Positions 1-64,000 of a DNA stretch of 64,000 nt are shown in pieces (the stretch's first letter is position 1; each line of letters opens with the position of its first letter). The notes beneath the pieces are model-generated. The model did no database searches and was not told the DNA's origin. It saw nothing but the letters and a program-made list of their open reading frames with translations. This stretch comes from Lysinibacillus sphaericus (GTDB lineage: Bacteria; Bacillota; Bacilli; Bacillales_A; Planococcaceae), in the NCBI RefSeq assembly GCF_006864135.1, contig NZ_SADV01000012.1:1-64000 (forward strand). Direction: 5' to 3'. The position numbers and the translations under genes were made by a program.

Positions 1-105
1 AAAATCGAACAAGAAGTGCCTTATTTTTATCTGAGAAAGGTTCGCTTTTATGAAAACGTAAGTTTTTCAGTGCCCTCCGCTTGTGTTGCCTCTTTTTCCA
101 CTTTT

Positions 106-312
106 TTAGTTGGCTGATAACGCTTGACAAACTTTATAAGTGGGGTAATAGACACAAACTGTTGAATTTTCAACTGTTTCTCTTATGGGGATTTGCTGTT
201 TGCTGAGACTTGGAGAAATGATTGCTTGTTTATCGATTGAGAGCTCTTCTATTACTGGTTCTACACCATAAAACAACAATAAAAAATAGCATACTAAACC
301 TACTATACGCAA
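106..312 (-). CDS. Small membrane-anchored protein, unknown function
   Basis: I do not recognise this 68-residue protein. The first 18 or so residues (MRIVGLVCYFLLLFYGV) form a hydrophobic segment, so it is likely a membrane anchor or uncleaved signal. A charged, proline-rich tail follows, ending in YPTYKVCQALSAN with a cysteine. I chose the TTG at 312 rather than the TTG 15 bases upstream because a GAGGTG ribosome site sits 5 bases before it; the upstream start would place that site inside the gene. It points away from the riboswitch and pbuE. No partner gene is visible at this window edge. Confidence 0.55.
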   Translation of the reverse strand: MRIVGLVCYFLLLFYGVEPVIEELSIDKQAIISPSLSKQQIPIRETVENSTVCVYYPTYKVCQALSAN

Positions 313-520
313 ACAATCACCTCGCAATATTCTGTTATATTAGTATGTATGGTCAAACTTAAAAAAATATAAGTAAAATCTAAAATTTCTCTCTTTTGAA
401 ATGATTTTTTATTCGGTAAGCGTTTGTATTTCAATGATTGAAAGGTATAGTAAACCGATTTTATGAAATAAATGTTGTCATGCAAAATTCAATATGCTAA
501 TATAGCTAACGTAAATATTT

Positions 521-590
521 GATCTGTATAACCTCAATGATATGGATTGAGGGTCTCTACCAGGAACCATAAAATCCTGACTACAAAAAT
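521..590 (+). promoter_or_regulatory. Purine riboswitch aptamer, guanine-type discriminator base
   Basis: This is a purine aptamer laid out like the B. subtilis pbuE switch: P2 CCTCA (532-536) with TGAGG (548-552), loop ATATGG, core TCTCTACC, P3 CAGGA (561-565) with TCCTG (575-579), loop AACCATAA, then GACTAC. The base that pairs with the ligand is C581. In this family C reads guanine or hypoxanthine and U reads adenine; pbuE of B. subtilis has U. P1 is short (525-528 with 582-585). The 3' side of P3 and P1 is also the 5' arm of the terminator at 573-622, so ligand binding should prevent termination (an ON switch). It lies about 290 bases before the pbuE start. Confidence 0.9.
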
Positions 591-622
591 TTTGCTTTAT
601 TTTTGTAGTCAGGATTTTTTTC
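573..622 (+). terminator. Riboswitch expression-platform terminator
   Basis: A 17-bp stem joins 573-589 with 600-616, followed by a run of seven T. Its 5' arm overlaps P3 and P1 of the aptamer, so the two structures exclude each other. G608 pairs with the discriminator C581, showing that the terminator has co-varied with the aptamer. Confidence 0.92.
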
Positions 623-624
623 TT

Positions 625-753
625 TTAACTTCTTTCAGCAAAAGTCTCCCACCTTTATAAATGGTAAGATGAATGCGGTTTTAAGTCACTTTTCAGCGAT
701 GTCCAAACATCTGTACCTGTCGCGTACAAAAAACATCCGCTGAAAGAAGTTAA
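625..753. repeat. Dispersed repeat, family C, with 15-bp terminal inverted repeats
   Basis: The ends are perfect inverted repeats: TTAACTTCTTTCAGC at 625-639 and its complement at 739-753. The element is 129 bp, with no coding sequence, and looks like a MITE or a structured intergenic element. Related left ends occur at 31375, 32236 and 36704. It sits directly after the riboswitch terminator and so lies in the pbuE leader. Confidence 0.7.
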
Positions 754-832
754 AGCCTTCGGCAGACGTCACAGAATCGGCTTTGTGCAAGCACAACCCG
801 ATTCCGGACGCAATTATGCCGAGGCATAATTG
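754..832. repeat. Double-hairpin repeat module next to family C
   Basis: Two hairpins follow the 129-bp element: GAATCGG...CCGATTC and GCAATTATGCC...GGCATAATTG. A close copy lies at 36843-36891, again just after a family C end, so the two parts probably travel together. Confidence 0.55.
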
Positions 833-876
833 ATACCTCTCTACAAAAATGAAAGTGTAACAGAAGGGTGATTATT

Positions 877-2067
877 ATGAATTGGAGAGTATATATTCTT
901 GCCGTTACTACTTTTGCAGTAGGATTGGTGGAATTAATTGTAGGTGGTATATTACCAACAATTGCAGAGGATTTAAATGTGTCCTTAGCAACTGCGGGAC
1001 AATTAATTACAATATTTGCTCTTGTCTATGCAATATCTGCTCCTGTCCTTTTATCATTAACCGCAAAAGTGGAAAGGAAGCGCCTTTATCTTATTTCTTT
1101 ATTTATTTTTACTTTAGGTAATCTGATGACGTATTTTAGTACGACATTCTCGATCGTCATGATTGCTAGAATTTTCACAGCGATGAGTACTGCATTGGTC
1201 ATCGTTTTATCCTTAACGATTACAACAAAAATTGTTGAACCAAAACATCGTGCAAAAGCTTTAGGGCTTGTTTTCGTAGGTGTTAGTTCTGCACTTGTCA
1301 TCGGTGTCCCAATGGGGATATTTGTAGCTGAAGCATTTGGATGGCGAGCTGTGTTCTTAGGAATAGCACTTCTTTCAACTGTATCTATGATTCTTATTGC
1401 GTTACTGCTTGAAAAAATGCCTGTTGCAGAAGTTGTTCCATTAAAGGCTCAAATTAAATCATTAGCCAATTTAAAAATCTTAAGTGCACAATTAACAACA
1501 CTATTTATGCTTGCTGGTCATTATATGCTTTACGCATATTTAACACCATTTTTAGTAGAAGCATTTGATATGAGTGCCTCATGGATTAGTATCTGTTATC
1601 TAATCTTCGGAATAGCGTCTGTCAGTGGGAATGCTCTCGGTGGTTGGCTAGCTGACAAAATTGGTACTGGTAAAGCCATTCTATTGATTGTATCTACCTT
1701 CGCCGTTGTATTATTTAGTATTCCTTACACGATTGTTGCGTTACCACTCTTTTTAGTCGTAACAATTTTATGGGGTGCACTTAGCTGGGCTCTTACACCG
1801 CCATTACAAAATTATTTAATACAGACTGATCCAAAAACATCTGATATTCAACAAAGTTTAAATACGGCTGCATTACAAATCGGTATATCCATAGGTTCAG
1901 CTGTTGGTGGGGCTATGTTTACTGTTACAGGATCTGCTATGCATTTATCTAGCTTCGGTGTTATTTTAGTTTTATGTGCGCTAGGCTGTGCTATTTTCTC
2001 TCTAAAAAGAGCGCCAGTTTCACATGAGGCTGAGCTAGGGCTGAAATCGGCTCACAACAATTTGTAG
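877..2067 (+). CDS. pbuE: PbuE-type purine base/nucleoside exporter (MFS)
   Basis: A 396-residue major facilitator protein with about 12 membrane segments, closely resembling B. subtilis PbuE (YdhL), which exports hypoxanthine, adenine and related purines. The opening (VGLVELIVGGILPTIAEDL) and the loop KVERKRLYLISLF are typical of that subfamily. I chose the ATG at 877, which has AGAAGGGTGAT just upstream, over the GTG at 868 that lies inside this ribosome site. It is preceded by a purine riboswitch with terminator, which agrees with the function. The leader is unusually long because a repeat element is inserted between switch and gene. The exact substrate is inferred; the riboswitch suggests guanine or hypoxanthine as inducer. 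Confidence 0.88.
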   Translation: MNWRVYILAVTTFAVGLVELIVGGILPTIAEDLNVSLATAGQLITIFALVYAISAPVLLSLTAKVERKRLYLISLFIFTLGNLMTYFSTTFSIVMIARIFTAMSTALVIVLSLTITTKIVEPKHRAKALGLVFVGVSSALVIGVPMGIFVAEAFGWRAVFLGIALLSTVSMILIALLLEKMPVAEVVPLKAQIKSLANLKILSAQLTTLFMLAGHYMLYAYLTPFLVEAFDMSASWISICYLIFGIASVSGNALGGWLADKIGTGKAILLIVSTFAVVLFSIPYTIVALPLFLVVTILWGALSWALTPPLQNYLIQTDPKTSDIQQSLNTAALQIGISIGSAVGGAMFTVTGSAMHLSSFGVILVLCALGCAIFSLKRAPVSHEAELGLKSAHNNL

Positions 2068-2070
2068 TTA

Positions 2071-2358
2071 GAGTGGCTCATCGAAATCGAACGCCCCTGG
2101 AAAGCGCTTAGTCGGAACAGAAATCACATTAAAGTAATAGCAGGAATTTCCGATGAAATTTGGCCTATCATAAAGCAATTTGCGAAAACGTATATCATGT
2201 GAAAAGTTGATTGGAGTGGAGGCTTGGCGATAATCCTTGGGGTCAGCAATAAAGAGGAACAAAGGCTAAAACTATCACGTCCTGTGATAACGCCTTCGTG
2301 ACCAACATCATGTTGTGGACGCCCCCGGGAAAGCGCCCAGTCAAAACGGAAATCAACC
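2071..2358. repeat. Dispersed repeat, family A (one partial, one longer copy)
   Basis: 2206-2358 starts GTTGATTGGAGTGGAGGC and ends GGAAATCAAC. It is the reverse complement of the elements at 7477-7599 and 8330-8746, including the inner hairpin around CACGAAGGCGTTATCAC. 2071-2131 is a damaged part of another copy (GAACGCCCCTGGAAAGCGC). The element has imperfect terminal inverted repeats (GTTGATT...AATCAAC), no open frame worth calling, and probably folds strongly as RNA. Confidence 0.7.
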
Positions 2359-2480
2359 ACGTTATGGTAACGAACTTTTAGAGTGAATTTTTTGGTTTAA
2401 ATATCCAGAAAATACTACTGTAAAAGAAGGACAATTATATAGAGAGATAGAATGTAAGTTTAGAGGAGGTTGGTAAATAC

Positions 2481-2765
2481 ATGCTGATAGATTTAACGGA
2501 ATTTAAAGAATCAAATGTGAAAGTGTTCGCAACGATTGACCAGACGCTTTACCGAAATGTGGGTGCTATTATTTTATATGAAGAGGATTCACACACTTTA
2601 TCTGTACGAAAATTGAAACGAAAAATCGCTGATCAATATATACCAACAGACGAACTCGAAAACTTTCTGTTCGACTCTCAAGCAGATGCTATAAAATTTA
2701 CTCATAAGCTTACTAGAATGAGTGCACTCGATTATTTATTAGTATCGAATAAAAAAGCTAAATGA
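2481..2765 (+). CDS. Hypothetical 94-residue protein
   Basis: I do not recognise a family. It has no signal peptide or membrane segment. Its composition is that of a small soluble mixed alpha/beta protein, with a basic stretch (RKLKRKIADQY) in the middle and an acidic segment after it. The ribosome site AGGAGGT sits 11 bases before the ATG, and a strong terminator follows at 2836, so it is a convincing single-gene unit. Nothing nearby points to a role. Confidence 0.65.
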   Translation: MLIDLTEFKESNVKVFATIDQTLYRNVGAIILYEEDSHTLSVRKLKRKIADQYIPTDELENFLFDSQADAIKFTHKLTRMSALDYLLVSNKKAK

Positions 2766-2835
2766 TATAAGGTTAATTGGGATTGTCCATAATTTAAAGA
2801 GGAGTTAGATACTATCGTTAATTTGACAATCCAGA

Positions 2836-2890
2836 AATATACAAAGGGCCCATTTTGAGTAATTATATTCAAATGCCCTTTGTATATTTT
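2836..2890 (+). terminator. Rho-independent terminator
   Basis: A long stem pairs AATATACAAAGGGC with GCCCTTTGTATATT and is extended by TTTGA/TCAAA. It closes the 2481 gene and is symmetrical enough to act on both strands. Confidence 0.75.
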
Positions 2891-3080
2891 GATTCATGAT
2901 AAATAATTTTACTAACTAATAGAAGTGATAGACTTCTCTTAGCTTTTTTAAGTAAAAATAGTTAATAATTATGAACACCCCATGCTCTACATTTCTTGAA
3001 GTGTTTTCCCCTATGTAATTTATCAAATGATATCCCTTAAGAACTAATTTTTTAAAAAGAAATTTTATTTAAATTTCCTT

Positions 3081-3212
3081 CTAGCTGAATTAATACAGCG
3101 CGTAGTTATTGCTAGAGCGCTGATTAATTTGCCAAAGTTATTATTAGCTGATGAACCAATTGGTAATTTGGATAGCCAATCGGGTACGGGCGTAATGGAA
3201 CTAAGGAGGTGT
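3081..3212 (+). pseudogene. Remnant of an ABC transporter ATPase
   Basis: One frame reads [20 protein letters not shown] then [10 protein letters not shown]. This is the part of an ABC ATPase just after the signature, through Walker B and the D-loop. Walker A and the first two thirds are missing, the LSGGQ signature is degraded, and a stop follows at 3210. The best match in kind is the LolD/MacB/BceA type ([10 protein letters not shown]). It overlaps the ribosome site of the next gene, so both may have belonged to one lost exporter-like operon. Confidence 0.85.
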
Positions 3213-3218
3213 TAGATT

Positions 3219-3920
3219 GTGCGAAAAAAACACATTTTTATTATTTTGTTCATCATCGCAATACTGCTGCTTGTAACAAGGAATACGTATAAAATGGAGA
3301 TGAATAACATGAGTAATTACCCAATACCTGGAGAGATGGTAGAAATCAATCAACATAATATTCATGTTTATAAAACGGGTGAATCATCAAAGAGTAATTC
3401 CAGAATCATATTGCTACCTGGAAGTGGAACGACTTCTCCTTATGCTGATTTCTATCCTCTATATAGTAAATTAAAGGACAAATATACATTCACTAAAAAA
3501 ATTAGTTGGAATACGATAAAGAGTATCGGTGAAATAGGACTAATTAATGCAATATCTAAAACAGGAGTCCTAGATAAGGTTTTCATTGATATTGATAATT
3601 TACCAAAGGACTTACAAAATATAAAAGAATTCATGGCCATAAAAAATATGAACAATTCTACAATGGAGAACGAAATACAAGAGATGAGCTCTAATGGAGA
3701 AATAATATTACAAAATGGGACCATAGGAGATATTCCATTACTTTTGTTTAGTGCAACAAATAATGGCTATAAAAATTGGTCACAAACACAAACAGAATTA
3801 TTGGGGTTATCTACAAATACGAAGCAAGTAGTTTATGAAAACACTAAGCACTACATTCATCATGAAAAAGCTGAACCTATGGCACATGAAATTCAAATAT
3901 TTTTAGAACAACTCGATTAA
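3219..3920 (+). pseudogene. Alpha/beta hydrolase with internal deletion
   Basis: The N-terminus is a membrane anchor (IFIILFIIAILLLVT, residues 5-19), followed by a typical hydrolase opening (HNIHVYKTG, IILLPGSGTTSPYADFYPLY) with the oxyanion HG-like turn. After about residue 88 the sequence jumps (KLKDKYTFTKKISWNTIK) to the C-terminal cap and the HYIHHEKAE segment with the catalytic histidine. The nucleophile elbow (GHSxG) and its surroundings, roughly 90-100 residues of a normal 320-residue enzyme, are absent. The frame is open from GTG 3219 with a good ribosome site (AAGGAGGTG), so a protein may be made, but it cannot be an active serine hydrolase. I infer an in-frame deletion. Confidence 0.75.
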
Positions 3921-4076
3921 AATGTATTCACGTTTCTTCAATTGTTTTAATTAAACTCTTAATTTTTATGTAAAGTTGTATTGTAAGATGTGTAACTCAA
4001 AAACGCTTTCTGTACGTGAAATAATTAGAGAATCAAAATGCGTCTTCTAAAAAAATTATATTAATAATATCTAGAG

Positions 4077-4110
4077 AAAACAGTTTGTAATCGCAAGCTG
4101 TTTTTTTTAT
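4077..4110 (+). terminator. Rho-independent terminator
   Basis: AACAGTTTG pairs with CAAGCTGTT (one G-T pair) and is followed by eight T. It is probably the terminator of the hydrolase remnant unit. Confidence 0.65.
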
Positions 4111-4311
4111 TGTACGCCTAGCATGGACGTAATCTAATTGGTACCAGTCAGCCACAAAGATAGAAGTAGTGTTAGCCAAGTGCAAGGCACCTCCTACTCG
4201 ATAAGGAAATTGTAGAGTTTTAAGTGTGGATAATCAAGGGCAGAGTTTTCTCTAAGCTAAGACATTATATCCTCGAGGTCACTTCATTCTCTCGAGCGCT
4301 TTAACGCAAAG

Positions 4312-4380
4312 GTTTTATCAGCGATGTTCGAGGCCTTTATCAGTGATTCTAGCTCTTTTATCAGCGATTTTCGTTTGTTC
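4312..4380. repeat. Imperfect tandem repeat, unit about 24 bp
   Basis: Three copies of a unit read as TTTTATCAGCGATGTTCGAG, CTTTATCAGTGATTCTAGC and TTTTATCAGCGATTTTCG. No coding frame crosses them. They could be a decayed structured repeat. Confidence 0.45.
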
Positions 4381-4802
4381 TTTGCCCTTCAACTTTTCAT
4401 GTAATAAAGATTCTTAATTTCTTAGTAGTACGAGTACTGCTGCTCGAAAATTGATGAATTTACATAAATATAATACAGAATCCATTTTATATGTTTACCT
4501 ATCAAACAAATATTTAATTTCTATATCGATTATTATCATACTGGAATAGGGCAAGGAATAGATTGTTGTAGTTAAAGTATTTTAGGGGCTCGAGTAGATA
4601 GAGAGTCTGATGATTCAATACTATTTTTAGGATATATAAGTTTCTCTCTGCCTAAGATAGATAATTCAAAGGGGTCTACTGTTGGGAATCTAACGTATTA
4701 ACTAATAACAGTATTTTCTCCTGAATCCAGTCAGTGAGAAGGAATTCGGGATAGGATAGCTGCTGTGAGTTACTTAATAATTTCAATTGGAGGGGGAATC
4801 GA

Positions 4803-7409
4803 ATGTCAGACTATCATCAACAATCATCAGCTGAAGTTATGAAAAATTTGAACGTGACAGATCAAGGATTGAGTGATTATGACGTTCAAAAGAGGCAAGA
4901 AGTGTACGGCTATAATGTATTAAAGGAAGGAAAAAAAACAAGTGCATTCGCCGTTTTCTTTGGGCAGTTTAAAGATTTATTAGTCATTATTTTAATCATC
5001 GCTGCTTTCGTTTCATTTCTATTAGGGGAAGTAGGAAGCACGATTGTGATTATGGTTGTCGTTATATTGAACGCTATCCTAGGTACTGTACAGCATATCA
5101 AGGCAGAACAGTCTTTGGATAATTTAAAAGCCTTAACCTCTCCGATTGCCAAAGTAATGCGAAATAATCAACTCATAGAGATTTCTTCAGAAGATATAGT
5201 CGTTGGGGATCTTCTGTATTTGGAGGCCGGCGATTATATAAATGCAGATGGGAGATTATTAGAAAATCATAATTTGCATATCAATGAAAGCTCGCTGACA
5301 GGTGAATCAATCGCTGTAGCGAAAAGTATCGATCCTATTAAGGAAGGTAATGTAACGGTTGCTGATAAAAGGAATATGGTGTATTCTGGAAGTTTTGTGA
5401 CAACAGGTCGAGGTATTGTCATGGTTACAGCTATCGGGATGCAAACGGAAATCGGCAAAATTGCAAATTTACTCGATACTGCGAAAGAAAAGAAAACACC
5501 TTTACAAGTAAGTTTAGATCATTTCGGAGAAAAATTAGCTTTAGGGATTACGTTAATCTGTTTAGCCATTTTCGTGATTGACCTTGTTAGAGGGCGTGCG
5601 CTAGTAGAATCGTTTATGTTTGCTGTTTCACTTGCCGTCGCAGCAATTCCAGAAGCACTAAGCTCCATTGTTACCATTGTGCTAGCTTTTGGAACACAAA
5701 AAATGGCAAAGGAAAATGCCATTATTCGAAAGCTTTATGCTGTTGAAAGTCTTGGAAGTGTATCTGTCATTTGTTCAGATAAAACAGGAACATTAACTGA
5801 AAATAAAATGGTTGTACAAGAGGTATATGTGGATGAAAAAGTTATTCCACATGATCAGCTACACACTGGAAATGCAGTTGAGAAAGATCTTATGTTAAAG
5901 GCAATATTATGTAATGATGCTGTAGGAAGGGACGATAAGGAATTCGGTGATCCTACTGAGATTGCACTTGTAAAACTAGGGAAGCAATATGGTTTTGACG
6001 AAATCCAGATAAGAGATCATTATCCAAGGGTGACCGAAATCCCTTTTGATTCAGATAGAAAGCTCATGAGTACTGTAAATAATATCAATCAGCAATCTAT
6101 CATGATTACAAAAGGAGCATTAGACGTCCTTCTCCCTAAAATTATAAAAATAAAAACTTCAAATGGTATAGTTACTATTACAAAACAACAACGTCAAAAA
6201 ATCGAAGCGGTAAATCGTGATTTTTCTATGAATGGGTTAAGGGTGCTAGCAGTCGCCTACAAAGAGGTAAAGGAAAATCAAGCAATTGATGCAAGAGCTG
6301 AAAAAGATTTAATATTTGTTGGTTTAGTCGCGATGATGGATCCGCCAAGAAAAGAATCTAAAGGTGCGGTTGAAAAGTGTATAAAGGCTGGTATTAAACC
6401 GGTGATGATTACAGGGGATCATAAAATTACGGCAACCGCTATCGCCAATCAAATCGGGATTTTAAATGAGCCCTCTGAAGCGATTGAAGGGCATGAAATA
6501 GAAGGTCTAACAGATCAGCAGCTTCAAGAAAAGGTTAATGATTTTTCTGTTTATGCCCGAGTAACACCAGCTCAAAAAATTCGTATCGTTAAAGCGTGGC
6601 AGGAAAAAGGACATGTCGTCGCCATGACAGGAGATGGTGTTAATGATGGCCCTGCCCTAAAACAGGCCGACATTGGTGTGGCAATGGGCGTTACCGGCAC
6701 TGAGGTCGCTAAGGATGCCTCTTCTATGATACTAACAGATGATAATTTTTCAACGATTGTTAAGGCTATTGCAAACGGTAGGAGTATCTATACGAATATT
6801 AAAAACGCTATTTTGTTCTTATTATCTGGGAATGCAGGTGCCATTTTTGTTGTTTTATATGCAACAATATTAGGTTTACCAGTTCCTTTTGCGGCTGTGC
6901 ATCTATTATTTATTAACTTACTAACGGATAGTTTACCGGCGATTGCAATCGGTCTAGAGCCGAATAATAAAAAAACAATGAAGGACAAGCCCCGAAATAT
7001 TCATACACCATTATTAAACAAAGCATTTACTACTCAAGTGGTACTCGAAGGATTACTAATCGCCATTTCTACAACTATTGCCTTTGAAATCGGCTTGTCA
7101 ACGGGAGATACTCTAACGGCGAGCACTATGGCATTTACGACATTATGCTTGTCACGATTAGTGCATGGCTTCAACTCCCGAGCTAAAGAATCGATCTTCG
7201 CCATTGGACTATTTTCGAATAAATACACTTGGCTTGCATTCTTAATCGGTTTTTTAAGCTTACACGCAGTATTGTTTATTCCAATGCTTACAAGTGTGTT
7301 TGAGGTTGCTACATTAAGCACCGCACAATTAGGCTTTATTTATAGTTTGTCTGTGCTACCGTTCCTTGTGAATCAGTGGTACAAGCTGTTGTTTGTGAGA
7401 AGGAGATAA
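4803..7409 (+). CDS. Calcium-type cation-transporting P-type ATPase
   Basis: An 868-residue P2A-type ATPase, full length for the family and similar to Listeria LMCA1 and other bacterial PMCA/SERCA-like calcium pumps. It should pump Ca2+ out of the cell using ATP. Motifs in order: LTGES (about residue 166, actuator), IPEAL in membrane helix 4 (about 282), DKTGTLT with phosphorylated Asp at 326, KGA (nucleotide domain), DPPR, TGDGVND (about 610) and NLLTDSLPA in helix 6. IPEAL together with N and D in helix 6 fits one calcium site. The start is ATG 4803 with GGAGGGGG upstream. It stands alone, with a roughly 200-base leader of unknown role. Confidence 0.9.
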   Translation: MSDYHQQSSAEVMKNLNVTDQGLSDYDVQKRQEVYGYNVLKEGKKTSAFAVFFGQFKDLLVIILIIAAFVSFLLGEVGSTIVIMVVVILNAILGTVQHIKAEQSLDNLKALTSPIAKVMRNNQLIEISSEDIVVGDLLYLEAGDYINADGRLLENHNLHINESSLTGESIAVAKSIDPIKEGNVTVADKRNMVYSGSFVTTGRGIVMVTAIGMQTEIGKIANLLDTAKEKKTPLQVSLDHFGEKLALGITLICLAIFVIDLVRGRALVESFMFAVSLAVAAIPEALSSIVTIVLAFGTQKMAKENAIIRKLYAVESLGSVSVICSDKTGTLTENKMVVQEVYVDEKVIPHDQLHTGNAVEKDLMLKAILCNDAVGRDDKEFGDPTEIALVKLGKQYGFDEIQIRDHYPRVTEIPFDSDRKLMSTVNNINQQSIMITKGALDVLLPKIIKIKTSNGIVTITKQQRQKIEAVNRDFSMNGLRVLAVAYKEVKENQAIDARAEKDLIFVGLVAMMDPPRKESKGAVEKCIKAGIKPVMITGDHKITATAIANQIGILNEPSEAIEGHEIEGLTDQQLQEKVNDFSVYARVTPAQKIRIVKAWQEKGHVVAMTGDGVNDGPALKQADIGVAMGVTGTEVAKDASSMILTDDNFSTIVKAIANGRSIYTNIKNAILFLLSGNAGAIFVVLYATILGLPVPFAAVHLLFINLLTDSLPAIAIGLEPNNKKTMKDKPRNIHTPLLNKAFTTQVVLEGLLIAISTTIAFEIGLSTGDTLTASTMAFTTLCLSRLVHGFNSRAKESIFAIGLFSNKYTWLAFLIGFLSLHAVLFIPMLTSVFEVATLSTAQLGFIYSLSVLPFLVNQWYKLLFVRRR

Positions 7410-7476
7410 TGAGGAAAAAAGAGGCTGAAAGTTAAGATATCATATTAAATAAGGTATAATCTTCGGCAAAATGAGG

Positions 7477-7599
7477 GGTTGATTTCCGTTCCGCCTGGGC
7501 GCTTTCCTGGGGGCGTCCGATGAGCCGCTACGCTAGGCTCCAGGGTCTCATCTGTGACGCTATCCCCAAGGAGTCGCCCAGTCTCCACTCCAATCAACC
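7477..7599. repeat. Dispersed repeat, family A, compact copy
   Basis: Begins GGTTGATTTCCGTTCCGCC and ends CCACTCCAATCAACC, with terminal inverted repeats. Between them lie TGGGCGCTTTCCTGGGGGCG and CCCCAAGGAGTCGCCCAG. This is the simplest full copy in the window, so it serves as the reference for the copies at 2206, 8330 and 28122. Confidence 0.75.
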
Positions 7600-7695
7600 T
7601 CTTCACAGAGCCTGTGCTTTCTAGCATATCACTCTAATTTATAGTGATTAAACAAAACTTTAGCATGAGGTTTGTCTGTGAAAAAGCGAAGCAAC

Positions 7696-7738
7696 AATAA
7701 AAGCTCTCGTTTCAACAAAACGAGAGCTTTTATTAAAT
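7696..7738. terminator. Bidirectional terminator
   Basis: AATAAAAGCTCTCGTTT pairs with AAACGAGAGCTTTTATT, with A and T tracts on both sides. It terminates the minus-strand DUF3231-like gene, whose stop lies inside it, and can stop transcription from the left. Confidence 0.85.
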
Positions 7739-8218
7739 TGTAGTAGGAGCTAGTAGCCAGCCTTTGTCATTACTGAGTCGCACTAGCTTTGCACCAAGTA
7801 TGGCATACCTTATATGAAGTTCTCCATATTTTGCAGTATGCTTCTTCTTAACGGATATTTCTAAAGCCTGGCTAACTGAAATAAGTGAAGAAGCTATATT
7901 CATCGATAAAATGGCGCTAATTTCTGTATCATTAATGGCTTTTTTTCCTCGAATATTGCCCATTTTCAACTGTCTGTAGTCGATTGAAGTAGTAGGAGCA
8001 AGTACCCCGTTTTCCTTTAATAACACTGTCAGATGTTTATTTTCCTCTTTTAAAGATTGCACAAAATCCACGATAATAGCCTTCAATTTTTTATCAACAG
8101 CATGCTTGAAAAATGCATGATTTGAAGCTATATAGCCATTATTAACGCCGATCTGTGTCCATATCTTAAAAATTTCCCTATAGCGTAGTGATACTAGATT
8201 TCCATTTACCAATTCCAT
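7733..8218 (-). CDS. DUF3231-like / ferritin-like spore-type protein
   Basis: A 161-residue all-helical protein. The arrangement EIFKIWTQIGVNNGYIASNH, a middle helix with KEENKHLTVLLKENGVL and a closing WLLAPT resembles one half of the DUF3231/CotF-like proteins of Bacillales, which normally hold two such bundles in about 330 residues. Many members are tied to spores, and their biochemical role is unknown. The ribosome site AGGAAGTG lies just before ATG 8218. It ends in a bidirectional terminator and is hemmed in by repeats on both sides. The family assignment rests on pattern only; length and start look sound. Confidence 0.55.
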   Translation of the reverse strand: MELVNGNLVSLRYREIFKIWTQIGVNNGYIASNHAFFKHAVDKKLKAIIVDFVQSLKEENKHLTVLLKENGVLAPTTSIDYRQLKMGNIRGKKAINDTEISAILSMNIASSLISVSQALEISVKKKHTAKYGELHIRYAILGAKLVRLSNDKGWLLAPTTI

Positions 8219-8329
8219 AGTGACACTTCCTAACTCATGTTCTCGTTCATTTATTTGAGATTAGGATGTGTTAATAAATGAAATTCTAATCACTTTTTAC
8301 AATAAAAGGGGTTAGCGATCATAACGTGA

Positions 8330-8746
8330 GGTTGATTTCTGTTCCGACTGGGCGCTTTGTTGCTGCCGCTTCGCTTTCGCACAGTAAAAACATTTGTTGC
8401 TGCCGCTTCGCTTTCGCACAGTAAAAACATTTGTTGCTGCCGCTTCGCTTTCGCACAGAGCAAAGCTTCCTGGGGGCGTCCGATGAGCCGCTTTTGGTGT
8501 TGCTGTCGCTACGCTTTCGCACAGTCAAAACATTTGTAGCTGCCGCTTCGCTTTCGCTACAGAAAACATTTGGTGCTGCCGCTACGTTCACACTACGCTT
8601 TCGCACAGAAAACATCCGCTACGCTGCAGGGTCTCGGGCCAACACGATGTTGGTCACGAAGGCGTTATCACATGATGTGATGCTTTTAGCCTTCGTTCCT
8701 CTATCGCTAATCCCCAAGGAGTCGCCCAGTCTCCACTCCAATCAAC
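8330..8746. repeat. Dispersed repeat, family A, expanded by an internal tandem array
   Basis: The ends match the 7477 copy (GGTTGATTTCTGTTCCGAC; CCACTCCAATCAAC). The element is interrupted after GGGCGCTTT by the 37-bp array (family D) and later by more degenerate D units. The interior has two hairpin arms, GGCCAACACGATGTTGGTC and GAAGGCG...AGCCTTC. Open frames here on both strands (about 60-112 codons) come from the repeat and are not genes. Confidence 0.8.
8357..8607. repeat. Tandem array of 37-bp GC-rich units (family D)
   Basis: The units begin at 8357, 8394 and 8431 with an exact 37-base period: TTGTTGCTGCCGCTTCGCTT, then TCGCACAGTAAAAACAT. Degenerate units continue to about 8607 (GCTACGCTTTCGCACAG...AAACATTTG). 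The same unit occurs at 28190-28262, 31441-31545, 32283-32306 and 36766-36833, singly or in pairs. Units are adjacent with no unique spacers, so this is not a CRISPR array. Confidence 0.85.
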
Positions 8747-8942
8747 TTATATACACGGCATGTGTTTAAACAAATGTCATCCTAAATTAATAAGTTTATT
8801 CCTATTAGATTGTAGACAAACGCTACTCCTGATTGCATAAAGCTGTATAGTAATTTGATGATATGGGATTTTTGGTGTTTTAATCAAAATTATAATACTG
8901 TTTTGGCTATAGCTTATCTATTCATAATAAAGATGAGGAGCT

Positions 8943-9069
8943 GTTGATTTTTCACGGAGAGTGGCGACTCCTGCGGGATGAGCTTGCGCTGAAAGCCCCG
9001 CAGGAACGCAGTGACGAGGAGATTGAAGTCAAGCCCGCGGAAAGCGCCAACTCGGAGTGAAAATCAACC
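8943..9069. repeat. Dispersed repeat, family B
   Basis: A 127-bp element beginning GTTGATTTTTCACGGAGAG and ending ACTCGGAGTGAAAATCAACC. Its GC content is well above the surroundings (GGCGACTCCTGCGGGATGAG inside). Its terminal inverted repeats resemble those of family A, so A and B are probably relatives. I see one copy here. Similar 'GGCGACTCCTGCGGGA' elements are known to me from Bacillaceae intergenic DNA. Confidence 0.7.
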
Positions 9070-9111
9070 TTTGTTTATTGTTACGCATTATTTGTAGATA
9101 AGCTGAAAGTG

Positions 9112-9399
9112 TTATTCTTTTAACTTCTTGCTTTTATAGCTATTAATAGTTGTTTTTAATGCGGCAAAGTTTCCGATAGCTGCGTAACCATAAAAAAAGC
9201 CCATAAATATTCCTGCAATAAGATTATGTCTATGGCTAATGAAAATAGAAATAATCAAGCCGATAGCAAGGGCAATCGCGGGAACATATTTAGGCTGAAC
9301 ATGCATAAACACCTTAATGAGTTGTGTAATAAGTAACACAGCTGGAACGGCTATTATAGCGTCCCAAAAATTCGTATGGATCACTGGAAATAATTCCAT
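9112..9399 (-). CDS. Small holin-like integral membrane protein
   Basis: A 95-residue protein with three likely membrane helices (about residues 12-30, 38-54 and 60-80) and a basic tail (KSKKLKE). The layout resembles phage-type holins and other small Bacillus membrane proteins, but there is no endolysin or phage gene nearby, so a holin role is not supported. The ribosome site AGAGGTG stands before ATG 9399. It is followed downstream by the family B repeat rather than a clear terminator. Confidence 0.6.
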   Translation of the reverse strand: MELFPVIHTNFWDAIIAVPAVLLITQLIKVFMHVQPKYVPAIALAIGLIISIFISHRHNLIAGIFMGFFYGYAAIGNFAALKTTINSYKSKKLKE

Positions 9400-9509
9400 T
9401 TTCTACACCTCTTTTAGTAATAACGAAGCTATGACTTAAAATTAGATTTTCCTTTTTATTTATTTTTATGCCATAAAAGGTGTAGCGCTTATGAGTCATA
9501 CACTATTGC

Positions 9510-10205
9510 TTAATAATATGAGCCATAAGGATTCATATATGGATTCATATTTGGATAGTGATATGGCGGATATGGGTTCATAAATTGTGAAGGTCTGTAC
9601 TTATTTTTATGTTTATGATGGGGATCTTTTTGCTCCTTTTGATCTTTTTGCTTTTCAGAGGTTGATTTTACACGGTTACAGTCTTTAGGTGGACCGATAT
9701 ATGTTGATGGTACAATAGGCGCGATTGTTTTCTTCCACTGATTTTCATCTAAACAATAAGTGTGAGCCATAACATTGGAAGGTGTAAATTTCAAAATATC
9801 TGAACCTAAAATAACATCAGGAGTTGGAGCATCAAAAATAGTCAATAAATGCGTGTCATTCTCAGTAGCTATTTCATAATGCCACCATCCTTGTGGTACA
9901 TTGGCAACTTGGCCAGGCTCGATAGGATAGTTTTTAAACTCTTTTGTAAAAGGATTAAATATAGAAACAATGGCAGCACCAGAAATACAATAAATAAGTT
10001 CTGCTGCATTTTGATGATAGTGAGGCTCTATCACCTTATTTCTACTTAGAAAAATATCAAGCAAAGATATATTTTCTAACGTATTTAGTTGTTCTACACC
10101 TAGAATATTAATAAAATTTCGATCATCTTTTTTGAAAAGAGTATTGTCATTTACATCTGAAGTGAACTCGGTTGATGACGAAGTATAGTCAATATTCGAG
10201 CTAAT
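9510..10205 (-). CDS. Cupin-domain protein with apparent ATT start
   Basis: A single-domain cupin: HYHQNAAELIYCISG (metal-binding motif 1 with two His and Glu), then PGQVANVPQGWWHYE (motif 2). After the barrel comes a charged linker rich in K, Q, E and D and a PYPPYHYPNMNPYMNPYGSYY-like tail typical of spore-surface proteins. The frame is open with clear cupin N-terminal sequence (FINILGVEQLNTLENISLLD) for about 48 codons upstream of the first TTG (10064). No ATG, GTG or TTG exists up there. The ribosome site AGAAAGGA precedes two ATT codons at 10208 and 10205; I chose 10205 for spacing. Family, length and ribosome site all favour the long form. Activity unknown. Confidence 0.6.
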   Translation of the reverse strand: MSSNIDYTSSSTEFTSDVNDNTLFKKDDRNFINILGVEQLNTLENISLLDIFLSRNKVIEPHYHQNAAELIYCISGAAIVSIFNPFTKEFKNYPIEPGQVANVPQGWWHYEIATENDTHLLTIFDAPTPDVILGSDILKFTPSNVMAHTYCLDENQWKKTIAPIVPSTYIGPPKDCNRVKSTSEKQKDQKEQKDPHHKHKNKYRPSQFMNPYPPYHYPNMNPYMNPYGSYY

Positions 10206-10337
10206 AATTACATCCTTTCTAATTAATTTTCAATACATATCTTAAGCACAGAATATGTACAAAGCTATTTTAGTCTTACACAAACGCCCACTTTATTGCC
10301 CTCCTTAAAAATTAGCTGAAATTCCCTCTTCTGATTA

Positions 10338-10377
10338 GGAACATACGTGCGTATAATATGAATACGAACCTTTGTTC
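10338..10377 (+). promoter_or_regulatory. Twin LexA (DinR) boxes and -10 of SOS locus 1
   Basis: Box 1 is GGAACATACGTGC (10338-10350) and box 2 is CGAACCTTTGTTC (10365-10377), spaced 27 bases start to start. A TATAAT lies between them at 10352. B. subtilis LexA binds CGAAC-N4-GTTC. The same twin layout recurs at 16276 and 18729. Confidence 0.75.
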
Positions 10378-10442
10378 ATTTAAAGAACGGCTCTGTTGTG
10401 CTCACTGTATATAACAGAGTTAGTAAAAAAGGAGCAGCGAGG

Positions 10443-10664
10443 ATGAAAGAACAGTTAATAAAAGTAATGCAGCGTCAACAAGTAGTTAACATGATTTATG
10501 TAGCTAAGTCTGGTGTCATTACGAAAAGGCGTGTGAAAATCATAAAGATTGTTGGTGATTCTTTTACAGCATTTTGCTTTACGAGGCAGGCAAAACGTAC
10601 GTTTATTATTAACAATGTTCTAGCATTAATGCCCGTTACACATCGAAAGCGTGAGGTGATATGA
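10443..10664 (+). CDS. Small WYL-like protein of SOS locus 1
   Basis: A 73-residue protein, a paralogue of the one at 18868. The segment NMIYVAKSGVITKRRVKIIK, then VGDSFTAFCF and AKRTFIINNVLALMP, follows the WYL beta-barrel pattern (a basic strand, a short turn with GD, then KRTF and a closing hydrophobic strand). This is a family-level inference. The start is ATG 10443 with AAGGAG upstream; the first in-frame start at 10398 lacks a site. Its stop overlaps the ATG of the polymerase fragment (ATGA), so the two were translationally coupled. It is still intact although the downstream polymerase is not. Confidence 0.6.
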   Translation: MKEQLIKVMQRQQVVNMIYVAKSGVITKRRVKIIKIVGDSFTAFCFTRQAKRTFIINNVLALMPVTHRKREVI

Positions 10665-10845
10665 ATTACGACAATTTGCCGCACAAAGACATTTTTTGTA
10701 TTGACATGAAATGCTTTTACGCAAGCTGTATGGCAATGCTAGAAGGTTTAGATGTCTTGAAAGATCCCATTGCAGCTATTGGTAACTTTGAACAGCCCGG
10801 TAGAATCGTGCTCGCAGCCTCGCCGATGATGAAGGGGATTTTTAA
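10661..10845 (+). pseudogene. Y-family DNA polymerase (UvrX/UmuC type), N-terminal fragment
   Basis: The first 61 residues match the intact polymerase at 19094: CIDMKCFYASCMAMLEGLDV with catalytic Asp, then NFEQPGRIVLAASPMMK. Homology stops near 10845 and the frame runs straight into metallophore-dehydrogenase sequence. The palm acidic pair (SVDE), thumb and little-finger domains are absent, so it cannot polymerise. The joint shows a deletion or insertion that fused two unrelated genes. Confidence 0.85.
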
Positions 10846-10861
10846 ATCAAAAAATAGACAT

Positions 10862-12157
10862 TTTAATAAGGTTTTACTGTTAGGAACAGGGCCCACGGTA
10901 ATTCAATTAGCTGTGAATTTCAAGAATTATTATAATGGTAAAGTAGCTATTGTTTGCTGGTCGAGAATCTTTACGTTCCAAAATTTTTTTTGACACTATC
11001 GTTCAGCATCAACTTGCACTTAAGGTATATATACAAAATATACAACATCAGTCTGTTGCAGGAACATGTACTATTGATGCATTTTTTAAAGGTTATCATA
11101 CAATATATGGAAAATTGGATACCGTTGTACTTAGTGTTACTACAGATTCTTATTTATCAGTATTAGCACAAATCGATACCAAAGTGTTGGAGGAGGCTAG
11201 CTGCTTTATATTAATTTCGCCTACATTTGGCTCTAGTCATTTAATAACTAATTTCCTAAAGAATGTATCTCCCCAGGCTGAGGTAATTAGTTTTTCAACA
11301 TATTATGGAGATACTAGATGGTTAAGCGAAATTCCATCAAATGAAGTATTGACGACAGGAGTAAAGAAAACAGTTTATATTGGTTCAACTTACTCAAAAT
11401 CGGATAGATTAGATATATTATCTGAATTGTTTGATTATTTAGGGGTTCATCTGAAAAAAGTAGCATCTCCTCTTGAGGCAGAAACAAGAAATATTTCTTT
11501 ATACGTGCACCCGCCCTTATTTATGAATGATTTTTCATTAAAAGCAATATTTGACGAAAAGAAAATAACAAAGTATGTGTATAAGCTTTATCCTGAAGGT
11601 CCTATTACTTATACTATGATTCGTCATTTATTAAATTATTGGAAAGAAATGATGGCGATTGTAAAACACTTCAATATTCAACCTCTAAATCTCTATTGAA
11701 ATTTATGGTAGATGATAATTATCCATTACAGCCAGAAAGTATAGCCAGACAAGAAATAGAGGATTTTAACAAACTTGAGTCCATACTTCAAGAGTATCTG
11801 CTCTATATTCGCTATGCATCCTTATTAATTGACCCATTTTCTATACCAAATCAAGAAGGACGGTACTTTGATTTTTCTGCAGTTCCTCTTAGAAGGATTT
11901 TTAAAAATCATGATGGGGAATGGGATATTCCTAGAATGCCAAAAGAGGATTACTATCGTGTGAAAATCATTCAAGGGATTGCTAATGCCCTGAAATTGAA
12001 AAGTCCAACACTGGATCATTTTGTACAAACCTATGAAGAAAAGTTACAGCAAGTAGAAGCTTTATCTGAGAACAAAGTATATTCAGAAGCCTTTCGAGTA
12101 AAATCCTTTTCACAAGAAATAGAGATGATATGTAAGGAATTAATAGGTGTTATATAA
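10862..12157 (+). pseudogene. cntM: Opine metallophore dehydrogenase (staphylopine dehydrogenase family), two frameshifts
   Basis: Three frames together give a nearly complete CntM-like enzyme: KVLLLGTGPTVIQLAV (NAD(P)H site), FILISPTFGSSHLI, VISFSTYYGDTRW, LTTGVKKTVYIGSTYS, NISLYVHPPLFMNDFSLKAI, KLYPEGPITYTMI and LLIDPFSIPNQEGRYFDFSA. Such enzymes reduce the imine between an amino-acid-derived diamine or triamine and a 2-oxo acid, making opine metallophores. Frame 1 ends near 10955 (GTTTGCTGGTCGAGAA), frame 2 runs to about 11690, where an extra CT (CTAAATCTCTATTG) shifts to frame 3, ending at 12157. The original start codon was lost in the fusion to the polymerase fragment. No cntK or cntL partner is seen. 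Confidence 0.88.
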
Positions 12158-12249
12158 GGACTCACGATTTTGACTAAATCGAGATTCAATGTGATGAAGA
12201 AATTAAACACTGGAAATTGTATGTGGAAATTTACAAGGCTCTTACAATA

Positions 12250-12373
12250 TCGGCTCAATCATCATTCAGTGAACCTGAATTTGATAATCATGCATATAGC
12301 ATTTGTAATTTGTGTATTTGCATTTGTTGCAAACCTTGCTAGACTATAGTTAATAATGAGAATCATTATTAAC
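12250..12373. repeat. 124-bp direct repeat, copy 1 (carries a Fur box)
   Basis: Aligns without gaps to 13351-13474, with about 16 mismatches by eye. Both copies end in a Fur box and carry TTTGTGTATTTGCATTTGTT. The pair brackets the AraC gene, so a promoter segment has been duplicated. Confidence 0.8.
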
Positions 12374-12380
12374 TATAGTC
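12342..12380 (+). promoter_or_regulatory. Fur box in a 39-bp perfect palindrome
   Basis: Arms 12342-12359 and 12363-12380 are exact inverted repeats around a GAA centre. The core AATAATGAgaaTCATTATT matches the 7-1-7 Fur motif (TGATAATNATTATCA) of Bacillus. It should repress the AraC gene when iron is plentiful. The long extra arms could also form a hairpin in RNA. Confidence 0.82.
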
Positions 12381-12419
12381 TTCATGTACAATGTTTGGAT
12401 AGGGAGCAGGTGTACTATC

Positions 12420-13250
12420 ATGATAGATTTGGATAAATTAGCCGAAATATTTGCTAGAGGTTTCTATGATATAGAAGGTGTTCACCGTTTAGTCATCCAG
12501 CCGAAAAGTATACTAAGTGAATTTAAGGCTGTCCGGCATGGATTTCTTTTTGTAATTCGTGGAGAGGCTAGAATGAGTGTGAATGGAACTGTCTATGAAT
12601 TACATCCAGGCGCAGTAATTCATGTGGCTCCAGGTATGCAACTGGACGCGCAAGTTTTAAGTCAATCAGAGTACGAGTACTATTTACTGTTTTATAGATT
12701 TGACAAGTTAGACGAAGTATATGGAGGTCATGAATGCGACGCTCATTTCAAACTGGAAGCGGGAGCAAATCCGAGAGTGCTAGAATTACTTATCATGCTT
12801 CATCAGAATGCCAATACACTTAGAGGTATTGGAAAGCTTCGTGTTAAGGAGTTATTTTTAAGTGTCATGCATCAAGTTTTGATGGGGTGTAAGCATCGAG
12901 AGAGTGGCAGTTCACCAAGTGAAAGGGTGATAGAGGAGGCTATTGCATACATACACCGGTATTATATGAATCCGTTGACACTCGACGAATTGGCGGAGCT
13001 GCATGCAATGAGTCCCAAGCGTTTTTCCTACTTCTTTCATAAACATACTGGATTTCGTCCAATCGACTATCTTATTAATTATCGTATGGAAAGAGCGAGT
13101 GACTTACTTAAAGTAAGCAATTTTCCCATTCACGATATTGCTATTAGTGTTGGTTATACCAATCCGCTATATTTCAGTAGAGTGTTTAAAAAGAAATTTG
13201 GTGTGTCTCCCTCCGCGTACATACATAATTTAGATAATCATATAAATTGA
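12420..13250 (+). CDS. AraC-family regulator, Btr/YbbB-like (iron siderophore control)
   Basis: A 276-residue regulator. The N-terminal half is a cupin-like sensing domain (residues about 20-95, with VIRGEARMSVNG and LHPGAVIHVAPG). The C-terminal 100 residues hold two helix-turn-helix motifs (LTLDELAELHAMSPKRFSYF; IHDIAISVGYTNPLYFSRVF then KKKFGVSPSAY). Btr of B. subtilis senses bacillibactin and activates feuABC; the neighbouring FeuA-like gene supports a similar job. I chose ATG 12420 with GGGAGCAGGTG upstream rather than the ATG at 12384, which lacks a site. The gene is preceded by a Fur palindrome and followed by a duplicate of the same promoter. Confidence 0.78.
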   Translation: MIDLDKLAEIFARGFYDIEGVHRLVIQPKSILSEFKAVRHGFLFVIRGEARMSVNGTVYELHPGAVIHVAPGMQLDAQVLSQSEYEYYLLFYRFDKLDEVYGGHECDAHFKLEAGANPRVLELLIMLHQNANTLRGIGKLRVKELFLSVMHQVLMGCKHRESGSSPSERVIEEAIAYIHRYYMNPLTLDELAELHAMSPKRFSYFFHKHTGFRPIDYLINYRMERASDLLKVSNFPIHDIAISVGYTNPLYFSRVFKKKFGVSPSAYIHNLDNHIN

Positions 13251-13350
13251 GTTACTGATTGATATATTACGCCTGCAACTGGTGATGAACCGGGAGTGCA
13301 GGCTTTTTCCTTTTTGTCTCATTTTTTCCTTCCAGCCCTATCTTACACAG

Positions 13351-13474
13351 TCGGCTAAATCATCATTCAGCAAACCTAAATTAGATAATAATGCATATAG
13401 TATTTGTGATTTGTGTATTTGCATTTGTTGCATACCTTGCTACACTTTAAACGATAATGAGAATCATTATTAAT
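13351..13474. repeat. 124-bp direct repeat, copy 2 (carries a Fur box)
   Basis: See copy 1 at 12250. The offset is exactly 1101 bases with no gaps. Short open frames across it are not conserved between copies, which argues it is regulatory, not coding. Confidence 0.8.
13453..13471 (+). promoter_or_regulatory. Fur box upstream of the monooxygenase-feuA unit
   Basis: GATAATGAgaaTCATTATT is a near-perfect 19-bp Fur box about 85 bases before the monooxygenase start. It predicts iron repression of the monooxygenase and the downstream binding protein. Confidence 0.85.
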
Positions 13475-13557
13475 TAATAGCCTTCTAGAGGTAACATCTG
13501 ATCAGAGTATTTCATGGGCGCAAAACTATTTTTTCTATATAGGAAGGATTGGTAATA

Positions 13558-14919
13558 TTGACTGTAAATAGACAATTATGTATTGGATTAGTCTTATCTG
13601 CTTGGTTGAAAGGAGGCGACTGGCGGCACCCAGACAGCGGTGTGGAAAAAATGGGTTCAATTGACCCTTACATTGATTTGGCAAAGATGGCGGAGCGGTC
13701 AAAGCTCGATTTTCTTTTCAGGGCGGATTATCTTTTTGTTAGTCCACAGATGCTTGGCGATTCCGCTAATTTCGGTAGTCCTGACCCTACTATGATATTT
13801 GCAGCGATTGCTCGTGAAACCGAGCGGGTCGGGTTAGTTACGACTATTTCTACGACTTTTAATCCACCTTATGTTGTTGCTAGACAGCTTCAGTCTTTGC
13901 ATTGGCTAAGCAATGGACGTGCTGGCTGGAATATTGTCACTTCTATTGAAGGAGCTGAAAATTTCGGTGAGTCACCTATGCCTTCATCACAAGAAAGATA
14001 TGCAAAAGCAATTGAATTTACGGAGGTCGTACGCAAACTCTGGGGAAGTTTTCCGAATGAAGCCATCGTTATTGATCGTGAGTCAGGTATGTTTTCTGAT
14101 TTGAATAAGATTTCTCCAATTAATCATTCAGGTGAGTTTTTTAGTGTTAAGGGACCACTTACTTTGCCTGCCCATAAATCGGGACCGATTCCTTTATTTC
14201 AAGCAGGTGCGTCGGATACAGGACGAAATTTTGCCTCTTCAATAGCAGATGCTATTTTTGCAGCGATGCCAGACCTTGAATCGGGAGTGGAATTGCGAAA
14301 TGATCTGAGAAGAAGAGCTATCGAGCATGGGCGCGATCCGGACGCCATAAAAGTTTTGCCAGGTTTATATTTTTTCTTGGCTGAAACTCGTGAGGAAGCC
14401 CATGAATTACATAAGGCCGCACACGCACATTTGACTATTGAGCGCAGACACGCATCGCTTAAATCAGTACTGGGTCTTGATTTGAGTAGCTTTGCTTTGG
14501 ATCGTCGAGTAACTTCGGATATGCTACCTGATCCGAATCAGCCAGTCCGCAGCCGAACACATGCTGAGCTGTTGCGCCGGTATATTACAAATCATCAGCC
14601 TACAGTGGAAGAGGTATTAGCAAGGCCAGAGGTTGTCGGGTCTGCTCACTGGGTTTCAGTTGGAACGGTTGAAGACGTATTGAACGATATAATTGAGCGA
14701 TTTGAGGCTGGAGCTATCGACGGATTTATAGCTATTCCAGGCGGTTCAGAAAAATCTTTGAAAATATTTTTTGAAAAGCTGATGCCGCAATTGGTTGAAA
14801 GAGGTTTGTTCAGAAGTGAATATACGGGTGTCACCTTGCGTGAGCATTTAGGGATTAATAATACTGATCATTATGATAGGGATACTGTGTTGAAAGGGGT
14901 TCCGGTGAAGAATGAATAA
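13558..14919 (+). CDS. Flavin-dependent monooxygenase, NtaA/SnaA/DszA type
   Basis: A 453-residue luciferase-like (LLM) flavin monooxygenase. The TIM-barrel features of the NtaA/SnaA/DszA subfamily are clear: SAWLKGGDWRHPDSGVEKMG at the start, LDFLFRADYLF, STTFNPPYVVARQLQSLHWL, RAGWNIVTSIEGAENFGESP and FFSVKGPLTLPAHKSGPIPL followed by FQAGASDTGR. Members oxidise substrates such as nitrilotriacetate, EDTA or sulfur compounds with reduced FMN supplied by a separate reductase. The start is TTG 13558, nine bases after AGGAAGGA; the TTG at 13549 touches that site. The stop overlaps the FeuA start by 8 bases, so the two genes are co-translated. The Fur box suggests a role in metal-chelate use; the substrate is unknown. 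Confidence 0.8.
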   Translation: MTVNRQLCIGLVLSAWLKGGDWRHPDSGVEKMGSIDPYIDLAKMAERSKLDFLFRADYLFVSPQMLGDSANFGSPDPTMIFAAIARETERVGLVTTISTTFNPPYVVARQLQSLHWLSNGRAGWNIVTSIEGAENFGESPMPSSQERYAKAIEFTEVVRKLWGSFPNEAIVIDRESGMFSDLNKISPINHSGEFFSVKGPLTLPAHKSGPIPLFQAGASDTGRNFASSIADAIFAAMPDLESGVELRNDLRRRAIEHGRDPDAIKVLPGLYFFLAETREEAHELHKAAHAHLTIERRHASLKSVLGLDLSSFALDRRVTSDMLPDPNQPVRSRTHAELLRRYITNHQPTVEEVLARPEVVGSAHWVSVGTVEDVLNDIIERFEAGAIDGFIAIPGGSEKSLKIFFEKLMPQLVERGLFRSEYTGVTLREHLGINNTDHYDRDTVLKGVPVKNE

Positions 14920-15907
14920 AAAATTTATACTAGTTGGCTTGATAGCATCATTCATGATTGTTTTGGCTGCATGTGGAGGAGGAGATAAACAGAGCAAATC
15001 AAGCTCAACCTCCGGCAGCAACGGAGATACAACGCAATCTCAAGTGGACAATATAGAAACAAGCGAAACAAGAACGATTGAGTATCTCGGTGAACAGTAT
15101 ACCGTTCCACTAAAAGCAGAAAAAATTGTGATTACTGGGGCTATGGAAGCGATGGAAGATGCGGTAATGCTTGACGTTCATCCAGTAGGGGCAATATCGG
15201 TGGGCGGAAAGTTTCCAGAAATGTTTGCTTCGGTAACGGACAAGGCGGAATCAATTGGTGAAAAAAGACAACCTAATCTTGAGAAGATATTGCAATTAGA
15301 GCCAGACGTTATTTTAGGTTCAACCAAGTTCCCAAAAGAAGTAGTGGTGAAATTGCAAAAAATTGCTCCCACTATTTTGGTGTCGCACGTTTCTACAAAC
15401 TGGGAAGACAATTTGAAATTAATGGCCGAATTAACTGGAAAGCAAGGTGAGGCAGAAAAAATTCTATCCCAATATAAAACAGATTCACAAGCAGTAAAAG
15501 CATCGTTAAAAGAAAAGCTTCAAGGTAAAAAAGTAGCTGCTGTTCGTATTCGCGGAGGGCAAACTTACATTTTTGCGAAAAATGTAGACTTTAACCCTTT
15601 TTTATACAATGACATTGGTTTAGAAATGCCAGATCAGATAGGCATGGCTAAATTGCAAGATGCAATCTCTACCGAACAATTGGCAGAAATGAACCCAGAC
15701 TATTTGTTTGTGCAATTCTCTACGAATGATAACAAAGATGCGGAAAATGCATTCGAAGACTTGAAGAAGAATCCAATTATCCAAAATATTAATGCCTTTA
15801 AACACGATCACGTATATCTCAATGTGGTTGATCCGCTTATGGAAGGAGGTCCTGTTTATAGTCGAATCAAGTTTTTAGAAAGTGTGCAAAAGCATCTGAA
15901 CAAGTAA
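14912..15907 (+). CDS. Siderophore-binding lipoprotein, FeuA-like
   Basis: A 331-residue lipoprotein with signal peptide MNKKFILVGLIASFMIV ending in the lipobox LAAC (Cys 21), then a serine-rich linker and a type III periplasmic-binding fold. The segments ITGAMEAMEDAVMLDVHPVG, GEKRQPNLEKILQLEPDVIL, GSTKFPKE, LTGKQGEAEKIL and MNPDYLFVQFS parallel FeuA, the bacillibactin/enterobactin receptor of B. subtilis, closely. It should deliver ferric catecholate siderophore to a FeuBC permease. It overlaps the monooxygenase gene, and the permease gene that ought to follow is a relic, so here it must rely on a permease elsewhere. Iron-repressed by the upstream Fur box. Confidence 0.85.
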   Translation: MNKKFILVGLIASFMIVLAACGGGDKQSKSSSTSGSNGDTTQSQVDNIETSETRTIEYLGEQYTVPLKAEKIVITGAMEAMEDAVMLDVHPVGAISVGGKFPEMFASVTDKAESIGEKRQPNLEKILQLEPDVILGSTKFPKEVVVKLQKIAPTILVSHVSTNWEDNLKLMAELTGKQGEAEKILSQYKTDSQAVKASLKEKLQGKKVAAVRIRGGQTYIFAKNVDFNPFLYNDIGLEMPDQIGMAKLQDAISTEQLAEMNPDYLFVQFSTNDNKDAENAFEDLKKNPIIQNINAFKHDHVYLNVVDPLMEGGPVYSRIKFLESVQKHLNK

Positions 15908-15911
15908 TGGA

Positions 15912-16137
15912 ATGGATCAAGGAGGAATGAAATCGTTATTAAGCCATAAGTTTGTTCTAATTGTCGTATTATGCATTCTGTTCAGTGTGACAATAATCGT
16001 ATCTCTTTTTATATCTCTTTTCTATGATTCAAAATCAATGAGTTATGAAATGATATGACAGGCGTTTTTTCATTTTGATTCAGAGAATATGGATCATTTA
16101 AACATTCAAACTTCGCGCCTTCTTAAGTCCCGAAAAA
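15912..16137 (+). pseudogene. FeuB-like permease, N-terminal remnant
   Basis: The frame from ATG 15912 or 15927 gives KFVLIVVLCILFSVTIIVSL (first membrane helix), then YDSKSMSYEMI, a TGA stop, and in the same frame QAFFHFDSENMDHLNIQTSR. That matches the start of FeuB-type permeases (…FHFDPGNTDHQ…SR). Nothing of the other helices remains. It has a GGAGGA site and directly follows the FeuA gene, as feuB does in B. subtilis. Confidence 0.75.
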
Positions 16138-16275
16138 TTTACAATACCGTTTGTATTAACAATTAGAGCTGTAGGAATCCATTGGGAAACTCCTGAGATA
16201 TTGGGGAATTACAGGACTATAAATTAGTTTTAGATTAATAAAAAAGACTGATCTAAAAATTACCACTTCTAAAAT

Positions 16276-16313
16276 AGAACGTTTGTGCATATAACATATA
16301 CGAACCAACGTTC
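16276..16313 (+). promoter_or_regulatory. Twin LexA boxes of dead SOS locus 2
   Basis: AGAACGTTTGTGC (16276-16288) and CGAACCAACGTTC (16301-16313), 25 bases apart, with TATAAC between. The promoter is still recognisable though the gene is gone. Confidence 0.7.
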
Positions 16314-16343
16314 TTTTTTTGTTGCGGAGGGAGAGTAAAAACA

Positions 16344-16394
16344 ATGAAAGATCAGTTAGTAAAAGGGGTGCACCACAATCAGTTAGTATGTTAG
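16344..16394 (+). pseudogene. Remnant of the WYL-like SOS protein
   Basis: A ribosome site (GGAGGGAG) and ATG give MKDQLVKGVHHNQLVC then a stop. This matches the opening MKEQLIKVMQRQQVVNM of the paralogue at 10443. No polymerase follows. Together with the twin boxes it marks a third copy of the SOS locus. Confidence 0.7.
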
Positions 16395-16732
16395 ATGGTT
16401 AAAATTACCACAAAAACAGAAATTTTTGTTCCGTACGAGAATATTTTAAGATTATGTCAAACGGGAAATTAAACTACAAAAACATTGTGATAGGTCCTAT
16501 AAAGTTATTTCTATTGTTTATCGGTTGTGCGATAAGATGTTAAAAGATTTAATTAATCGATAAAAATTTCCCTTTCTATATTTTTCGAAAAAAGTGAAGC
16601 AACTTTTGAAGAATTTATTAAAAAATTTTTATGTTTTTAGGATTTTTTATAATTTTCAAATTTATTTTATTTATATCTCATTTTGTTACGGGGAAATTAA
16701 CTTATGTTCATGTTTTTTCAGGAGATTAATTA

Positions 16733-16873
16733 ATCACTCAAGAAGAATTAGCTGAAAAATGTGGACTACAAACTTCGTATTTAGCTAGTGTTGAAAGAGG
16801 GGGTAGGAATATGACTATTTTGAAAAAAAGAGCTGATTATGATCTTGCAAAATCTTGTAGAAGACAAAAGTGA
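16733..16873 (+). pseudogene. XRE-type helix-turn-helix regulator, fragment
   Basis: The frame reads ITQEELAEKCGLQTSYLASV then ERGGRNMTI, the core of an XRE/Cro HTH (usual form: TQEELAEKSGLSRSYISSIERG). After that the match fades and a stop comes at 16871. There is no start codon: the preceding in-frame triplets include a stop. Confidence 0.7.
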
Positions 16874-17084
16874 AACTGAGGTAAAATTAATATTAAATAT
16901 AGCTAATGAGATATTTAATACATACAAAGATTGAAAGAACAAGTAAGAGCTATAGTATAGAGATAAGAAATACACACTAAATGATTTTATATGTTTCTTA
17001 ATTTTCTCTTTTGTCCATCGAAGACAATAGCAAACAGATAAAAACGGATTAGCTTTATTGTTAAAAGTAGCTACTAACGTAGAA

Positions 17085-17119
17085 AAAACCGATCCCCTGT
17101 ATGTTAGGGAATCGGTTTT
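17085..17119. terminator. Terminator-like hairpin
   Basis: AAAACCGATCCCCT pairs with AGGGAATCGGTTTT, one mismatch, with A and T tracts on the two sides. It could act in both directions. Confidence 0.6.
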
Positions 17120-17426
17120 AACTTTGTTTTTTGTTGGGTATTTCGTGAATCGAATATTCAACAAAAAGCATCCATTAGTTTAAGTGAATAAAATGCACAA
17201 TCAATCAAAGACCAAATTTTATGTTTTATGTAATGATAATATAGATGTTTAATCTTAAAGCAGAAAAACGTATTACACCGTCCGTAAATATGAACGGTGT
17301 AAAAGTAAAGATGTTTTTATTACTGAATAAGAACTCCTAGAAATAACAATAAAGTCGTTTGAAAACCCAATCATTATGCAACAATCACACGTGTTTGTTT
17401 AATTGTTAAAAACCTTCATTCATTTA

Positions 17427-18035
17427 TCATAGAAGGTAAACGAACCAGATGCTTACGACAATAAACCAAATGTTGATTGACAACAGGAACACGCGCTCAC
17501 AAATCCCAAAGATAAATCGCAACGGCTTGAACATCGTTACAATGACAGCCCCAAGCGAGATAGAAGAAATCATGGTTATGATGTAAAAGAATAGATTTAG
17601 ATTTTTAAAGTCTTCCAGTAATTTTAAATGACTTCCTCCACGATCAATGACCATATAGGAAAAAGCGAACGCAAGAATAGCAAATAAGTAATGGAGTTTT
17701 CCTCGAACCGTAAGTTTTTCTCCTTCTAGGTCAGTTGGAAAGAATAACATGAGGATACGGGAGATGACCATTAGAATGATTAAAATCGGAATGGACGAGG
17801 ATATGGAGAAGCGATCTTTTACATTTAACAACACGATAGAAAGTGACAATGCCCCTAAGTTGCTGAACCAAGCGTAAATTAAAAATAAATTTTTCGTAGC
17901 ACCTACACCGTAATCACTTACAGCATGCCGAATAGGATGATAGCCTGTATTCTTAAAGTGAAGTATGAGAAAAAAAATGAAATAACTCAAAAAGAACAAT
18001 ACGGCCACAATCGATAGGATTTTCTCGATGGACAA
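17427..18035 (-). CDS. DUF998-family integral membrane protein
   Basis: A 202-residue protein with six likely membrane helices. The family mark is HPIRHAVSDYGVGATKNLFL after the first helix, plus FPTDLEGEKLTVRGKLHYLF in the middle, both typical of DUF998. The function of this family is unknown. I start it at TTG 18035 because GGGAGG sits seven bases before; the longer frame would begin at TTG 18050, inside that site. It is monocistronic, with no informative neighbour. Confidence 0.75.
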   Translation of the reverse strand: MSIEKILSIVAVLFFLSYFIFFLILHFKNTGYHPIRHAVSDYGVGATKNLFLIYAWFSNLGALSLSIVLLNVKDRFSISSSIPILIILMVISRILMLFFPTDLEGEKLTVRGKLHYLFAILAFAFSYMVIDRGGSHLKLLEDFKNLNLFFYIITMISSISLGAVIVTMFKPLRFIFGICERVFLLSINIWFIVVSIWFVYLL

Positions 18036-18237
18036 TTTCAGACCTCCCAAAGTTCATCAGATTCAGTTTCCCAACAGTTCCTTCCCCGTTTGTTGAATAG
18101 CATCGTCGACAATTTAATTTTAAATGACTTTATTATTTTATGATTTAAACGACTTTATTATCACGAAACATATATTTTATGAGAATCCATTTTTGTAAAC
18201 TGAGATATACAACATTTTCACTTTAGAAAAAAAGCAA

Positions 18238-18276
18238 AAAACGAGCTAGCGAATTTACTTATTCGCTAGCTCGTTT
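18238..18276 (-). terminator. Strong rho-independent terminator
   Basis: AAACGAGCTAGCGAAT pairs with ATTCGCTAGCTCGTTT; the A-rich side (18228-18240) gives a U tract on the minus strand. It follows the truncated permease gene. Confidence 0.85.
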
Positions 18277-18284
18277 CATGAAAA

Positions 18285-18599
18285 TTAAAGCGGAAGGTCT
18301 TTTCGTTTAAATACTTCTAGACTTGCTATATAGAGAACTATACCAATACCTAAAAGAATGATTAGCTTCCACCAATAGTTTTCGCCTTCTAGAATAGCAG
18401 TTGTATTAAATAATACATTGACTGTGAAGTAATTAAGTACATTAAGGCTTTCGTCAACTGTACTTAACAACTGGAATAAGAAAAAGACAATAGGGATACC
18501 AGCCCCAAAAGCAAGGGAGTTTTTCGTTAAGTTGCAATAGCTTGAGCAAAAGAACGAAATACCGCTGTTATTAATTTTATTAGTTTTATAATGTTTCAT
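18285..18599 (-). pseudogene. ABC-2 type permease, C-terminal fragment
   Basis: The last 70 or so residues read GAGIPIVFFLFQLLSTVDES, NVLFNTTAILEGENYWWK, then a final helix and FKRKDLPL. This is the usual C-terminal end of ABC-2 permeases of the drug/lantibiotic exporter kind (…VFKKRDLPL). The N-terminal helices and the ATPase gene are missing, and the start (MKHYKTNKINN) is fortuitous. It has its own terminator, so the 3' end of a real operon survives here. Confidence 0.75.
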
Positions 18600-18728
18600 T
18601 TACTTTGTGGCTATGTGGAAACAACACTTCAAAAAAGATTAAGTAGATGTCTACTTGACAGTGGTAAATCTAGTGCCATTGAGTACCGGTATTTTTTTTG
18701 TTTCCAAAAATTTCATCTTGCTAAAATG

Positions 18729-18765
18729 CAAACGTTTGTTCTAAAATGTATACAAACAAATGTTC
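18729..18765 (+). promoter_or_regulatory. Twin LexA boxes of intact SOS operon
   Basis: CAAACGTTTGTTC (18729-18741) and CAAACAAATGTTC (18753-18765), 24 bases apart. Each differs from CGAAC-N4-GTTC by one base. They predict induction of the operon at 18868 by DNA damage. Confidence 0.75.
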
Positions 18766-18867
18766 TTACGTATGATAGGTAAAGGGAAAATCAATGTGCC
18801 AATAAAAAATATCAATAATACACAGCTGTTATTTATAAAATTTGAGAGATAGTGGGGGAAAGCTAAG

Positions 18868-19104
18868 GTGAGAGAGCGACTGATTAAAGCTATGCAGCGC
18901 AATCATTTAGTGAACATGATGTATGTAGTGAAAGATGGTTCCTTAGCAAAAAGGCATGTGAAAATCATTAAAATTGTTGGCGATTTATTTCAAGCATTTT
19001 ATTTTACAAGATGTGCAAGAAGTGCAAAACGTACTTTTTTGATCAGTAATGTTCTAGTCGTTATTCCTTTTGTTAGTAAGGGCGTGAAGTTGTATGAATT
19101 ATGA
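18868..19104 (+). CDS. Small WYL-like protein of the intact SOS operon
   Basis: A 78-residue protein, paralogue of 10443. RNHLVNMMYVVKDGSLAKRH, VKIIKIVGDLFQAFYF and AKRTFLISNVLVVIP follow the WYL/SH3-like barrel pattern: two basic strands, a GD turn, then the RTF strand. Free-standing WYL-sized proteins can bind nucleic acid or ligands, so a regulator or accessory of the polymerase is plausible but inferred. GTG start after GGGGGAAAGC. Its end overlaps the polymerase ATG by 11 bases, which points to translational coupling. Conservation of the pairing in two loci, plus a relic in a third, suggests a linked role. Confidence 0.65.
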   Translation: MRERLIKAMQRNHLVNMMYVVKDGSLAKRHVKIIKIVGDLFQAFYFTRCARSAKRTFLISNVLVVIPFVSKGVKLYEL

Positions 19105-20353
19105 AAGTATGCCCAATAGACCTATTATGTGTATCGATATGAAATGCTTTTACGCCAGTATCGTAGCGATGTTACATGGGCTAGATGTTTTAAAAACTCC
19201 AGTTGCAGTAGTAGCAAATTTTGACCAACCAGGTAGCGTAGTGCTTGCTGCCTCCCCCTTAATGAAAGAAAAATTTAATATCAAAACTGGTAGTCGTCGT
19301 TATGAAATACCTAAACACCCTGACATTAGATTGTTTGAGCCTAAAATGAGTTTCTTTATTCAAATGTCGATGACGATTACAAAATTGATCTCTAATTACG
19401 TACCAGTTGATGCTATACATGTGTATAGTGTGGATGAAAGTTTTGTTGATTTAACCGGCACTGAAAAGCTTTGGGGTTCACCTGAAGAAACGGCTAAGGA
19501 AATACAAAGGGCTATTCTTGACCAATTTAATATACCTAGTGCAGTAGGGATGGGACCCAATATGTTAATAGCTAAATTAGCTTTAGACCTTGAAGCAAAG
19601 AAAACAGGCTTTGCTAAATGGACGTATGAAGATATTCCAAAGAAATTATGGCCAGTTCGACCCCTTTCTGAAATGTGGGGAATCGGTAAACAGATGGAAG
19701 CAAATCTAAATGCTATGGGAATACAAACAGTTGGTGGTTTGGCTAATACAGATCTAAAAGAATTAGAAAAGCGCTTTGGTGTAATGGGCAATCAACTCTA
19801 TTACCATGCATGGGGAATCGATTTATCCAAATTAGGGGAGCCGTTAATAACAAACGGAGCTTTAAGTTTTGGGAAGGGACAAATGCTGATGAGGGATTAT
19901 CACACACGAAAAGAAATCTCTGTAGTGCTCCTAGAAATGTGCGAAGACGTAATGAAACGCACACGTGATGTAGGGTTTGTTGGCCGTACAATCAGCTTAG
20001 GTCTTTCCTACAGTCATAATGCCACGACCAAAGGATTCCATCGATCTAAAACGATTGCAGTACCAACAAGCGAAACACTTGTGATGTATAAAACTTGTCT
20101 TGAATTACTGGATGAACATTTTGCAGGTGAACCAGCTCGGCAGTTATCTGTCCGAATATCCAACTTAGAGAGAGAGCATAGCATTCAATTGGATTTATTT
20201 GATGATCGTAAGCCACAGCGTCAAATAATCGGTCCTACAATGGATGCAATACGCAACAGGTTTGGAGCTACCTCAATATTAAGAGCAGTTTCTTTCACAA
20301 AAGCTGGTACAGCTATTAATCGAGATCGCTTAGTTGGTGGTCATTTGGCATAG
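19094..20353 (+). CDS. uvrX: Y-family translesion DNA polymerase, UvrX type
   Basis: A 419-residue error-prone polymerase similar to UvrX/YqjW of B. subtilis and its phages. Palm: CIDMKCFYAS with first catalytic Asp (about residue 14); HVYSVDESFVDLTG with the second acidic pair (about residues 113-116). Then GIGPN-like AVGMGPNMLIAKLALDLEAK, a helix-hairpin-helix (MWGIGKQMEANLNAMGI) and a little-finger domain ending QLDLFDD. All core residues are present, so it should be active in damage tolerance under LexA. ATG 19094 lies inside the upstream gene's end. A YolD-like gene follows, as in the yqjW-yqjX pair. Confidence 0.88.
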   Translation: MNYESMPNRPIMCIDMKCFYASIVAMLHGLDVLKTPVAVVANFDQPGSVVLAASPLMKEKFNIKTGSRRYEIPKHPDIRLFEPKMSFFIQMSMTITKLISNYVPVDAIHVYSVDESFVDLTGTEKLWGSPEETAKEIQRAILDQFNIPSAVGMGPNMLIAKLALDLEAKKTGFAKWTYEDIPKKLWPVRPLSEMWGIGKQMEANLNAMGIQTVGGLANTDLKELEKRFGVMGNQLYYHAWGIDLSKLGEPLITNGALSFGKGQMLMRDYHTRKEISVVLLEMCEDVMKRTRDVGFVGRTISLGLSYSHNATTKGFHRSKTIAVPTSETLVMYKTCLELLDEHFAGEPARQLSVRISNLEREHSIQLDLFDDRKPQRQIIGPTMDAIRNRFGATSILRAVSFTKAGTAINRDRLVGGHLA

Positions 20354-20366
20354 GAGTGATTTATTT

Positions 20367-20699
20367 ATGATACAAGATAGAGGTAATATTAAATGGGCAT
20401 CGATGATGTTGCCGGAGCATTTGGAGCTTCTTAGAGAGTACAAACAAGAGCGCACAGAACAGCCAAGAGAATTGACTGAGTGGGAACTGGAAGAACTACA
20501 GAATACAATCGATCGAGCTTTTAACCAGCAATTGCACATAAAATTAGAAGAGTGGAAAGACTACAAAATCACACAGTGGACTGGAATAATTAAATCGATG
20601 AATACTAATGAACTCATACTTGAAACACTACTTAAAACGAAAAGTATTCCAATCCAAAGTATTCAATCAGCCCAACTGGACGCTGATTATTATGATTAA
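20367..20699 (+). CDS. YolD-like protein
   Basis: A 110-residue member of the YolD-like family, which almost always sits next to a Y-family polymerase. The diagnostic opening is DRGNIKWASMMLPEHLELLR; a helical region (LTEWELEELQNTIDRAF) and a small barrel (ITQWTGIIKSMN...IPIQSIQSAQLD) follow. It is believed to assist or regulate the polymerase. ATG 20367 has AGGAGTGAT upstream; the in-frame start at 20334 lies inside uvrX without a site. It overlaps the next gene by 8 bases. Confidence 0.85.
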   Translation: MIQDRGNIKWASMMLPEHLELLREYKQERTEQPRELTEWELEELQNTIDRAFNQQLHIKLEEWKDYKITQWTGIIKSMNTNELILETLLKTKSIPIQSIQSAQLDADYYD

Positions 20700-21039
20700 A
20701 GCTGACGAAAGACAGTTACTTCATAAGTATCTTTTATTAGAGCTAGCAGTTAAATCATTGCAGGTTGACTATTGTAAATTAGAGCAGTTTAAAATGAAAA
20801 CGGTATTTCTTCCAATGATGGATTCATTACTAAAGGATCTAAGACAAGAATATTTTAACCTCAAACGAGAACTTACACAAAAACGTATACGAGTCGTAGG
20901 TTGGCAACCAGTAGATGAATACTTTAGTGACGTGCAAGTTGCCACTGCAGGTAATGATGTAGTACTTCGTTATGCAAATCAAGCTCTTAAATCACAGGTG
21001 GAAAAGCTGTTGATTAATCATATAAGCAATAACAAATGA
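20692..21039 (+). CDS. Hypothetical last gene of the SOS operon
   Basis: A 115-residue soluble, mostly helical protein that I do not recognise. It has a long amphipathic helix (LLELAVKSLQVDYCKLEQFK) followed by MKTVFLPMMDSLLKDLRQEY, NLKRELTQKRIRVVGWQ and a C-terminal strand-helix part. ATG 20692 overlaps the YolD-like stop (ATGATTAA), so it is coupled to it and shares the LexA-controlled promoter. Position suggests a damage-response accessory protein. A terminator follows directly. Confidence 0.7.
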   Translation: MIKADERQLLHKYLLLELAVKSLQVDYCKLEQFKMKTVFLPMMDSLLKDLRQEYFNLKRELTQKRIRVVGWQPVDEYFSDVQVATAGNDVVLRYANQALKSQVEKLLINHISNNK

Positions 21040-21057
21040 CAGGTACTAGTCCTGTTT
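21037..21057 (+). terminator. Terminator of the SOS operon
   Basis: ACAGG and CCTGT flank a 7-base loop, followed by TTTTTT. The stem is short, but the position directly after the last gene supports it. Confidence 0.6.
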
Positions 21058-21343
21058 TTTGTATTAAAAGCCACTCGTTTGCTTTGTTGTCTACTATTCA
21101 TTGATTTCATATAAAAACTGTTTCTCTTTTTCTAAACCTTTTTTAAAAAGATTTGAGAAGATATTTAAGAAAGTTACAACTAATATTTCCGATAAAAACA
21201 AAAAAATAAGACCCTTGTTATTCCAAAATGCTTACTATAAGTGGAAATAAAAAAGGTAGCATTCTTCTTAGTAAAAATTAGTACACATAGGAACATTCTA
21301 AATTAGCCAACCTAGATTTATGTCAAAATTTTAGGAGGTTACC

Positions 21344-21580
21344 ATGGCTAATTCAAGACACTCAAAACCAGATGATAGATCCAATAACGTTGAACGAATC
21401 CGTGATATCGTTAAAAACACTGAAGAAAAACTTCATGAAGCGGAAATTAGTTTGGAGTTTGCAGACCCTATGCAAAGTGAAATGATTAAAGAAAAAAATA
21501 AGCGACGTCAAAAGTCAATTGAAGGATTAAAAGAAGAAATGAAAGATGAAATGGCAGCTCGTAAAAAAGGTGAAGTGTAG
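21344..21580 (+). CDS. tlp: Small acid-soluble spore protein Tlp
   Basis: A 78-residue, very charged helical protein. KPDDRSNNVERIRDIVKNTE, AEISLEFADPMQSEMIKEKN and KRRQKSIEGLKEEMKDE match the Tlp family (minor SASP, historically 'thioredoxin-like protein') along its whole length. It is made late in sporulation inside the forespore. The ribosome site AGGAGGT is ideal. It is a single gene with its own terminator and gives direct evidence that the organism forms endospores. Confidence 0.92.
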   Translation: MANSRHSKPDDRSNNVERIRDIVKNTEEKLHEAEISLEFADPMQSEMIKEKNKRRQKSIEGLKEEMKDEMAARKKGEV

Positions 21581-21643
21581 AATTGGAGACTTAGGAAGAG
21601 GAACAAACATATCTCCATTCTTTTTAATGATAAAAAAGTGCTT

Positions 21644-21701
21644 ATAAAAGCAGATGGTTTAGAGTTCTGTAATGGACCTCTACATGGCCATCTGCTTTTA
21701 T
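21644..21701 (+). terminator. Terminator of tlp
   Basis: ATAAAAGCAGATGG pairs perfectly with CCATCTGCTTTTAT around a 30-base loop containing a further small stem. Confidence 0.7.
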
Positions 21702-22015
21702 TATGAGGTTGTAATAAAGGTATAGCTGTTGATGACGGTGGGGACAGCATGTTCCAAAGCAGTTTAAACTTCTTATGGTGTGGAAGCAAGAGAGCTACTA
21801 TGAGAACTTACAAAATAGAGGAACACTTTATTTCTAAATAAAAATATTATGTAAACTATGGAAAGGAACTTGAAAATTTGAAGTGGAATCCCACACAAAA
21901 GAGTATAATTCTTACACATGTCGTTGGCATTTTTCTTTAAATAGCCGATTGTCAAAACAGCTATCCGTACTGACAATCATATGTGTGGGCGCCATCAGTA
22001 AAGGGGCGGATAGAA
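21702..22015. other. Intergenic region, nothing recognised
   Basis: About 310 bases between the tlp terminator and that of the GNAT gene. It has no open frame with a ribosome site, and the sequence is not similar to the repeat families of this window. Confidence 0.4.
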
Positions 22016-22045
22016 AAAATCACTCATGTCATAACGAGTGATTTT
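22016..22045 (-). terminator. Terminator of the minus-strand GNAT gene
   Basis: AAAATCACTC and GAGTGATTTT form a 10-bp stem. The stem's A-rich side and the As before it give a U tract on the minus strand. Confidence 0.7.
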
Positions 22046-22066
22046 GAGAAATCATATCTACAATTA

Positions 22067-22543
22067 TTAAATGGTTAGGTTCATAACAATTTGCTCGCCA
22101 ATACGTCCCATTCTTCTTTCCCCGTTATCGACAAAGCCAGCTTTTAAATACAAATTTTGAGCCGGAATATTTTTATGATTAACGACTAAAACAACTTCAT
22201 CATAATCTTTAAATTCCCTCTTCATAAATTCAGACAATGCTAACATCCCTTTTTTGGCGTACCCGTTTCCTTGTTGTTTATGGTCAATAGATAATGCAGT
22301 AAGCAACATAGCATTTGGATTATTAGAGTATTCTTTTACTCTTTCTGTTGCGTACAGGACAAAAAATCCTACAGGTACATGGTCACTCAAAATAACAATC
22401 GGATATTGACCAACCATCTCTATAGAAATTTCTTTTGGAAGGGCAGTAAATTGCCTTTGTTCTTCCGAAAGCTCAAAGGCATTCAAAATAGCCACATACT
22501 CTTCTGAGAAATGTGCTAATTCAATGATGTTCGTTTTTTGCAT
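22067..22543 (-). CDS. GNAT-family N-acetyltransferase under a LexA box
   Basis: A 158-residue acetyltransferase of the GNAT fold. The acetyl-CoA loop is QQGNGYAKKGM (Q/R-x-x-G-x-G/A), the central strand LLTALSIDHKQ precedes it, and NHKNIPAQNLYLKAGF is the usual motif B with the catalytic Tyr. The substrate is unknown. AAAGGAGG stands before ATG 22543. A perfect CGAAC-GTTT-GTTC lies 34-46 bases upstream on the coding strand, so it should be SOS-induced. B. subtilis also has a GNAT gene (yqjY) in its yqjWXYZ SOS operon; whether they are related I cannot say. Confidence 0.8.
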   Translation of the reverse strand: MQKTNIIELAHFSEEYVAILNAFELSEEQRQFTALPKEISIEMVGQYPIVILSDHVPVGFFVLYATERVKEYSNNPNAMLLTALSIDHKQQGNGYAKKGMLALSEFMKREFKDYDEVVLVVNHKNIPAQNLYLKAGFVDNGERRMGRIGEQIVMNLTI

Positions 22544-22576
22544 AAAATTGCCTCCTTTTTTATCATTTTAATATCA

Positions 22577-22589
22577 GAACAAACGTTCG
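22577..22589 (-). promoter_or_regulatory. LexA (DinR) box
   Basis: On the minus strand CGAACGTTTGTTC, an exact CGAAC-N4-GTTC. It is close to the GNAT start, consistent with a site overlapping the promoter. Confidence 0.7.
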
Positions 22590-22684
22590 TCAAGAGACTT
22601 GATTTATAAATGGTATGTAATCTCTTTAGTTTAATGGTTAAATATAGTTAATCAACATTAAAAGAAAAAATAGGGGGCGTAAAA

Positions 22685-23113
22685 ATGGTTTTACTTAAAT
22701 ATGACATAGAGGAAAACGAGCTAACAATGTTAAAAGAAGTTTATCAATCAGTAGGGTGGATGAAACATGATGAACGTATAATAAAAAAAGTTTTCAATGC
22801 AAGTACACATCAAGTTTTCGCAGTAAAAGATCATAAAATTATAGGTTTTGCGAGAGCTCTTTCAGATGGAGTATTTAATGCTGCGATTTATGATGTTGTA
22901 GTACATAAAAATTATCAAAGAAGCGGGATAGCTAAAATTCTTTTAGAGGATATCATCGACCAATTAGAGGATGTTTCTTGTATTCAGCTAATTGCAACAA
23001 CAGGAAATGAACCTTTTTACGAAAAGATCGGCTTTAAAAAATTGAAAACTGGTATGGCCATATATAAAAATCCACAACTAGCAGAGGAGTATTTGGAAAG
23101 CAATAATCCATGA
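22685..23113 (+). CDS. GNAT-family N-acetyltransferase
   Basis: A 142-residue single-domain [24 protein letters not shown] gives strands 2-4, [20 protein letters not shown] holds the acetyl-CoA loop (Q-R-S-G-I-A), and [20 protein letters not shown] is the closing motif with the catalytic Tyr. It resembles the small Bacillus acetyltransferases of the YitI/aralkylamine type; the acceptor is unknown. The ribosome site TAGGGGGCG precedes ATG 22685. It is divergent from the SOS-box GNAT with about 140 bases between them, and is followed by a hairpin at 23132. Confidence 0.82.
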
Positions 23114-23131
23114 GGAAGAGAATACAAAAAA

Positions 23132-23159
23132 AGCTGTAGCGTACGGTATCGCTACAGCT
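23132..23159 (+). terminator. Terminator-like hairpin
   Basis: AGCTGTAGCG and CGCTACAGCT form a perfect 10-bp stem. The following sequence is only weakly T-rich (CAATTTG), so efficiency is uncertain. Confidence 0.55.
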
Positions 23160-24117
23160 CAATTTGACTTGCTTAGGTTAGTCAGTAAAGCGATTATATC
23201 ATACAATAGAGCAAACTAAAAATAACAACAGCTATATTTGATAAAGTATTTAACAGGAAAACTTTAAAGAAATCACTTGTTTTTATTCCTTCGTTCCATC
23301 CGTCGCTCTGGCGATTCTTTCCGTCACTTCGGTGACTTCTTCCGTCGTTCGGCCGTTCTTTCAGTCAAGTCCTTAATATTGTGTAAAATTCTATACAAAG
23401 TTTTCAACCCTGATTTTAGTTTTCCTAAATTTTACAGCTTATGTTGGGATTCGCCGCTAAAACTTTGAGTTTCGCCGCCAACCACGCCGCTAAACCATAA
23501 AGTTGCGCTGCTAACAAGCTTTTTATCCATCGTTTCAATCTGAAAAGAACCCTTTGACAGGGATGTAGAATGAAAAACTCAGGGGTTACGCCAAAAATAT
23601 GAAGGGGAAGATATCTTGTACCCCTTAAGTTTACGCTGTAGCCGGTATATTCTTTCGCATTCTTCTGGTATTAGATAATCGATTCCTTGTGGAAGGCACG
23701 CTAGACAGTTGACTGAACCGACATACCAGAGTGATAAGCTCCACTACAGTTTGTATCAATTTTTTATAGTATCGTTTTTGACTCAAAAAAATGTTACACG
23801 CCCTCTATTAGTTAAAAGGATACTTACTTAACCAGGATTTTGTCCGTGACTCTATGCTACATTCAAATTTTTAAGCACCTATAAAGCCTCAAACTTTACA
23901 CCACGCATATTGACAATCATATTTAAAGTTTCTTGTACATACCTATACTTAAATTCCCAGTAAAAATTTTATTGATGAAAATTAAGAAAATTTTCATTTT
24001 TTTCTAAGAAAAAAGTCAACTTCTTTAGCTATACTTATAAAAAAAGGAAATTTATGAAACCGTTTGAATATTTAAAACGTATTGGTAGTGTGGAAGAATA
24101 TTGAAGTGGGTGAGGAC
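23160..24117. other. Gene-free stretch with mini-hairpin tandem repeats
   Basis: About 950 bases without a credible gene. 23288-23366 is a run of CCGTC/GGCG-type mini-hairpins, and 23451-23516 repeats CGCCGCTAA/CGCTGCTAA. The rest is A/T-rich. A 63-codon frame across the first repeat has no ribosome site and is an artefact of the repeat. Confidence 0.45.
23288..23366. repeat. Tandem mini-hairpins, unit about 21 bp
   Basis: Successive units read CCATCCGTCGCTCTGGCGAT, CCGTCACTTCGGTGACTTC and CCGTCGTTCGGCCGTTC. Each folds into a small stem capped by CTCT, TTC or GTTC while the linker TTCTTT is kept. The stem bases differ between units but stay largely paired. Confidence 0.55.
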
Positions 24118-24666
24118 ATGGCATATACCATTTACATAGTATTAACAAAAACAGGTACATTATTATCAAAAGCTATAGGCATGTATACTGGAAAAGAGAT
24201 GAATCATGCGTCCATTGCTTTTGATGAGGAACTTTTTGAAATGTATAGCTTTGGACGTAGACAATTAAATAATCCTTTAAGTGGGGGTTTTTTGCAAGAA
24301 GATGCAGTAAGAGGGCTATTTGAAACAGCTGATTGTGTAATTTATCGTTGTAAAATATCTCAGTATCAATACTTAGAGATGATGAAAATCGTGCGTTATA
24401 TGTATTGGAATCGTGATCGCTATAAATATAATTTTATCGGGCTCTTTGGCGTTATGATGCAAAAGGAGGTACGAAGAGAGCGTGCTTATTTTTGCTCACA
24501 ATTTGTAGCGACTCTTTTAAAGGTTGGTGGGCTGAAAGTTTATCAAAACCCAGCATTAATGACACCCCATTGTATCGCACAATTACCTTATTTAGAAAAA
24601 GTATATGCTGGGAAGCTTGCAGATTACTTACAAAGTGTGCGTTCACCAGCTATGTTATACGGTTAA
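24118..24666 (+). CDS. Papain-fold (YiiX / NlpC-P60-like) hydrolase
   Basis: A 182-residue protein with a permuted papain-like layout. The His motif comes first (GKEMNHASIAFDEELFEMYS) and the Cys later (RAYFCSQFVATLLKVGG), followed by PALMTPHCIAQLP. This order is typical of the YiiX/LRAT-like branch of the NlpC/P60 superfamily, whose members cleave peptide or amide bonds in cell walls or act on lipids. There is no signal peptide, so it is probably cytoplasmic. I chose ATG 24118 with GGGTGAGG upstream instead of the GTG at 24082. Function beyond 'thiol hydrolase' is not readable from the sequence. Confidence 0.7.
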   Translation: MAYTIYIVLTKTGTLLSKAIGMYTGKEMNHASIAFDEELFEMYSFGRRQLNNPLSGGFLQEDAVRGLFETADCVIYRCKISQYQYLEMMKIVRYMYWNRDRYKYNFIGLFGVMMQKEVRRERAYFCSQFVATLLKVGGLKVYQNPALMTPHCIAQLPYLEKVYAGKLADYLQSVRSPAMLYG

Positions 24667-24929
24667 GGCGAAATCTTGAAGCATTCAAATTATTTTTTAT
24701 CCAAGCTATAATAACGCCTCGGCGAATTTAGATATCCGTTGAGGCTTCATATTTAGCCATGTCTCTATAGATTGCCATAGGACTTAGTAACTTTTACTCA
24801 ATATCCACCACCGATTAATAAAAAAATCTAGTAAGATTAGAGGAATTAAACTAGGTATTATTCTCTTTTGAGTGTGTGTTATATACTTTATAGTATAATT
24901 ATAGGTAATATAGAAATGCATAGGGGGCG

Positions 24930-25997
24930 TTGATGATGAGCGAAGAAGTAAATGCATATGGTTGGGATGCGATTGATCAGGAATTATTAAAAGTTTACGG
25001 AGAACAGGAGCCTAAACATTATGGAACGGTTATTCCATATTTATTAGGGGGAGAAGATCCACTTGAAGGAATCAGCGCCTATAAGAGTGAGACACCAGTT
25101 CCACACTGGCATTTTGTAACTTATGGATTTTCCGAGTTATATGAAAAAGAATCTGAAGATGCGAAATATAGCGGATATGGGTTTGAGTTAACATTTCGTC
25201 TTGCTCGAAATGAAGATGAGGAGGAGCCACCAGCGTGGGCGCTAAATTTGCTGCAAAACATGGGAAGATATGTTTTTGACAGTGGCAATGTTTTCAGAGC
25301 AGGCGATTATTTGGATGCTAATGGTCCAATCTGCGAAGGTGCTGATACGCTTTTAACGGCGCTTGCATATACGTTAGATCCCGAGTTACCTGCTATTGAT
25401 ACACCAAATGGACAAGTGGAGTTTATTCAAATGGTAGGGATTACAGACGATGAGCTTGAGGCAATGCAAACTTGGAATACGATTGGTGTACTAAAGGCAG
25501 GTCTAGAATATATCCCGAGCTATGTTACTGACTTATCTCGTGCATCTCTTTTACAGATTTCATCCATTGCTGGGGCGGTAGAAAAAGGAATGGCGGAAGA
25601 AGGCTCAAACACCGGCTATTTATTTGTGGACCAACTAGCTTGGGAGCAGGGGAAAACAGGGTTGTTCAGCAAACAGCTTAATAAGTTAACGCTGGGGGCA
25701 AAGCAAGCAGGAATAATCGGTAAACTATTACGGGGACGGATTTTAAAAGGGAAAAGACTAACCTTAGTTGGTCGAGGAATCCGAGTTGTTTTTGAGCCAG
25801 GAGAAAAATGTGGCTATAGCGTGGAGGAAGCGGATGTTACCATAACTTTAAATGAAAAGGCAGTTATGGAACTCACTCAAAACTTGATGCCACAAGAAAA
25901 AGAATTTGAATTATCTTCTATACCGGAACTGTCACTCTTAATTGAAAAAACATATATTAAAGATCAACAAGGAAACATTGTGGAAACAATCGGATGA
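24930..25997 (+). CDS. Suppressor-of-fused (SUFU) domain protein
   Basis: A 355-residue bacterial SUFU-family protein. Recognisable parts are GWDAIDQELLKVYGEQEPKH, the HWHFVTYGFSELYEKE segment, YGFELTFRL, LLQNMGRYVFDSGNVFRAGD and VEFIQMVGITDDELEAMQTW, all in family order within the first 200 residues. A less conserved C-terminal region follows. Bacterial SUFU proteins are often found as immunity proteins beside polymorphic toxins. The TTG/ATG cluster at 24930 follows GGGGGCG. Its stop overlaps the start of the next small frame (ATGATAG), so it heads a short coupled unit. No toxin gene is recognisable here. Confidence 0.82.
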   Translation: MMMSEEVNAYGWDAIDQELLKVYGEQEPKHYGTVIPYLLGGEDPLEGISAYKSETPVPHWHFVTYGFSELYEKESEDAKYSGYGFELTFRLARNEDEEEPPAWALNLLQNMGRYVFDSGNVFRAGDYLDANGPICEGADTLLTALAYTLDPELPAIDTPNGQVEFIQMVGITDDELEAMQTWNTIGVLKAGLEYIPSYVTDLSRASLLQISSIAGAVEKGMAEEGSNTGYLFVDQLAWEQGKTGLFSKQLNKLTLGAKQAGIIGKLLRGRILKGKRLTLVGRGIRVVFEPGEKCGYSVEEADVTITLNEKAVMELTQNLMPQEKEFELSSIPELSLLIEKTYIKDQQGNIVETIG

Positions 25998-26215
25998 TAG
26001 AATATAATCTCCTGCTAAAACGAACAAAATATCCAAATGATATGAGTTTGGGTTCGTATAAAAGTGGGAGGTTTTTTATTATTTTGGGACGAAATGTGAA
26101 GGCTGGAGATATATCGGTTTACTCTGATTACCGTAAGGAGCGTGAACGGGGTACCGATTTTATGTCAATGGTAACCTGGAGAGGTATAGATGGCTATTCA
26201 CATGAAAAAAGATGA
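25994..26215 (+). CDS. Hypothetical small protein coupled to the SUFU gene
   Basis: A 73-residue frame starting in the SUFU stop (ATGATAG). It has no membrane segment and many charged residues (GRNVKAGDISVYSDYRKERE). I do not recognise it. The overlap with both neighbours suggests it was translated as part of the unit, but as the next gene is broken, this may also be a fragment of a longer protein. Confidence 0.4.
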   Translation: MIEYNLLLKRTKYPNDMSLGSYKSGRFFIILGRNVKAGDISVYSDYRKERERGTDFMSMVTWRGIDGYSHEKR

Positions 26216-26610
26216 ACCTTTCTGTAAAGGGGCGAAGTGTTCAAATGAAGAAACCGATGAAAAGAGCATTAAAAACGGTGATATTGCCGAAGAGCCTTTA
26301 GAGAAAATACCATACCGCAAGGATTTCTTTCCCATTTATTGGGGAGAGATGCTTGAACTACTAGAAGACTTGATAAATGACATGAGTATTGGATACCAGC
26401 ATTTTTATGTTAGAGAGCTACGCAATAGCATATTTATTTCGTCTATAGGGATGATTCCTACCTCCCCGTATTTCGGCGACAATAGAGGAGAATGGGCGTC
26501 ACCTGGCCGTTCCCGTTGTTAATGCCTTGGAAAGGTTACCACCTGACTTAACCGTTAGCTTGAGAAACTGTCCTGTTATCTCAAACTATATCGTAATATT
26601 CTTTATTTAA
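26190..26610 (+). pseudogene. Immunity-like hypothetical gene with one frameshift
   Basis: Starts at ATG 26190 (GGAGAGG upstream) and reads DFFPIYWGEMLELLEDLIND, SIGYQHFYVRELRNSIFISS and MIPTSPYFGDNRGEW. The frame then goes to SPGRSRC and a stop at 26520. If one G of GGG 26494-26496 is removed, the protein continues naturally: WRHLAVPVVNALERLPPDLT, VSLRNCPVISNYI, to a stop at 26608. I infer a one-base insertion. The family is unknown; the location after SUFU suggests a toxin-immunity neighbourhood. Confidence 0.6.
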
Positions 26611-26775
26611 TCCAAAAACTCCGAGCGGATTAGTTCGCCTGTTCGATAAAATAAACACTTAGCACTGTATAAAGGACGTTATCTTTTTCCAGAAAACAAA
26701 CAATACTGCAATGTTCAACCTTATAGTTCGAGCTTTTCTGCTATAATGAATGACTGTAGAGATAGGGTGATAAAA

Positions 26776-27210
26776 ATGCATATCGTCATAATTGAAGGCG
26801 TACCATATGATTGGTTGAAGCAATTACAGGAAATTCATGCACATGTATTTGATGGGGCAAATCTACCACTAGAAAAACTTAAAAGCAAAGAAGGACTTCT
26901 TTGTTTATTAGCAGTAGAAAATGAAGATATTCTAGGATTTAAACTAGGCTATACACATCCTGATGGCGTTTTTTACAGTTGGTTAGGTGGTGTCCATGAA
27001 AAGAAACGGGGTCAAGGGATTGCCAGTCAATTAATGGGGCGACAGCATGAACATCTACAGGCACTTGGATTTAAAAAAGTTCGTACATATGGTAGAAATG
27101 AGCGAAAAGCAATGCTCATCACAAATCTTAAACATGGATTTGATATTATTTCCACTTTTGTGGATAAGAAAAATCGACATAAAATAGTGTTTGAAAAAAC
27201 ATTGGAATAG
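26776..27210 (+). CDS. GNAT-family N-acetyltransferase
   Basis: A 144-residue GNAT protein. LLAVENEDILGFKLGYTHPD provides strands 2-3, WLGGVHEKKRGQGIASQLMG the acetyl-CoA binding turn (K-R-G-Q-G-I-A), and KKVRTYGRNERKAMLITNLK with HGFDIIS the C-terminal motif. Substrate unknown. I chose ATG 26776 with AGGGTGA five bases before, rather than the ATG at 26746 without a site. The next gene starts 10 bases after its stop, so the three genes to 28030 probably form one operon. Confidence 0.82.
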   Translation: MHIVIIEGVPYDWLKQLQEIHAHVFDGANLPLEKLKSKEGLLCLLAVENEDILGFKLGYTHPDGVFYSWLGGVHEKKRGQGIASQLMGRQHEHLQALGFKKVRTYGRNERKAMLITNLKHGFDIISTFVDKKNRHKIVFEKTLE

Positions 27211-27220
27211 GAGTTTTATT

Positions 27221-27700
27221 ATGAAGGCATACTTAGCAAATGGATTATTTTCTTTAGGAGATCGTTTAGTCAACGAGCAACTCGCTGCGGCAATTAGAGA
27301 GGCAGTACTAGGTATTGAATTATACGTACCACAGGAGAATGATGCGATAAATGATAAAGCGGCATATGCTGATAGTTTGGCGATTGCGCAAGCGGATTTA
27401 GAGATGCTGCAAAATAGCGATGTATTAGTGGCCGTTTTAGATGGAGTTGAGATTGATTCAGGTGTAGCAGCAGAGATTGGTGCATTTGCGATGTTGAATC
27501 GACCAATCGTAGGCGTCTTTACAGATGTTCGTCAACAAGGCCGGGACAATATGATGAAAATAGAAGCACTTGTACGCGACGGAGTTGAAAATCAGTTTGT
27601 TTATCGCAATTTATTTGTGATTGGCTTAATTAAGCGCACGGGAGTAATTACGACTTCCATTGCTGAAGCTGTTAAAGCCGTTGAAAAATATAAAAAATAG
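27221..27700 (+). CDS. Nucleoside 2-deoxyribosyltransferase-family protein
   Basis: A 159-residue protein of the nucleoside 2-deoxyribosyltransferase / DRTP superfamily: KAYLANGLFSLGDRLVNEQL at the start, a DLEMLQNSDVLVAVLDGVEI segment with the usual Asp, and DSGVAAEIGAFAMLNRPIVG, where the Glu is the family nucleophile position. It may transfer or hydrolyse deoxyribose on nucleosides or nucleotides. ATG 27221 with TAGGAG upstream. It sits between the GNAT and YbjQ genes with short gaps. Confidence 0.8.
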   Translation: MKAYLANGLFSLGDRLVNEQLAAAIREAVLGIELYVPQENDAINDKAAYADSLAIAQADLEMLQNSDVLVAVLDGVEIDSGVAAEIGAFAMLNRPIVGVFTDVRQQGRDNMMKIEALVRDGVENQFVYRNLFVIGLIKRTGVITTSIAEAVKAVEKYKK

Positions 27701-27712
27701 GAGGGCTATTGT

Positions 27713-28030
27713 ATGTTACTATCAACCACAGATATTATAGCAGGAAAAGAAATTGTAGAAACTATAGGTTTAGTAAAAGGTAATTCGGTACAATCGAGAA
27801 ATATTGGCCGCGATATGATGGCTGGACTTCGCAATATTGTCGGAGGAGAGATGAAGGAGTATGCAGAAATGCTCACTCGCTCTCGAGAAATTGCTACACA
27901 AGCTATGGAAGAAGAAGCAAGAAGACTAGGGGCAAATGGGATTGTTGCGATAAGATTTTCAACATCATCGGTCATGGACGGCACATCAGAAGTATTAGCA
28001 TATGGAACTGCGGTAAGGGTAAAGGAATAA
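27713..28030 (+). CDS. YbjQ-family (UPF0145) protein
   Basis: A 105-residue member of the YbjQ/UPF0145 family: LLSTTDIIAGKEIVETIGLV, KGNSVQSRNIGRDMMAGLRN, IVGGEMKEYAEMLTRSREIA, ARRLGANGIVAIRFSTSSV. The family forms pentameric rings and is widespread in bacteria; its function is unsettled. The length is standard. The ribosome site AGGAGGG precedes ATG 27713, 12 bases after the previous stop. Confidence 0.88.
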   Translation: MLLSTTDIIAGKEIVETIGLVKGNSVQSRNIGRDMMAGLRNIVGGEMKEYAEMLTRSREIATQAMEEEARRLGANGIVAIRFSTSSVMDGTSEVLAYGTAVRVKE

Positions 28031-28121
28031 TCCGCTAAAAAAACCGTCTCGGCTACACATTTTCGCATAAATACTCATTTTGCTGAAGTTTCGTTTTATC
28101 TCAAAAAATTTTATGTGACGT

Positions 28122-28285
28122 GGTTGATTGGAGTGTAGACTGAGCGACTCATCGGGGATCAGCGGTATCGGACGCCCCCAGGAAACCTTGCTTTGCGCGA
28201 AAGTGAAGCGTCAGAGACTTATCTTATCTGTGCGAAAGCGAAGCGGCAGCAACAACAAAGTGCTCAGTCGGAACGGGAATCAACC
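28122..28285. repeat. Dispersed repeat, family A, reverse copy with D units inside
   Basis: Runs from GGTTGATTGGAGTGTAGACT to CGGGAATCAACC. As in the 8330 copy, D-type units (CTGTGCGAAAGCGAAGCGGC, reverse orientation) are inserted where the compact copy has GGAAAGCGCC. An open frame of 66 codons across it is an artefact. Confidence 0.75.
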
Positions 28286-28338
28286 TCTCACTTTGCCGAA
28301 GAGCAACATGACATTTGTATTTCATTGACATAATAATG

Positions 28339-28372
28339 AAGGACTTCAATCACCCAGATTGAGGTCCTTTTT
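28339..28372 (+). terminator. Rho-independent terminator
   Basis: AAGGACTTCAATC pairs with GATTGAGGTCCTT, followed by TTTTTAT. It ends transcription from the GNAT-NDT-ybjQ operon across the repeat. Confidence 0.8.
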
Positions 28373-28538
28373 ATCTGCTTATACGGAATTAACTGTAAAA
28401 ATAAAGTGAATTATAACAAAAGTATAGTATGTCATGCCAATTATACCAATAAAATAGAAATTCTGTAGTTAAAAGGACTAATAGTGTCCAACTCTTTTTG
28501 TATAATAGAAAAGTAACTTTGAAGAGAGAGTGGGATAT

Positions 28539-29516
28539 ATGGTAGATTCACAACAACACAAAGGCTATCGCGTCATTTCAATGTTTGACAGGCTAATGGA
28601 TGGTCAAGGAATTAACAAAAAACAAGAAGCATTTACACATAATGTTGGTGAAAAAACCATACAACGGGATTTGAATGAAATTCGAGCGTACCTGGAAAAA
28701 GCTAAATTGGATTGCCATTTAGAATATGTGCGGACGGAAAAAGTGTACAGGCTGACAAATAAAGGAGAAAGTATTTTATCAAAGGAGCAAGTTTTAGCGA
28801 TTGTTAAAATTCTCATCGAATCGAGAGCACTGCTAAAATCAGAAATGAGCGATATTATAGATAAGCTTATTTCGATTGTTGCGGCTGATAAGCAGGAGTT
28901 TATTCATAATATTATTTTAAACGAAAAGCATTTGTACGTAGATTTAAATCATAAAAAGTCTTTATTGCCTTTAATCTGGGTTCTATCAGAGGCGGTTCAA
29001 AAAAAGAAAATCATTAAAATTGATTATTTACGTGAAGGTGAAACAATTCCTACAGAAAAGATTTTAAAACCACTCGCCGTCATTTTCTCGGAATACTACT
29101 TTTATTTAATTGCTTATGATAATAAGCACGAAAAGGATTTGCCCATTGTTTATAGAGTCGACCGAATTCAACATTTTTGTGAGCTTGATAAAAAATTCCA
29201 AATACCATATGCCGAACGTTTTCAAGAAGGAGAATTTCGCAAACGTATTCAGTTTATGCATGCTGGCGAGCTAATGCGTATGAAATTTATCTTTAAAGGA
29301 CCATCCCCACAAGCTGTGTTAGATCGCTTGCCAACAGCAAAAATATTATCTAAAAATGATGGGCAATATTTATTTGAAGCGGAAGTTTTTGGACATGGTA
29401 TTAAAATGTGGTTGCTGAGCCAAGGGGCAAACATTGAAGTGTTAGAGCCAATTGAGCTTAGAGAAGAGATGATTGAAACGATTCAATCGATGCAACAAAA
29501 TTATCGCTACATATAA
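28539..29516 (+). CDS. WYL-domain transcriptional regulator
   Basis: A 325-residue regulator. Residues 1-80 hold a winged helix (HKGYRVISMFDRLMDGQGIN, TIQRDLNEIRAYLEK). Residues about 140-220 form the WYL domain: VLSEAVQKKKIIKIDYLREG, EKILKPLAVIFSEYYFYLIA, YRVDRIQHF. A C-terminal WCX extension follows, with GHGIKMWLLSQGANIEVLEP. WYL regulators sense ligands or nucleic acid and often control defence or DNA-damage genes; the target here is unknown. ATG 28539 is preferred over GTG 28530 because GAGAGAG sits before it. The MORN-AAA gene follows after a terminator, so they are not strictly one operon. Confidence 0.85.
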   Translation: MVDSQQHKGYRVISMFDRLMDGQGINKKQEAFTHNVGEKTIQRDLNEIRAYLEKAKLDCHLEYVRTEKVYRLTNKGESILSKEQVLAIVKILIESRALLKSEMSDIIDKLISIVAADKQEFIHNIILNEKHLYVDLNHKKSLLPLIWVLSEAVQKKKIIKIDYLREGETIPTEKILKPLAVIFSEYYFYLIAYDNKHEKDLPIVYRVDRIQHFCELDKKFQIPYAERFQEGEFRKRIQFMHAGELMRMKFIFKGPSPQAVLDRLPTAKILSKNDGQYLFEAEVFGHGIKMWLLSQGANIEVLEPIELREEMIETIQSMQQNYRYI

Positions 29517-29532
29517 AAACAAAAAATAAGGT

Positions 29533-29568
29533 AAAAATCCGCGTAGATTCTAATCGAAGCGGATTTTT
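29533..29568 (+). terminator. Terminator of the WYL regulator gene
   Basis: AAAAATCCGC and GCGGATTTTT form a 10-bp stem with T tract. Confidence 0.75.
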
Positions 29569-29689
29569 CCTTATAAGAATGTAATTTCTTAAAAAGATCA
29601 CCCTGTGAATTCTGAAAATTCTCACATAAGTGTTCTTTTCCACGCTATAATTGAACATATACTGAAAATGGATAAAGGGTGGCAATCAA

Positions 29690-31378
29690 ATGACATATAA
29701 TCATGAAGAAAAAGATATATTGTATCCAGATGGTACATTAATGTATCGTGGCGGTGTAAAGAAAAATGACTTTGGTCATGACATATATGATGGGAAGGGT
29801 GCGCTATTTGACCAAGAAGGGGAGCTGTTATTCGAGGGTGAATTCGTCAATCATATGAAGCAAGGTAATGGGATTATGTATTTAAAAGGTCAAATGATTT
29901 ATCAGGGCGAATTTATTCAAAATAAAAAACAAGGTAATGGTATTTTATATAAGGATGGTCAGATATATTACGAGGGACATTTTCGTAATGATTTAATGGA
30001 AGGTTACGGGATTTTGTATTATGAGGAAGATGCTATTGCTCCATTTAAAGAGCTTCGTACACAGTATCCGCATTTAAATCAGCAGCAATATGAAGGTGAT
30101 TTTGTCCATGGCATGAAGAAAGGCAAGGGAAAACAATACTATCCAAGTGGTTTTTTACAATATGAAGGTGATTTTATCTGGAACCATATGCAAGGTGCTG
30201 GAAAGCTTTACTTCGCACCAGAATCGCCAAGTGCTGAGGAACTTGCAAATGGTGTAACAACGCTTCAATATGAAGGCTATTTCTTTGAAGATATGAAGCA
30301 TGGAAAAGGTAAGAACTATTCTAGTCAAGGTGTGCTAGTATCGGAGGGGCAATTTAAAGAGGATGCTATGACGGGACATGGTACTCTTTACTATACTAAT
30401 GGACAGGCTTCCTATATCGGAGATCTTGTAAATGGAGAAAAGCACGGTCGAGGAGATTATTTTAATGAAGAGGGAAAAATTATTTATAGTGGTGAATTTA
30501 TTAACGGTGAACGTTTACGAATAACACCAGAAATAGAGCGAGAAATTGCAAAATTACAGAAGCAGCTGGATGGACTTGTAGGACTTCCAAATGCCAAAAA
30601 GGAATTACATAATCTAATTAACTTCATTAAAATTCAAAGCTTGCGGGTCGACCATGGTTTAACAAGCTTCCCAATCACCTATCATCTAGTGTTCTCTGGA
30701 AATCCAGGTACAGGAAAAACAACAGTGGCACGTATTATAGGCCAAATATATAAGCATCTTGGTGTACTTTCAAGCGGGCATTTTGTGGAAACAGATCGTG
30801 CAGGCTTAGTAGCAGGATATGTTGGTCAGACGGCTTTGAAGGTCCAGGAAGTTGTGAATAAAGCAAAGGGCGGCGTGCTTTTTATAGATGAAGCCTATTC
30901 ACTAATTAATGATAAACAGGACGCTTTTGGTAAAGAAGCGATTGATAGTCTATTAAAGTCGATGGAGGATTTACGCGATGATTTAGTTGTGATCGTTGCT
31001 GGTTATACGGAGCTCATAGAGGAATTTTTACTTGCCAATCCAGGTTTTAAATCACGCTTCAATCATTTTGTGCAGTTTGATAATTTTAGCACGGATGAGC
31101 TTTATGATATTTTTGCCATGCTATGTAAAAATAATGATTACGAGTATGGTGCCGTATTTGCACATCATATGAAGGAGCAATTGCATCAAATTCCAGTCGA
31201 ATCTATTCCAAACTTTTCGAACGGTCGCTATATCCGAAACCTATTTGAAAAGCTCGTGACGATTCAGTCAAACCGCTTAATTCAACAGAAAACTATTACA
31301 AGAGAAGAATTAATGGAGTTTACAGAGAAAGATATTTTACAAGGCATTGCAGAAAATCTATTTGATAATACATTTTAA
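29690..31378 (+). CDS. MORN-repeat protein fused to a CbxX/SpoVK-type AAA+ ATPase
   Basis: A 562-residue fusion. Residues about 10-280 consist of MORN repeats (YEGDFVHGMKKGKGKQYYPS, LYFEG-type strands repeated roughly every 20-23 residues, about nine in number). Residues about 290-555 are an AAA+ domain of the CbxX/CfxQ/SpoVK family: LDGLVGLPNAKKELHNLINF, FSGNPGTGKTTVARIIG (Walker A, residue 337), VGQTALKV, GGVLFIDEAYSL (Walker B, about 400), DDLVVIVAGYTE (sensor 1) and NPGFKSRFNHFVQFDNF (arginine finger). MORN repeats usually bind lipid or build scaffolds, so the ATPase may be recruited to a membrane. The partner is unknown. The stop codon TAA lies in the start of a family C repeat. Confidence 0.85.
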   Translation: MTYNHEEKDILYPDGTLMYRGGVKKNDFGHDIYDGKGALFDQEGELLFEGEFVNHMKQGNGIMYLKGQMIYQGEFIQNKKQGNGILYKDGQIYYEGHFRNDLMEGYGILYYEEDAIAPFKELRTQYPHLNQQQYEGDFVHGMKKGKGKQYYPSGFLQYEGDFIWNHMQGAGKLYFAPESPSAEELANGVTTLQYEGYFFEDMKHGKGKNYSSQGVLVSEGQFKEDAMTGHGTLYYTNGQASYIGDLVNGEKHGRGDYFNEEGKIIYSGEFINGERLRITPEIEREIAKLQKQLDGLVGLPNAKKELHNLINFIKIQSLRVDHGLTSFPITYHLVFSGNPGTGKTTVARIIGQIYKHLGVLSSGHFVETDRAGLVAGYVGQTALKVQEVVNKAKGGVLFIDEAYSLINDKQDAFGKEAIDSLLKSMEDLRDDLVVIVAGYTELIEEFLLANPGFKSRFNHFVQFDNFSTDELYDIFAMLCKNNDYEYGAVFAHHMKEQLHQIPVESIPNFSNGRYIRNLFEKLVTIQSNRLIQQKTITREELMEFTEKDILQGIAENLFDNTF

Positions 31379-31545
31379 CTTCTTTCAGCAAATGTCCGCT
31401 AAAGACAGAGGAACTCAGTCTAAGAACGCCACGCCCTGTGGCAATTTATCTGTGCGAAAGCGAAGCAATAACAACAACACATAACTGAGTGACCAACTTC
31501 GTGCTGCAGCCGCTACGTTGCCCGATGCTTTCGCGCAAAAACATT
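31375..31545. repeat. Family C left end followed by D units
   Basis: TTAACTTCTTTCAGC begins within the stop codon of the MORN-AAA gene. From 31441 on come D-type units in both orientations (CTGTGCGAAAGCGAAGCAAT; GCCGCTACGTTGCCCGATGC). No right-hand inverted end is intact, so the element is damaged. Confidence 0.65.
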
Positions 31546-31703
31546 TAAAGATGAAAAAACTTTTAGCTATTATATTAGTATGCGCCTGTATTTTACCAAG
31601 GGTAATGACTATAAATATTACGATTAACAATAACATTAAAGTTCATAAAGATAAATAAATTGAATATTTGACAAAAAATGAAATTGGTAGTAATCTAACG
31701 AAA

Positions 31704-31723
31704 AACATACGCTATCGTATCTT
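31704..31723 (+). promoter_or_regulatory. Probable TetR operator, site 1
   Basis: AACATACGCTATCGTATCTT is an imperfect 7-6-7 inverted repeat 15 bases before the TetR gene. It matches the perfect site at 32370 in 15 of 20 positions by eye, so autoregulation is likely. Confidence 0.65.
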
Positions 31724-31737
31724 ACTGGAGAGTTGAC

Positions 31738-32271
31738 ATGCAATTAACAAGAGAAGATTGGATAAAAGCAGGATTACAACAATTAGCTGATGAAGGAATA
31801 CATAAAGTTCGCATCGAAGCACTTGCCCGATTGCTAAAAATAAGTAAAGGTAGCTTTTATCACTATTTTCGTGACCATCAAGAGCTGTTAGATTCAATGG
31901 TCGACTATTGGGAAATACATGCAACAAAGCTGATAGTTCAAAGTATGGAGCAACAGGATGCTTCATTAGAACAACTATTACAGATTAGTTTTAATCGAGA
32001 TAAAAAAATGGAGATTGGTATTTATACTTGGGCAAAATATGATCCTGTTGTTGCTGAACGCTTAGTGAATATTGAAGAACAAAGAATCTCGTGTGTTGCG
32101 AAATTGTATCAAAAAAAGGGCATCGACAAAGCTGAATCGATTGATAGAGCGAGACTTGCCTATTTAACGTATGTAGGATGGATGACAAGGTTTGAAGAGA
32201 ATCCTAATTTTGATATTGATAAAATGGTAGTACTTTTAACTTCTTTCAGCGGTTCGCCAAATATTCGCTGA
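31738..32271 (+). CDS. TetR-family regulator with repeat-derived C-terminus
   Basis: A 177-residue TetR protein. The helix-turn-helix is standard (EGIHKVRIEALARLLKISKG, SFYHYFRDHQELLDSM). The ligand domain carries YTWAKYDPVVAERLVNIEEQ and a YLTYVGWMTRFEENPNFDI end typical of the subgroup. The last residues (LLTSFSGSPNIR) are encoded by a family C repeat that begins at 32236, so the natural C-terminal tip has been replaced or extended. ATG 31738 follows CTGGAGAG. Likely targets are itself and the DUF3995 gene downstream, since the same inverted repeat stands before both. Confidence 0.85.
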   Translation: MQLTREDWIKAGLQQLADEGIHKVRIEALARLLKISKGSFYHYFRDHQELLDSMVDYWEIHATKLIVQSMEQQDASLEQLLQISFNRDKKMEIGIYTWAKYDPVVAERLVNIEEQRISCVAKLYQKKGIDKAESIDRARLAYLTYVGWMTRFEENPNFDIDKMVVLLTSFSGSPNIR

Positions 32272-32306
32272 AATAGTTGACACTACGCTTTCGCATAAAA
32301 AACATC
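32236..32306. repeat. Family C left end with one D unit, inside the TetR 3' end
   Basis: TTAACTTCTTTCAGC is read in frame by the TetR gene; CGCTGAAATAG supplies a partner arm and the stop. A D-unit piece (ACTACGCTTTCGCATAAAAA) follows. Confidence 0.65.
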
Positions 32307-32369
32307 CTATTCGATAATTAATGTCCCTAATAAGGTTGTAAAACCTGAAGGGACAAAATTTTTACTATA

Positions 32370-32389
32370 AACATACGCATGTGTATGTT
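32370..32389 (+). promoter_or_regulatory. Probable TetR operator, site 2
   Basis: AACATACGCATGTGTATGTT is a perfect 7-bp inverted repeat around GCATGT, 33 bases before the DUF3995 ATG. It overlaps the expected promoter region. Confidence 0.75.
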
Positions 32390-32421
32390 TTGTTTGAATT
32401 AAAACATTAGGGGGCGAAAAA

Positions 32422-32844
32422 ATGAAATTACTTTTAATATTAGTAGCTGTAGGGCTTCTGTGGTTTATCAGTTTGTTGCATATTTATTGGGCTTTTGGAG
32501 GTCGTTGGGGTTCTGCCGCTGCTATCCCTGTAAAAGTAGGAGAGCATAGACCTGCTTTTACTCCTAAAAAATGGGGAACATTATTCGTGGCTATTCTTAT
32601 TCTACTGGCTAGTGCCATTATTGTTGTTCAAGGAGGTTATTTGCAGGGGTTCCAAGCAAATAGTTTATCTAAAATCGGAAGTATTGTTTGTGCTTTCGTT
32701 TTCATTATTAGGGCAATTGGTGATTTTAAGTATGTTGGATTTTTAAAAAAAATAAAACACTCACAGTTTGCTAAATACGATACTTGGCTTTACAGTCCAT
32801 TATGTCTATTTTTTGGATTTGTCTATATTACTCTATTGTTTTAA
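32422..32844 (+). CDS. DUF3995-family membrane protein
   Basis: A 140-residue protein with four membrane helices. LLWFISLLHIYWAFGGRWGS at the start, then AAIPVKVGEHRPAFTPKKWG and a C-terminal DTWLYSPLCLFFGFVYITLL are typical of DUF3995, whose function is unknown. ATG 32422 follows TAGGGGGCG. It is very probably repressed by the upstream TetR, so a role in tolerance to a small molecule is a fair guess, not shown. Confidence 0.82.
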   Translation: MKLLLILVAVGLLWFISLLHIYWAFGGRWGSAAAIPVKVGEHRPAFTPKKWGTLFVAILILLASAIIVVQGGYLQGFQANSLSKIGSIVCAFVFIIRAIGDFKYVGFLKKIKHSQFAKYDTWLYSPLCLFFGFVYITLLF

Positions 32845-32887
32845 CAAATTAACAAGTATAAGTTTTATACGGCAGCTAGCTTTAAAG

Positions 32888-33525
32888 TCCACATATCGCA
32901 ATAGCCGCGATCTACTGCGAATGCCTGCAGAGCTTGTCCATAGCGTGACAGACATTGAGGGTTTTTGCTTTGTCTGGAATCGGGGAAGTGAGGCTATTAT
33001 GTACGGAACAGGGTCATTTGCCGAGATGCAGGAGTTAACAATTTTCGTCAATTTGACACGAATGTTTTTGCACAAGTGATAGATCTTATGCAGCCCGACG
33101 GAACGGTAATTGGCTATTTGCTGCTTGGTTCAAAAAAATAATACGTCCTTTACACCTTAATCGACAAAGTAAGGCTGGAAACCGTCCGTCTGCTGATGGG
33201 AGCTGCCTTACTCGACGAACTACGAGGAGCGAGAAGTGGGTTACCAATGAAAACCTCGGAATACAGATTACTAGAGGCACAGCAAGCAGAGCGAGTTCGA
33301 ATGTCATATTATTTGCATGATCATGTTTTGCAGAATCTAATCTTTCTTGCACGCGATTTGGAAGAATTATACGATACAGAACAAAGTGACAAGCGGTTGA
33401 CCGCCGTCTGGTTAAAATGTTTGTATGATACGCAACGCGACATCCGAATGCTGTGCGATGATTTATACCCGTACATCATCGATCAGGCAGGGTTAGATGC
33501 AGCCGAGGGGACCAATCGCGCAAGA
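32888..33525 (+). pseudogene. ComP-like sensor histidine kinase, decayed
   Basis: Pieces in different frames give DIEGFCFVWNRGSEAIMYGT, RQFDTNVFAQVIDLMQPDGT, VIGYLLLGSKK (then stop), RLLMGAALLDELRGARSG and QQAERVRMSYYLHDHVLQNL, IFLARDLEELYDTE. The last is the HisKA_3 dimerisation box with phospho-His (LHDHVLQN) of NarL-type kinases such as ComP. The ATPase domain is missing after about 33512. At least two frameshifts separate the parts. Confidence 0.7.
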
Positions 33526-33530
33526 GTGAT

Positions 33531-33650
33531 GGTGGTACAGGGTTAGGACTAGCGATCGCCAAACAAGTTATCGAAAAACATGGTGGAAATATTAAGCTGA
33601 CAACGAATGGCGAGACGAGTTTTATCTCTTCTTGCCAAAAAAAGTTCTGA
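33531..33650 (+). pseudogene. Histidine kinase C-terminal tip, fragment
   Basis: GGTGLGLAIAKQVIEKHGGN followed by IKLTTNGE: the G2 box and final strands of a HisKA-type ATPase domain, ending at TGA 33648. It is a different kinase class from the ComP-like piece before it, so two dead genes are abutted. Confidence 0.7.
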
Positions 33651-33794
33651 CATCTAACTAATGTATTCTTCAAAAAATATCCAAAAAAGAAATGTAAGAT
33701 TATTGAAAGAAAGATGAAAGTTGATTGGAAGAGTCATCCTGTAACCTACAATAGAATATTTATGAAATAGATTGTAGGTAGGGGGATTAAAAAA

Positions 33795-36050
33795 TTGGAA
33801 GTATTCAAAAGGAAACTCATTTATTTTGTTAGAAGGCTATATGCAAAACCAGATCGGATAGAGCCATTGTCATTAGGTTGGAAAGGTGCAGCTATCGCTT
33901 TAAGTACGATGACATTCCTATTGATGTTGAATCAAGGGAGGTATTTATTAGAGCAGCGTAGTTTTTTAGATTTCACTATTGGAATGTTCGTATTTATTTT
34001 TTCCGTAGTGTTAATAAGTGGTTTTATCACTCTTCTATTGCATGGAGTGAAAAAAATTCCTAGTCGATATATATGGATACTTTTTAGTTCACTAATATTT
34101 CTGGTGTTCTGCTTTTTCGCTCCTTTGGAAGTAGCTATCCCATTTATTCTATTAGTAGCGGTTGTTGTTTCTTTGTGGGGTGCACTATTATACAAATGGT
34201 TAAAGGGTAGTTATAAAAATGCAAAGAAATATCAAAAAGTTAGCGTCCTCACATGTTTATCTATATTGACTATTGGGATTGGAGCATGTGGTTATTGGTT
34301 GATTCATCCCGGGGAAGCGAACACCCCAGTAGTTGTATTAAAGCAGCTGAAAACATCGAAACGGTATGACAATACTTTGCTTAGAAATCCAGCGAAACCG
34401 GGCACTTATCCAATTAGAAAGCTCACATATGGCAGTCCGAATACTTATCGAGAAGACTTTAACCAAAAAAACTCTTTGACAACTAAAACAGTAGACGCTA
34501 GCGATTTTGTAGAAAAGTGGTCTTCTGTTCGCACGAGAACACTTGGTTTTGGACCTGAGGCAATGCCGTTAAATGGTCAAGTGTGGTACCCAGAAGGGAA
34601 AGGAGACTTTCCGTTAGTAATGATTGTTCATGGAAACCATTTAATGACTGATTATTCTGATCCAGGTTATGAATATTTAGGTAACCTTCTTGCGAGTAGG
34701 GGCTATATAGTTGTATCCGTAGATGAAAACTTTCTTAATGTTTCTCCCTACGATGATTTGTTTTTGGTTAGTCCGCTAAAGAATGAGAATCCAGCGAGAG
34801 GATTATTATTGCTGGAGCATTTACAGACGTGGAAAGAATGGAACAGGACTAAAAACAATCCATTTTATCAAAAAGTGGATATGGAACACATTGCACTAAT
34901 AGGGCATTCTAGAGGTGGAGAAGCTATCGCGATTGCAGCTGCTTTTAACGAAATGCAACACCCACCTAGTAACGGAAATATTCAATTTGATTATAATTTC
35001 TCAATCCGATCGCTTATTTCTATTGCTGGAGTAGACGGTCAATATATGCCTGCTGGGAAACCACTTCCGTTAAAAAACGTAAACTATTTGGCACTACAAG
35101 GGGCGCATGATATGGACGTAAATAGCTTTGATAGCTCTAATCAGCAATATCGGATTTCCTATACGAATAAAGATGATTATATGAATGCGTCGGTCTATAT
35201 TTATGGAGCCAATCATGGGCAATTTAATGAAGAATGGGGACGAGGAGATCTAGCTGGCATGGCTAACCAACTCTTTAACTTAAAACAAATTATGCCTCGC
35301 GATCAGCAAGAAACCATCACGAAAGTATTGATATCTGCTTTTTTAGATAGTACGTTGAAAGAAAAGAAACGATACAAGGAAATTTTTAAAGATCTAGGTT
35401 ATGCTAAAGAATGGCTTCCTGACACACTGTATATCAATAATTACTACGATTCGCAAACATCTTTGATTGCTACGTTTAATGAAGATATTGATCTAAACAC
35501 GACCACTGTTCCAGGCGGCAAACTGTTCGGCAAGAATTTGAAGGAATGGAAAGAGGAAAAAGTCAAAATGAAAAATGATGAGGCAGATTATAGTGCCGTT
35601 CGTTTAGGTTGGAATTCAAAAGACAAATTTTCTCCAGCTTTTTATACATTAACTCTTCCCGAGAATGGATTAGAGATAGGGCAGAACAGTTCTATCGTAT
35701 TTTCACTTGCAGATAATAGAAAGGAAGAAAAAGAGAACAATCAGGAGGAACTAATTGATTTTACAGTCACTGTAGAAGACAGCAATGGCAACCAGGCGAG
35801 CCTGCCTCTTAGCTATATAGCCAAATTGACACCTGCCATAAAAGGAAAGTTACTGAAAAAACCCTTTTCCAATATAGGTAATACGACGGAACCAGTGTTT
35901 CAACATTATGGATTTTTATTGAACGATTTTAAAGAAGTAAATCCACAGTTTGATCCACTGAAGCTGAATAAGATCCATTTCCAATTTAATTTAACCAAAC
36001 AAGGGACGGTACTAATGAATAATATTGGGATTAGAAATGAAAATATATAA
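33795..36050 (+). CDS. Large membrane-anchored alpha/beta hydrolase
   Basis: A 751-residue protein. The first 175 residues hold five to six membrane helices. The hydrolase domain (about residues 230-530) has PLVMIVHGNHLMTDYSDPGY (oxyanion region), YLGNLLASRGYIVVSVDENF and HIALIGHSRGGEAIAIAAAF, the nucleophile elbow with Ser in GHSRGG, as in dienelactone-hydrolase/cutinase-like esterases. The likely catalytic His lies in YGANHGQFNEEWG. A beta-rich C-terminal domain (residues about 560-751) may lie on the outside. TTG start after AGGGGGAT. The substrate is unknown; it should be a surface-exposed esterase or lipase-like enzyme. A phosphatase gene follows 46 bases later. Confidence 0.72.
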   Translation: MEVFKRKLIYFVRRLYAKPDRIEPLSLGWKGAAIALSTMTFLLMLNQGRYLLEQRSFLDFTIGMFVFIFSVVLISGFITLLLHGVKKIPSRYIWILFSSLIFLVFCFFAPLEVAIPFILLVAVVVSLWGALLYKWLKGSYKNAKKYQKVSVLTCLSILTIGIGACGYWLIHPGEANTPVVVLKQLKTSKRYDNTLLRNPAKPGTYPIRKLTYGSPNTYREDFNQKNSLTTKTVDASDFVEKWSSVRTRTLGFGPEAMPLNGQVWYPEGKGDFPLVMIVHGNHLMTDYSDPGYEYLGNLLASRGYIVVSVDENFLNVSPYDDLFLVSPLKNENPARGLLLLEHLQTWKEWNRTKNNPFYQKVDMEHIALIGHSRGGEAIAIAAAFNEMQHPPSNGNIQFDYNFSIRSLISIAGVDGQYMPAGKPLPLKNVNYLALQGAHDMDVNSFDSSNQQYRISYTNKDDYMNASVYIYGANHGQFNEEWGRGDLAGMANQLFNLKQIMPRDQQETITKVLISAFLDSTLKEKKRYKEIFKDLGYAKEWLPDTLYINNYYDSQTSLIATFNEDIDLNTTTVPGGKLFGKNLKEWKEEKVKMKNDEADYSAVRLGWNSKDKFSPAFYTLTLPENGLEIGQNSSIVFSLADNRKEEKENNQEELIDFTVTVEDSNGNQASLPLSYIAKLTPAIKGKLLKKPFSNIGNTTEPVFQHYGFLLNDFKEVNPQFDPLKLNKIHFQFNLTKQGTVLMNNIGIRNENI

Positions 36051-36095
36051 AAATATTAGTAATAACTAGGGAGAAATTATGGGGGGGAAACAATA

Positions 36096-36707
36096 TTGAA
36101 GAACCAAACGATTTACTTACTCCGTCATGGTGAAACTGAATTTAATACACAAGGGCGATATCAAGGAGAGCTCGATTCACCATTAACTGAAATGGGTGTA
36201 CATCAAGTACAACAAAATGCTCTAATGCTAAAAAGTTTAATTGGAGATCCAAATGAATGGAAAATTTTTTCGAGTCCATTAGGCAGAGCTATGCAGAGCA
36301 CTGAAATAATTTGTGAAACAATTGGATATGATTTGAAGAATGTTGTTAAAGAAGATCGTTTAACTGAGGTGGCTGTGGGACAATGGGCTGGATTAACAAC
36401 GAAAGAAATTGAAAGTTCTTGGCCCAATCTTTTTCATAACACAGACGTGTATAATTGGTATTTTAATGCGCCAAATGGAGAAGCTTACGACTCAGTAGTG
36501 AACAGACTAAGTGCTTGGCTAGAAAACATTCAACATATACCGAAAGTGATCGTTATTTCACATGGTCTAACAGGTCGTATTTTACGAGGAATATATGCAG
36601 ATTTAATGAAGGAAGATACACTTAAGCTAGAAGTATCTCAGGATGTATTTTTTAAATTAACGAATAAAACAATAACAAAAATATGTTCAGATTTTGATGA
36701 TTTTTAA
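36096..36707 (+). CDS. Histidine phosphatase (phosphoglycerate-mutase-like)
   Basis: A 203-residue histidine phosphatase. YLLRHGETEFNTQGRYQGEL contains the RHGE phospho-His motif (His about 11). SSPLGRAMQSTEIICETIGY, EVAVGQWAGLTTKEIESSWP and VIVISHGLTGRILRG (second catalytic His) complete the active site. The substrate is unknown; small phospho-metabolites are typical. TTG 36096 follows a G-rich ribosome site (GGGGGGAAACAATA). The stop TAA falls inside a family C repeat end (TTTTTAACTT). Confidence 0.85.
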   Translation: MKNQTIYLLRHGETEFNTQGRYQGELDSPLTEMGVHQVQQNALMLKSLIGDPNEWKIFSSPLGRAMQSTEIICETIGYDLKNVVKEDRLTEVAVGQWAGLTTKEIESSWPNLFHNTDVYNWYFNAPNGEAYDSVVNRLSAWLENIQHIPKVIVISHGLTGRILRGIYADLMKEDTLKLEVSQDVFFKLTNKTITKICSDFDDF

Positions 36708-36891
36708 CTTATTTGGAGCGGGTGTACAAACATCCGCTGAAATAGAGGAACTTAGGCAAAAAACACGTTGCTACCGCTACGCTTTCGCGCAAAAAACATC
36801 TGCTGCTGCCGCTACGCTTTCGCGCAAAAAACATCTGCAGGCCTAAGCACAAAGCCGATTCCGGACGCAATTATGCCAAAGCATAATTCAT
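36704..36891. repeat. Family C-like element with two D units and hairpin module
   Basis: TTAACTTATTTGGAGC overlaps the phosphatase stop. CATCCGCTGAAATAG and two D units follow with a 35-base period (GCTACCGCTACGCTTTCGCG at 36771 and GCTGCCGCTACGCTTTCGCG at 36806). The hairpin module GATTCCGGACGCAATTATGC shared with 790-832 closes it. Confidence 0.7.
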
Positions 36892-36979
36892 CATTCAAAC
36901 TTTAAGAATTTCTTCATAAATTTCCTACAGGAATAATCATAAATGCCTCCTATTATAATGTGTGGGGGGCGTTTTTTTT

Positions 36980-37819
36980 ATGAAAAAATTTGTCTTATTT
37001 TGTTTTATATGTGCGGCAGCATTCTTTTTTTATTATACGAATAACATAACTACGGAACAAACGCCAGTAGAGCTACCTTCGTTGCATAGTAAAAATGCTT
37101 TGTTGCTGAATGAAAAAGGAGAAGTATTATTTGAAAAAAATGCAGATGACATTATTTATCCTGCATCATTAACGAAAATTATGACAGCGATTGTTGCCAT
37201 TGAAATGACTACTGATTTGCAGAAGCAAACCATTGTTAAACCACAAACGATTTCTAAATTTACTGCTCAAAATGCTTCCATGGCGGGCTTTAAGGCAGGA
37301 GATTTTGTAACGATAGAGGATTTATTATATGGCACACTGCTTGCTTCTGGGGCGGATGCTACAGGAACACTTGCGGATGCGATGGCAGGTAGTGAAGAAG
37401 CATTTGTAACATTAATGAATAAAAAAGCACAGGAATTAGGGCTGAACGATACCCATTTTGTCAATGCCAGCGGATTACATGATCCTGCTCATGTCTCCAG
37501 TGTCCGTGATATAAGTAAGCTATTTCGTTATGCCATAAAAAATCCTACCTTTTATCAAATTTTGACTTCGAAAAGTTATATGACTCATGTTCCAAATGAA
37601 TTAACGATAACAAGCTCACTATTAGCGAGAATACCAGTTGGGGAAGGTGCAATATTGGGAGGAAAAACGGGCTACACACCTGAAGCAGGTCTTTGCTTAG
37701 CCTCTATTATCGAAAAAGATGGAAAACAATATATTTTCGTGACGACGAATGCGAATGGGCAGGCTTGGACACCACCATTCCATATTGAAGATGCTCTTAC
37801 AGCGTACGATGCGCTGTAA
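36980..37819 (+). CDS. D-alanyl-D-alanine carboxypeptidase (S11 family)
   Basis: A 279-residue penicillin-binding protein of the DacF/S11 group. One N-terminal membrane segment (FVLFCFICAAAFFFYYTN) acts as signal or anchor. Active-site motifs: SLTK (nucleophile Ser about 62), SGAD (about 121, in place of the common SGN) and KTG (about 229, GGKTGYTPEAG). It trims the terminal D-Ala of peptidoglycan stem peptides. It lacks the extra C-terminal domain of larger PBP5 types. I start at ATG 36980 with GGGGGGCG upstream rather than GTG 36962 inside that site. Confidence 0.85.
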   Translation: MKKFVLFCFICAAAFFFYYTNNITTEQTPVELPSLHSKNALLLNEKGEVLFEKNADDIIYPASLTKIMTAIVAIEMTTDLQKQTIVKPQTISKFTAQNASMAGFKAGDFVTIEDLLYGTLLASGADATGTLADAMAGSEEAFVTLMNKKAQELGLNDTHFVNASGLHDPAHVSSVRDISKLFRYAIKNPTFYQILTSKSYMTHVPNELTITSSLLARIPVGEGAILGGKTGYTPEAGLCLASIIEKDGKQYIFVTTNANGQAWTPPFHIEDALTAYDAL

Positions 37820-37830
37820 GAGGAAAAATT

Positions 37831-38083
37831 ATGAAAAAGGTATAACTTTTTTATCGTTTCAATCGTCTTATTTATAGGGTGCACGGTTCAAGTACCTGAT
37901 AAAGGCGTCTTGGGGCCTTTGACAAATGAAAGTTGGCAAAATTGCTAACGCAGTATTCATACTTGGGGAACAATCGATCATTTTCATTTAAGTGGGGAGG
38001 TATTACGTGTCAATTGTTTTCATCATCTAATGCCAGTGCTACCACAGAGGAATTTTTATGAAGAAAAGGTGAAAGTTTTTTAG
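37831..38083 (+). pseudogene. Small lipoprotein gene, frameshifted
   Basis: RBS AGAGGAAA and ATG give MKKV then a stop. One base off, the frame reads YNFFIVSIVLFIGCTVQVPD with a lipobox-like IGC, then LGPLTNESWQNC and a stop, and further HTWGTIDHFHLSGEVLRVNC to 38083. It is a dead lipoprotein behind the carboxypeptidase. Confidence 0.5.
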
Positions 38084-38287
38084 AAAAGCATCAGTAAACA
38101 ATTTGATAATATGCCGTTCATCCTAGCTACCAAAAACGTTAATAAGAAATTTTTATTCACAAAAACTAGTTGATTTCTACTATTTCCTGGAATAATTTAT
38201 TATTCTATAATTAGAGTCGAATCCTATACTTTTATGGAAAAAACATATGAGAAAAGACATCTGTGATGAAAAGGGCGGTGTAGAACA

Positions 38288-39553
38288 ATGAAAAAACTTT
38301 TACCCTATGCAATTATTTTGACTTTTTTAATCAGTTTTATGTTTGTAGGTAATACTTCTGCAAATGCTGAGGGTACACCAGTTATTCAATCCGTAGCTAA
38401 TGACACAACAGTTTATGTAGAACCTTCCGTAGAAAGTACCGTAATTGGGCAAATAGCGAAGGGTAGTTATGTAACAGCCACACCAGTAAGTGAGGAATGG
38501 ACTCGAATTAAAACGCAACAGCTAGAGGGATATGTAGAAACGGCAACATTAGTAAGCCTTAAATCGGAAAAATATGTAGTGACGAAAAAAGATGGAACAA
38601 CTTTATTTACATACCCTAGTCCAAGTGCACAAAAAGCCGGACAGATTTACGAAAATAGTATTATCTTTGTATATGGATCGGCACCTGGAGGTTGGTCATT
38701 TATCCAATATGGTCATCAAACAGGTTATGTTGCAACAAATTCTTTAAAGAAACCTGTTGCGACAAAAAAACGAGTAAATGCTACTAATGGCGCTGTGCTT
38801 CATTTAACTGCTAGCCCAAGTGGTGAGGTTCTTGGTACAATTGCCAATAAAACAGTCGTTCAGCAATATACAATGCTAGCAGGCTGGGCCTATGTAGAAG
38901 CAGATGAACAAAAGGGCTATGTGAAAGCTTCAGAGCTAGCAAATATCCAAATAACGGATAACAAAGTATACAATAAAGGTTTACCAGTAGCGAAAGGGGA
39001 AAAAAAGCGTGTGGCATTAACATTTGATGATGGGCCAGATGCAAAAGTTACCCCACAAGTTTTAGCAATTTTAAAGAAATATGATGCAAAGGCTACATTT
39101 TTTATGGTTGGGCAAAATGTCTCTAAAAATTCAGCAGTCGTAAAGCAAATTTATGAGGCTGGCCATGAAATAGGCAATCATACATGGGACCATGCAAAGT
39201 TAACAGCCTTATCGACAGCAAATGTTAAACAAGAGGTTGATCGAACTAACAATGCTATTTATGCTGCAATCGGTCAATATCCAACGGTTTTCCGTCCACC
39301 ATATGGTGCAACGAATGATAAAGTTCGTTCTGTCATGACGATGCCTTCTATTCTATGGTCAATCGATACGCTAGATTGGAAGCATCGCAATGCTGAGAAA
39401 ATATTAACGTATGTGAAAGCGTCAGCAAAAGATGGCAGCATTATTTTAATGCATGATATTCATCAAACGACAGCAAATGGTTTAGAAAATGTCATTCTAT
39501 ACTTGCAAAAACAAGGCTACGAATTTGTAACTGTTAGTGAAATATTACAATAA
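38288..39553 (+). CDS. Secreted polysaccharide deacetylase with SH3b repeats
   Basis: A 421-residue exported enzyme. The signal peptide ends near ANA (residues 25-27). Three SH3b cell-wall-binding repeats follow (residues about 32-215; each with V...G.I...G..V...W..I...GYV). The NodB domain then has TFDDGPDAKVTPQVL (catalytic Asp, about 247), NHTWDHAKLTALS (metal-binding HxxxH, about 298), FRPPYGATNDKVR and ILMHDIHQ. It should remove acetyl groups from peptidoglycan or another polysaccharide in the wall. AAAGGGCGG ribosome site. A terminator follows at 39572. Confidence 0.9.
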   Translation: MKKLLPYAIILTFLISFMFVGNTSANAEGTPVIQSVANDTTVYVEPSVESTVIGQIAKGSYVTATPVSEEWTRIKTQQLEGYVETATLVSLKSEKYVVTKKDGTTLFTYPSPSAQKAGQIYENSIIFVYGSAPGGWSFIQYGHQTGYVATNSLKKPVATKKRVNATNGAVLHLTASPSGEVLGTIANKTVVQQYTMLAGWAYVEADEQKGYVKASELANIQITDNKVYNKGLPVAKGEKKRVALTFDDGPDAKVTPQVLAILKKYDAKATFFMVGQNVSKNSAVVKQIYEAGHEIGNHTWDHAKLTALSTANVKQEVDRTNNAIYAAIGQYPTVFRPPYGATNDKVRSVMTMPSILWSIDTLDWKHRNAEKILTYVKASAKDGSIILMHDIHQTTANGLENVILYLQKQGYEFVTVSEILQ

Positions 39554-39571
39554 TCAATAAGCGAATGGAAA

Positions 39572-39607
39572 GGCCGTGCAACTGTCAATCAAGACAATTG
39601 CACGGCC
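39572..39607 (+). terminator. Rho-independent terminator
   Basis: GGCCGTGCAACTGTC pairs with GACAATTGCACGGCC (one mismatch). T-rich sequence follows after ACT. Confidence 0.75.
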
Positions 39608-39772
39608 ACTTATTTTATGAAGTTGACGAGACCTATTTCATTACCCTGAAAAAGGGAAATGTTAAACACAGAGGTATTAGCTACGAACAGGTCTGCGTCC
39701 TTGTGTAGACCGCTTAAAGGTATGGCTACATACGTTTGTCTAAATTCAATTTAAAGATTCGGAGGAATAGAA

Positions 39773-40285
39773 ATGACTACTAATAAGAATCTTTCACAAT
39801 GCATAAAGATAAGACCTTTAACCCTATATGATTATGAAACTGCCTTAAAATGGAGTATGGATGACTCTTTTTGTTTAGCCAATGGATGGGAGTTAAATAG
39901 AAGTCCCGAAGAACTATATAAATGGTGGCTCAAATGTGTTAACAATGTAGCTGAAGATTTTATCCGAATGGGTATAGAGTTTAACGATAAAATAGTTGGA
40001 TATGCAGATTTAGCCTGTATTAAAGGTAATACTGCTGAATTAGGTATTGCAATTGGTGAAAATGGGCTGTGGGGGAAAAGGATTGGATTTAATTCTGCCA
40101 TATGTATGATGGAGTTTGCCACAAAGAAATTAGGAATTACAACTTTTAACGCAGAAACACACGAAGCTAATGTTCGTTCACGAAAAATGCTTGAAAAGAT
40201 AGGATTTAAAGAAATAAGTAGAGTAGGTAATGAAGAATATTTTGGAATGAACAGCCAACTAATACAATACGAACTAAATTTATAA
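39773..40285 (+). CDS. GNAT-family N-acetyltransferase, RimJ/RimL-like
   Basis: A 170-residue GNAT protein of the RimJ/L group: IKIRPLTLYDYETALKWSMD at the start, ELGIAIGENGLWGKRIGFNS (acetyl-CoA turn, with W-G-K-R replacing the usual R-G-x-G), then TTFNAETHEANVRSRKMLEK with IGFKEI. Substrates in this group include protein N-termini and small amines; not assignable here. The ribosome site CGGAGGAA precedes ATG 39773. A shared terminator separates it from the convergent gltS. Confidence 0.8.
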   Translation: MTTNKNLSQCIKIRPLTLYDYETALKWSMDDSFCLANGWELNRSPEELYKWWLKCVNNVAEDFIRMGIEFNDKIVGYADLACIKGNTAELGIAIGENGLWGKRIGFNSAICMMEFATKKLGITTFNAETHEANVRSRKMLEKIGFKEISRVGNEEYFGMNSQLIQYELNL

Positions 40286-40287
40286 CA

Positions 40288-40313
40288 GGGAAACCTCAGT
40301 TTAAAGGTTTCCC
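40288..40313. terminator. Bidirectional terminator between GNAT and gltS
   Basis: GGGAAACCT and AGGTTTCCC form a 9-bp stem with T-rich flank on the plus side and weaker U tract on the minus side. Confidence 0.65.
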
Positions 40314-40354
40314 CATATTTTCTTTCAGAAATAAATATTAAATTTAACAGAGCT

Positions 40355-41539
40355 TTATTTAAATAAATTGATCGTCGTAATAATAATTGGAATACCGAAG
40401 ACGTCGATTAAAAACGCTCCTACAATTGGTACAACAAGAAATGCTTTTTGAGATGGACCGAAACGTTGGACAACTGCTGACATATTGGCCATCGCATTTG
40501 GCGTTGCCCCTAAACCGTGACCAGCAAAACCGGCAACCATCACCGCAGCATCGTAATTTTTTCCAAGAATCTTAAACAAGACAAATATACTAAATAAGAC
40601 AATGAAGAATACTTGTACAAAAACAATGATGAATAGTGGCAGTGCTAAATCAGCAATTTCCCATAATTTAACACTCATGAGCGCCATTGATAGGAAAACA
40701 CCTAATGTCACATCGCCGATTAAAGAAATGCTTTTCATGTTAATCGCTTCAGGTTTTATTTTATCCATAATATTGCGCACTAGTACAGCTACGAACATTG
40801 CACCGACATAGCCAGGTAGTACGAAGCCAGTAGCCTCTGAGAATAATGTTCCAACATATGTCCCTACAGCCATACAGAACGTAATTAATAATACTTGTGT
40901 AAAGAATGAATCGGATGTAATTTGTTCATTTTTATTTTCAAAATCAATTTCTTTTGTTTCTTGTTCATTTGGCGTTAAATTATATTTACCAACTAAGTAT
41001 TTGACAATCGGACCACCGATTAAGCCACCAGCTACTAAACCACATGTAGCCGCAGCCGCACCGATTGTCATGGCTGATGAAATACCTAAGTCTTCTAATG
41101 TTTGTCCAAATGCTGCAGCGGCACCATGGCCACCTTCCATAGAAACAGCACCAGCCATCATACCGATTAATGGATGAATCCCCATGAGCGATGCAAGAGA
41201 TACACCAATAACATTTTGCATTAATGCTAGGAAACCACAAGCCAACCAATAAATAATTAATAATTTTCCGCCAAGCTTCACTAGTTTAAAGCTTGCTCCT
41301 AAACCAATTGTTGTGAAGAATGTAATCATAAATAAGCTTTGTAATGACGTATCAAGCGAAATTTCTAATACGCCAGTTGTCTTTAGAATAGTGGCCAATG
41401 CGGCGAATAATAAGCCGCCAACAACAGGTGCTGGTATACAAAAACGCTTTAAAAAACCGATTTTATTGATGAGCCAGCCGCCCAATGCGAATAGTGCAAC
41501 TGCTAGAAATACTGTTGTAATTTGATTAATTTCGATCAT
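40355..41539 (-). CDS. gltS: Sodium/glutamate symporter GltS
   Basis: A 394-residue GltS-type carrier with about ten membrane helices in two inverted halves. Family marks are CIPAPVVGGLLFA near the start, MMAGAVSMEGGHGAAAAFGQ in the first re-entrant loop and the matching VMVAGFAGHGLGATPNAMAN in the second. It takes up glutamate with Na+. ATG 41539 has TAGGAGATAAGG upstream. It starts 5 bases after the hutG stop, so the two genes are one operon. Glutamate is also the product of HutG, so the pair handles glutamate supply. Confidence 0.9.
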   Translation of the reverse strand: MIEINQITTVFLAVALFALGGWLINKIGFLKRFCIPAPVVGGLLFAALATILKTTGVLEISLDTSLQSLFMITFFTTIGLGASFKLVKLGGKLLIIYWLACGFLALMQNVIGVSLASLMGIHPLIGMMAGAVSMEGGHGAAAAFGQTLEDLGISSAMTIGAAAATCGLVAGGLIGGPIVKYLVGKYNLTPNEQETKEIDFENKNEQITSDSFFTQVLLITFCMAVGTYVGTLFSEATGFVLPGYVGAMFVAVLVRNIMDKIKPEAINMKSISLIGDVTLGVFLSMALMSVKLWEIADLALPLFIIVFVQVFFIVLFSIFVLFKILGKNYDAAVMVAGFAGHGLGATPNAMANMSAVVQRFGPSQKAFLVVPIVGAFLIDVFGIPIIITTINLFK

Positions 41540-41544
41540 GAACC

Positions 41545-42501
41545 TTATCTCCTAAGTAAGTGATTTAGTGCTTCATATACAAAATAAGCACCTAGTTTAA
41601 CTGTGCGTCCATTCTCATCCAGTGAAGGATTTACCTCACAAATATCAAAAGAATGTGTATTTGGATGTGAAGTGACTTGTTGAAGTATCGTACGTACCGT
41701 TTTTGGATCTAGTCCAAACGGTGATGGAGCACTAACACCCGGTGCAAATGCAGCATTTAGTACATCCATACAAAGTGTTAAGAGAATATAATCATGATTA
41801 TCCATATATTGCTGAAGGTCATACATGATTTGCGCTTTATTTTCTGGCGTCATATTTTCTTCTAACACATAATTCACATGCAATTCATCGGCCTTATCAA
41901 ATAGTTCTTTTGTATTGCCGAAACGTTGTATACCTAAAACAAAGTAATCGGCAAGCGCATCCTGTTCTAAAATCTGCCGGAACATTGTACCAGAAGATGG
42001 TTGCTCATCGTATGGTCGTAAATCGAAATGAGCATCGATGTTGACGATCCCGATTTTTGCATCTTTAGGTAACGCTGCACGAACGCCTAAATAATGCCCG
42101 TATAATGTTTCATGTCCACCGCCAAGCACGACACATTGTATTTTTTTATTTAGCAATGTTTTGACAATTTCGCCGAGCTCATGTTGTGAATCTTCTAATG
42201 CGTGGTTAAGACAAAGAACGTTACCAACATCTATAATTTGCTGTTCATCATTAAATGTCCAAGGTAAGCTAGATAGTGATTCACGCAGAGCATTAGGTGC
42301 ACTTGCTGCCCCTACACGCCCCTGATTACGACGTACACCTTCATCACATATAAAGCCCACAATTCCGGCATGCTGATTATCTGAAGCGCTTACATCATTA
42401 ATTGGAATTCTTTCCACTTTTTGATGTAAGCGGTAACTACTCGTATTAGTCGTAGAATCTATACGGCCTTTCCATTGTTTTTGATCTGTCATTATATACA
42501 T
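41545..42501 (-). CDS. hutG: Formimidoylglutamase (arginase family)
   Basis: A 318-residue ureohydrolase that splits formimidoylglutamate into glutamate and formamide, the last step of one histidine-degradation route. Dinuclear metal motifs are CVVLGGGHETLYGHYLG (His), IVNIDAHFDLRPY (DAHxD), and LTLCMDVLNAAFAPGVSAPS (DxxxxxxxPG). SFDICEVNPSLDENGRT gives the closing E-N-P. The ATG at 42501 is kept; ATG 42492 (MTDQKQ) is an equally good start. No other hut gene is in the window. It is divergent from a LysR gene that probably controls it. Confidence 0.85.
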   Translation of the reverse strand: MYIMTDQKQWKGRIDSTTNTSSYRLHQKVERIPINDVSASDNQHAGIVGFICDEGVRRNQGRVGAASAPNALRESLSSLPWTFNDEQQIIDVGNVLCLNHALEDSQHELGEIVKTLLNKKIQCVVLGGGHETLYGHYLGVRAALPKDAKIGIVNIDAHFDLRPYDEQPSSGTMFRQILEQDALADYFVLGIQRFGNTKELFDKADELHVNYVLEENMTPENKAQIMYDLQQYMDNHDYILLTLCMDVLNAAFAPGVSAPSPFGLDPKTVRTILQQVTSHPNTHSFDICEVNPSLDENGRTVKLGAYFVYEALNHLLRR

Positions 42502-42547
42502 ATCTTCATCAACCCCATTTCCAATATTATTCTAGTGAAAATATTGT

Positions 42548-42575
42548 TATGAATAAATTATATATTCACATAATT
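42548..42575. promoter_or_regulatory. Candidate operator between hutG and the LysR gene
   Basis: TTATGAATA and TATTCACATAA form an imperfect inverted repeat (one extra C) in the middle of the 140-bp divergent region. LysR proteins usually bind such a site near divergent promoters. This is suggestive only. Confidence 0.35.
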
Positions 42576-42641
42576 ATAAATGCTAATATATAATTAATAT
42601 TAATCTATAGATTAAAACTATAAATGTGGGGGGATGTTGCT

Positions 42642-43529
42642 GTGGATTTTAAACAATTACAATATTTTTTAGCAGTTGTGGACCAAATGAATTTCTCGAA
42701 GGCAGCTGAAAAACTGCATATTTCTCAGCCTTCTCTAAGTAATGCTATTAAAAAATTAGAGCAAGAAATTGGCTCACCTTTACTTGAAAGGAATACAAGA
42801 AATCTTCAATTAACAGAAGCAGGCGAGCTTTTATATGAACGAGCAAACGTTATATTGAAAAACATGGAAGTTTTAAAAATAGAAATGGATGAGGTTATTG
42901 TACGTGGCACAAGTGACATAACGATAGGCGTGATGGAATCGATTAAGCATTGGCTCCCAAAAGTCATTACAGAGTATAAAAAAGAATATCCAGAAATGAT
43001 GATTCATCTAGTAGATATTTTAGGGAGTAAGCGTGTTGAAAAATCGCTTAAAAGCTATAAAACACATTTAATTATTACAAATCAGATAATGGATGATGAA
43101 GAGCTCGAAGTTAACTGCTTATATGAAGAGCGACTTGTAGCCGTTTTACCTTTAAATCACCCATTAGCGAAGAAAGAGAAGTTGACGATCGCAGATTTAA
43201 GTGAAGAGCCTTTTATTATTAGTACAGGGGGCTTTCAAACGAGACATGACATTTTAGATGCATTTGAAAAGGCTGGAAAAAACATTAATATCCAATTTGA
43301 AATTGAACGTTTTGAAACGGCTGTATCTCTCGTTCGTGAAAATTTAGGCGTTACCATTCTACCAGAAAATTATTTAAAAGGTCCTACAGCTAAAACTATT
43401 GTACAAAAAGAAGTAGATTGCCCCAATTTACGACGAAATGTTTATGTGGTGTACTTAAAAAATCGCCATTTACCTTTGGCTATTCGTGAATTGCTTACTG
43501 ATATTATTGAGATAGGCAAAAAACTTTAG
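42642..43529 (+). CDS. LysR-family regulator (probable control of hutG-gltS)
   Basis: A 295-residue LysR protein. The helix-turn-helix is at residues 1-60 (LQYFLAVVDQMNFSKAAEKL, HISQPSLSNAIKKLEQEIGS). The effector domain follows (ITIGVMESIKHWLPKVITEY; LVAVLPLNHPLAKKEKLTIA; GVTILPENYL). It resembles the CynR/GltC-like branch. I start at GTG 42642, six bases after GGGGGGATG, rather than at 42624 inside that site. Divergent arrangement with hutG-gltS is the classic LysR layout, so histidine- or glutamate-linked induction is the likely role. Confidence 0.82.
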   Translation: MDFKQLQYFLAVVDQMNFSKAAEKLHISQPSLSNAIKKLEQEIGSPLLERNTRNLQLTEAGELLYERANVILKNMEVLKIEMDEVIVRGTSDITIGVMESIKHWLPKVITEYKKEYPEMMIHLVDILGSKRVEKSLKSYKTHLIITNQIMDDEELEVNCLYEERLVAVLPLNHPLAKKEKLTIADLSEEPFIISTGGFQTRHDILDAFEKAGKNINIQFEIERFETAVSLVRENLGVTILPENYLKGPTAKTIVQKEVDCPNLRRNVYVVYLKNRHLPLAIRELLTDIIEIGKKL

Positions 43530-43667
43530 AATATTGAAAGCTTAAATACCACGGTTGATGGATTATGTTAAAAATGAAACTAAGAGAAAAATGATTGTAG
43601 AACGTTGATAACCTAAAATAGTTTTGGGATGTTTCGTGAATTCTAAATATATATGAAAGGTGACAAT

Positions 43668-44008
43668 ATGAGAAAAATAGTAATTGGTATTCTAATAGTC
43701 TGTTTATACTGTTTTCCTTATTGTTTATTTTTCAATGTACCAAGATTTAGCTAACCGATCAATGCTCAGCTACTTATTGATCATTGTAGTGACTTCACTT
43801 CTTGCTTTTCTTGGGAACTTAATTCCTTTTATTATCGGCAATATTGTATCGGCAGTTATGTCCTTTTACTTTATCGGTAGGATGGAAGACAAGCTAGGGG
43901 CAGGATGGGATAGTGGTTATATTAGTAATTGTGAGTATTTTAATTTTAATCCCTCAGTTTTTCGCTATGAAGTTAGCTAATGGACACAAAAATAAAGTTA
44001 AAGATTAA
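43668..44008 (+). pseudogene. Small membrane protein, two frameshifts
   Basis: ATG 43668 (GAAAGGTGAC upstream) gives MRKIVIGILIVCLYCFPYCL. Near 43733 the reading continues in another frame: MYQDLANRSMLSYLLIIVVT, LLAFLGNLIPFIIGNIVSAV, FYFIGRMEDKLGAGWD. Near 43915 a third frame supplies VVILVIVSILILIPQFFAMK and a KNKVKD tail. Together this is a four-helix membrane protein of about 110 residues, now broken. Family not recognised. Confidence 0.65.
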
Positions 44009-44020
44009 ATTAAGTGAGAT

Positions 44021-44056
44021 GAGTAACTTCAATGAATGAAAAGTTACTCTTTTTTT
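44021..44056 (+). terminator. Rho-independent terminator
   Basis: GAGTAACTT and AAGTTACTC form a stem around a 10-base loop, followed by eight T. Confidence 0.8.
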
Positions 44057-44279
44057 GATGAAGTGCACATTGCGATAAATAAACTCAATCGACGCTATTG
44101 TGGTTTGAAGATACATATTATGGCAAAATAGTGTTTTAACTTGTATTTTTTTATTGTAATGAGATTTTCTATCCCTAAAAACACTGCCTTAAGTATGAAT
44201 TTTCTCTATAATTCAAATTTTTGTTTAATAGACATTGATTTACAAGAAATATAGCGGTAACATTTAATGTAAGAATAAT

Positions 44280-44293
44280 AATGAATATTCATT
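44280..44293 (+). promoter_or_regulatory. FadR-like palindrome
   Basis: AATGAATATTCATT is a perfect 14-bp palindrome, extended to the right by CATT. It resembles the B. subtilis FadR (TetR type) site TGAATGA-N-TCATTCA that governs fatty-acid degradation genes. It lies 40 bases before the acyl-CoA dehydrogenase start. Confidence 0.7.
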
Positions 44294-44332
44294 CATTTGT
44301 CATTTTGATGTTCAAATAAAGGGGGCTTTTTT

Positions 44333-45568
44333 ATGAATTTTTCTTATAGTGAAAAAGTAGTCGAATTACAAGAGAAGCTGACAAATTTTATGGAGCAGTA
44401 CATTTATCCAAATGAGGCAGTGTTTGCTGCACAGGTAGAAGCAATGGAAGATCGTTGGGGAGCGATCCCACCAATTATGGAGGAATTAAAGCACAAAGCA
44501 CAAGAAGCGGGCCTATGGAATTTATTTTTGCCAGATAGTGAATACGGTGCGGGATTGACGAATTTAGAATATGCACCTTTATGTGAAATAATGGGACGCT
44601 CTTTACTTGCCCCTGAAGTGTTTAATTGCAATGCGCCAGATACGGGAAATATGGAAGTACTTGTGCGTTACGGCTCAGAACAGCAGAAAAAACAATGGCT
44701 AGAGCCGTTACTACGTGGAGAAATACGTTCTTGCTTTGCAATGACTGAGCCTGCAGTAGCGTCTAGTGATGCAACAAATATCGAGGCAAGTATTGAACGT
44801 GATGGTGATTATTATATTTTAAATGGACATAAGTGGTGGACAACAGGAGCTGGAGATCCTCGCTGTAAAATCGCTATTTTTATGGGGAAACATAAAGATA
44901 CTACAGCACCTATTCATGAGCAACAGTCGATGATTCTAGTGCCGATGGATACGCCAGGAGTAAAAATAGAGCGTATGCTTACTGCATTTGGCTATGATCA
45001 CGCACCAGAAGGACATGGTGAGGTGACGTTTACGAATGTTCGAGTACCTGTTGAAAATATTTTGTGGGGAGAAGGCAAAGGCTTTGCGATTGCACAAGGT
45101 CGTTTAGGGCCAGGTCGTATCCATCACTGTATGCGTCTGATTGGAGCTGCTGAACGTGCATTAGAGGAAATGTGTGTGCGAGTAAGTGAGCGACACGCTT
45201 TCCATCGACCACTCGCAGACCAAGGTGTAATGCGTGAGCGTATTGCAGAGTCCCGTATTGATATTGAGCAAGCAAGACTGTTAACGCTTAAGGCAGCGTA
45301 TATGATGGACACAGTTGGGAATAAAGAGGCGAAAGCAGAAATTGCCATGATTAAAGTAGTGGCACCGAATATGGCATTACGAGTGATAGACCGAGCGATT
45401 CAAGCATTCGGTGCTGCTGGAGTAGGGCCTGATACGACGCTTGCAGCACAATGGGCAAATTCCCGTACATTACGATTAGCGGATGGACCGGATGAAGTGC
45501 ATCGTAACACAGTCGCCAAGTTGGAGCTAAAGAAGCATGCCAAAAAACATGAGGAGCTGGTGAAATGA
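44333..45568 (+). CDS. Acyl-CoA dehydrogenase, ACAD10/11-like
   Basis: A 411-residue flavin acyl-CoA dehydrogenase. [20 protein letters not shown] and [20 protein letters not shown] form the FAD/acyl pocket. [40 protein letters not shown] and [20 protein letters not shown] with [18 protein letters not shown] finish the C-terminal bundle. Length and the long N-terminal helix place it with the ACAD10/11 and LvaC-like group rather than ordinary short-chain enzymes. The next gene overlaps its stop (ATGA), followed by an APH-like kinase: a trio known for 4-hydroxyacyl-CoA metabolism. Control by the FadR-like site is inferred. Confidence 0.85.
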
Positions 45569-46341
45569 CGGTACTAGATTTATTTAGCTTAAAGGGGAAA
45601 ACGGCTATCGTAACAGGGGGAGGGCGTGGTCTTGGCGCTCAAATTGCACAAGGCTTTGCCGAAGCAGGTGCCAACGTTGTACTTTGTTCAAGAAAGGTTG
45701 AGGCATGCGAAGAGGTAGCGTCAGAATTAGCTGAATTAGGTGTACAAACATTAGCGCTTGCTTGTGATGTGACAAAGCCAGAGGATATCGCGAATGTAGT
45801 GTCAAAAACGCTTGAAACATTCGGTCAAATTGATATTTTAGTTAATAACAGTGGGGCGTCTTGGGGTACTCCAGCTGTTGAAATGCCATATGAGGCCTGG
45901 CAAAAAGTCTTCGATGTTAACGTCAATGGTACATTTTTAATGACGCAAGCTGTCGGCAATATAATGCTAGAACAAAAGAGCGGGAAAATTATCAATATCG
46001 CTTCGGTTGCAGGGCTTGGTGGTACATTACCTGATTTCATGGATACAATTGGCTATAACGCAAGTAAAGGTGCGGTCATTACTCTAACAAAAGATTTAGC
46101 CGTAAAATGGGGGCCATATGGCGTCAATGTAAATGCGATTGCCCCAGGATTTTTCCCAACAAAAATGTCAAAAGTTTTAATTGAGCGCGGACAAGATTAT
46201 TTAATGGGCGTGACGCCGTTAAAACGTTTAGGAACTGAAAATGACCTAAAAGGCGTTGCATTATTTTTAGCCGCGGCTGCCTCAGATTATATTACGGGGG
46301 ACGTCATAGTTGTAGATGGCGGTATGAGTTCAATCATTTAA
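45565..46341 (+). CDS. Short-chain dehydrogenase/reductase
   Basis: A 258-residue classical SDR. Rossmann start [34 protein letters not shown] (NNAG position), the catalytic Ser in [11 protein letters not shown], the Tyr-Lys pair in [20 protein letters not shown] and the C-terminal [18 protein letters not shown]. It would oxidise or reduce a hydroxyacyl or ketoacyl intermediate with NAD(P). The start overlaps the upstream stop by 4 bases, so translation is coupled. Similar to FabG/gluconate 5-dehydrogenase in sequence, but the operon context points to acyl-CoA catabolism. Confidence 0.85.
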
Positions 46342-46353
46342 GGGAGGGGTACA

Positions 46354-47397
46354 ATGGATACGATACAAGTAAGGGCAAGTGAACGTATTGATGAAGTGAA
46401 ATTACATTCATTTCTAAAGAGTCAATTTCCAGAGTTACCAGAAGGGAAGCTAGAAATTTCACAGTTTAGTGCCGGACATTCAAATTTGACTTATTGCCTA
46501 AAAGTAGGCGAATTTGAAGTTGTTCTTCGTCGACCTCCACATGGACCAGTCGCCAAAAAAGCCCATGACATGAAACGTGAGTTTACGATTATATCTGCAT
46601 TACATCCATTTTTATCTGCTGTACCAAAACCTTATGTTTACGTTGAAGATCGAGAGATTATCGGTAGTGATTTCTTTTTAATGGAACGCAAAAAGGGTAT
46701 CGTACTCGATACTCATTTTCCACCTGGAACTGAAAATACGGAGGATTTAGGACGGCTCATATCAGAAAAGATGGTTGATTCACTTGTTGCTCTTCATGCA
46801 ATACCATATAAGGAAACGAAGCTAAAGGACATGGTAAAGCCAGAAGGGTTTATGGAACGGCAGGTACATGGATGGATTGAGCGCTATGACAAAGCGAAAA
46901 CGGCAGAGCATGCTGAAGTAGCGACATTGACAAAGTGGTTAAAGAATCGAGTACCTTCTAATCATGAAGCAACCATTATTCATTATGATTACAAGCTTAA
47001 TAACGCCATGTTTACAAGCGATTTCTCAGAGATGATTGGTCTTTTTGATTTGGAGATGACAACTGTAGGGGATCCATTAGCAGATTTAGGTGTAGCCATG
47101 AGCTATTGGATGCATGCAGATGACCCAAAAATGCTACTATACGCATTTGGAGAACCGCCAATAACGACTTTACCAGGGTTCTACACACGTCAAGAATTCA
47201 TTAATCGATATGCAGAGAAAAGCGGGCGTGATGTTTCAGCCATCGATTATTATATTACATTTGCCTACTTTAAATTAGCTGTAATATGTCAGCAAATCTA
47301 TTATCGATACGTGAATGGTCAAACAAAAGACGATCGTTTTGCACAAATGGATAAAATGGTAGCTGCACTAATTCATCAGGCTTCCAAGGCACTATAA
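46354..47397 (+). CDS. APH-fold kinase, ACAD10/11-N or LvaA type
   Basis: A 347-residue phosphotransferase of the aminoglycoside-phosphotransferase fold. ISQFSAGHSNLTYCLKVGEF (nucleotide loop), VVLRRPPHGPVAKKAHDMKR, IIHYDYKLNNAMF (catalytic HxDxxxxN) and IGLFDLEMTTVGDPLADLGV (metal-binding D) are all present. This subgroup is the stand-alone version of the kinase domain of ACAD10/11 and of LvaA, which phosphorylate the 4-hydroxy group of acyl-CoA so that a partner dehydrogenase can eliminate it. Linked to such a dehydrogenase here. AAGGGAGGGG site, 12 bases after the SDR. Confidence 0.85.
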   Translation: MDTIQVRASERIDEVKLHSFLKSQFPELPEGKLEISQFSAGHSNLTYCLKVGEFEVVLRRPPHGPVAKKAHDMKREFTIISALHPFLSAVPKPYVYVEDREIIGSDFFLMERKKGIVLDTHFPPGTENTEDLGRLISEKMVDSLVALHAIPYKETKLKDMVKPEGFMERQVHGWIERYDKAKTAEHAEVATLTKWLKNRVPSNHEATIIHYDYKLNNAMFTSDFSEMIGLFDLEMTTVGDPLADLGVAMSYWMHADDPKMLLYAFGEPPITTLPGFYTRQEFINRYAEKSGRDVSAIDYYITFAYFKLAVICQQIYYRYVNGQTKDDRFAQMDKMVAALIHQASKAL

Positions 47398-47406
47398 ACT
47401 ATGGTG

Positions 47407-47440
47407 AAAATGACGGTTGCTTGTAAAGCAGCCGTCATTT
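47407..47440 (+). terminator. Terminator of the acyl-CoA operon
   Basis: AAAATGACGGTTGCTT pairs with AAGCAGCCGTCATTT (one G-T pair), followed by a short T-rich stretch. Confidence 0.75.
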
Positions 47441-47900
47441 CATGTTGTTAAAACCTTTTTCTGTCAATGAAATTAAGGTGTCAAATTATATAAGGTAGGA
47501 TCCTTCCCTACCAAAATAAGAAATGATCAGATTTTAGGCGTGGTTATACATAAAAAATACTATTTACATACTTACCCATTTGACTTCTTAAGAATGAACG
47601 TTAATGTTAGGATGGGTTTATTTTGGGGAGTAGTTCTTGCATTGTTAGTTGGCTTATATTTTGGCTGTTCTTCTTAAACTCCCAGGAAAGAACTTAATCA
47701 TCTTTTATTTCTGTGGTGAAGAGCTGAATTTTGCGGTTCATGGATGGCTAACGGAGGCTTTCCGTGAAGATAATTGAGTTGCATAGGCACCTCTTTTTTT
47801 CTTATTGAACTACCGAAGTATGTTACTTTAAGAGGGCAAAAATAACAAAGTATTAAATTTATATACAGTTAAGTTTTTAGTTGTGCAAGGAGGGAAAACA
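47441..47900. other. Intergenic region with a possible 27-codon hydrophobic ORF
   Basis: The only candidate gene is 47594-47677: MNVNVRMGLFWGVVLALLVG then LYFGCSS, one membrane helix, but without a clear ribosome site. It may be a fragment. A CATGGATGGCTAACGG motif at about 47740 recurs at 48563, just after the kinase-like pseudogene. Confidence 0.3.
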
Positions 47901-48575
47901 ATGATTAAACAAATAATTCAAAATTGGAATCAGTATTGTAGAGATGGAAATTTTGTTGGCATAGGTTCTACAAGAAAAGTATATAGAGTTTTGGATTATG
48001 TAATAAAAGTGCATTTGCATCCAATCGGTTATAAACAATCAAAAAATGAATTAGAAATTTATACTTCAATGGCTGATAAAGGTTTCGGCCGATTATTCGC
48101 CCAGACATAATATGTTGATGAATTCATTTCTGTACAAAAATATTGCAAACCTTTAGAACTAAAGAATAATCAGTCCTATGAGGTGAAAGTTGAAGAAAAC
48201 CGACGCTTGATCCCTAATTTGTTTGATGAGGTTTTAGAAATATTAGATAAAAACTTCGACTGCTTTGATTTAATAGACAGTAGTAATTACGGTTTAAACA
48301 ATTATGGTAAACTTGTTTTTATCGATTATGGTATGACAAAGAAATTATATGAGAAAGAGTGGGTTCCATTAGCAGAAGAGGGCATACTTCCGCAAATACA
48401 TTTTGACTTTTGCATAGTTTGTGGATTAGAAAAGGAACTACGTATATACGGAGATGATGACAAGACAAACGTTGTTATGATTGTGGTAAGGAATAAGGAG
48501 AATCAGTATGTCGGAAAGTTGAAAGAACGTAATTATCTTTCATTTTCTGTGGATTTACACGACATGGATGGCTAA
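47901..48575 (+). pseudogene. Kinase-fold protein interrupted by one stop codon
   Basis: One continuous frame of 224 codons with a single TAA at 48108-48110. Before it: FVGIGSTRKVYRVLDYVIKV (Gly-rich loop and Lys of a protein-kinase-like fold) and ELEIYTSMADKGFGRLFAQT. After it: YVDEFISVQKYCKPLELKNN, DLIDSSNYGLNNYGKLVFID and YGMTKKLYEKEW, where NYG and FIDYG correspond to the metal-binding Asp region. AGGAGGGAAA precedes ATG 47901. The substrate is unknown. A nonsense change seems the cause, since no frameshift is needed. Confidence 0.7.
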
Positions 48576-48730
48576 CGGGCGCAAGAGTTCAAGATCAAGC
48601 TACGTCAAAGGAGCTTTTCTTATTGAGCTAAGTTAAGTTGCAACAGCTACCCTGTAAATTAATAGACTTAGATTATAAAAGGATTGACAATAAAGCGTGT
48701 GTTGCCAATCCAATAGCTGCATAATTGAAG

Positions 48731-48756
48731 AAGACTAGCCAAGCTAGTCTTTTTTT
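48731..48756 (+). terminator. Rho-independent terminator
   Basis: AAGACTAGC and GCTAGTCTT around CAA, then seven T. Confidence 0.8.
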
Positions 48757-49083
48757 CTATGTTTTTTGATTGGTAGTGAATTATAAAGACCTAATAAAAA
48801 CTATAAGAAATATCCTTTTATGTTTGGATAATAGGAATACTTTCTAGCTTCGAAGGTTGTTAACATCTACAAAAGCGCTTTCAATCCTAATTCCTCCTGC
48901 AGTAAGTATATTTCCATTTCCTAACACAGGAAAAAGTAGCTATTCTTACAAATGAGTAAGAATAGAAAATAAGTAGTTAGATAACAGTTATTCAAATATA
49001 AAGAATATCTAGTCTATAATTTAGACAGCGAGTAAAGAAGGAGGAAGAAAGTTTTATAGGCATAGAATTCGGAGTAAAACGTT
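48757..49083. other. A/T-rich intergenic region, nothing recognised
   Basis: No open frame with a ribosome site. AGGAGGAAGAAAGTTTTATA at 49038 resembles AAGGAGAAGTTTTATAGGGA at 54940, on the far side of the ABC/two-component block, and may be the ribosome site of a lost gene. Confidence 0.35.
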
Positions 49084-49341
49084 CCACCACAACCGGCCAA
49101 TGGAATAGTAGTTATCGGCACGGAAAAAGATGTGAATAAAGTTAAGCAGGAATATAAATATAAAACCGAACGAACTGTTGATTCAAAGCGAAGTGCTTAG
49201 TAACAAAAAAGGTGAATCAAAAGAAAGTATATTGTTATTAATACAGCTGAACAATTTATTAGGAAAGGAATTATTAGAGCAAGAGAAGAACCAAACAGTG
49301 TGTCTACCATTTCAGACCCTGTTCATGAAATTAAAGAATAA
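49084..49341 (+). pseudogene. Coding relics upstream of the ABC transporter
   Basis: Short coding-like stretches end in stops: PPQPANGIVVIGTEKDVNKV then KQEYKYKTERTVDSKRSA, and KYIVINTAEQFIRKGIIRAR then EEPNSVSTISDPVHEIKE. The last runs in the same frame as the 49357 fragment after a TAA. They probably belong to one or two decayed genes of unknown family. Confidence 0.45.
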
Positions 49342-49356
49342 TCCGGTTCACTAAAT

Positions 49357-49650
49357 TTGTTCTATTCTATATGTGATTATGATTTGGTAGATTGCCAAAT
49401 AGATTTGAATGGACAAATGATACCTGTACATTATGTTAAGAATCACGGATATAGCCCAATGGATTTTGTTATTCTAGATGACCAAAATTATGATGAGTTA
49501 ACTGAACCAGATTCCTTTATTACACTGCTTCCAATGGCTAATAAATTTGATTATAAAGATAAAGAAGAAGTAGAGGGAATTTTTGGCACAATTAAGAAAG
49601 CTTATCCAGATAGCAAAGACAAAGTGAATTTTGTAGACATACAAGATTGA
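49357..49650 (+). CDS. Hypothetical fragment before the ABC operon
   Basis: A 97-residue frame without ribosome site, directly downstream of relics in the same frame, so probably the 3' end of a broken gene. ICDYDLVDCQIDLNGQMIPV, YVKNHGYSPMDFVILDDQNY and EVEGIFGTIKKAYPDSKDKV suggest an extracellular alpha/beta domain such as occurs in FtsX/MacB-type permeases, but I cannot confirm it. Confidence 0.35.
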   Translation: MFYSICDYDLVDCQIDLNGQMIPVHYVKNHGYSPMDFVILDDQNYDELTEPDSFITLLPMANKFDYKDKEEVEGIFGTIKKAYPDSKDKVNFVDIQD

Positions 49651-49676
49651 GTTTTAATGAAAAGAGGTTGGTTTAT

Positions 49677-50384
49677 ATGGAAGTTGTACGTATGGAGAAT
49701 ATAGTGAAAAGTTATGGGGAAGGCAATAACAGGGTAGATGCATTAAAAGGAATTGATCTTTCTATTCAGCAAGGCGAGTTTGTCTCAATCGTCGGTGCTT
49801 CTGGTTCTGGAAAAAGTACACTGCTACATATTTTAGGTGGATTGGATCGCCCTAGTTCTGGGAAGGTATTCATTGGGGATAATGATATTTATAAATATTC
49901 AGATAATGAACTTTCAGTATTCAGAAGAAGAAAAGTTGGGTTCATTTTTCAATTCTTTAATTTGATACCAGTATTAAATGTCCAAGAAAATATTGCTTTA
50001 CCTACGTTATTAGATAGTGAATCTATAGATAGGGAGTATTTAAATGAAATTATTAATATCCTGGGGCTTCAAGACCGTAAGGATCACTTACCTTCCGAAC
50101 TATCTGGAGGGCAACAGCAACGGGTTTCAATCGGCAGGGCGCTTATTAATCGTCCGCATTTGATACTTGCTGATGAGCCTACTGGTAATCTAGATACTCG
50201 AAATACGAAAGAAGTTATGGATTTATTAAGACTCACGGCGAAAAAATACAATCAGACCATTGTAATGATTACTCATGATCTAAATATTTCATCGGCTTCT
50301 GATCGGATCATCACAATACAAGACGGCGAAATCATTTCAGATAAACGGCTAGCTACAAAAGAATCAAAGGCTGGGGATGAATGA
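49677..50384 (+). CDS. ABC transporter ATPase (MacB/BceA type)
   Basis: A 235-residue ATPase. [20 protein letters not shown] (Walker A), [20 protein letters not shown] (Q-loop), [20 protein letters not shown] (signature), [15 protein letters not shown] (Walker B and D-loop) and [16 protein letters not shown] (H-loop) are intact. This kind energises FtsX-type permeases that expel or sense peptides and antibiotics. ATG 49677 with AGAGGTTG upstream is preferred over 49647 without a site. The permease gene starts inside the stop (ATGA), and a response regulator and kinase follow, a typical detoxification module. Confidence 0.88.
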
Positions 50385-52360
50385 ATTTGATCAACAGTTA
50401 TAAACAATTAGGTAGCAGGTATTTAAAGGGGAATATGAAAAGAACGATTTTGACCGTAATTGGAATCGTACTTTCCGTAGCGTTAATTTCAACTATTGGT
50501 CTGTATATGAAAGGATCTCAACTCTCTCTAATTGAGAACATTAAGAAATTAAACGGTGTTTCTTTTCATGTTGGTATTTCAGATTACGATGAAGAGATAT
50601 TAAATAAAATCAGATATAATCCCCAAATTGAATCGTTTGGTTTAATGTCTGAAGGGGACATCTTTCCACTTGGAGAGGTTTCTGTGCAAATGAATTTCGC
50701 GGATCATCACGCTTTAAACTTTCTAACCTACAGTCTACTGGATGGAAAATTACCAACCAATGCTCATGAGGCAGCTATCGATTCCTGGTTAATTCCTTCT
50801 ATAAAAAAAGATCTTCAATTAGGTGATTCATTTGAACTGGATGGAAAAACATATCAACTGGTAGGTTTACTGAAAAATAATGATTCTACACAGAAAGATA
50901 AAATGGGGCGATTATTAACGTATAAAAGTGAGTTTGCTATTGGAGAGGGAAGAATATTAATAGAAATTAACCAGAAAGCAGACTTAAACGAGGTTTTAGA
51001 CGAATTAAACTCAATTACTGAAGACAATAACATTGCTATTAATACTGATTTGATTCGAGCTTTGAAACCGGAATCGGATCAATCGATTTTGGCTATTCTA
51101 GTAGTTGTAATTAGCATTGTTGTAATTATGACAATTGTTGTTATTTACAACACTTTTCAAATCAGTGTCGTAGAACGAATGAAGCAGTTCGGATTGTTGA
51201 GAAGTATCGGTGCTACACGAAAACAAATTCGACAAATTGTTATGAAAGAAGCTTTTGTGTTAGCTATCATAGCCATACCAATCGGCATTATATGCAGCTT
51301 ATTGGCACTAGCTATTCTCCAAACCATTTTCTTGATTTTATTAGAAGATGGTCCAGATGTATTCAATATCGATTGGCAGATATTATTGATTAGTTCGATT
51401 ATTACGCTGATAGCCGTATTAGTATCCAGTTATTACCCTGCTTTTTTTGCAAGCAGAATATCACCATTGTTGGCAATTAGCAGTAGATTGTCAATAAAAA
51501 AAGAGAGAATCAAAAAACAAAATAATAAGGTGCTAAGAAAACCTTTTTCATTCCCATTAAGTATGGCCATTAAAAATGTAAAAAGAAATAAAAATCGTTA
51601 TGTCGTTACTATTTTATCAATCATTATAAGTAGTGTATTGTTTATTACTTTTTCAACTTTAATGAACATCGCATTAACATCCAAACTTGTGAACGATCCG
51701 TCCGAATCGGATCTTACAATCTATCTACAAGAAGAAAATAATGTTTCTTCTAAGAATCCGGAAGTTTTAGATCATTTAAAGTTGATTAAAAATGTATCCG
51801 AGGTTTCCGAACAAGACTTAATTTTTAAAATTGAATTGAAGGATACAACTCAATCCCTAGCGACTGTTGAAGACATCCAGAAGACTATTGGAAAAAAACA
51901 CTCCATTATAGTGGTCAATAACTTTGAAGAGAATAAAGCCAAAAATGAAGATGTTCTCATCATCAAAGTTCTTGTCTATGCTTTTATTGTGGTCATTTCT
52001 TTAATCGGTAGTTTAAATATCTTCAATACGATTACTATAAGCATCTTGGTTAGGCGAAAAGAACTGGCTGCACTAAAATCCATAGGTATGTCCCAAAAGG
52101 ATTTGAAAAAAATGATTACATATGAAGCACTGATTTACGGTTTTTCTGGAAGCTTGCAAGGTATATTTTTCGGTTGTATACTTTCATATATTATTACGTA
52201 TAATGCTACTTCCGGTTTCTTGAAAGCAGAATGGTCGATTCCTTATATTGCTTGTTTTATTACGTTTGTTGCAGCTTTATTAATCAGTTATTTATCTGTT
52301 CTGCTACCGCTGAGAAGAATCCGACAGGATAATATTATAAATACGATAAGAGAAGCATAA
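50381..52360 (+). CDS. FtsX-family ABC permease
   Basis: A 659-residue permease with an N-terminal membrane helix (residues about 22-44), a roughly 190-residue extracellular domain, and two FtsX blocks (about 230-370 and 500-655), giving around eight helices. YNTFQISVVERMKQFGLLRS, IGATRKQIRQIVMKEAFVLA and the second copy NTITISILVRRKELAALKSI, GMSQKDLKKMITYEALIYGF are the coupling-helix motifs. It is coupled translationally to the ATPase. A weak hairpin (52367-52393) separates it from the response regulator. Confidence 0.85.
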   Translation: MNLINSYKQLGSRYLKGNMKRTILTVIGIVLSVALISTIGLYMKGSQLSLIENIKKLNGVSFHVGISDYDEEILNKIRYNPQIESFGLMSEGDIFPLGEVSVQMNFADHHALNFLTYSLLDGKLPTNAHEAAIDSWLIPSIKKDLQLGDSFELDGKTYQLVGLLKNNDSTQKDKMGRLLTYKSEFAIGEGRILIEINQKADLNEVLDELNSITEDNNIAINTDLIRALKPESDQSILAILVVVISIVVIMTIVVIYNTFQISVVERMKQFGLLRSIGATRKQIRQIVMKEAFVLAIIAIPIGIICSLLALAILQTIFLILLEDGPDVFNIDWQILLISSIITLIAVLVSSYYPAFFASRISPLLAISSRLSIKKERIKKQNNKVLRKPFSFPLSMAIKNVKRNKNRYVVTILSIIISSVLFITFSTLMNIALTSKLVNDPSESDLTIYLQEENNVSSKNPEVLDHLKLIKNVSEVSEQDLIFKIELKDTTQSLATVEDIQKTIGKKHSIIVVNNFEENKAKNEDVLIIKVLVYAFIVVISLIGSLNIFNTITISILVRRKELAALKSIGMSQKDLKKMITYEALIYGFSGSLQGIFFGCILSYIITYNATSGFLKAEWSIPYIACFITFVAALLISYLSVLLPLRRIRQDNIINTIREA

Positions 52361-52366
52361 TACCAA

Positions 52367-52393
52367 AGGCCTGGCTATTGATATAGTCAGGCT
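52367..52393 (+). terminator. Weak hairpin between permease and response regulator
   Basis: AGGCCTGGCTAT pairs with ATAGTCAGGCTA using G-T pairs. No real T tract follows, so it probably only lowers read-through or protects the upstream mRNA end. Confidence 0.35.
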
Positions 52394-52447
52394 ATTCTGA
52401 TTTGATGGTAACTGCTAATATAGAGTGAGAGGAAGGAGAAGATATAC

Positions 52448-53146
52448 TTGAATAAAATATTACTTGTAGAAGACGATGAAGCTCTCGGTCTAGCCATTGA
52501 ATTTTCATTAAGAAATGAAGATTATGAGGTGATTAGAGCTACTAGTGTAAAAGAAGCGAAAAGCCAATTTAATGATAATATTTTTGACTTGGCTATCTTA
52601 GATATCAACCTTCCGGATGGAAATGGTTATGACTTATGTTTGCACTTCAAAAAACAAAATCATGCAACAGCTATTATATTCTTAACAGCTTTGGATGAAG
52701 AGGCAAATGTAGTAATGGGACTAGATATTGGCGGAGACGATTATATAACAAAGCCTTTTCGGGTTAGAGAACTTATGTCGAGAGTAAAAGTACAATTACG
52801 TAAACAAGCTAGATTGGAAGAAGTTTCAATGATTTTAATATCTGAAAATATAAAGGTGGATATGAACCAAGTAAAGGTCTATAAAAATCAAGGTATTGTT
52901 CCATTAACAACCTTAGAATATAAGCTTTTGTTAACTTTTATGAAAAACGCTCACAAACTATTAGAAAGAGATGAAATCCTACTGAAAATAACAGAAGAAG
53001 ATGATGTTTTTTTTGGTGAAAATACGTTATCTGTATACATAATGCGTTTAAGAGAAAAAATTGAAGATGACCCCAAAAATCCACAGTTTATCATTACTAA
53101 AAGAGGATTAGGATATCATTGGGATAAGGATGTGAACCGAGAATAG
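52448..53146 (+). CDS. OmpR-family response regulator
   Basis: A 232-residue regulator. The receiver domain has LLVEDDEALGLAIEFSLRNE (acidic pair), LAILDINLPDGNGYDLCLHF (phospho-Asp about 52), FLTALDEE (Thr) and DDYITKPFRVRELMSRVKVQ (Lys). The winged helix follows (VPLTTLEYKLLLTFMKNAHK; NTLSVYIMRLREKIEDDPKN; FIITKRGLGYHW). It likely controls the ABC operon just upstream. TTG start after GGAAGGAGAA. The kinase gene begins directly after its stop. Confidence 0.88.
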   Translation: MNKILLVEDDEALGLAIEFSLRNEDYEVIRATSVKEAKSQFNDNIFDLAILDINLPDGNGYDLCLHFKKQNHATAIIFLTALDEEANVVMGLDIGGDDYITKPFRVRELMSRVKVQLRKQARLEEVSMILISENIKVDMNQVKVYKNQGIVPLTTLEYKLLLTFMKNAHKLLERDEILLKITEEDDVFFGENTLSVYIMRLREKIEDDPKNPQFIITKRGLGYHWDKDVNRE

Positions 53147-54385
53147 ATGATGAAAAATACCGAATTGAAAGGTTATATGATAATACTGGTGGTTTTATTT
53201 TCTCTATTTATCGTTTATCAGTTAATTTCACATCAAATATTTTACAATCATTTAAAAACAGATTCTATTACAGCTTGGGGAGAAATTACCGCTAAATTGA
53301 TTGAACAAAATCCGGAGAATGAAGCAGAAATTATGAAAGTCTTTACAAGTAATTCTTCTGATTCAAGTAAGTATCAGGAGAAAGGGAGAGAAATCTTTAG
53401 GCAGTATGGATTATACGAAGATTTGGAGACGAAACTTTTTCCACTTTTAAATAACCATATTTCTAGCTTTAATCAAACAATACTTTTGGGAATGATTTGT
53501 TTCGGATTAATACTGTTTCTGGCAAACTATATACAATACAAGATTATTTTCAATAAAATTAAGCAACTTACATCAACTGCTAAGAAAATAATTGATGGAG
53601 ATTACTCGGTTACAATAAATGAAAATAAAGAAGGAGAAATCGCCAAATTAGCTGTTTCATTCCGCTCCATGAAAGACATCATTAGAAAAAATATGAAGGA
53701 TTTACTTGTAGAGAAGGAATTTTTAGGACGAATGTTGCAAGACATATCCCATCAATTAAAAACGCCACTTTCAACTATATCAATCTATAATGAAATGTTA
53801 TTGATTGAAGACTTGCCCCGTCAGAAACAAGTTCAATTATTGCAAAATAATGAAATTCAAATCTCCAGAATGAATGTTTTAATTCAAAACTTGTTAAAAG
53901 TAGCGAAAATTGATGCCAAAGCAATTTCATTTAATAAAGAACCGTTAAACTTGGTGAATACTATTAAAGAAGTTTTGAATCGTTTGGAAAATATAATTAA
54001 TGAAAGGGATTTGTCAATTGACTGGGACGGTACGGAGGAAGTAGTGATTATCCACGATAAATTATGGATGCAAGAAGCTTTGATGAACTTGCTAAAAAAT
54101 GCGATTGAGCATTCTAAACCTGGTGAGAAAATCACACTTCAAGTCATGGATACACCGATTTATACAGAGCTCGTAATTCAAGATTTTGGAGAAGGGATTG
54201 CTGCTGAAGACTTACCACATATTTTTAATCGATTCTACAAAGCAAGCACTTCTAAAAAACATGATTCTACAGGGATTGGCTTGGCTTTAACAAAAGCGAT
54301 TATTGAAGCTCATCAAGCTTTGATTAAAGTTGAAAGTGTGAAAAATGCTTATACAAAGTTTACAATTACCTTTATAAAATTTTAA
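53147..54385 (+). CDS. Sensor histidine kinase
   Basis: A 412-residue kinase. Two membrane helices (about residues 9-25 and 112-130) flank an extracytoplasmic part of about 85 residues. A HAMP segment (KQLTSTAKKIIDGDYSVTIN) follows, then HisKA with phospho-His in DISHQLKTPLSTISIYNEML and the ATPase domain: MNLLKNAIEHSKPGEKI (N box), QDFGEGIAAEDLPHIFNRFY (G1/F) and TGIGLALTKAIIEAH (G2). The extracellular domain is larger than in BceS-type kinases, so it may sense its ligand directly. ATG 53147 follows the regulator stop without spacing. Confidence 0.87.
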   Translation: MMKNTELKGYMIILVVLFSLFIVYQLISHQIFYNHLKTDSITAWGEITAKLIEQNPENEAEIMKVFTSNSSDSSKYQEKGREIFRQYGLYEDLETKLFPLLNNHISSFNQTILLGMICFGLILFLANYIQYKIIFNKIKQLTSTAKKIIDGDYSVTINENKEGEIAKLAVSFRSMKDIIRKNMKDLLVEKEFLGRMLQDISHQLKTPLSTISIYNEMLLIEDLPRQKQVQLLQNNEIQISRMNVLIQNLLKVAKIDAKAISFNKEPLNLVNTIKEVLNRLENIINERDLSIDWDGTEEVVIIHDKLWMQEALMNLLKNAIEHSKPGEKITLQVMDTPIYTELVIQDFGEGIAAEDLPHIFNRFYKASTSKKHDSTGIGLALTKAIIEAHQALIKVESVKNAYTKFTITFIKF

Positions 54386-54488
54386 AATGTTTTATATCTG
54401 AATCAGTTTTTAAGGTTGTAGTCGATCCGTGCAAAAACCATACAAAGTTTTCTACATGATTATACATTGTGACTTTACATAACAGAAA

Positions 54489-54533
54489 GGCAGTAGTAAC
54501 AAGGAACAAGTCCTTGTTACTACTGCCTTTTTT
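54489..54533 (+). terminator. Strong terminator of the ABC/two-component block
   Basis: GGCAGTAGTAACAAGG pairs perfectly with CCTTGTTACTACTGCC (16 bp), followed by TTTTTT. Confidence 0.92.
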
Positions 54534-55697
54534 ATGAATATTATTGATAATTCAAATCTTCCAACCTATCCGTTTAGTTTTTAGAAGAAATCTAAGAGTT
54601 GCTGAGAAATAATTAGGTTGAGTGGATTCTATTATCGTTATAACTTAGTAAGATAATATTTCAAATTGTAAGAGAACAGTTATTCATTTAAACAAAGAAA
54701 ATTTATATCTTTAAAATGAAACAATTGGACAAAAGCGAGGTAAATAATAGGACTTTTGAAGAAAAATTACAAGCATATCAGAACTTTTGGTATAAGTCGA
54801 TTTGCATCTTCAACTACTGAGTATAAGCTAAGAGGGGGTATAGAAAAGAACACAATATAAAAAATTAGGTAGAGAGAAGGACCTGCTGAAATACTTTAGT
54901 TGATAATCGAATGTACAGTTCAAAGAATATTTGAAAAGGAAGGAGAAGTTTTATAGGGATAATTTGTCATATTCATTCCAAAAATATACTGGTTTTTTAT
55001 GTTATTATAACTAATGATTGCTATCGAGATGTTGTGTCAAGCAATTGGAATTTATGTCCTTAACCCATCCTAGCTTTATAAAAGATGAGCAATTACCTCG
55101 CTTATTTGGTAAAATTTGACAATTTGTTATACCTGTCATATACTATTGCCATGCTTTGCGATATATAAATATAAAACTTTGTACAGGTAATAAAATTTGA
55201 TGTAGGAAAAGTTTACATTCGAGATTAGCTCAGTTTTAGTTGACGTTGGGTGGTTGCCATAGTTGATAAAGAGGATGCTTAAGGTTATTCATTAACACAG
55301 CAAGTACATAATGGATTTTTTAAAATCTACACTGTAACCGTTATTGCGTCGTTTACAAACTCGAACTAGGGGTTTGTGTAGTAACGGAACAAAAAAGCAA
55401 TATAACTCCATACCTCTTATATTTTATTTCCCTTTAATTTTTAGTAACAGTCCAAAATCTTTCAACTCCCTCTAGTAAGTGAAATGAATATCCTTTCCAT
55501 AATACTTATAAGTGCATGTCCTACTGGAGTGAGTTCTTTGTTTGATCACCTGTATTATTATAAGGGTCAAGCCACGACTAATTCCACAACTGAAGCGTAG
55601 CGAAATGCGTTAGTAATCTTTAGTAAACATATTCCTCTCTTCTCACATTCAAGAGTTTCTATACACATTTATATAAGCAAAACTATACATTTTAAAA
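54534..55697. other. Gene-free 1.1-kb region before the NRPS
   Basis: No credible gene. I see a large stem-loop (CCGTTA at 55338 with TAACGG at 55382 and an inner ACAAAC/GTTTGT stem) and many stops in all frames. A reverse-strand stretch near 55490-55560 reads NKELTPVGHALISI, faintly like the end of a LysR protein, too short to call. It may be the remains of a neighbour gene of the NRPS. Confidence 0.4.
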
Positions 55698-55726
55698 TAT
55701 TATCATTGTGTATTCTATTGATAATA
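55698..55726 (+). promoter_or_regulatory. Inverted repeat directly upstream of the NRPS
   Basis: TATTATCA and TGATAATA are exact 8-bp arms 13 bases apart, ending 4 bases before the AGGAGG site. It could be an operator or an mRNA hairpin that masks the ribosome site. The half-site resembles part of a Fur box, but the spacing does not fit. Confidence 0.4.
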
Positions 55727-55741
55727 ATTAGGAGGATCAGT

Positions 55742-58700
55742 ATGAACCGATTTGTTAAAGTAGAAAATGCCCAGTTGATAACTGAGGCTCAATACGATGT
55801 AACAGAAAATCAGAAAGTATTATGGTTGGCACGTCAAATGGACATAGAAGCGGGCATTTATAATGAACCCGTATCTATACAAATAAAAGGAGACTTAGAT
55901 CATAAAAAATTACAAAAGGCCTTGCAATATGTTGTAGCGAAACACGTAGCGTTACAAATGAATATTGTATCTACGAATAACGGTCTGAAGCAATTAAGGA
56001 AAGAACAATTTCATGTAAACATGGATTTTTATGATTGGTCTTCCTATCCTAGCGCCATAAGAGATCAGATGTTGGACAAATCTTTGAAATTAAATCTTCA
56101 CACAAGATTTGATCTAACCTCAGATGCTTTGTTTCGGTTTCAACTGTATCAGTTGGAACCAAATGAATATCTCCTTCACATGATGTTTCATCATATTATT
56201 TATGATGGATGGAGTTTAGGATTATTCTTGCAAGATTTAGAACAGGCCTATTCATTAGATCTAACTTTTGAAATAGAAAAGAACAATCATAGACTACATA
56301 TGTATGAAAAACTTTTACATAAACATCAAAATTATATTGGAACAGAGGATTATGTTACTTCAGAAAAATATTGGAGTATAAAATTAGAAGGTACCTTACC
56401 GTGGAGTGAATTTCCAACAAGTTGCGCAAAGTCACCTGTACCAACATATCAAGGAGGAGCTTTACAATATGCAATAAAGCCTTCTTTATCTAACCTTATA
56501 AAACAATTTTCAAAGGAAAAGCAAGTTAGCTCATACCGTGTATGGCTAAGCATCTATGTTGTTTTATTACATCAAATGACAAATCAGACAGACTTGGTAG
56601 TTGGAATGCCAATTAACACGAGAAGCAGTGACGAAGAAGCGCGAGAGGTATTTGGCTACTTTGTGAATACAGTCCCACTACGTATAGCATTTTCACCGAC
56701 CGAGACTTTTACAGAGTTAGTTCAAAAAGTGAATGACTCAGTAAAAGAGGCTATTGCACATGGAGATTATCCATTGAACCATTTGATTCAGCAAGTTAAG
56801 AATCGAGAAGAAAATAACACGTCTTTATATTCAACAGTATTCAACATGGTGAAACTTCCGAATTTCAGAATGGAAGACTTAGAAACGAAAGTCATTACAC
56901 ATCAAAATCGAATAAGTGTGTTTAATATGGTATGGCGATTAGTTCAAAACCAAAGTGATGCTTTAAATATTGAAATTGATTATAACGCAGGTATATATGA
57001 TGAAAACGACATACAGAACTTTATAGATAGATTTCAACATTTACTACAGGCATTGATAGAAAACAGTGACAAACCTATATCCAATCTAGAGTTGCTTTTA
57101 CCACAGGATATTGATGTTTATCAAAACACATTGGCTGTGAAAAATGTGCCGCCTATGACATTAGATCAACTCATTGATGAACAAGCGGATATACACCCAG
57201 ATCGTATTGCTATAACGATGGGTCAACAAAATATCACTTATCAAGAGTTACGGGTCTTGTCAAACCAAGTGGCACAAACTTTATTGCGCCAAGGATTTCA
57301 AAAACAAAACCGTGTAAGTATCATCATGAATCGTAGTATAGAAGCCGTTGTTTCAATGATTGGAGTATTAAAGGCAGGAGGTACCTATGTACCTGTGGAG
57401 CCAGATTTTCCTGTAGACCGGGTTCGTTTTATATTACAGGATAGTGAGTCAACTCATATTATTACAAGTCATAAGTTCAGTTTACAACATATTCAACTAG
57501 ATCAAAAAGTTATTTTATATGAAGACATGTCTAAACAGTCCATTATTGAGCAAGCGAAACGAACACATGCAACGGAAGATGCCGCCTATATCATTTATAC
57601 ATCTGGTTCTACTGGAAATCCTAAAGGTGTATTGATTCCTCATAAGGGAGTAATTCACTTTATACAATCCTTAAAAGATACGTATCATTTTCAGAAAAAT
57701 CACGTACATCTGCAATTTGCATCACTTATCTTTGATGCATCCGTCTGGGAAATCTATAGTAGTTTGTTAACTGGTGGGAGGCTTTATATTTTATCGGAAA
57801 TAGAAAGAAAATCTTTCAACCACTTTATCGAGGCTATTGAGAAGCAACAAGTAAATTTTTGTCTTTTACCTACTGTATTTTTCCATACCTTAACGCAAGC
57901 GTCTCTGCATGAATTAGAAAAATTAAAATCACTAAACTATATATTTGTTGGTGGAGAGACATTGCTACCAGAAACAGTAAGAAAATGGCAAGAAAAAGTA
58001 GATTTAAAAATTCCGATTGTAAATGCATATGGTCCAACAGAATCGACAGTCTGTGTCGCCACATATCCGATTATCAACAAGGTAAATGAAACACAAGTAA
58101 ATATACCAATTGGGAAACAGTTATCTCATACAGAAATCTATATTTTGAACGAACAGCATCAAATTTGTCCACCGTACGTACCTGGAGAGATTTATATTGG
58201 TGGGAATAGCCTTGCGCAGAAATATGTCAATCAACCTGATAAAACAAAAGAATCATTTATAACTGTAAATTTACCAACTTCGTCTAAGGCAAGACTATAT
58301 AAAAGTGGTGATCAAGGTCTTATCACACAAGATGGACAAGTTGAATTTTTAGGACGTATAGATAAGCAGGTGAAGATTCGTGGATATCGTATCGAGTTAG
58401 AAGAAATCGAAGAACAAATGCTCCGACACCCATCTATTCAACATTCATCTGTGATAGTTTATCAGAATAAAAAAGGCGATCAGCAATTGATTGCTTTCTA
58501 CATATTGCAAAAAGAGGCTATTGTGGCTGCTGATGATATTCAAGCATACCTTTCAGAAAAGTTACCTTATTTTATGCTACCGAATTACATGCAAGATGTT
58601 GAGGCGTTTCCTTTAACACCGAGCGGCAAGATAGATTATAACTCATTACAAAAGCAAGCAGAGTCTGTATTAGAAAACCGTACTCAAAGATATATTCCAC

Positions 58701-61700
58701 CCAATACAAATACTGAAATACAATTACAAAATATCTGGGCAGAAGTTTTACGGATGAATTCTGAACAGATAAGTATCGAAGATGATTTTTTCACGATTGG
58801 TGGACATTCTTTACTCACAGTCCAAGTCATTAATCGTATTCATGCCAGACTCCGTGTACAGATAAGTTTAAAAGACTTATATGTATATCGAACGATTCAT
58901 ACATGTGCTGATTATATAGACCGATTAAATCCTATAGATATTGAAGACGTAATTCCACAAATTCCTGAACAAACGTATTACCCGTTATCCCATGCACAAA
59001 AAAGACTTTGGTTTTTATACAAAAGGTATCCAAAAGATCGAACATATGATATCCCTATCCAGGTACAAATACAGCCCGGTATACAAATCAAAATGTTGAA
59101 CAAAGCTTTATATGAAGTTGTAAAACGACATGAAATTTTTCGAACGGTTTTCATGGAAAAGCAAGGGGAGCCTGTGCAACACATACGAGAAGAAATAGAC
59201 GCGATAGCTACACACGTGGATATTACCAAAATTAAAAAGAGTAAACAAGCAGCATATAGGTTGAAGTGTATACGGGAGATTGATTCTAAAGAGTTTAATT
59301 TAGAACAGGGTCCATTATTCCGAACGATACTATTCACAGAGAGTGAAGATTGCTCTTGGTTATATTTGAATTTCCATCATATTATTATGGATGAATGGAG
59401 TTTACAACGTTTTCTAAAGGAGCTATTGGAGGTATATGATGAAATATTACTAAATAAAATTGTGCATGCTACCAAACCTACTGTTAGATATGTTGATTAT
59501 GTCGCATGGCAATATGAACATCTTTCGTTAGGAACGTGGGAAATAGAAAAAAAATATTGGAGACAAGAGTTCCAAAACGTTCTACCTCAATTATCACTAC
59601 CATACGATCGAATGCGTCCTAGTACTCCTTCAAATCATGGTGCGGTGCTTTCTAAGAAAATAGACCAGATAAATTTGGCAGGATTAAAAAAACTTGCACA
59701 ACAAGAGGAAGTTTCACTATTCATACTGCTATTCACTGCTTACACGCAATTTTTACAGCAGATATGTGGGCAGAATGACCTCATTGTAGGAACACCTGTG
59801 ACAGGGAGACAACATACAGCATTTGAAGATGTACAAGGTTTCTTTGTCAACACAGTTGCAATTCGAGTAGATACAACAGATGCAGCTACAATGAAAGAAT
59901 TGTGTGAAGTTGTAAAAGAGAAATGTCTTTTGGCATTCCAACATCAAAACTATCCATTTGATAAGGTAATTGAAGCAGTAAACCCTGAACGAAGAGCACA
60001 TGATAATCCAATTTTCCAAACTATGTTTAGTTATCAACAGTACTCAGCTCAACAACATAACTTGCATCGATTGGATATACAACCTGTAGAACAAGCAATT
60101 AGTAAATTTGACTTATCTCTTACATTTGTGGAGGAAGATGATGGTCTAATTATGGATTTAGAATATAATACTGATTTGTTTGAAAGAACAACGATTTCAC
60201 GTTTTGCAGAACAACTATTGCAAACTATCCAGATGATACAAACAGATTTTACTACATCTCTTTGTCAATTAAATATATTGAGTGATACAGATAAATCTAT
60301 GTATCAAAAATTGAATGATACGTATATGGCGATACCACAACATTCATCAATACAGGAACGTTTTTATCGGCAAGTGTATAAAAGACCCGATGCGATCGCA
60401 ATTTCTACGGAGGATAGGTTATATACTTATGAAGAGGTGAATCATTATTCTAATCAAATTGCTCATTATTTGATTGAAAAAGGAATTCAGCTCAATGATG
60501 TAGTTGCCATTTTCTTAGACCGAAGTTTAGAAAGTATTGTATGTATGTTGGGGGTTCTCAAAGCTGGCGGTACCTATGTGCCTATTGATATTAAATATCC
60601 GCCAGAACGTGTATCGTATATTTTAAATGACAGTAAGGCAAAGCTAATTCTAACGAAAAATTCTCTAAAAAAAGAATCACTATCTCATTATGAACAAGTA
60701 GCTGTAATAGAAGATATGTTAGCATCGTCTGCGATTCAAGACATCTTAAACAAAAATACAGCGGAAGACACAGCTTATATGATCTACACATCTGGATCGA
60801 CGGGAAATCCGAAAGGTACATTACTCCGACATGCTGGCGTACTGAATTTAGTGGAATGGCGCTCACAAACATTCCATATAACAGAGCAAGATGTGTTATC
60901 TCAGTTTTACTCTCACAGTTTTGATTCGTCTGTTTCGGAAATTTTTTCAGCTTTATTAACTGGAGCAAGACTTCATTTGTTAAATGAGGAACAACGTTAC
61001 TCTTCACAGGCATATTTCGATGCAGTTTCTACTTATAACATTACGATTTCAGACGTGGCAACAGCCTTTTTTAAACAATTAGCAAATGGAGTTTCTTCAA
61101 AACAGCTCATTCCATTAAAAAGTTTACGTGTGCTAATTATGGGAGGAGAAGCTGCATCTGCAGAGGCTATTCGAATATGGCAATCTGAAATGAGTGATAC
61201 TGTACAGATTGTCAATGAATATGGACCTACGGAAACAACAGTTAGTTCGTTGTATCACTCTGTTTCTACAAAAGTGGATAGTACAGTTACCCAGATTCCT
61301 ATTGGGAAGCCTATTGCTAATACAAAAGTCTATATCTTAAACGAAAACATGCAGCTGTGTCCAATAGGTGTAATAGGAGAACTGTACATTGAGAGTGTAG
61401 GAACAGCAATCGGGTATGTAAATCAGCCAGATAGAACCAAACAATCATTTTTATCTAACCCGTTTTCTAAAGAAAATCATTCTATTTTATATCGGACAGG
61501 AGATCTAGTACGCCTAGAATCAAATGGAAGTGTAGAATATATGGGTAGACGTGATAGACAAGTGAAAATAAGAGGATATCGTATTGAACTAGGAGAAATT
61601 GAAGATGTACTTGTGCAAGAGCCTCGCATTCAACAAGCGGTGGTTCTACCTGATGCAGAAGGAAAAGAATTACACGCATATTTCACTGTTCATAATCAAA

Positions 61701-63346
61701 CAGAAATAAGTATTGAAGAAACCTATAAGCATGTTTCCGCTACTTTACCGGAATATATGGTACCAAAAGGATATGTTTGTGTACACGAGATTCCTGTCAC
61801 ACAAAATGGCAAAATAGATGTTCAAAAACTACTAGGACAGTATCAAATACAGTACCGGAAAAATAGAAATCATCAACCACCTGTTACAGAAACACAAAAG
61901 GTACTAGCTAATGTTTGGGCAGAAGTATTAAACATAAAAGACTTAAACATAAAAGATGATTTTTTTGCTCTTGGGGGGCACTCATTAAAAATTATGCCTA
62001 CTTTGGTGAAACTAAAACCATACTTCCCTAACTTGCGTATACAGGATTTCTTTCACTATCGTACAATAGAAAAACTGGCGCGAAAAATAGATACAGCGCT
62101 TCAACAAGAAAACAGTATAGGAGCAACGGTGGGAGAGTATAAAAAAGAAAATAATATTCATATAGATAAGCAAGAAAACAATACGAAATGGGATACATTA
62201 ATACATGCTTCACAACAGAAACCTCGTTGTATACTATTAACAGGCGGAACAGGTTTTCTTGGTTCCCATATCTTAGAGCAGTTATTATTACTACCTGATA
62301 CAGTGATTTATTGCCTAGTTCGGAATCAAAAACAAACTTCAATGGAAAACAAAGTACGAGAAAAAATGCAGTTTTACTTTGGCGAGGTTATATTAGAAAA
62401 AATGAAGCATCGCGTTCATATTATTGAAGGAGATTTGAGCAAAGAACATCTAGGCCTTACACCAAATATAAAAAAACAATTGATTCAAGAAATAGATACG
62501 ATCATACATTGTGGAGGAGATGTGCGTCATTATGGAGACAGAGAACATTTTATCCAAGTCAATGTGGAATCTACTAAATACTTATTAGACATGAGTAAAG
62601 AAGCACGTGCACGTTTTCATTATATTTCAACAATTAGCATTTCTGGACATGCCCCTCATGATGCTAAAGAGTTTTTGTTCTCTGAACAAGACTTTGACAG
62701 AGGACAGCAGTTAGAAAATGTATATGTGGAAAGTAAATTTTTGGCAGAAAAATTAGTGAGAGAAGCAATAAAAGAAGGCGTCCCAGCAACAGTGTATCGT
62801 GTAGGAAACCTAGTAGGGCAAACACTTGATGGGAGGTTTCAAGAGAATATAGAAGGTAATGCTTTTTATCGTTTGATAAAAGCTATCTTATTACTACAAA
62901 TTGCACCGAACATTCATACGTATATTGATCTAGTACCTATCGATTTTGGTAGTAAAGCTATTGTACAATTGGTATGTACAAAGGAAACGGGAGGGGAAAC
63001 TTTCCACATTTGTAATCCTGTTCAACTGGAATGGAAACCGTTTGTTGAATATTTGAAACAGAGCGGTCATCCTATTAAAATTGTAAATACTGAACAGTTT
63101 ATGAACTTATTTAAAGACGATTCATTGTCTGATAAACAAAAATATGCTTTGGAATTAATGGTGCCTTTACTAGAAGAAACAGCTGAAAATTCTTTATCAA
63201 TCCCAACGTGTCAATATACTCAACGTTTTTTACAAGAAGTTGATGTGGTATGCGAATTACCTAATGCAAAGTTTGTATCTAATTTGATAGATTATGGATC
63301 TCGATTAGGTTTTTTCCCCGCTAGCAGAGAATATACTACGGTTTAA
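55742..63346 (+). CDS. Dimodular NRPS with terminal reductase (C-A-T-C-A-T-R)
   Basis: A 2534-residue nonribosomal peptide synthetase. Order: condensation C1 (HHIIYDGWS, His about 150); adenylation A1 (YTSGSTGNPKG about 618, FDASVWE about 664, NAYGPTE about 763); carrier T1 (GGHSLL, Ser 1023); C2 (HHIIMDEWS, His 1212-1213, with Glu 1218 instead of Gly); A2 (YTSGSTGNPKG about 1682, FDSSVSE, NEYGPTE about 1827); carrier T2 (GGHSLK, Ser 2081); thioester reductase (LTGGTGFLGSHILEQL about 2165, ISTISISGH, YVESK about 2327). My read of the pocket residues is D-A-W-L-I-V-A-V-C-K for A1 (close to Phe/aromatic) and D-S-S-D-I-G-E-V-S-K for A2 (two acidic residues, so perhaps a basic amino acid). With an initial C domain and reductive release, an N-acyl dipeptide aldehyde is expected. 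AGGAGGATC precedes ATG 55742. Confidence 0.9.
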   Translation: MNRFVKVENAQLITEAQYDVTENQKVLWLARQMDIEAGIYNEPVSIQIKGDLDHKKLQKALQYVVAKHVALQMNIVSTNNGLKQLRKEQFHVNMDFYDWSSYPSAIRDQMLDKSLKLNLHTRFDLTSDALFRFQLYQLEPNEYLLHMMFHHIIYDGWSLGLFLQDLEQAYSLDLTFEIEKNNHRLHMYEKLLHKHQNYIGTEDYVTSEKYWSIKLEGTLPWSEFPTSCAKSPVPTYQGGALQYAIKPSLSNLIKQFSKEKQVSSYRVWLSIYVVLLHQMTNQTDLVVGMPINTRSSDEEAREVFGYFVNTVPLRIAFSPTETFTELVQKVNDSVKEAIAHGDYPLNHLIQQVKNREENNTSLYSTVFNMVKLPNFRMEDLETKVITHQNRISVFNMVWRLVQNQSDALNIEIDYNAGIYDENDIQNFIDRFQHLLQALIENSDKPISNLELLLPQDIDVYQNTLAVKNVPPMTLDQLIDEQADIHPDRIAITMGQQNITYQELRVLSNQVAQTLLRQGFQKQNRVSIIMNRSIEAVVSMIGVLKAGGTYVPVEPDFPVDRVRFILQDSESTHIITSHKFSLQHIQLDQKVILYEDMSKQSIIEQAKRTHATEDAAYIIYTSGSTGNPKGVLIPHKGVIHFIQSLKDTYHFQKNHVHLQFASLIFDASVWEIYSSLLTGGRLYILSEIERKSFNHFIEAIEKQQVNFCLLPTVFFHTLTQASLHELEKLKSLNYIFVGGETLLPETVRKWQEKVDLKIPIVNAYGPTESTVCVATYPIINKVNETQVNIPIGKQLSHTEIYILNEQHQICPPYVPGEIYIGGNSLAQKYVNQPDKTKESFITVNLPTSSKARLYKSGDQGLITQDGQVEFLGRIDKQVKIRGYRIELEEIEEQMLRHPSIQHSSVIVYQNKKGDQQLIAFYILQKEAIVAADDIQAYLSEKLPYFMLPNYMQDVEAFPLTPSGKIDYNSLQKQAESVLENRTQRYIPPNTNTEIQLQNIWAEVLRMNSEQISIEDDFFTIGGHSLLTVQVINRIHARLRVQISLKDLYVYRTIHTCADYIDRLNPIDIEDVIPQIPEQTYYPLSHAQKRLWFLYKRYPKDRTYDIPIQVQIQPGIQIKMLNKALYEVVKRHEIFRTVFMEKQGEPVQHIREEIDAIATHVDITKIKKSKQAAYRLKCIREIDSKEFNLEQGPLFRTILFTESEDCSWLYLNFHHIIMDEWSLQRFLKELLEVYDEILLNKIVHATKPTVRYVDYVAWQYEHLSLGTWEIEKKYWRQEFQNVLPQLSLPYDRMRPSTPSNHGAVLSKKIDQINLAGLKKLAQQEEVSLFILLFTAYTQFLQQICGQNDLIVGTPVTGRQHTAFEDVQGFFVNTVAIRVDTTDAATMKELCEVVKEKCLLAFQHQNYPFDKVIEAVNPERRAHDNPIFQTMFSYQQYSAQQHNLHRLDIQPVEQAISKFDLSLTFVEEDDGLIMDLEYNTDLFERTTISRFAEQLLQTIQMIQTDFTTSLCQLNILSDTDKSMYQKLNDTYMAIPQHSSIQERFYRQVYKRPDAIAISTEDRLYTYEEVNHYSNQIAHYLIEKGIQLNDVVAIFLDRSLESIVCMLGVLKAGGTYVPIDIKYPPERVSYILNDSKAKLILTKNSLKKESLSHYEQVAVIEDMLASSAIQDILNKNTAEDTAYMIYTSGSTGNPKGTLLRHAGVLNLVEWRSQTFHITEQDVLSQFYSHSFDSSVSEIFSALLTGARLHLLNEEQRYSSQAYFDAVSTYNITISDVATAFFKQLANGVSSKQLIPLKSLRVLIMGGEAASAEAIRIWQSEMSDTVQIVNEYGPTETTVSSLYHSVSTKVDSTVTQIPIGKPIANTKVYILNENMQLCPIGVIGELYIESVGTAIGYVNQPDRTKQSFLSNPFSKENHSILYRTGDLVRLESNGSVEYMGRRDRQVKIRGYRIELGEIEDVLVQEPRIQQAVVLPDAEGKELHAYFTVHNQTEISIEETYKHVSATLPEYMVPKGYVCVHEIPVTQNGKIDVQKLLGQYQIQYRKNRNHQPPVTETQKVLANVWAEVLNIKDLNIKDDFFALGGHSLKIMPTLVKLKPYFPNLRIQDFFHYRTIEKLARKIDTALQQENSIGATVGEYKKENNIHIDKQENNTKWDTLIHASQQKPRCILLTGGTGFLGSHILEQLLLLPDTVIYCLVRNQKQTSMENKVREKMQFYFGEVILEKMKHRVHIIEGDLSKEHLGLTPNIKKQLIQEIDTIIHCGGDVRHYGDREHFIQVNVESTKYLLDMSKEARARFHYISTISISGHAPHDAKEFLFSEQDFDRGQQLENVYVESKFLAEKLVREAIKEGVPATVYRVGNLVGQTLDGRFQENIEGNAFYRLIKAILLLQIAPNIHTYIDLVPIDFGSKAIVQLVCTKETGGETFHICNPVQLEWKPFVEYLKQSGHPIKIVNTEQFMNLFKDDSLSDKQKYALELMVPLLEETAENSLSIPTCQYTQRFLQEVDVVCELPNAKFVSNLIDYGSRLGFFPASREYTTV

Positions 63347-63435
63347 ATGAGAATTAAAATGTGGTATACACATGATAAACTGAATGATTATTCGCCGTGG
63401 AAAAAGGGAAGCCTTAATCTGAAGAAGCATTTTGA

Positions 63436-63464
63436 AGAGCAAACGAAAGTTTGCTCTTTTTTTT
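63436..63464 (+). terminator. Strong terminator after the NRPS
   Basis: AGAGCAAAC and GTTTGCTCT around GAAA, then eight T. It lies about 90 bases after the NRPS stop, so the NRPS is a single-gene transcript. Confidence 0.9.
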
Positions 63465-63874
63465 AGTAAAGTAACAGTGTATTTCGCTCTGCTACATATG
63501 TTTATTTAATAGAAATTTTTCGATGAATCCATTTGAGTAGTCACTTCTTTTGTTTTCTATTGAAAGATCCTTTAGCCTTGTGAATTACTCTATGGTGGGT
63601 CGGACAAACAATCATGATGTTTGGGGGAGAATTGTTTTAAGTTAACGAGAACTCTTCAATTTGATATCCCTAGAAGTGGTGGAATCAATAGAAGTGTTGA
63701 TATTTCGTGTAGCAACTAACAGAATGAAGATAGTAGTCGATGAATTTCACTTTCACCGAGAACGAAAATAATTGATTAATAGTAGTATAAAAATCTAAAT
63801 GAACGTCTATATTGTAATTAAGAATTACGATTGATTCAAACGCTAATTTCGATTATCTAAAGGAGTGAAATAGT
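63465..63874. other. Intergenic region, nothing recognised
   Basis: About 410 A/T-rich bases with no frame bearing a ribosome site, and no repeat family of this window. Confidence 0.4.
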
Positions 63875-64000
63875 ATGAGCCACGACCAATATCATGAAGA
63901 ACATGATAATATCTTACATTACTGCTTCACATACAGCTTAGAGGTTAAATACTACTACATGATGGTGAAAGAACTGAAAAAGGGACGTAGAATTCAGGCA
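63875..64000 (+). CDS. Unknown protein, 5' end only
   Basis: ATG 63875 has AAGGAGTGA nine bases before it and runs off the window after 42 codons. MSHDQYHEEHDNILHYCFTY then SLEVKYYYMMVKELKKGRRI: a His/Asp/Glu-rich start and an aromatic-rich helix. No family recognised from so short a piece. Confidence 0.55.
   Translation, partial: MSHDQYHEEHDNILHYCFTYSLEVKYYYMMVKELKKGRRIQA

Follow-up and report, generated by a model that had tools for sequence, protein, structure and literature searches.

A single gene of Lysinibacillus sphaericus encodes a 2534-amino-acid nonribosomal peptide synthetase (NRPS) which, to judge from its sequence, is probably a self-contained maker of an N-acyl-(Leu/Phe)-(basic)-aldehyde of the protease-inhibitor type, with Arg as the most likely basic residue. 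We infer the acyl cap, both residues, an aldehyde in preference to an alcohol, and the inhibition of proteases. The gene lies in the window, by which we mean the whole stretch of 64,000 nucleotides that was analyzed (contig NZ_SADV01000012.1, positions 1 to 64,000), and is one open reading frame (ORF) with an ATG start codon and no internal stop (Table 1).

Pfam places two Condensation, two AMP-binding, two AMP-binding_C, two PP-binding and one NAD_binding_4 match on the protein, all five families scoring far above their cut-offs; the NAD_binding_4 match is of the thioester-reductase type. The domain borders come from domain models built in this analysis out of the eight family members together with AusA_G268, G606, G505 and G584, which score high for the reason that the models were made from them. 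Pfam and models alike bear out the order C-A-T-C-A-T-R on one protein that the original prediction had claimed. The protein thus has the layout of the N-acyl dipeptide aldehyde synthetases: two modules, an N-terminal C domain and a C-terminal R domain on one chain.

Table 1. Positions in the window of the NRPS gene, its domains and its flanking signals
Feature	Position	Strand	Residues	Basis or remark
NRPS gene, C-A-T-C-A-T-R	55742..63346	+		ORF list, translation, Pfam, domain models
C1, HHIIYDG intact, proposed acyl-accepting condensation domain	55787..57106	+	16-455	
A1, code DAWLFGAVC, predicted for a large hydrophobic residue	57173..58648	+	478-969	
T1, carrier domain, GGHSL	58715..58921	+	992-1060	
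C2, HHIIMDE	58967..60289	+	1076-1516	
A2, code DSSDIGEVS, predicted for a basic residue	60362..61831	+	1541-2030	
T2, carrier domain, GGHSL	61895..62092	+	2052-2117	
R, thioester reductase, TGGTGFLG and YVESK	62219..63298	+	2160-2519	
Ribosome binding site AGGAGG	55730..55735	+		kept in 4/4 aligned Lysinibacillus upstream regions
Promoter-like TTGACA-17-TATACT	55116..55144	+		about 600 nt 5' of the start codon
Terminator-like hairpin	63434..63459	+		3' of the NRPS gene

Both hexamers of the promoter-like site are kept in the three aligned sequences (window, OT4b.31 and G035), and the DNA homology to strain 2362 stops short of it; promoter-like sites are no commoner in the stretch than in shuffled sequence, at 41 against an expected 45.6. 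The gene had been predicted to end with a terminator, and a terminator-like hairpin does follow it, such sites numbering 7 in the stretch where shuffles give an expected 4.2. Aligned with the other Lysinibacillus carriers, the window DNA is homologous as far as 63370, 63415 or 63433, which is short of this hairpin. Upstream of the gene, the search for known regulatory RNAs returned sub-threshold matches only. The genome has candidate phosphopantetheinyl transferases: there are four PF01648 matches, and frames of 230-259 aa account for three. Elsewhere in the window we noted a purine riboswitch (504-603) followed by an ORF (868-2067) that looks transporter-like, by eye of MFS type, two Bacillaceae-1 RNAs (2250-2316 on the + strand, 8639-8705 on the - strand), and a sequence like staphylopine dehydrogenase (PF10100) that extends over three overlapping frames (10661-12157); judged by eye, the first frame has a uvrX-like beginning.

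Three other Lysinibacillus genomes have the NRPS layout intact, at 92.0, 92.4 and 81.8% identity, named relatives being L. sphaericus OT4b.31 (92%) and 2362 (82%). It is kept as well in a 47% ortholog in another genus (G260) and in orthologs from three Brevibacillaceae genomes (about 44% over about 2520 residues). One of these last is B. laterosporus LMG 15441 (G393; 44.0% over 2521 aligned residues), whose family carries the gene in 3 of 39 genomes. Within the family of the window genome, full-length matches occur in 5 of 261 genomes (the window genome, OT4b.31 (G054), G035, 2362 (G042) and G260), a count that may be too low, as one or two candidate places were scored per genome both here and in the search for AusA-type proteins. 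Two wider draws of 398 genomes each scored three candidate places per genome, and may likewise have missed members: the best T2-R match beyond the known members is 42% in the class-wide draw, and the phylum-wide draw yielded no further ortholog among the 7 genomes matching at E <= 1e-70. The closest plasmid relatives (39% over A2-T2-R, 29% over C1) pointed to no helpful named product type. Whole-gene dN/dS is 0.11-0.26 in four pairs, indicating purifying selection, with C1 the least constrained large domain in all four (0.135-0.44). At the level of sequence a chance origin of the layout is excluded, because it is intact across Lysinibacillus, another genus and Brevibacillaceae, and because dN/dS is this low.

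C1, which nothing precedes on the protein, has its HHxxxDG motif kept in all eight family members. A quick tree, built from 94 C domains with no bootstrap, gives the family C1 a clade of its own (eight members, SH-aLRT 100). This clade is outside the LCL, DCL and E groups, and apart from the only two lipo-starter references in the tree, SrfAA C1 and a polymyxin-type (Pmx) C1. The phylogeny had been named as a test in the original prediction, and C1 falls in this quick tree away from internal LCL domains. The tree took 94 of 106 extracted domains, omitting those of L014, L015, L028, L135 and L144, and only stretches longer than 361 residues had entered the 106; the labels SrfAA, SrfAB, SrfAC and PmxE on the reference proteins are assumed by us, in line with codes and layout. 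The nearest neighbor of the C1 clade (support 90) is the C domain of the R-ended protein L159, in which Pfam finds two AMP-binding, two PP-binding, one Condensation and one NAD_binding_4 match; since a carrier directly precedes that C domain, it does not stand at the protein start. L159 itself has 2231 aa, with a weak first AMP-binding region followed by carrier, C, A, T and R. C2 branches as the sister of the LCL group (support 81), and its motif reads HHxxxDE in all eight members, the Gly of HHxxxDG being replaced by Glu. A separate 1484-aa protein of the window genome (L018 6509-, contig C11) has the layout C-A-T-C: its first C belongs with the lipo-starter references, its last C falls among epimerization domains and its A code is DLTKIGEVG, which we take to be of Asn type. 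It is perhaps the first module of a lipopeptide.

With the GrsA code positions placed by motif, as we assume, the A1 codes read DAWLFGAVC in the window, DAMLFGAVC in G260 and DAWVFGAVC in Brevibacillus. These sequences fit a large hydrophobic substrate, Leu or Phe; the Leu, Phe, Orn, Dab and Asn specificities given to codes here are those that we assume from general knowledge. A1 had been predicted to look aromatic. The large hydrophobic character stands, and the window code suits Leu as well as Phe.

The four Lysinibacillus proteins and G260 have the A2 code DSSDIGEVS; the three Brevibacillus proteins have DTSDMGEVS. The two acidic residues seen earlier in this pocket are at positions 278 and 322, and both are kept in all eight members, down to 44% identity. 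Among 95 distinct codes, drawn from 238 A-domain rows of which some are repeated between two alignments, an acid occurs at 278 in 11 and at 322 in 4; only the two family codes have both. According to the available text of PMC12283262, 37 Arg domains cluster on Asp235, Ala/Val236, Glu239, Asp278, Ile/Val/Leu299 and Gly301, and also on Ala322, Val/Ile330, Thr/Asp331 and Lys517. A2 agrees with these residues at 235, 278, 299, 301 and 330 (Met299 in the Brevibacillus code) and differs in Ser at 236, 239 and 331 and in Glu at 322; the second acid would seem to have shifted from 239 to 322. The acids and the published Arg positions together favor the basic-residue pocket of the original prediction, and the substrate is predicted to be basic, most likely Arg. 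Arg is most likely rather than proven because the His code DSALIAEVW also has S236 and E322; E322 is found in DLTKIGEVG too. A literature search returned no occurrence of the exact code DSSDIGEVS.

It is somewhat unlikely, on these data, that A2 takes His, Lys or Orn in place of Arg, in which case a Lys or Orn aldehyde would exist partly as a cyclic carbinolamine. The resemblance of S236 and E322 to the His code speaks for such a substrate, as does the acid at 278 in DVGEIGSID and DVGEISSID, presumably Orn- and Dab-type codes, but five positions of the published Arg cluster match (PMC12283262) and the described products of one carrier species are, in the source text available, of argininal type. 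Stand-alone A-T-R proteins were considered as the source of the A2 specificity and rejected, as their codes differ (DPTTSGVVL and similar). These proteins of about 1050 aa, with DPTTSGVVL and variants of it, are exemplified by L032 in Lysinibacillus and by L030 and L034 in other genera of the family; in L030 and L032 the ORF after the gene is a phosphopantetheinyl transferase by Pfam. At least 21 of the 32 Lysinibacillus genomes have frames of this size, and no such frame is among the 5 R-type matches of the window genome.

The R domain is intact, with its Rossmann and YxxxK motifs present. A tree built from 24 R domains joins the family in a single clade (100/99). The AusA type lies elsewhere, as does the R domain of a 2500-aa B. 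laterosporus NRPS, which we take to be that of bogorol; identity to the latter is 30-32%, and to the R ortholog of B. laterosporus 53%. Bogorol has a valinol end. By sequence, the nearest solved R domain is MxaA, which gives an alcohol-type product, and AusA is third. An acyl dipeptide alcohol is conceivable because MxaA is the nearest solved R; the domain would then perform two reductions, as for C-terminal amino alcohols. We regard this as distinctly unlikely, for the R domain of the presumed valinol-forming bogorol NRPS belongs to another clade, and B. laterosporus, which carries the 53% R ortholog, makes bacithrocins that the available literature text describes as argininal-type. An aldehyde end is the reading that we prefer.

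The best NCBIfam match of the protein is aureusi_NRPS (NF047350), at 1675.9 bits against a cut-off of 2500, and membership among aureusimine synthetases is rejected on this score. AusA shares with the window NRPS the A-T-C-A-T-R core on a single protein. It differs in its R clade and in its A codes, which are DAFWLGGTF or DAFLIGATI for the first domain and DAWSVGAVI or DAMSVGAVI for the second, versus DAWLFGAVC and DSSDIGEVS. Three proteins above the AusA cut-off, from genomes that are presumably staphylococcal, have a C-like region before A1 that is devoid of HHxxxDG, and in the one run through Pfam a single Condensation stretch appears. The window C1, with its HHIIYDG, would by its sequence not belong to this presumably inactive kind. 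Phevalin and aureusimine synthetases had been described in the original prediction as devoid of a first C domain; this holds for an active C, because the C-like region has no HHxxxDG, but not for the region as such, which is present. Were C1 inactive or dispensable, the free dipeptide aldehyde would close to a dihydropyrazinone or pyrazinone, as it does with aureusimine synthetase. The common core, the best NCBIfam match (though below its cut-off) and the C-like start of the AusA-type proteins lend this some plausibility; yet the motif is present in C1 of all eight members and absent from the three AusA-type proteins, C1 is under purifying selection, and the R domains fall in different clades, so that we consider a pyrazinone decidedly improbable and an acylated aldehyde the better reading.

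The gene also stands alone. Around it, the eight carriers present six unrelated neighborhoods. Comparison of ORF proteins gives one common neighborhood for the three Brevibacillus genomes, with 16 matched ORF pairs each, and between the six neighborhoods only weak superfamily matches of 24-34% identity (ABC ATPase, dehydrogenase and acetyltransferase-like, named by eye). When 48-83 kb of the window contig were compared as DNA with each carrier locus, homology to the other three Lysinibacillus carriers came in pieces at 55101-63415, 55111-63433 or 55718-63370, that is, the gene plus at most its leader and end; one extra piece is weak and 112 bases long (54944-55054). The absence of a partner gene common to the carriers' neighborhoods agrees with the single-gene assembly line predicted at the outset. 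An ABC transporter with a two-component system (49647-54385) was rejected as a resistance partner. Of 32 Lysinibacillus genomes, 4 have a match to its kinase at E <= 1e-120, and 3 of these are not among the NRPS carriers found; at that threshold the kinase was not found in the other three Lysinibacillus carriers; because the distribution of the kinase differs from that of the carriers, the system is not tied to the NRPS. Repeats of the window contig (C3) around the NRPS region (54402-54814 versus 68726-69096, 71762-72872 and 79890-80271) are 73-95% alike, and paralogous ORFs at about 69 and 72.7 kb start at or close to some of them. That another NRPS or PKS of the genome feeds C1, making the gene part of a larger line, is formally possible because further NRPS genes are present (contigs C6, C11 and C33), but it is highly improbable in view of six neighborhoods with nothing in common beyond weak superfamily matches and of the place of C1 outside the LCL and DCL groups.

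For the proposed acyl dipeptide aldehyde, assembly would begin with A1 loading Leu or Phe on T1, to which C1 would join an acyl group from a putative acyl-CoA or acyl carrier donor. A2 would load the basic residue, most likely Arg, on T2; C2 would pass the acyl-aminoacyl unit to it, and R would reduce the thioester with NAD(P)H and release the aldehyde. With its acyl cap the molecule would be less prone to the ring closure by which free dipeptide aldehydes become pyrazinones, so the aldehyde would stay free to trap proteases of the trypsin-like or papain-like kind at their catalytic Ser or Cys. Such a product would be of the acetyl-Leu-argininal, thiolstatin or bacithrocin type, bacithrocins being acyl-Phe-argininals.

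As a kind of compound, acyl dipeptide aldehydes are already known. In the available portions of the sources, acetyl-Leu-argininal is made by bacterium BMG 520-YF2 (PMC9101112), bacithrocins are argininal-type thrombin inhibitors from B. laterosporus (PMC10548850, PMC4553477), and thiolstatin is ascribed to Bacillus cereus by the title of a cited paper and to B. laterosporus by the citing text (PMC10548850). The predicted product resembles the bacithrocins, thiolstatin and acetyl-L-leucyl-L-argininal in acyl cap, one hydrophobic residue and argininal. The original prediction held the product to be probably undescribed; this is weakened, because such argininals have been described (PMC10548850, PMC9101112, in the text available) and the bacithrocin-making species carries an ortholog. 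The available text of the literature searched names no gene for bacithrocin or thiolstatin. On the grounds of species and predicted product only, we regard the ortholog in LMG 15441, a strain of the producing species, as a candidate bacithrocin synthetase.

Other routes to related compounds differ from the one proposed here. By their published description, the gut synthetases BGC0001686 (N-octanoyl-Met-Phe-H) and ruminopeptin (N-acyl-Leu-Glu aldehyde) also make acyl dipeptide aldehydes by NRPS (PMC8518294, PMC12327764, available text), whereas the second residue predicted for the window product is basic. Livipeptin of S. lividans and leupeptin are described in the accessible sources as acyl-Leu-argininal type products, like the one predicted, but livipeptin is built by several genes (a C-minus A-T-R protein with a tRNA-using enzyme and an acyltransferase) and leupeptin by the leup operon, versus one gene here. 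The Leu-Arg pyrazinone of Klebsiella and Photorhabdus derives from leupeptin, and for its Leu-Lys analog proteolytic cleavage, cyclization and oxidation are proposed (PMC11480411, available text).

The setting of the gene in strain 2362 connects it with a mobile element. The 2362 ortholog (82%) adjoins an HTH_7 helix-turn-helix ORF and an LPMO_10 gene, beyond which come a YolD ORF and a polymerase gene of the uvrX type. In the available text of PMC13239906, the attR end of IME8 carries orf14 (NRPS), orf15, reg16 and lpmo17, and yolD-uvrX is given as the target; 2362 appears in the list of IME8 carriers, and orf14 is named gramicidin S synthetase. From this gene order it appears that the 2362 ortholog is orf14; the likeness is in the genes around it, the difference in the published name. 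Gramicidin S synthetase ends in a TE domain and has the GrsA/GrsB module content, whereas the 2362 protein has two modules and a terminal R domain, which does not fit that identity. Because of these two modules and the R end, we propose on sequence grounds that orf14 is a peptide aldehyde synthetase instead. The window copy is outside the IME8 setting, about 35 kb from a uvrX-yolD pair; that pair is intact (19094-20699).

We suggest tentatively, and with less than even confidence, that one mobile acyl-Leu/Phe-Arg-aldehyde gene is common to insect-associated spore-formers: it would be orf14 of IME8, where genes for insecticidal toxins accompany it, and it would also be the missing bacithrocin synthetase of B. 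laterosporus, a pathogen of invertebrates, with an inhibitor that acts on proteases met or made by these bacteria. Possible targets would be larval gut trypsins or the bacteria's own toxin-degrading proteases. If true, these assignments would give candidate genes for protease inhibitors described in 1984-1994, for which no gene was found in the literature searched, and a one-gene route to argininal-type inhibitors. They would also put right the naming of an accessory gene in the mosquito-toxin element of a mosquito-control bacterium, and would pose a testable question: why a protease-inhibitor synthetase is found on a mosquitocidal island.
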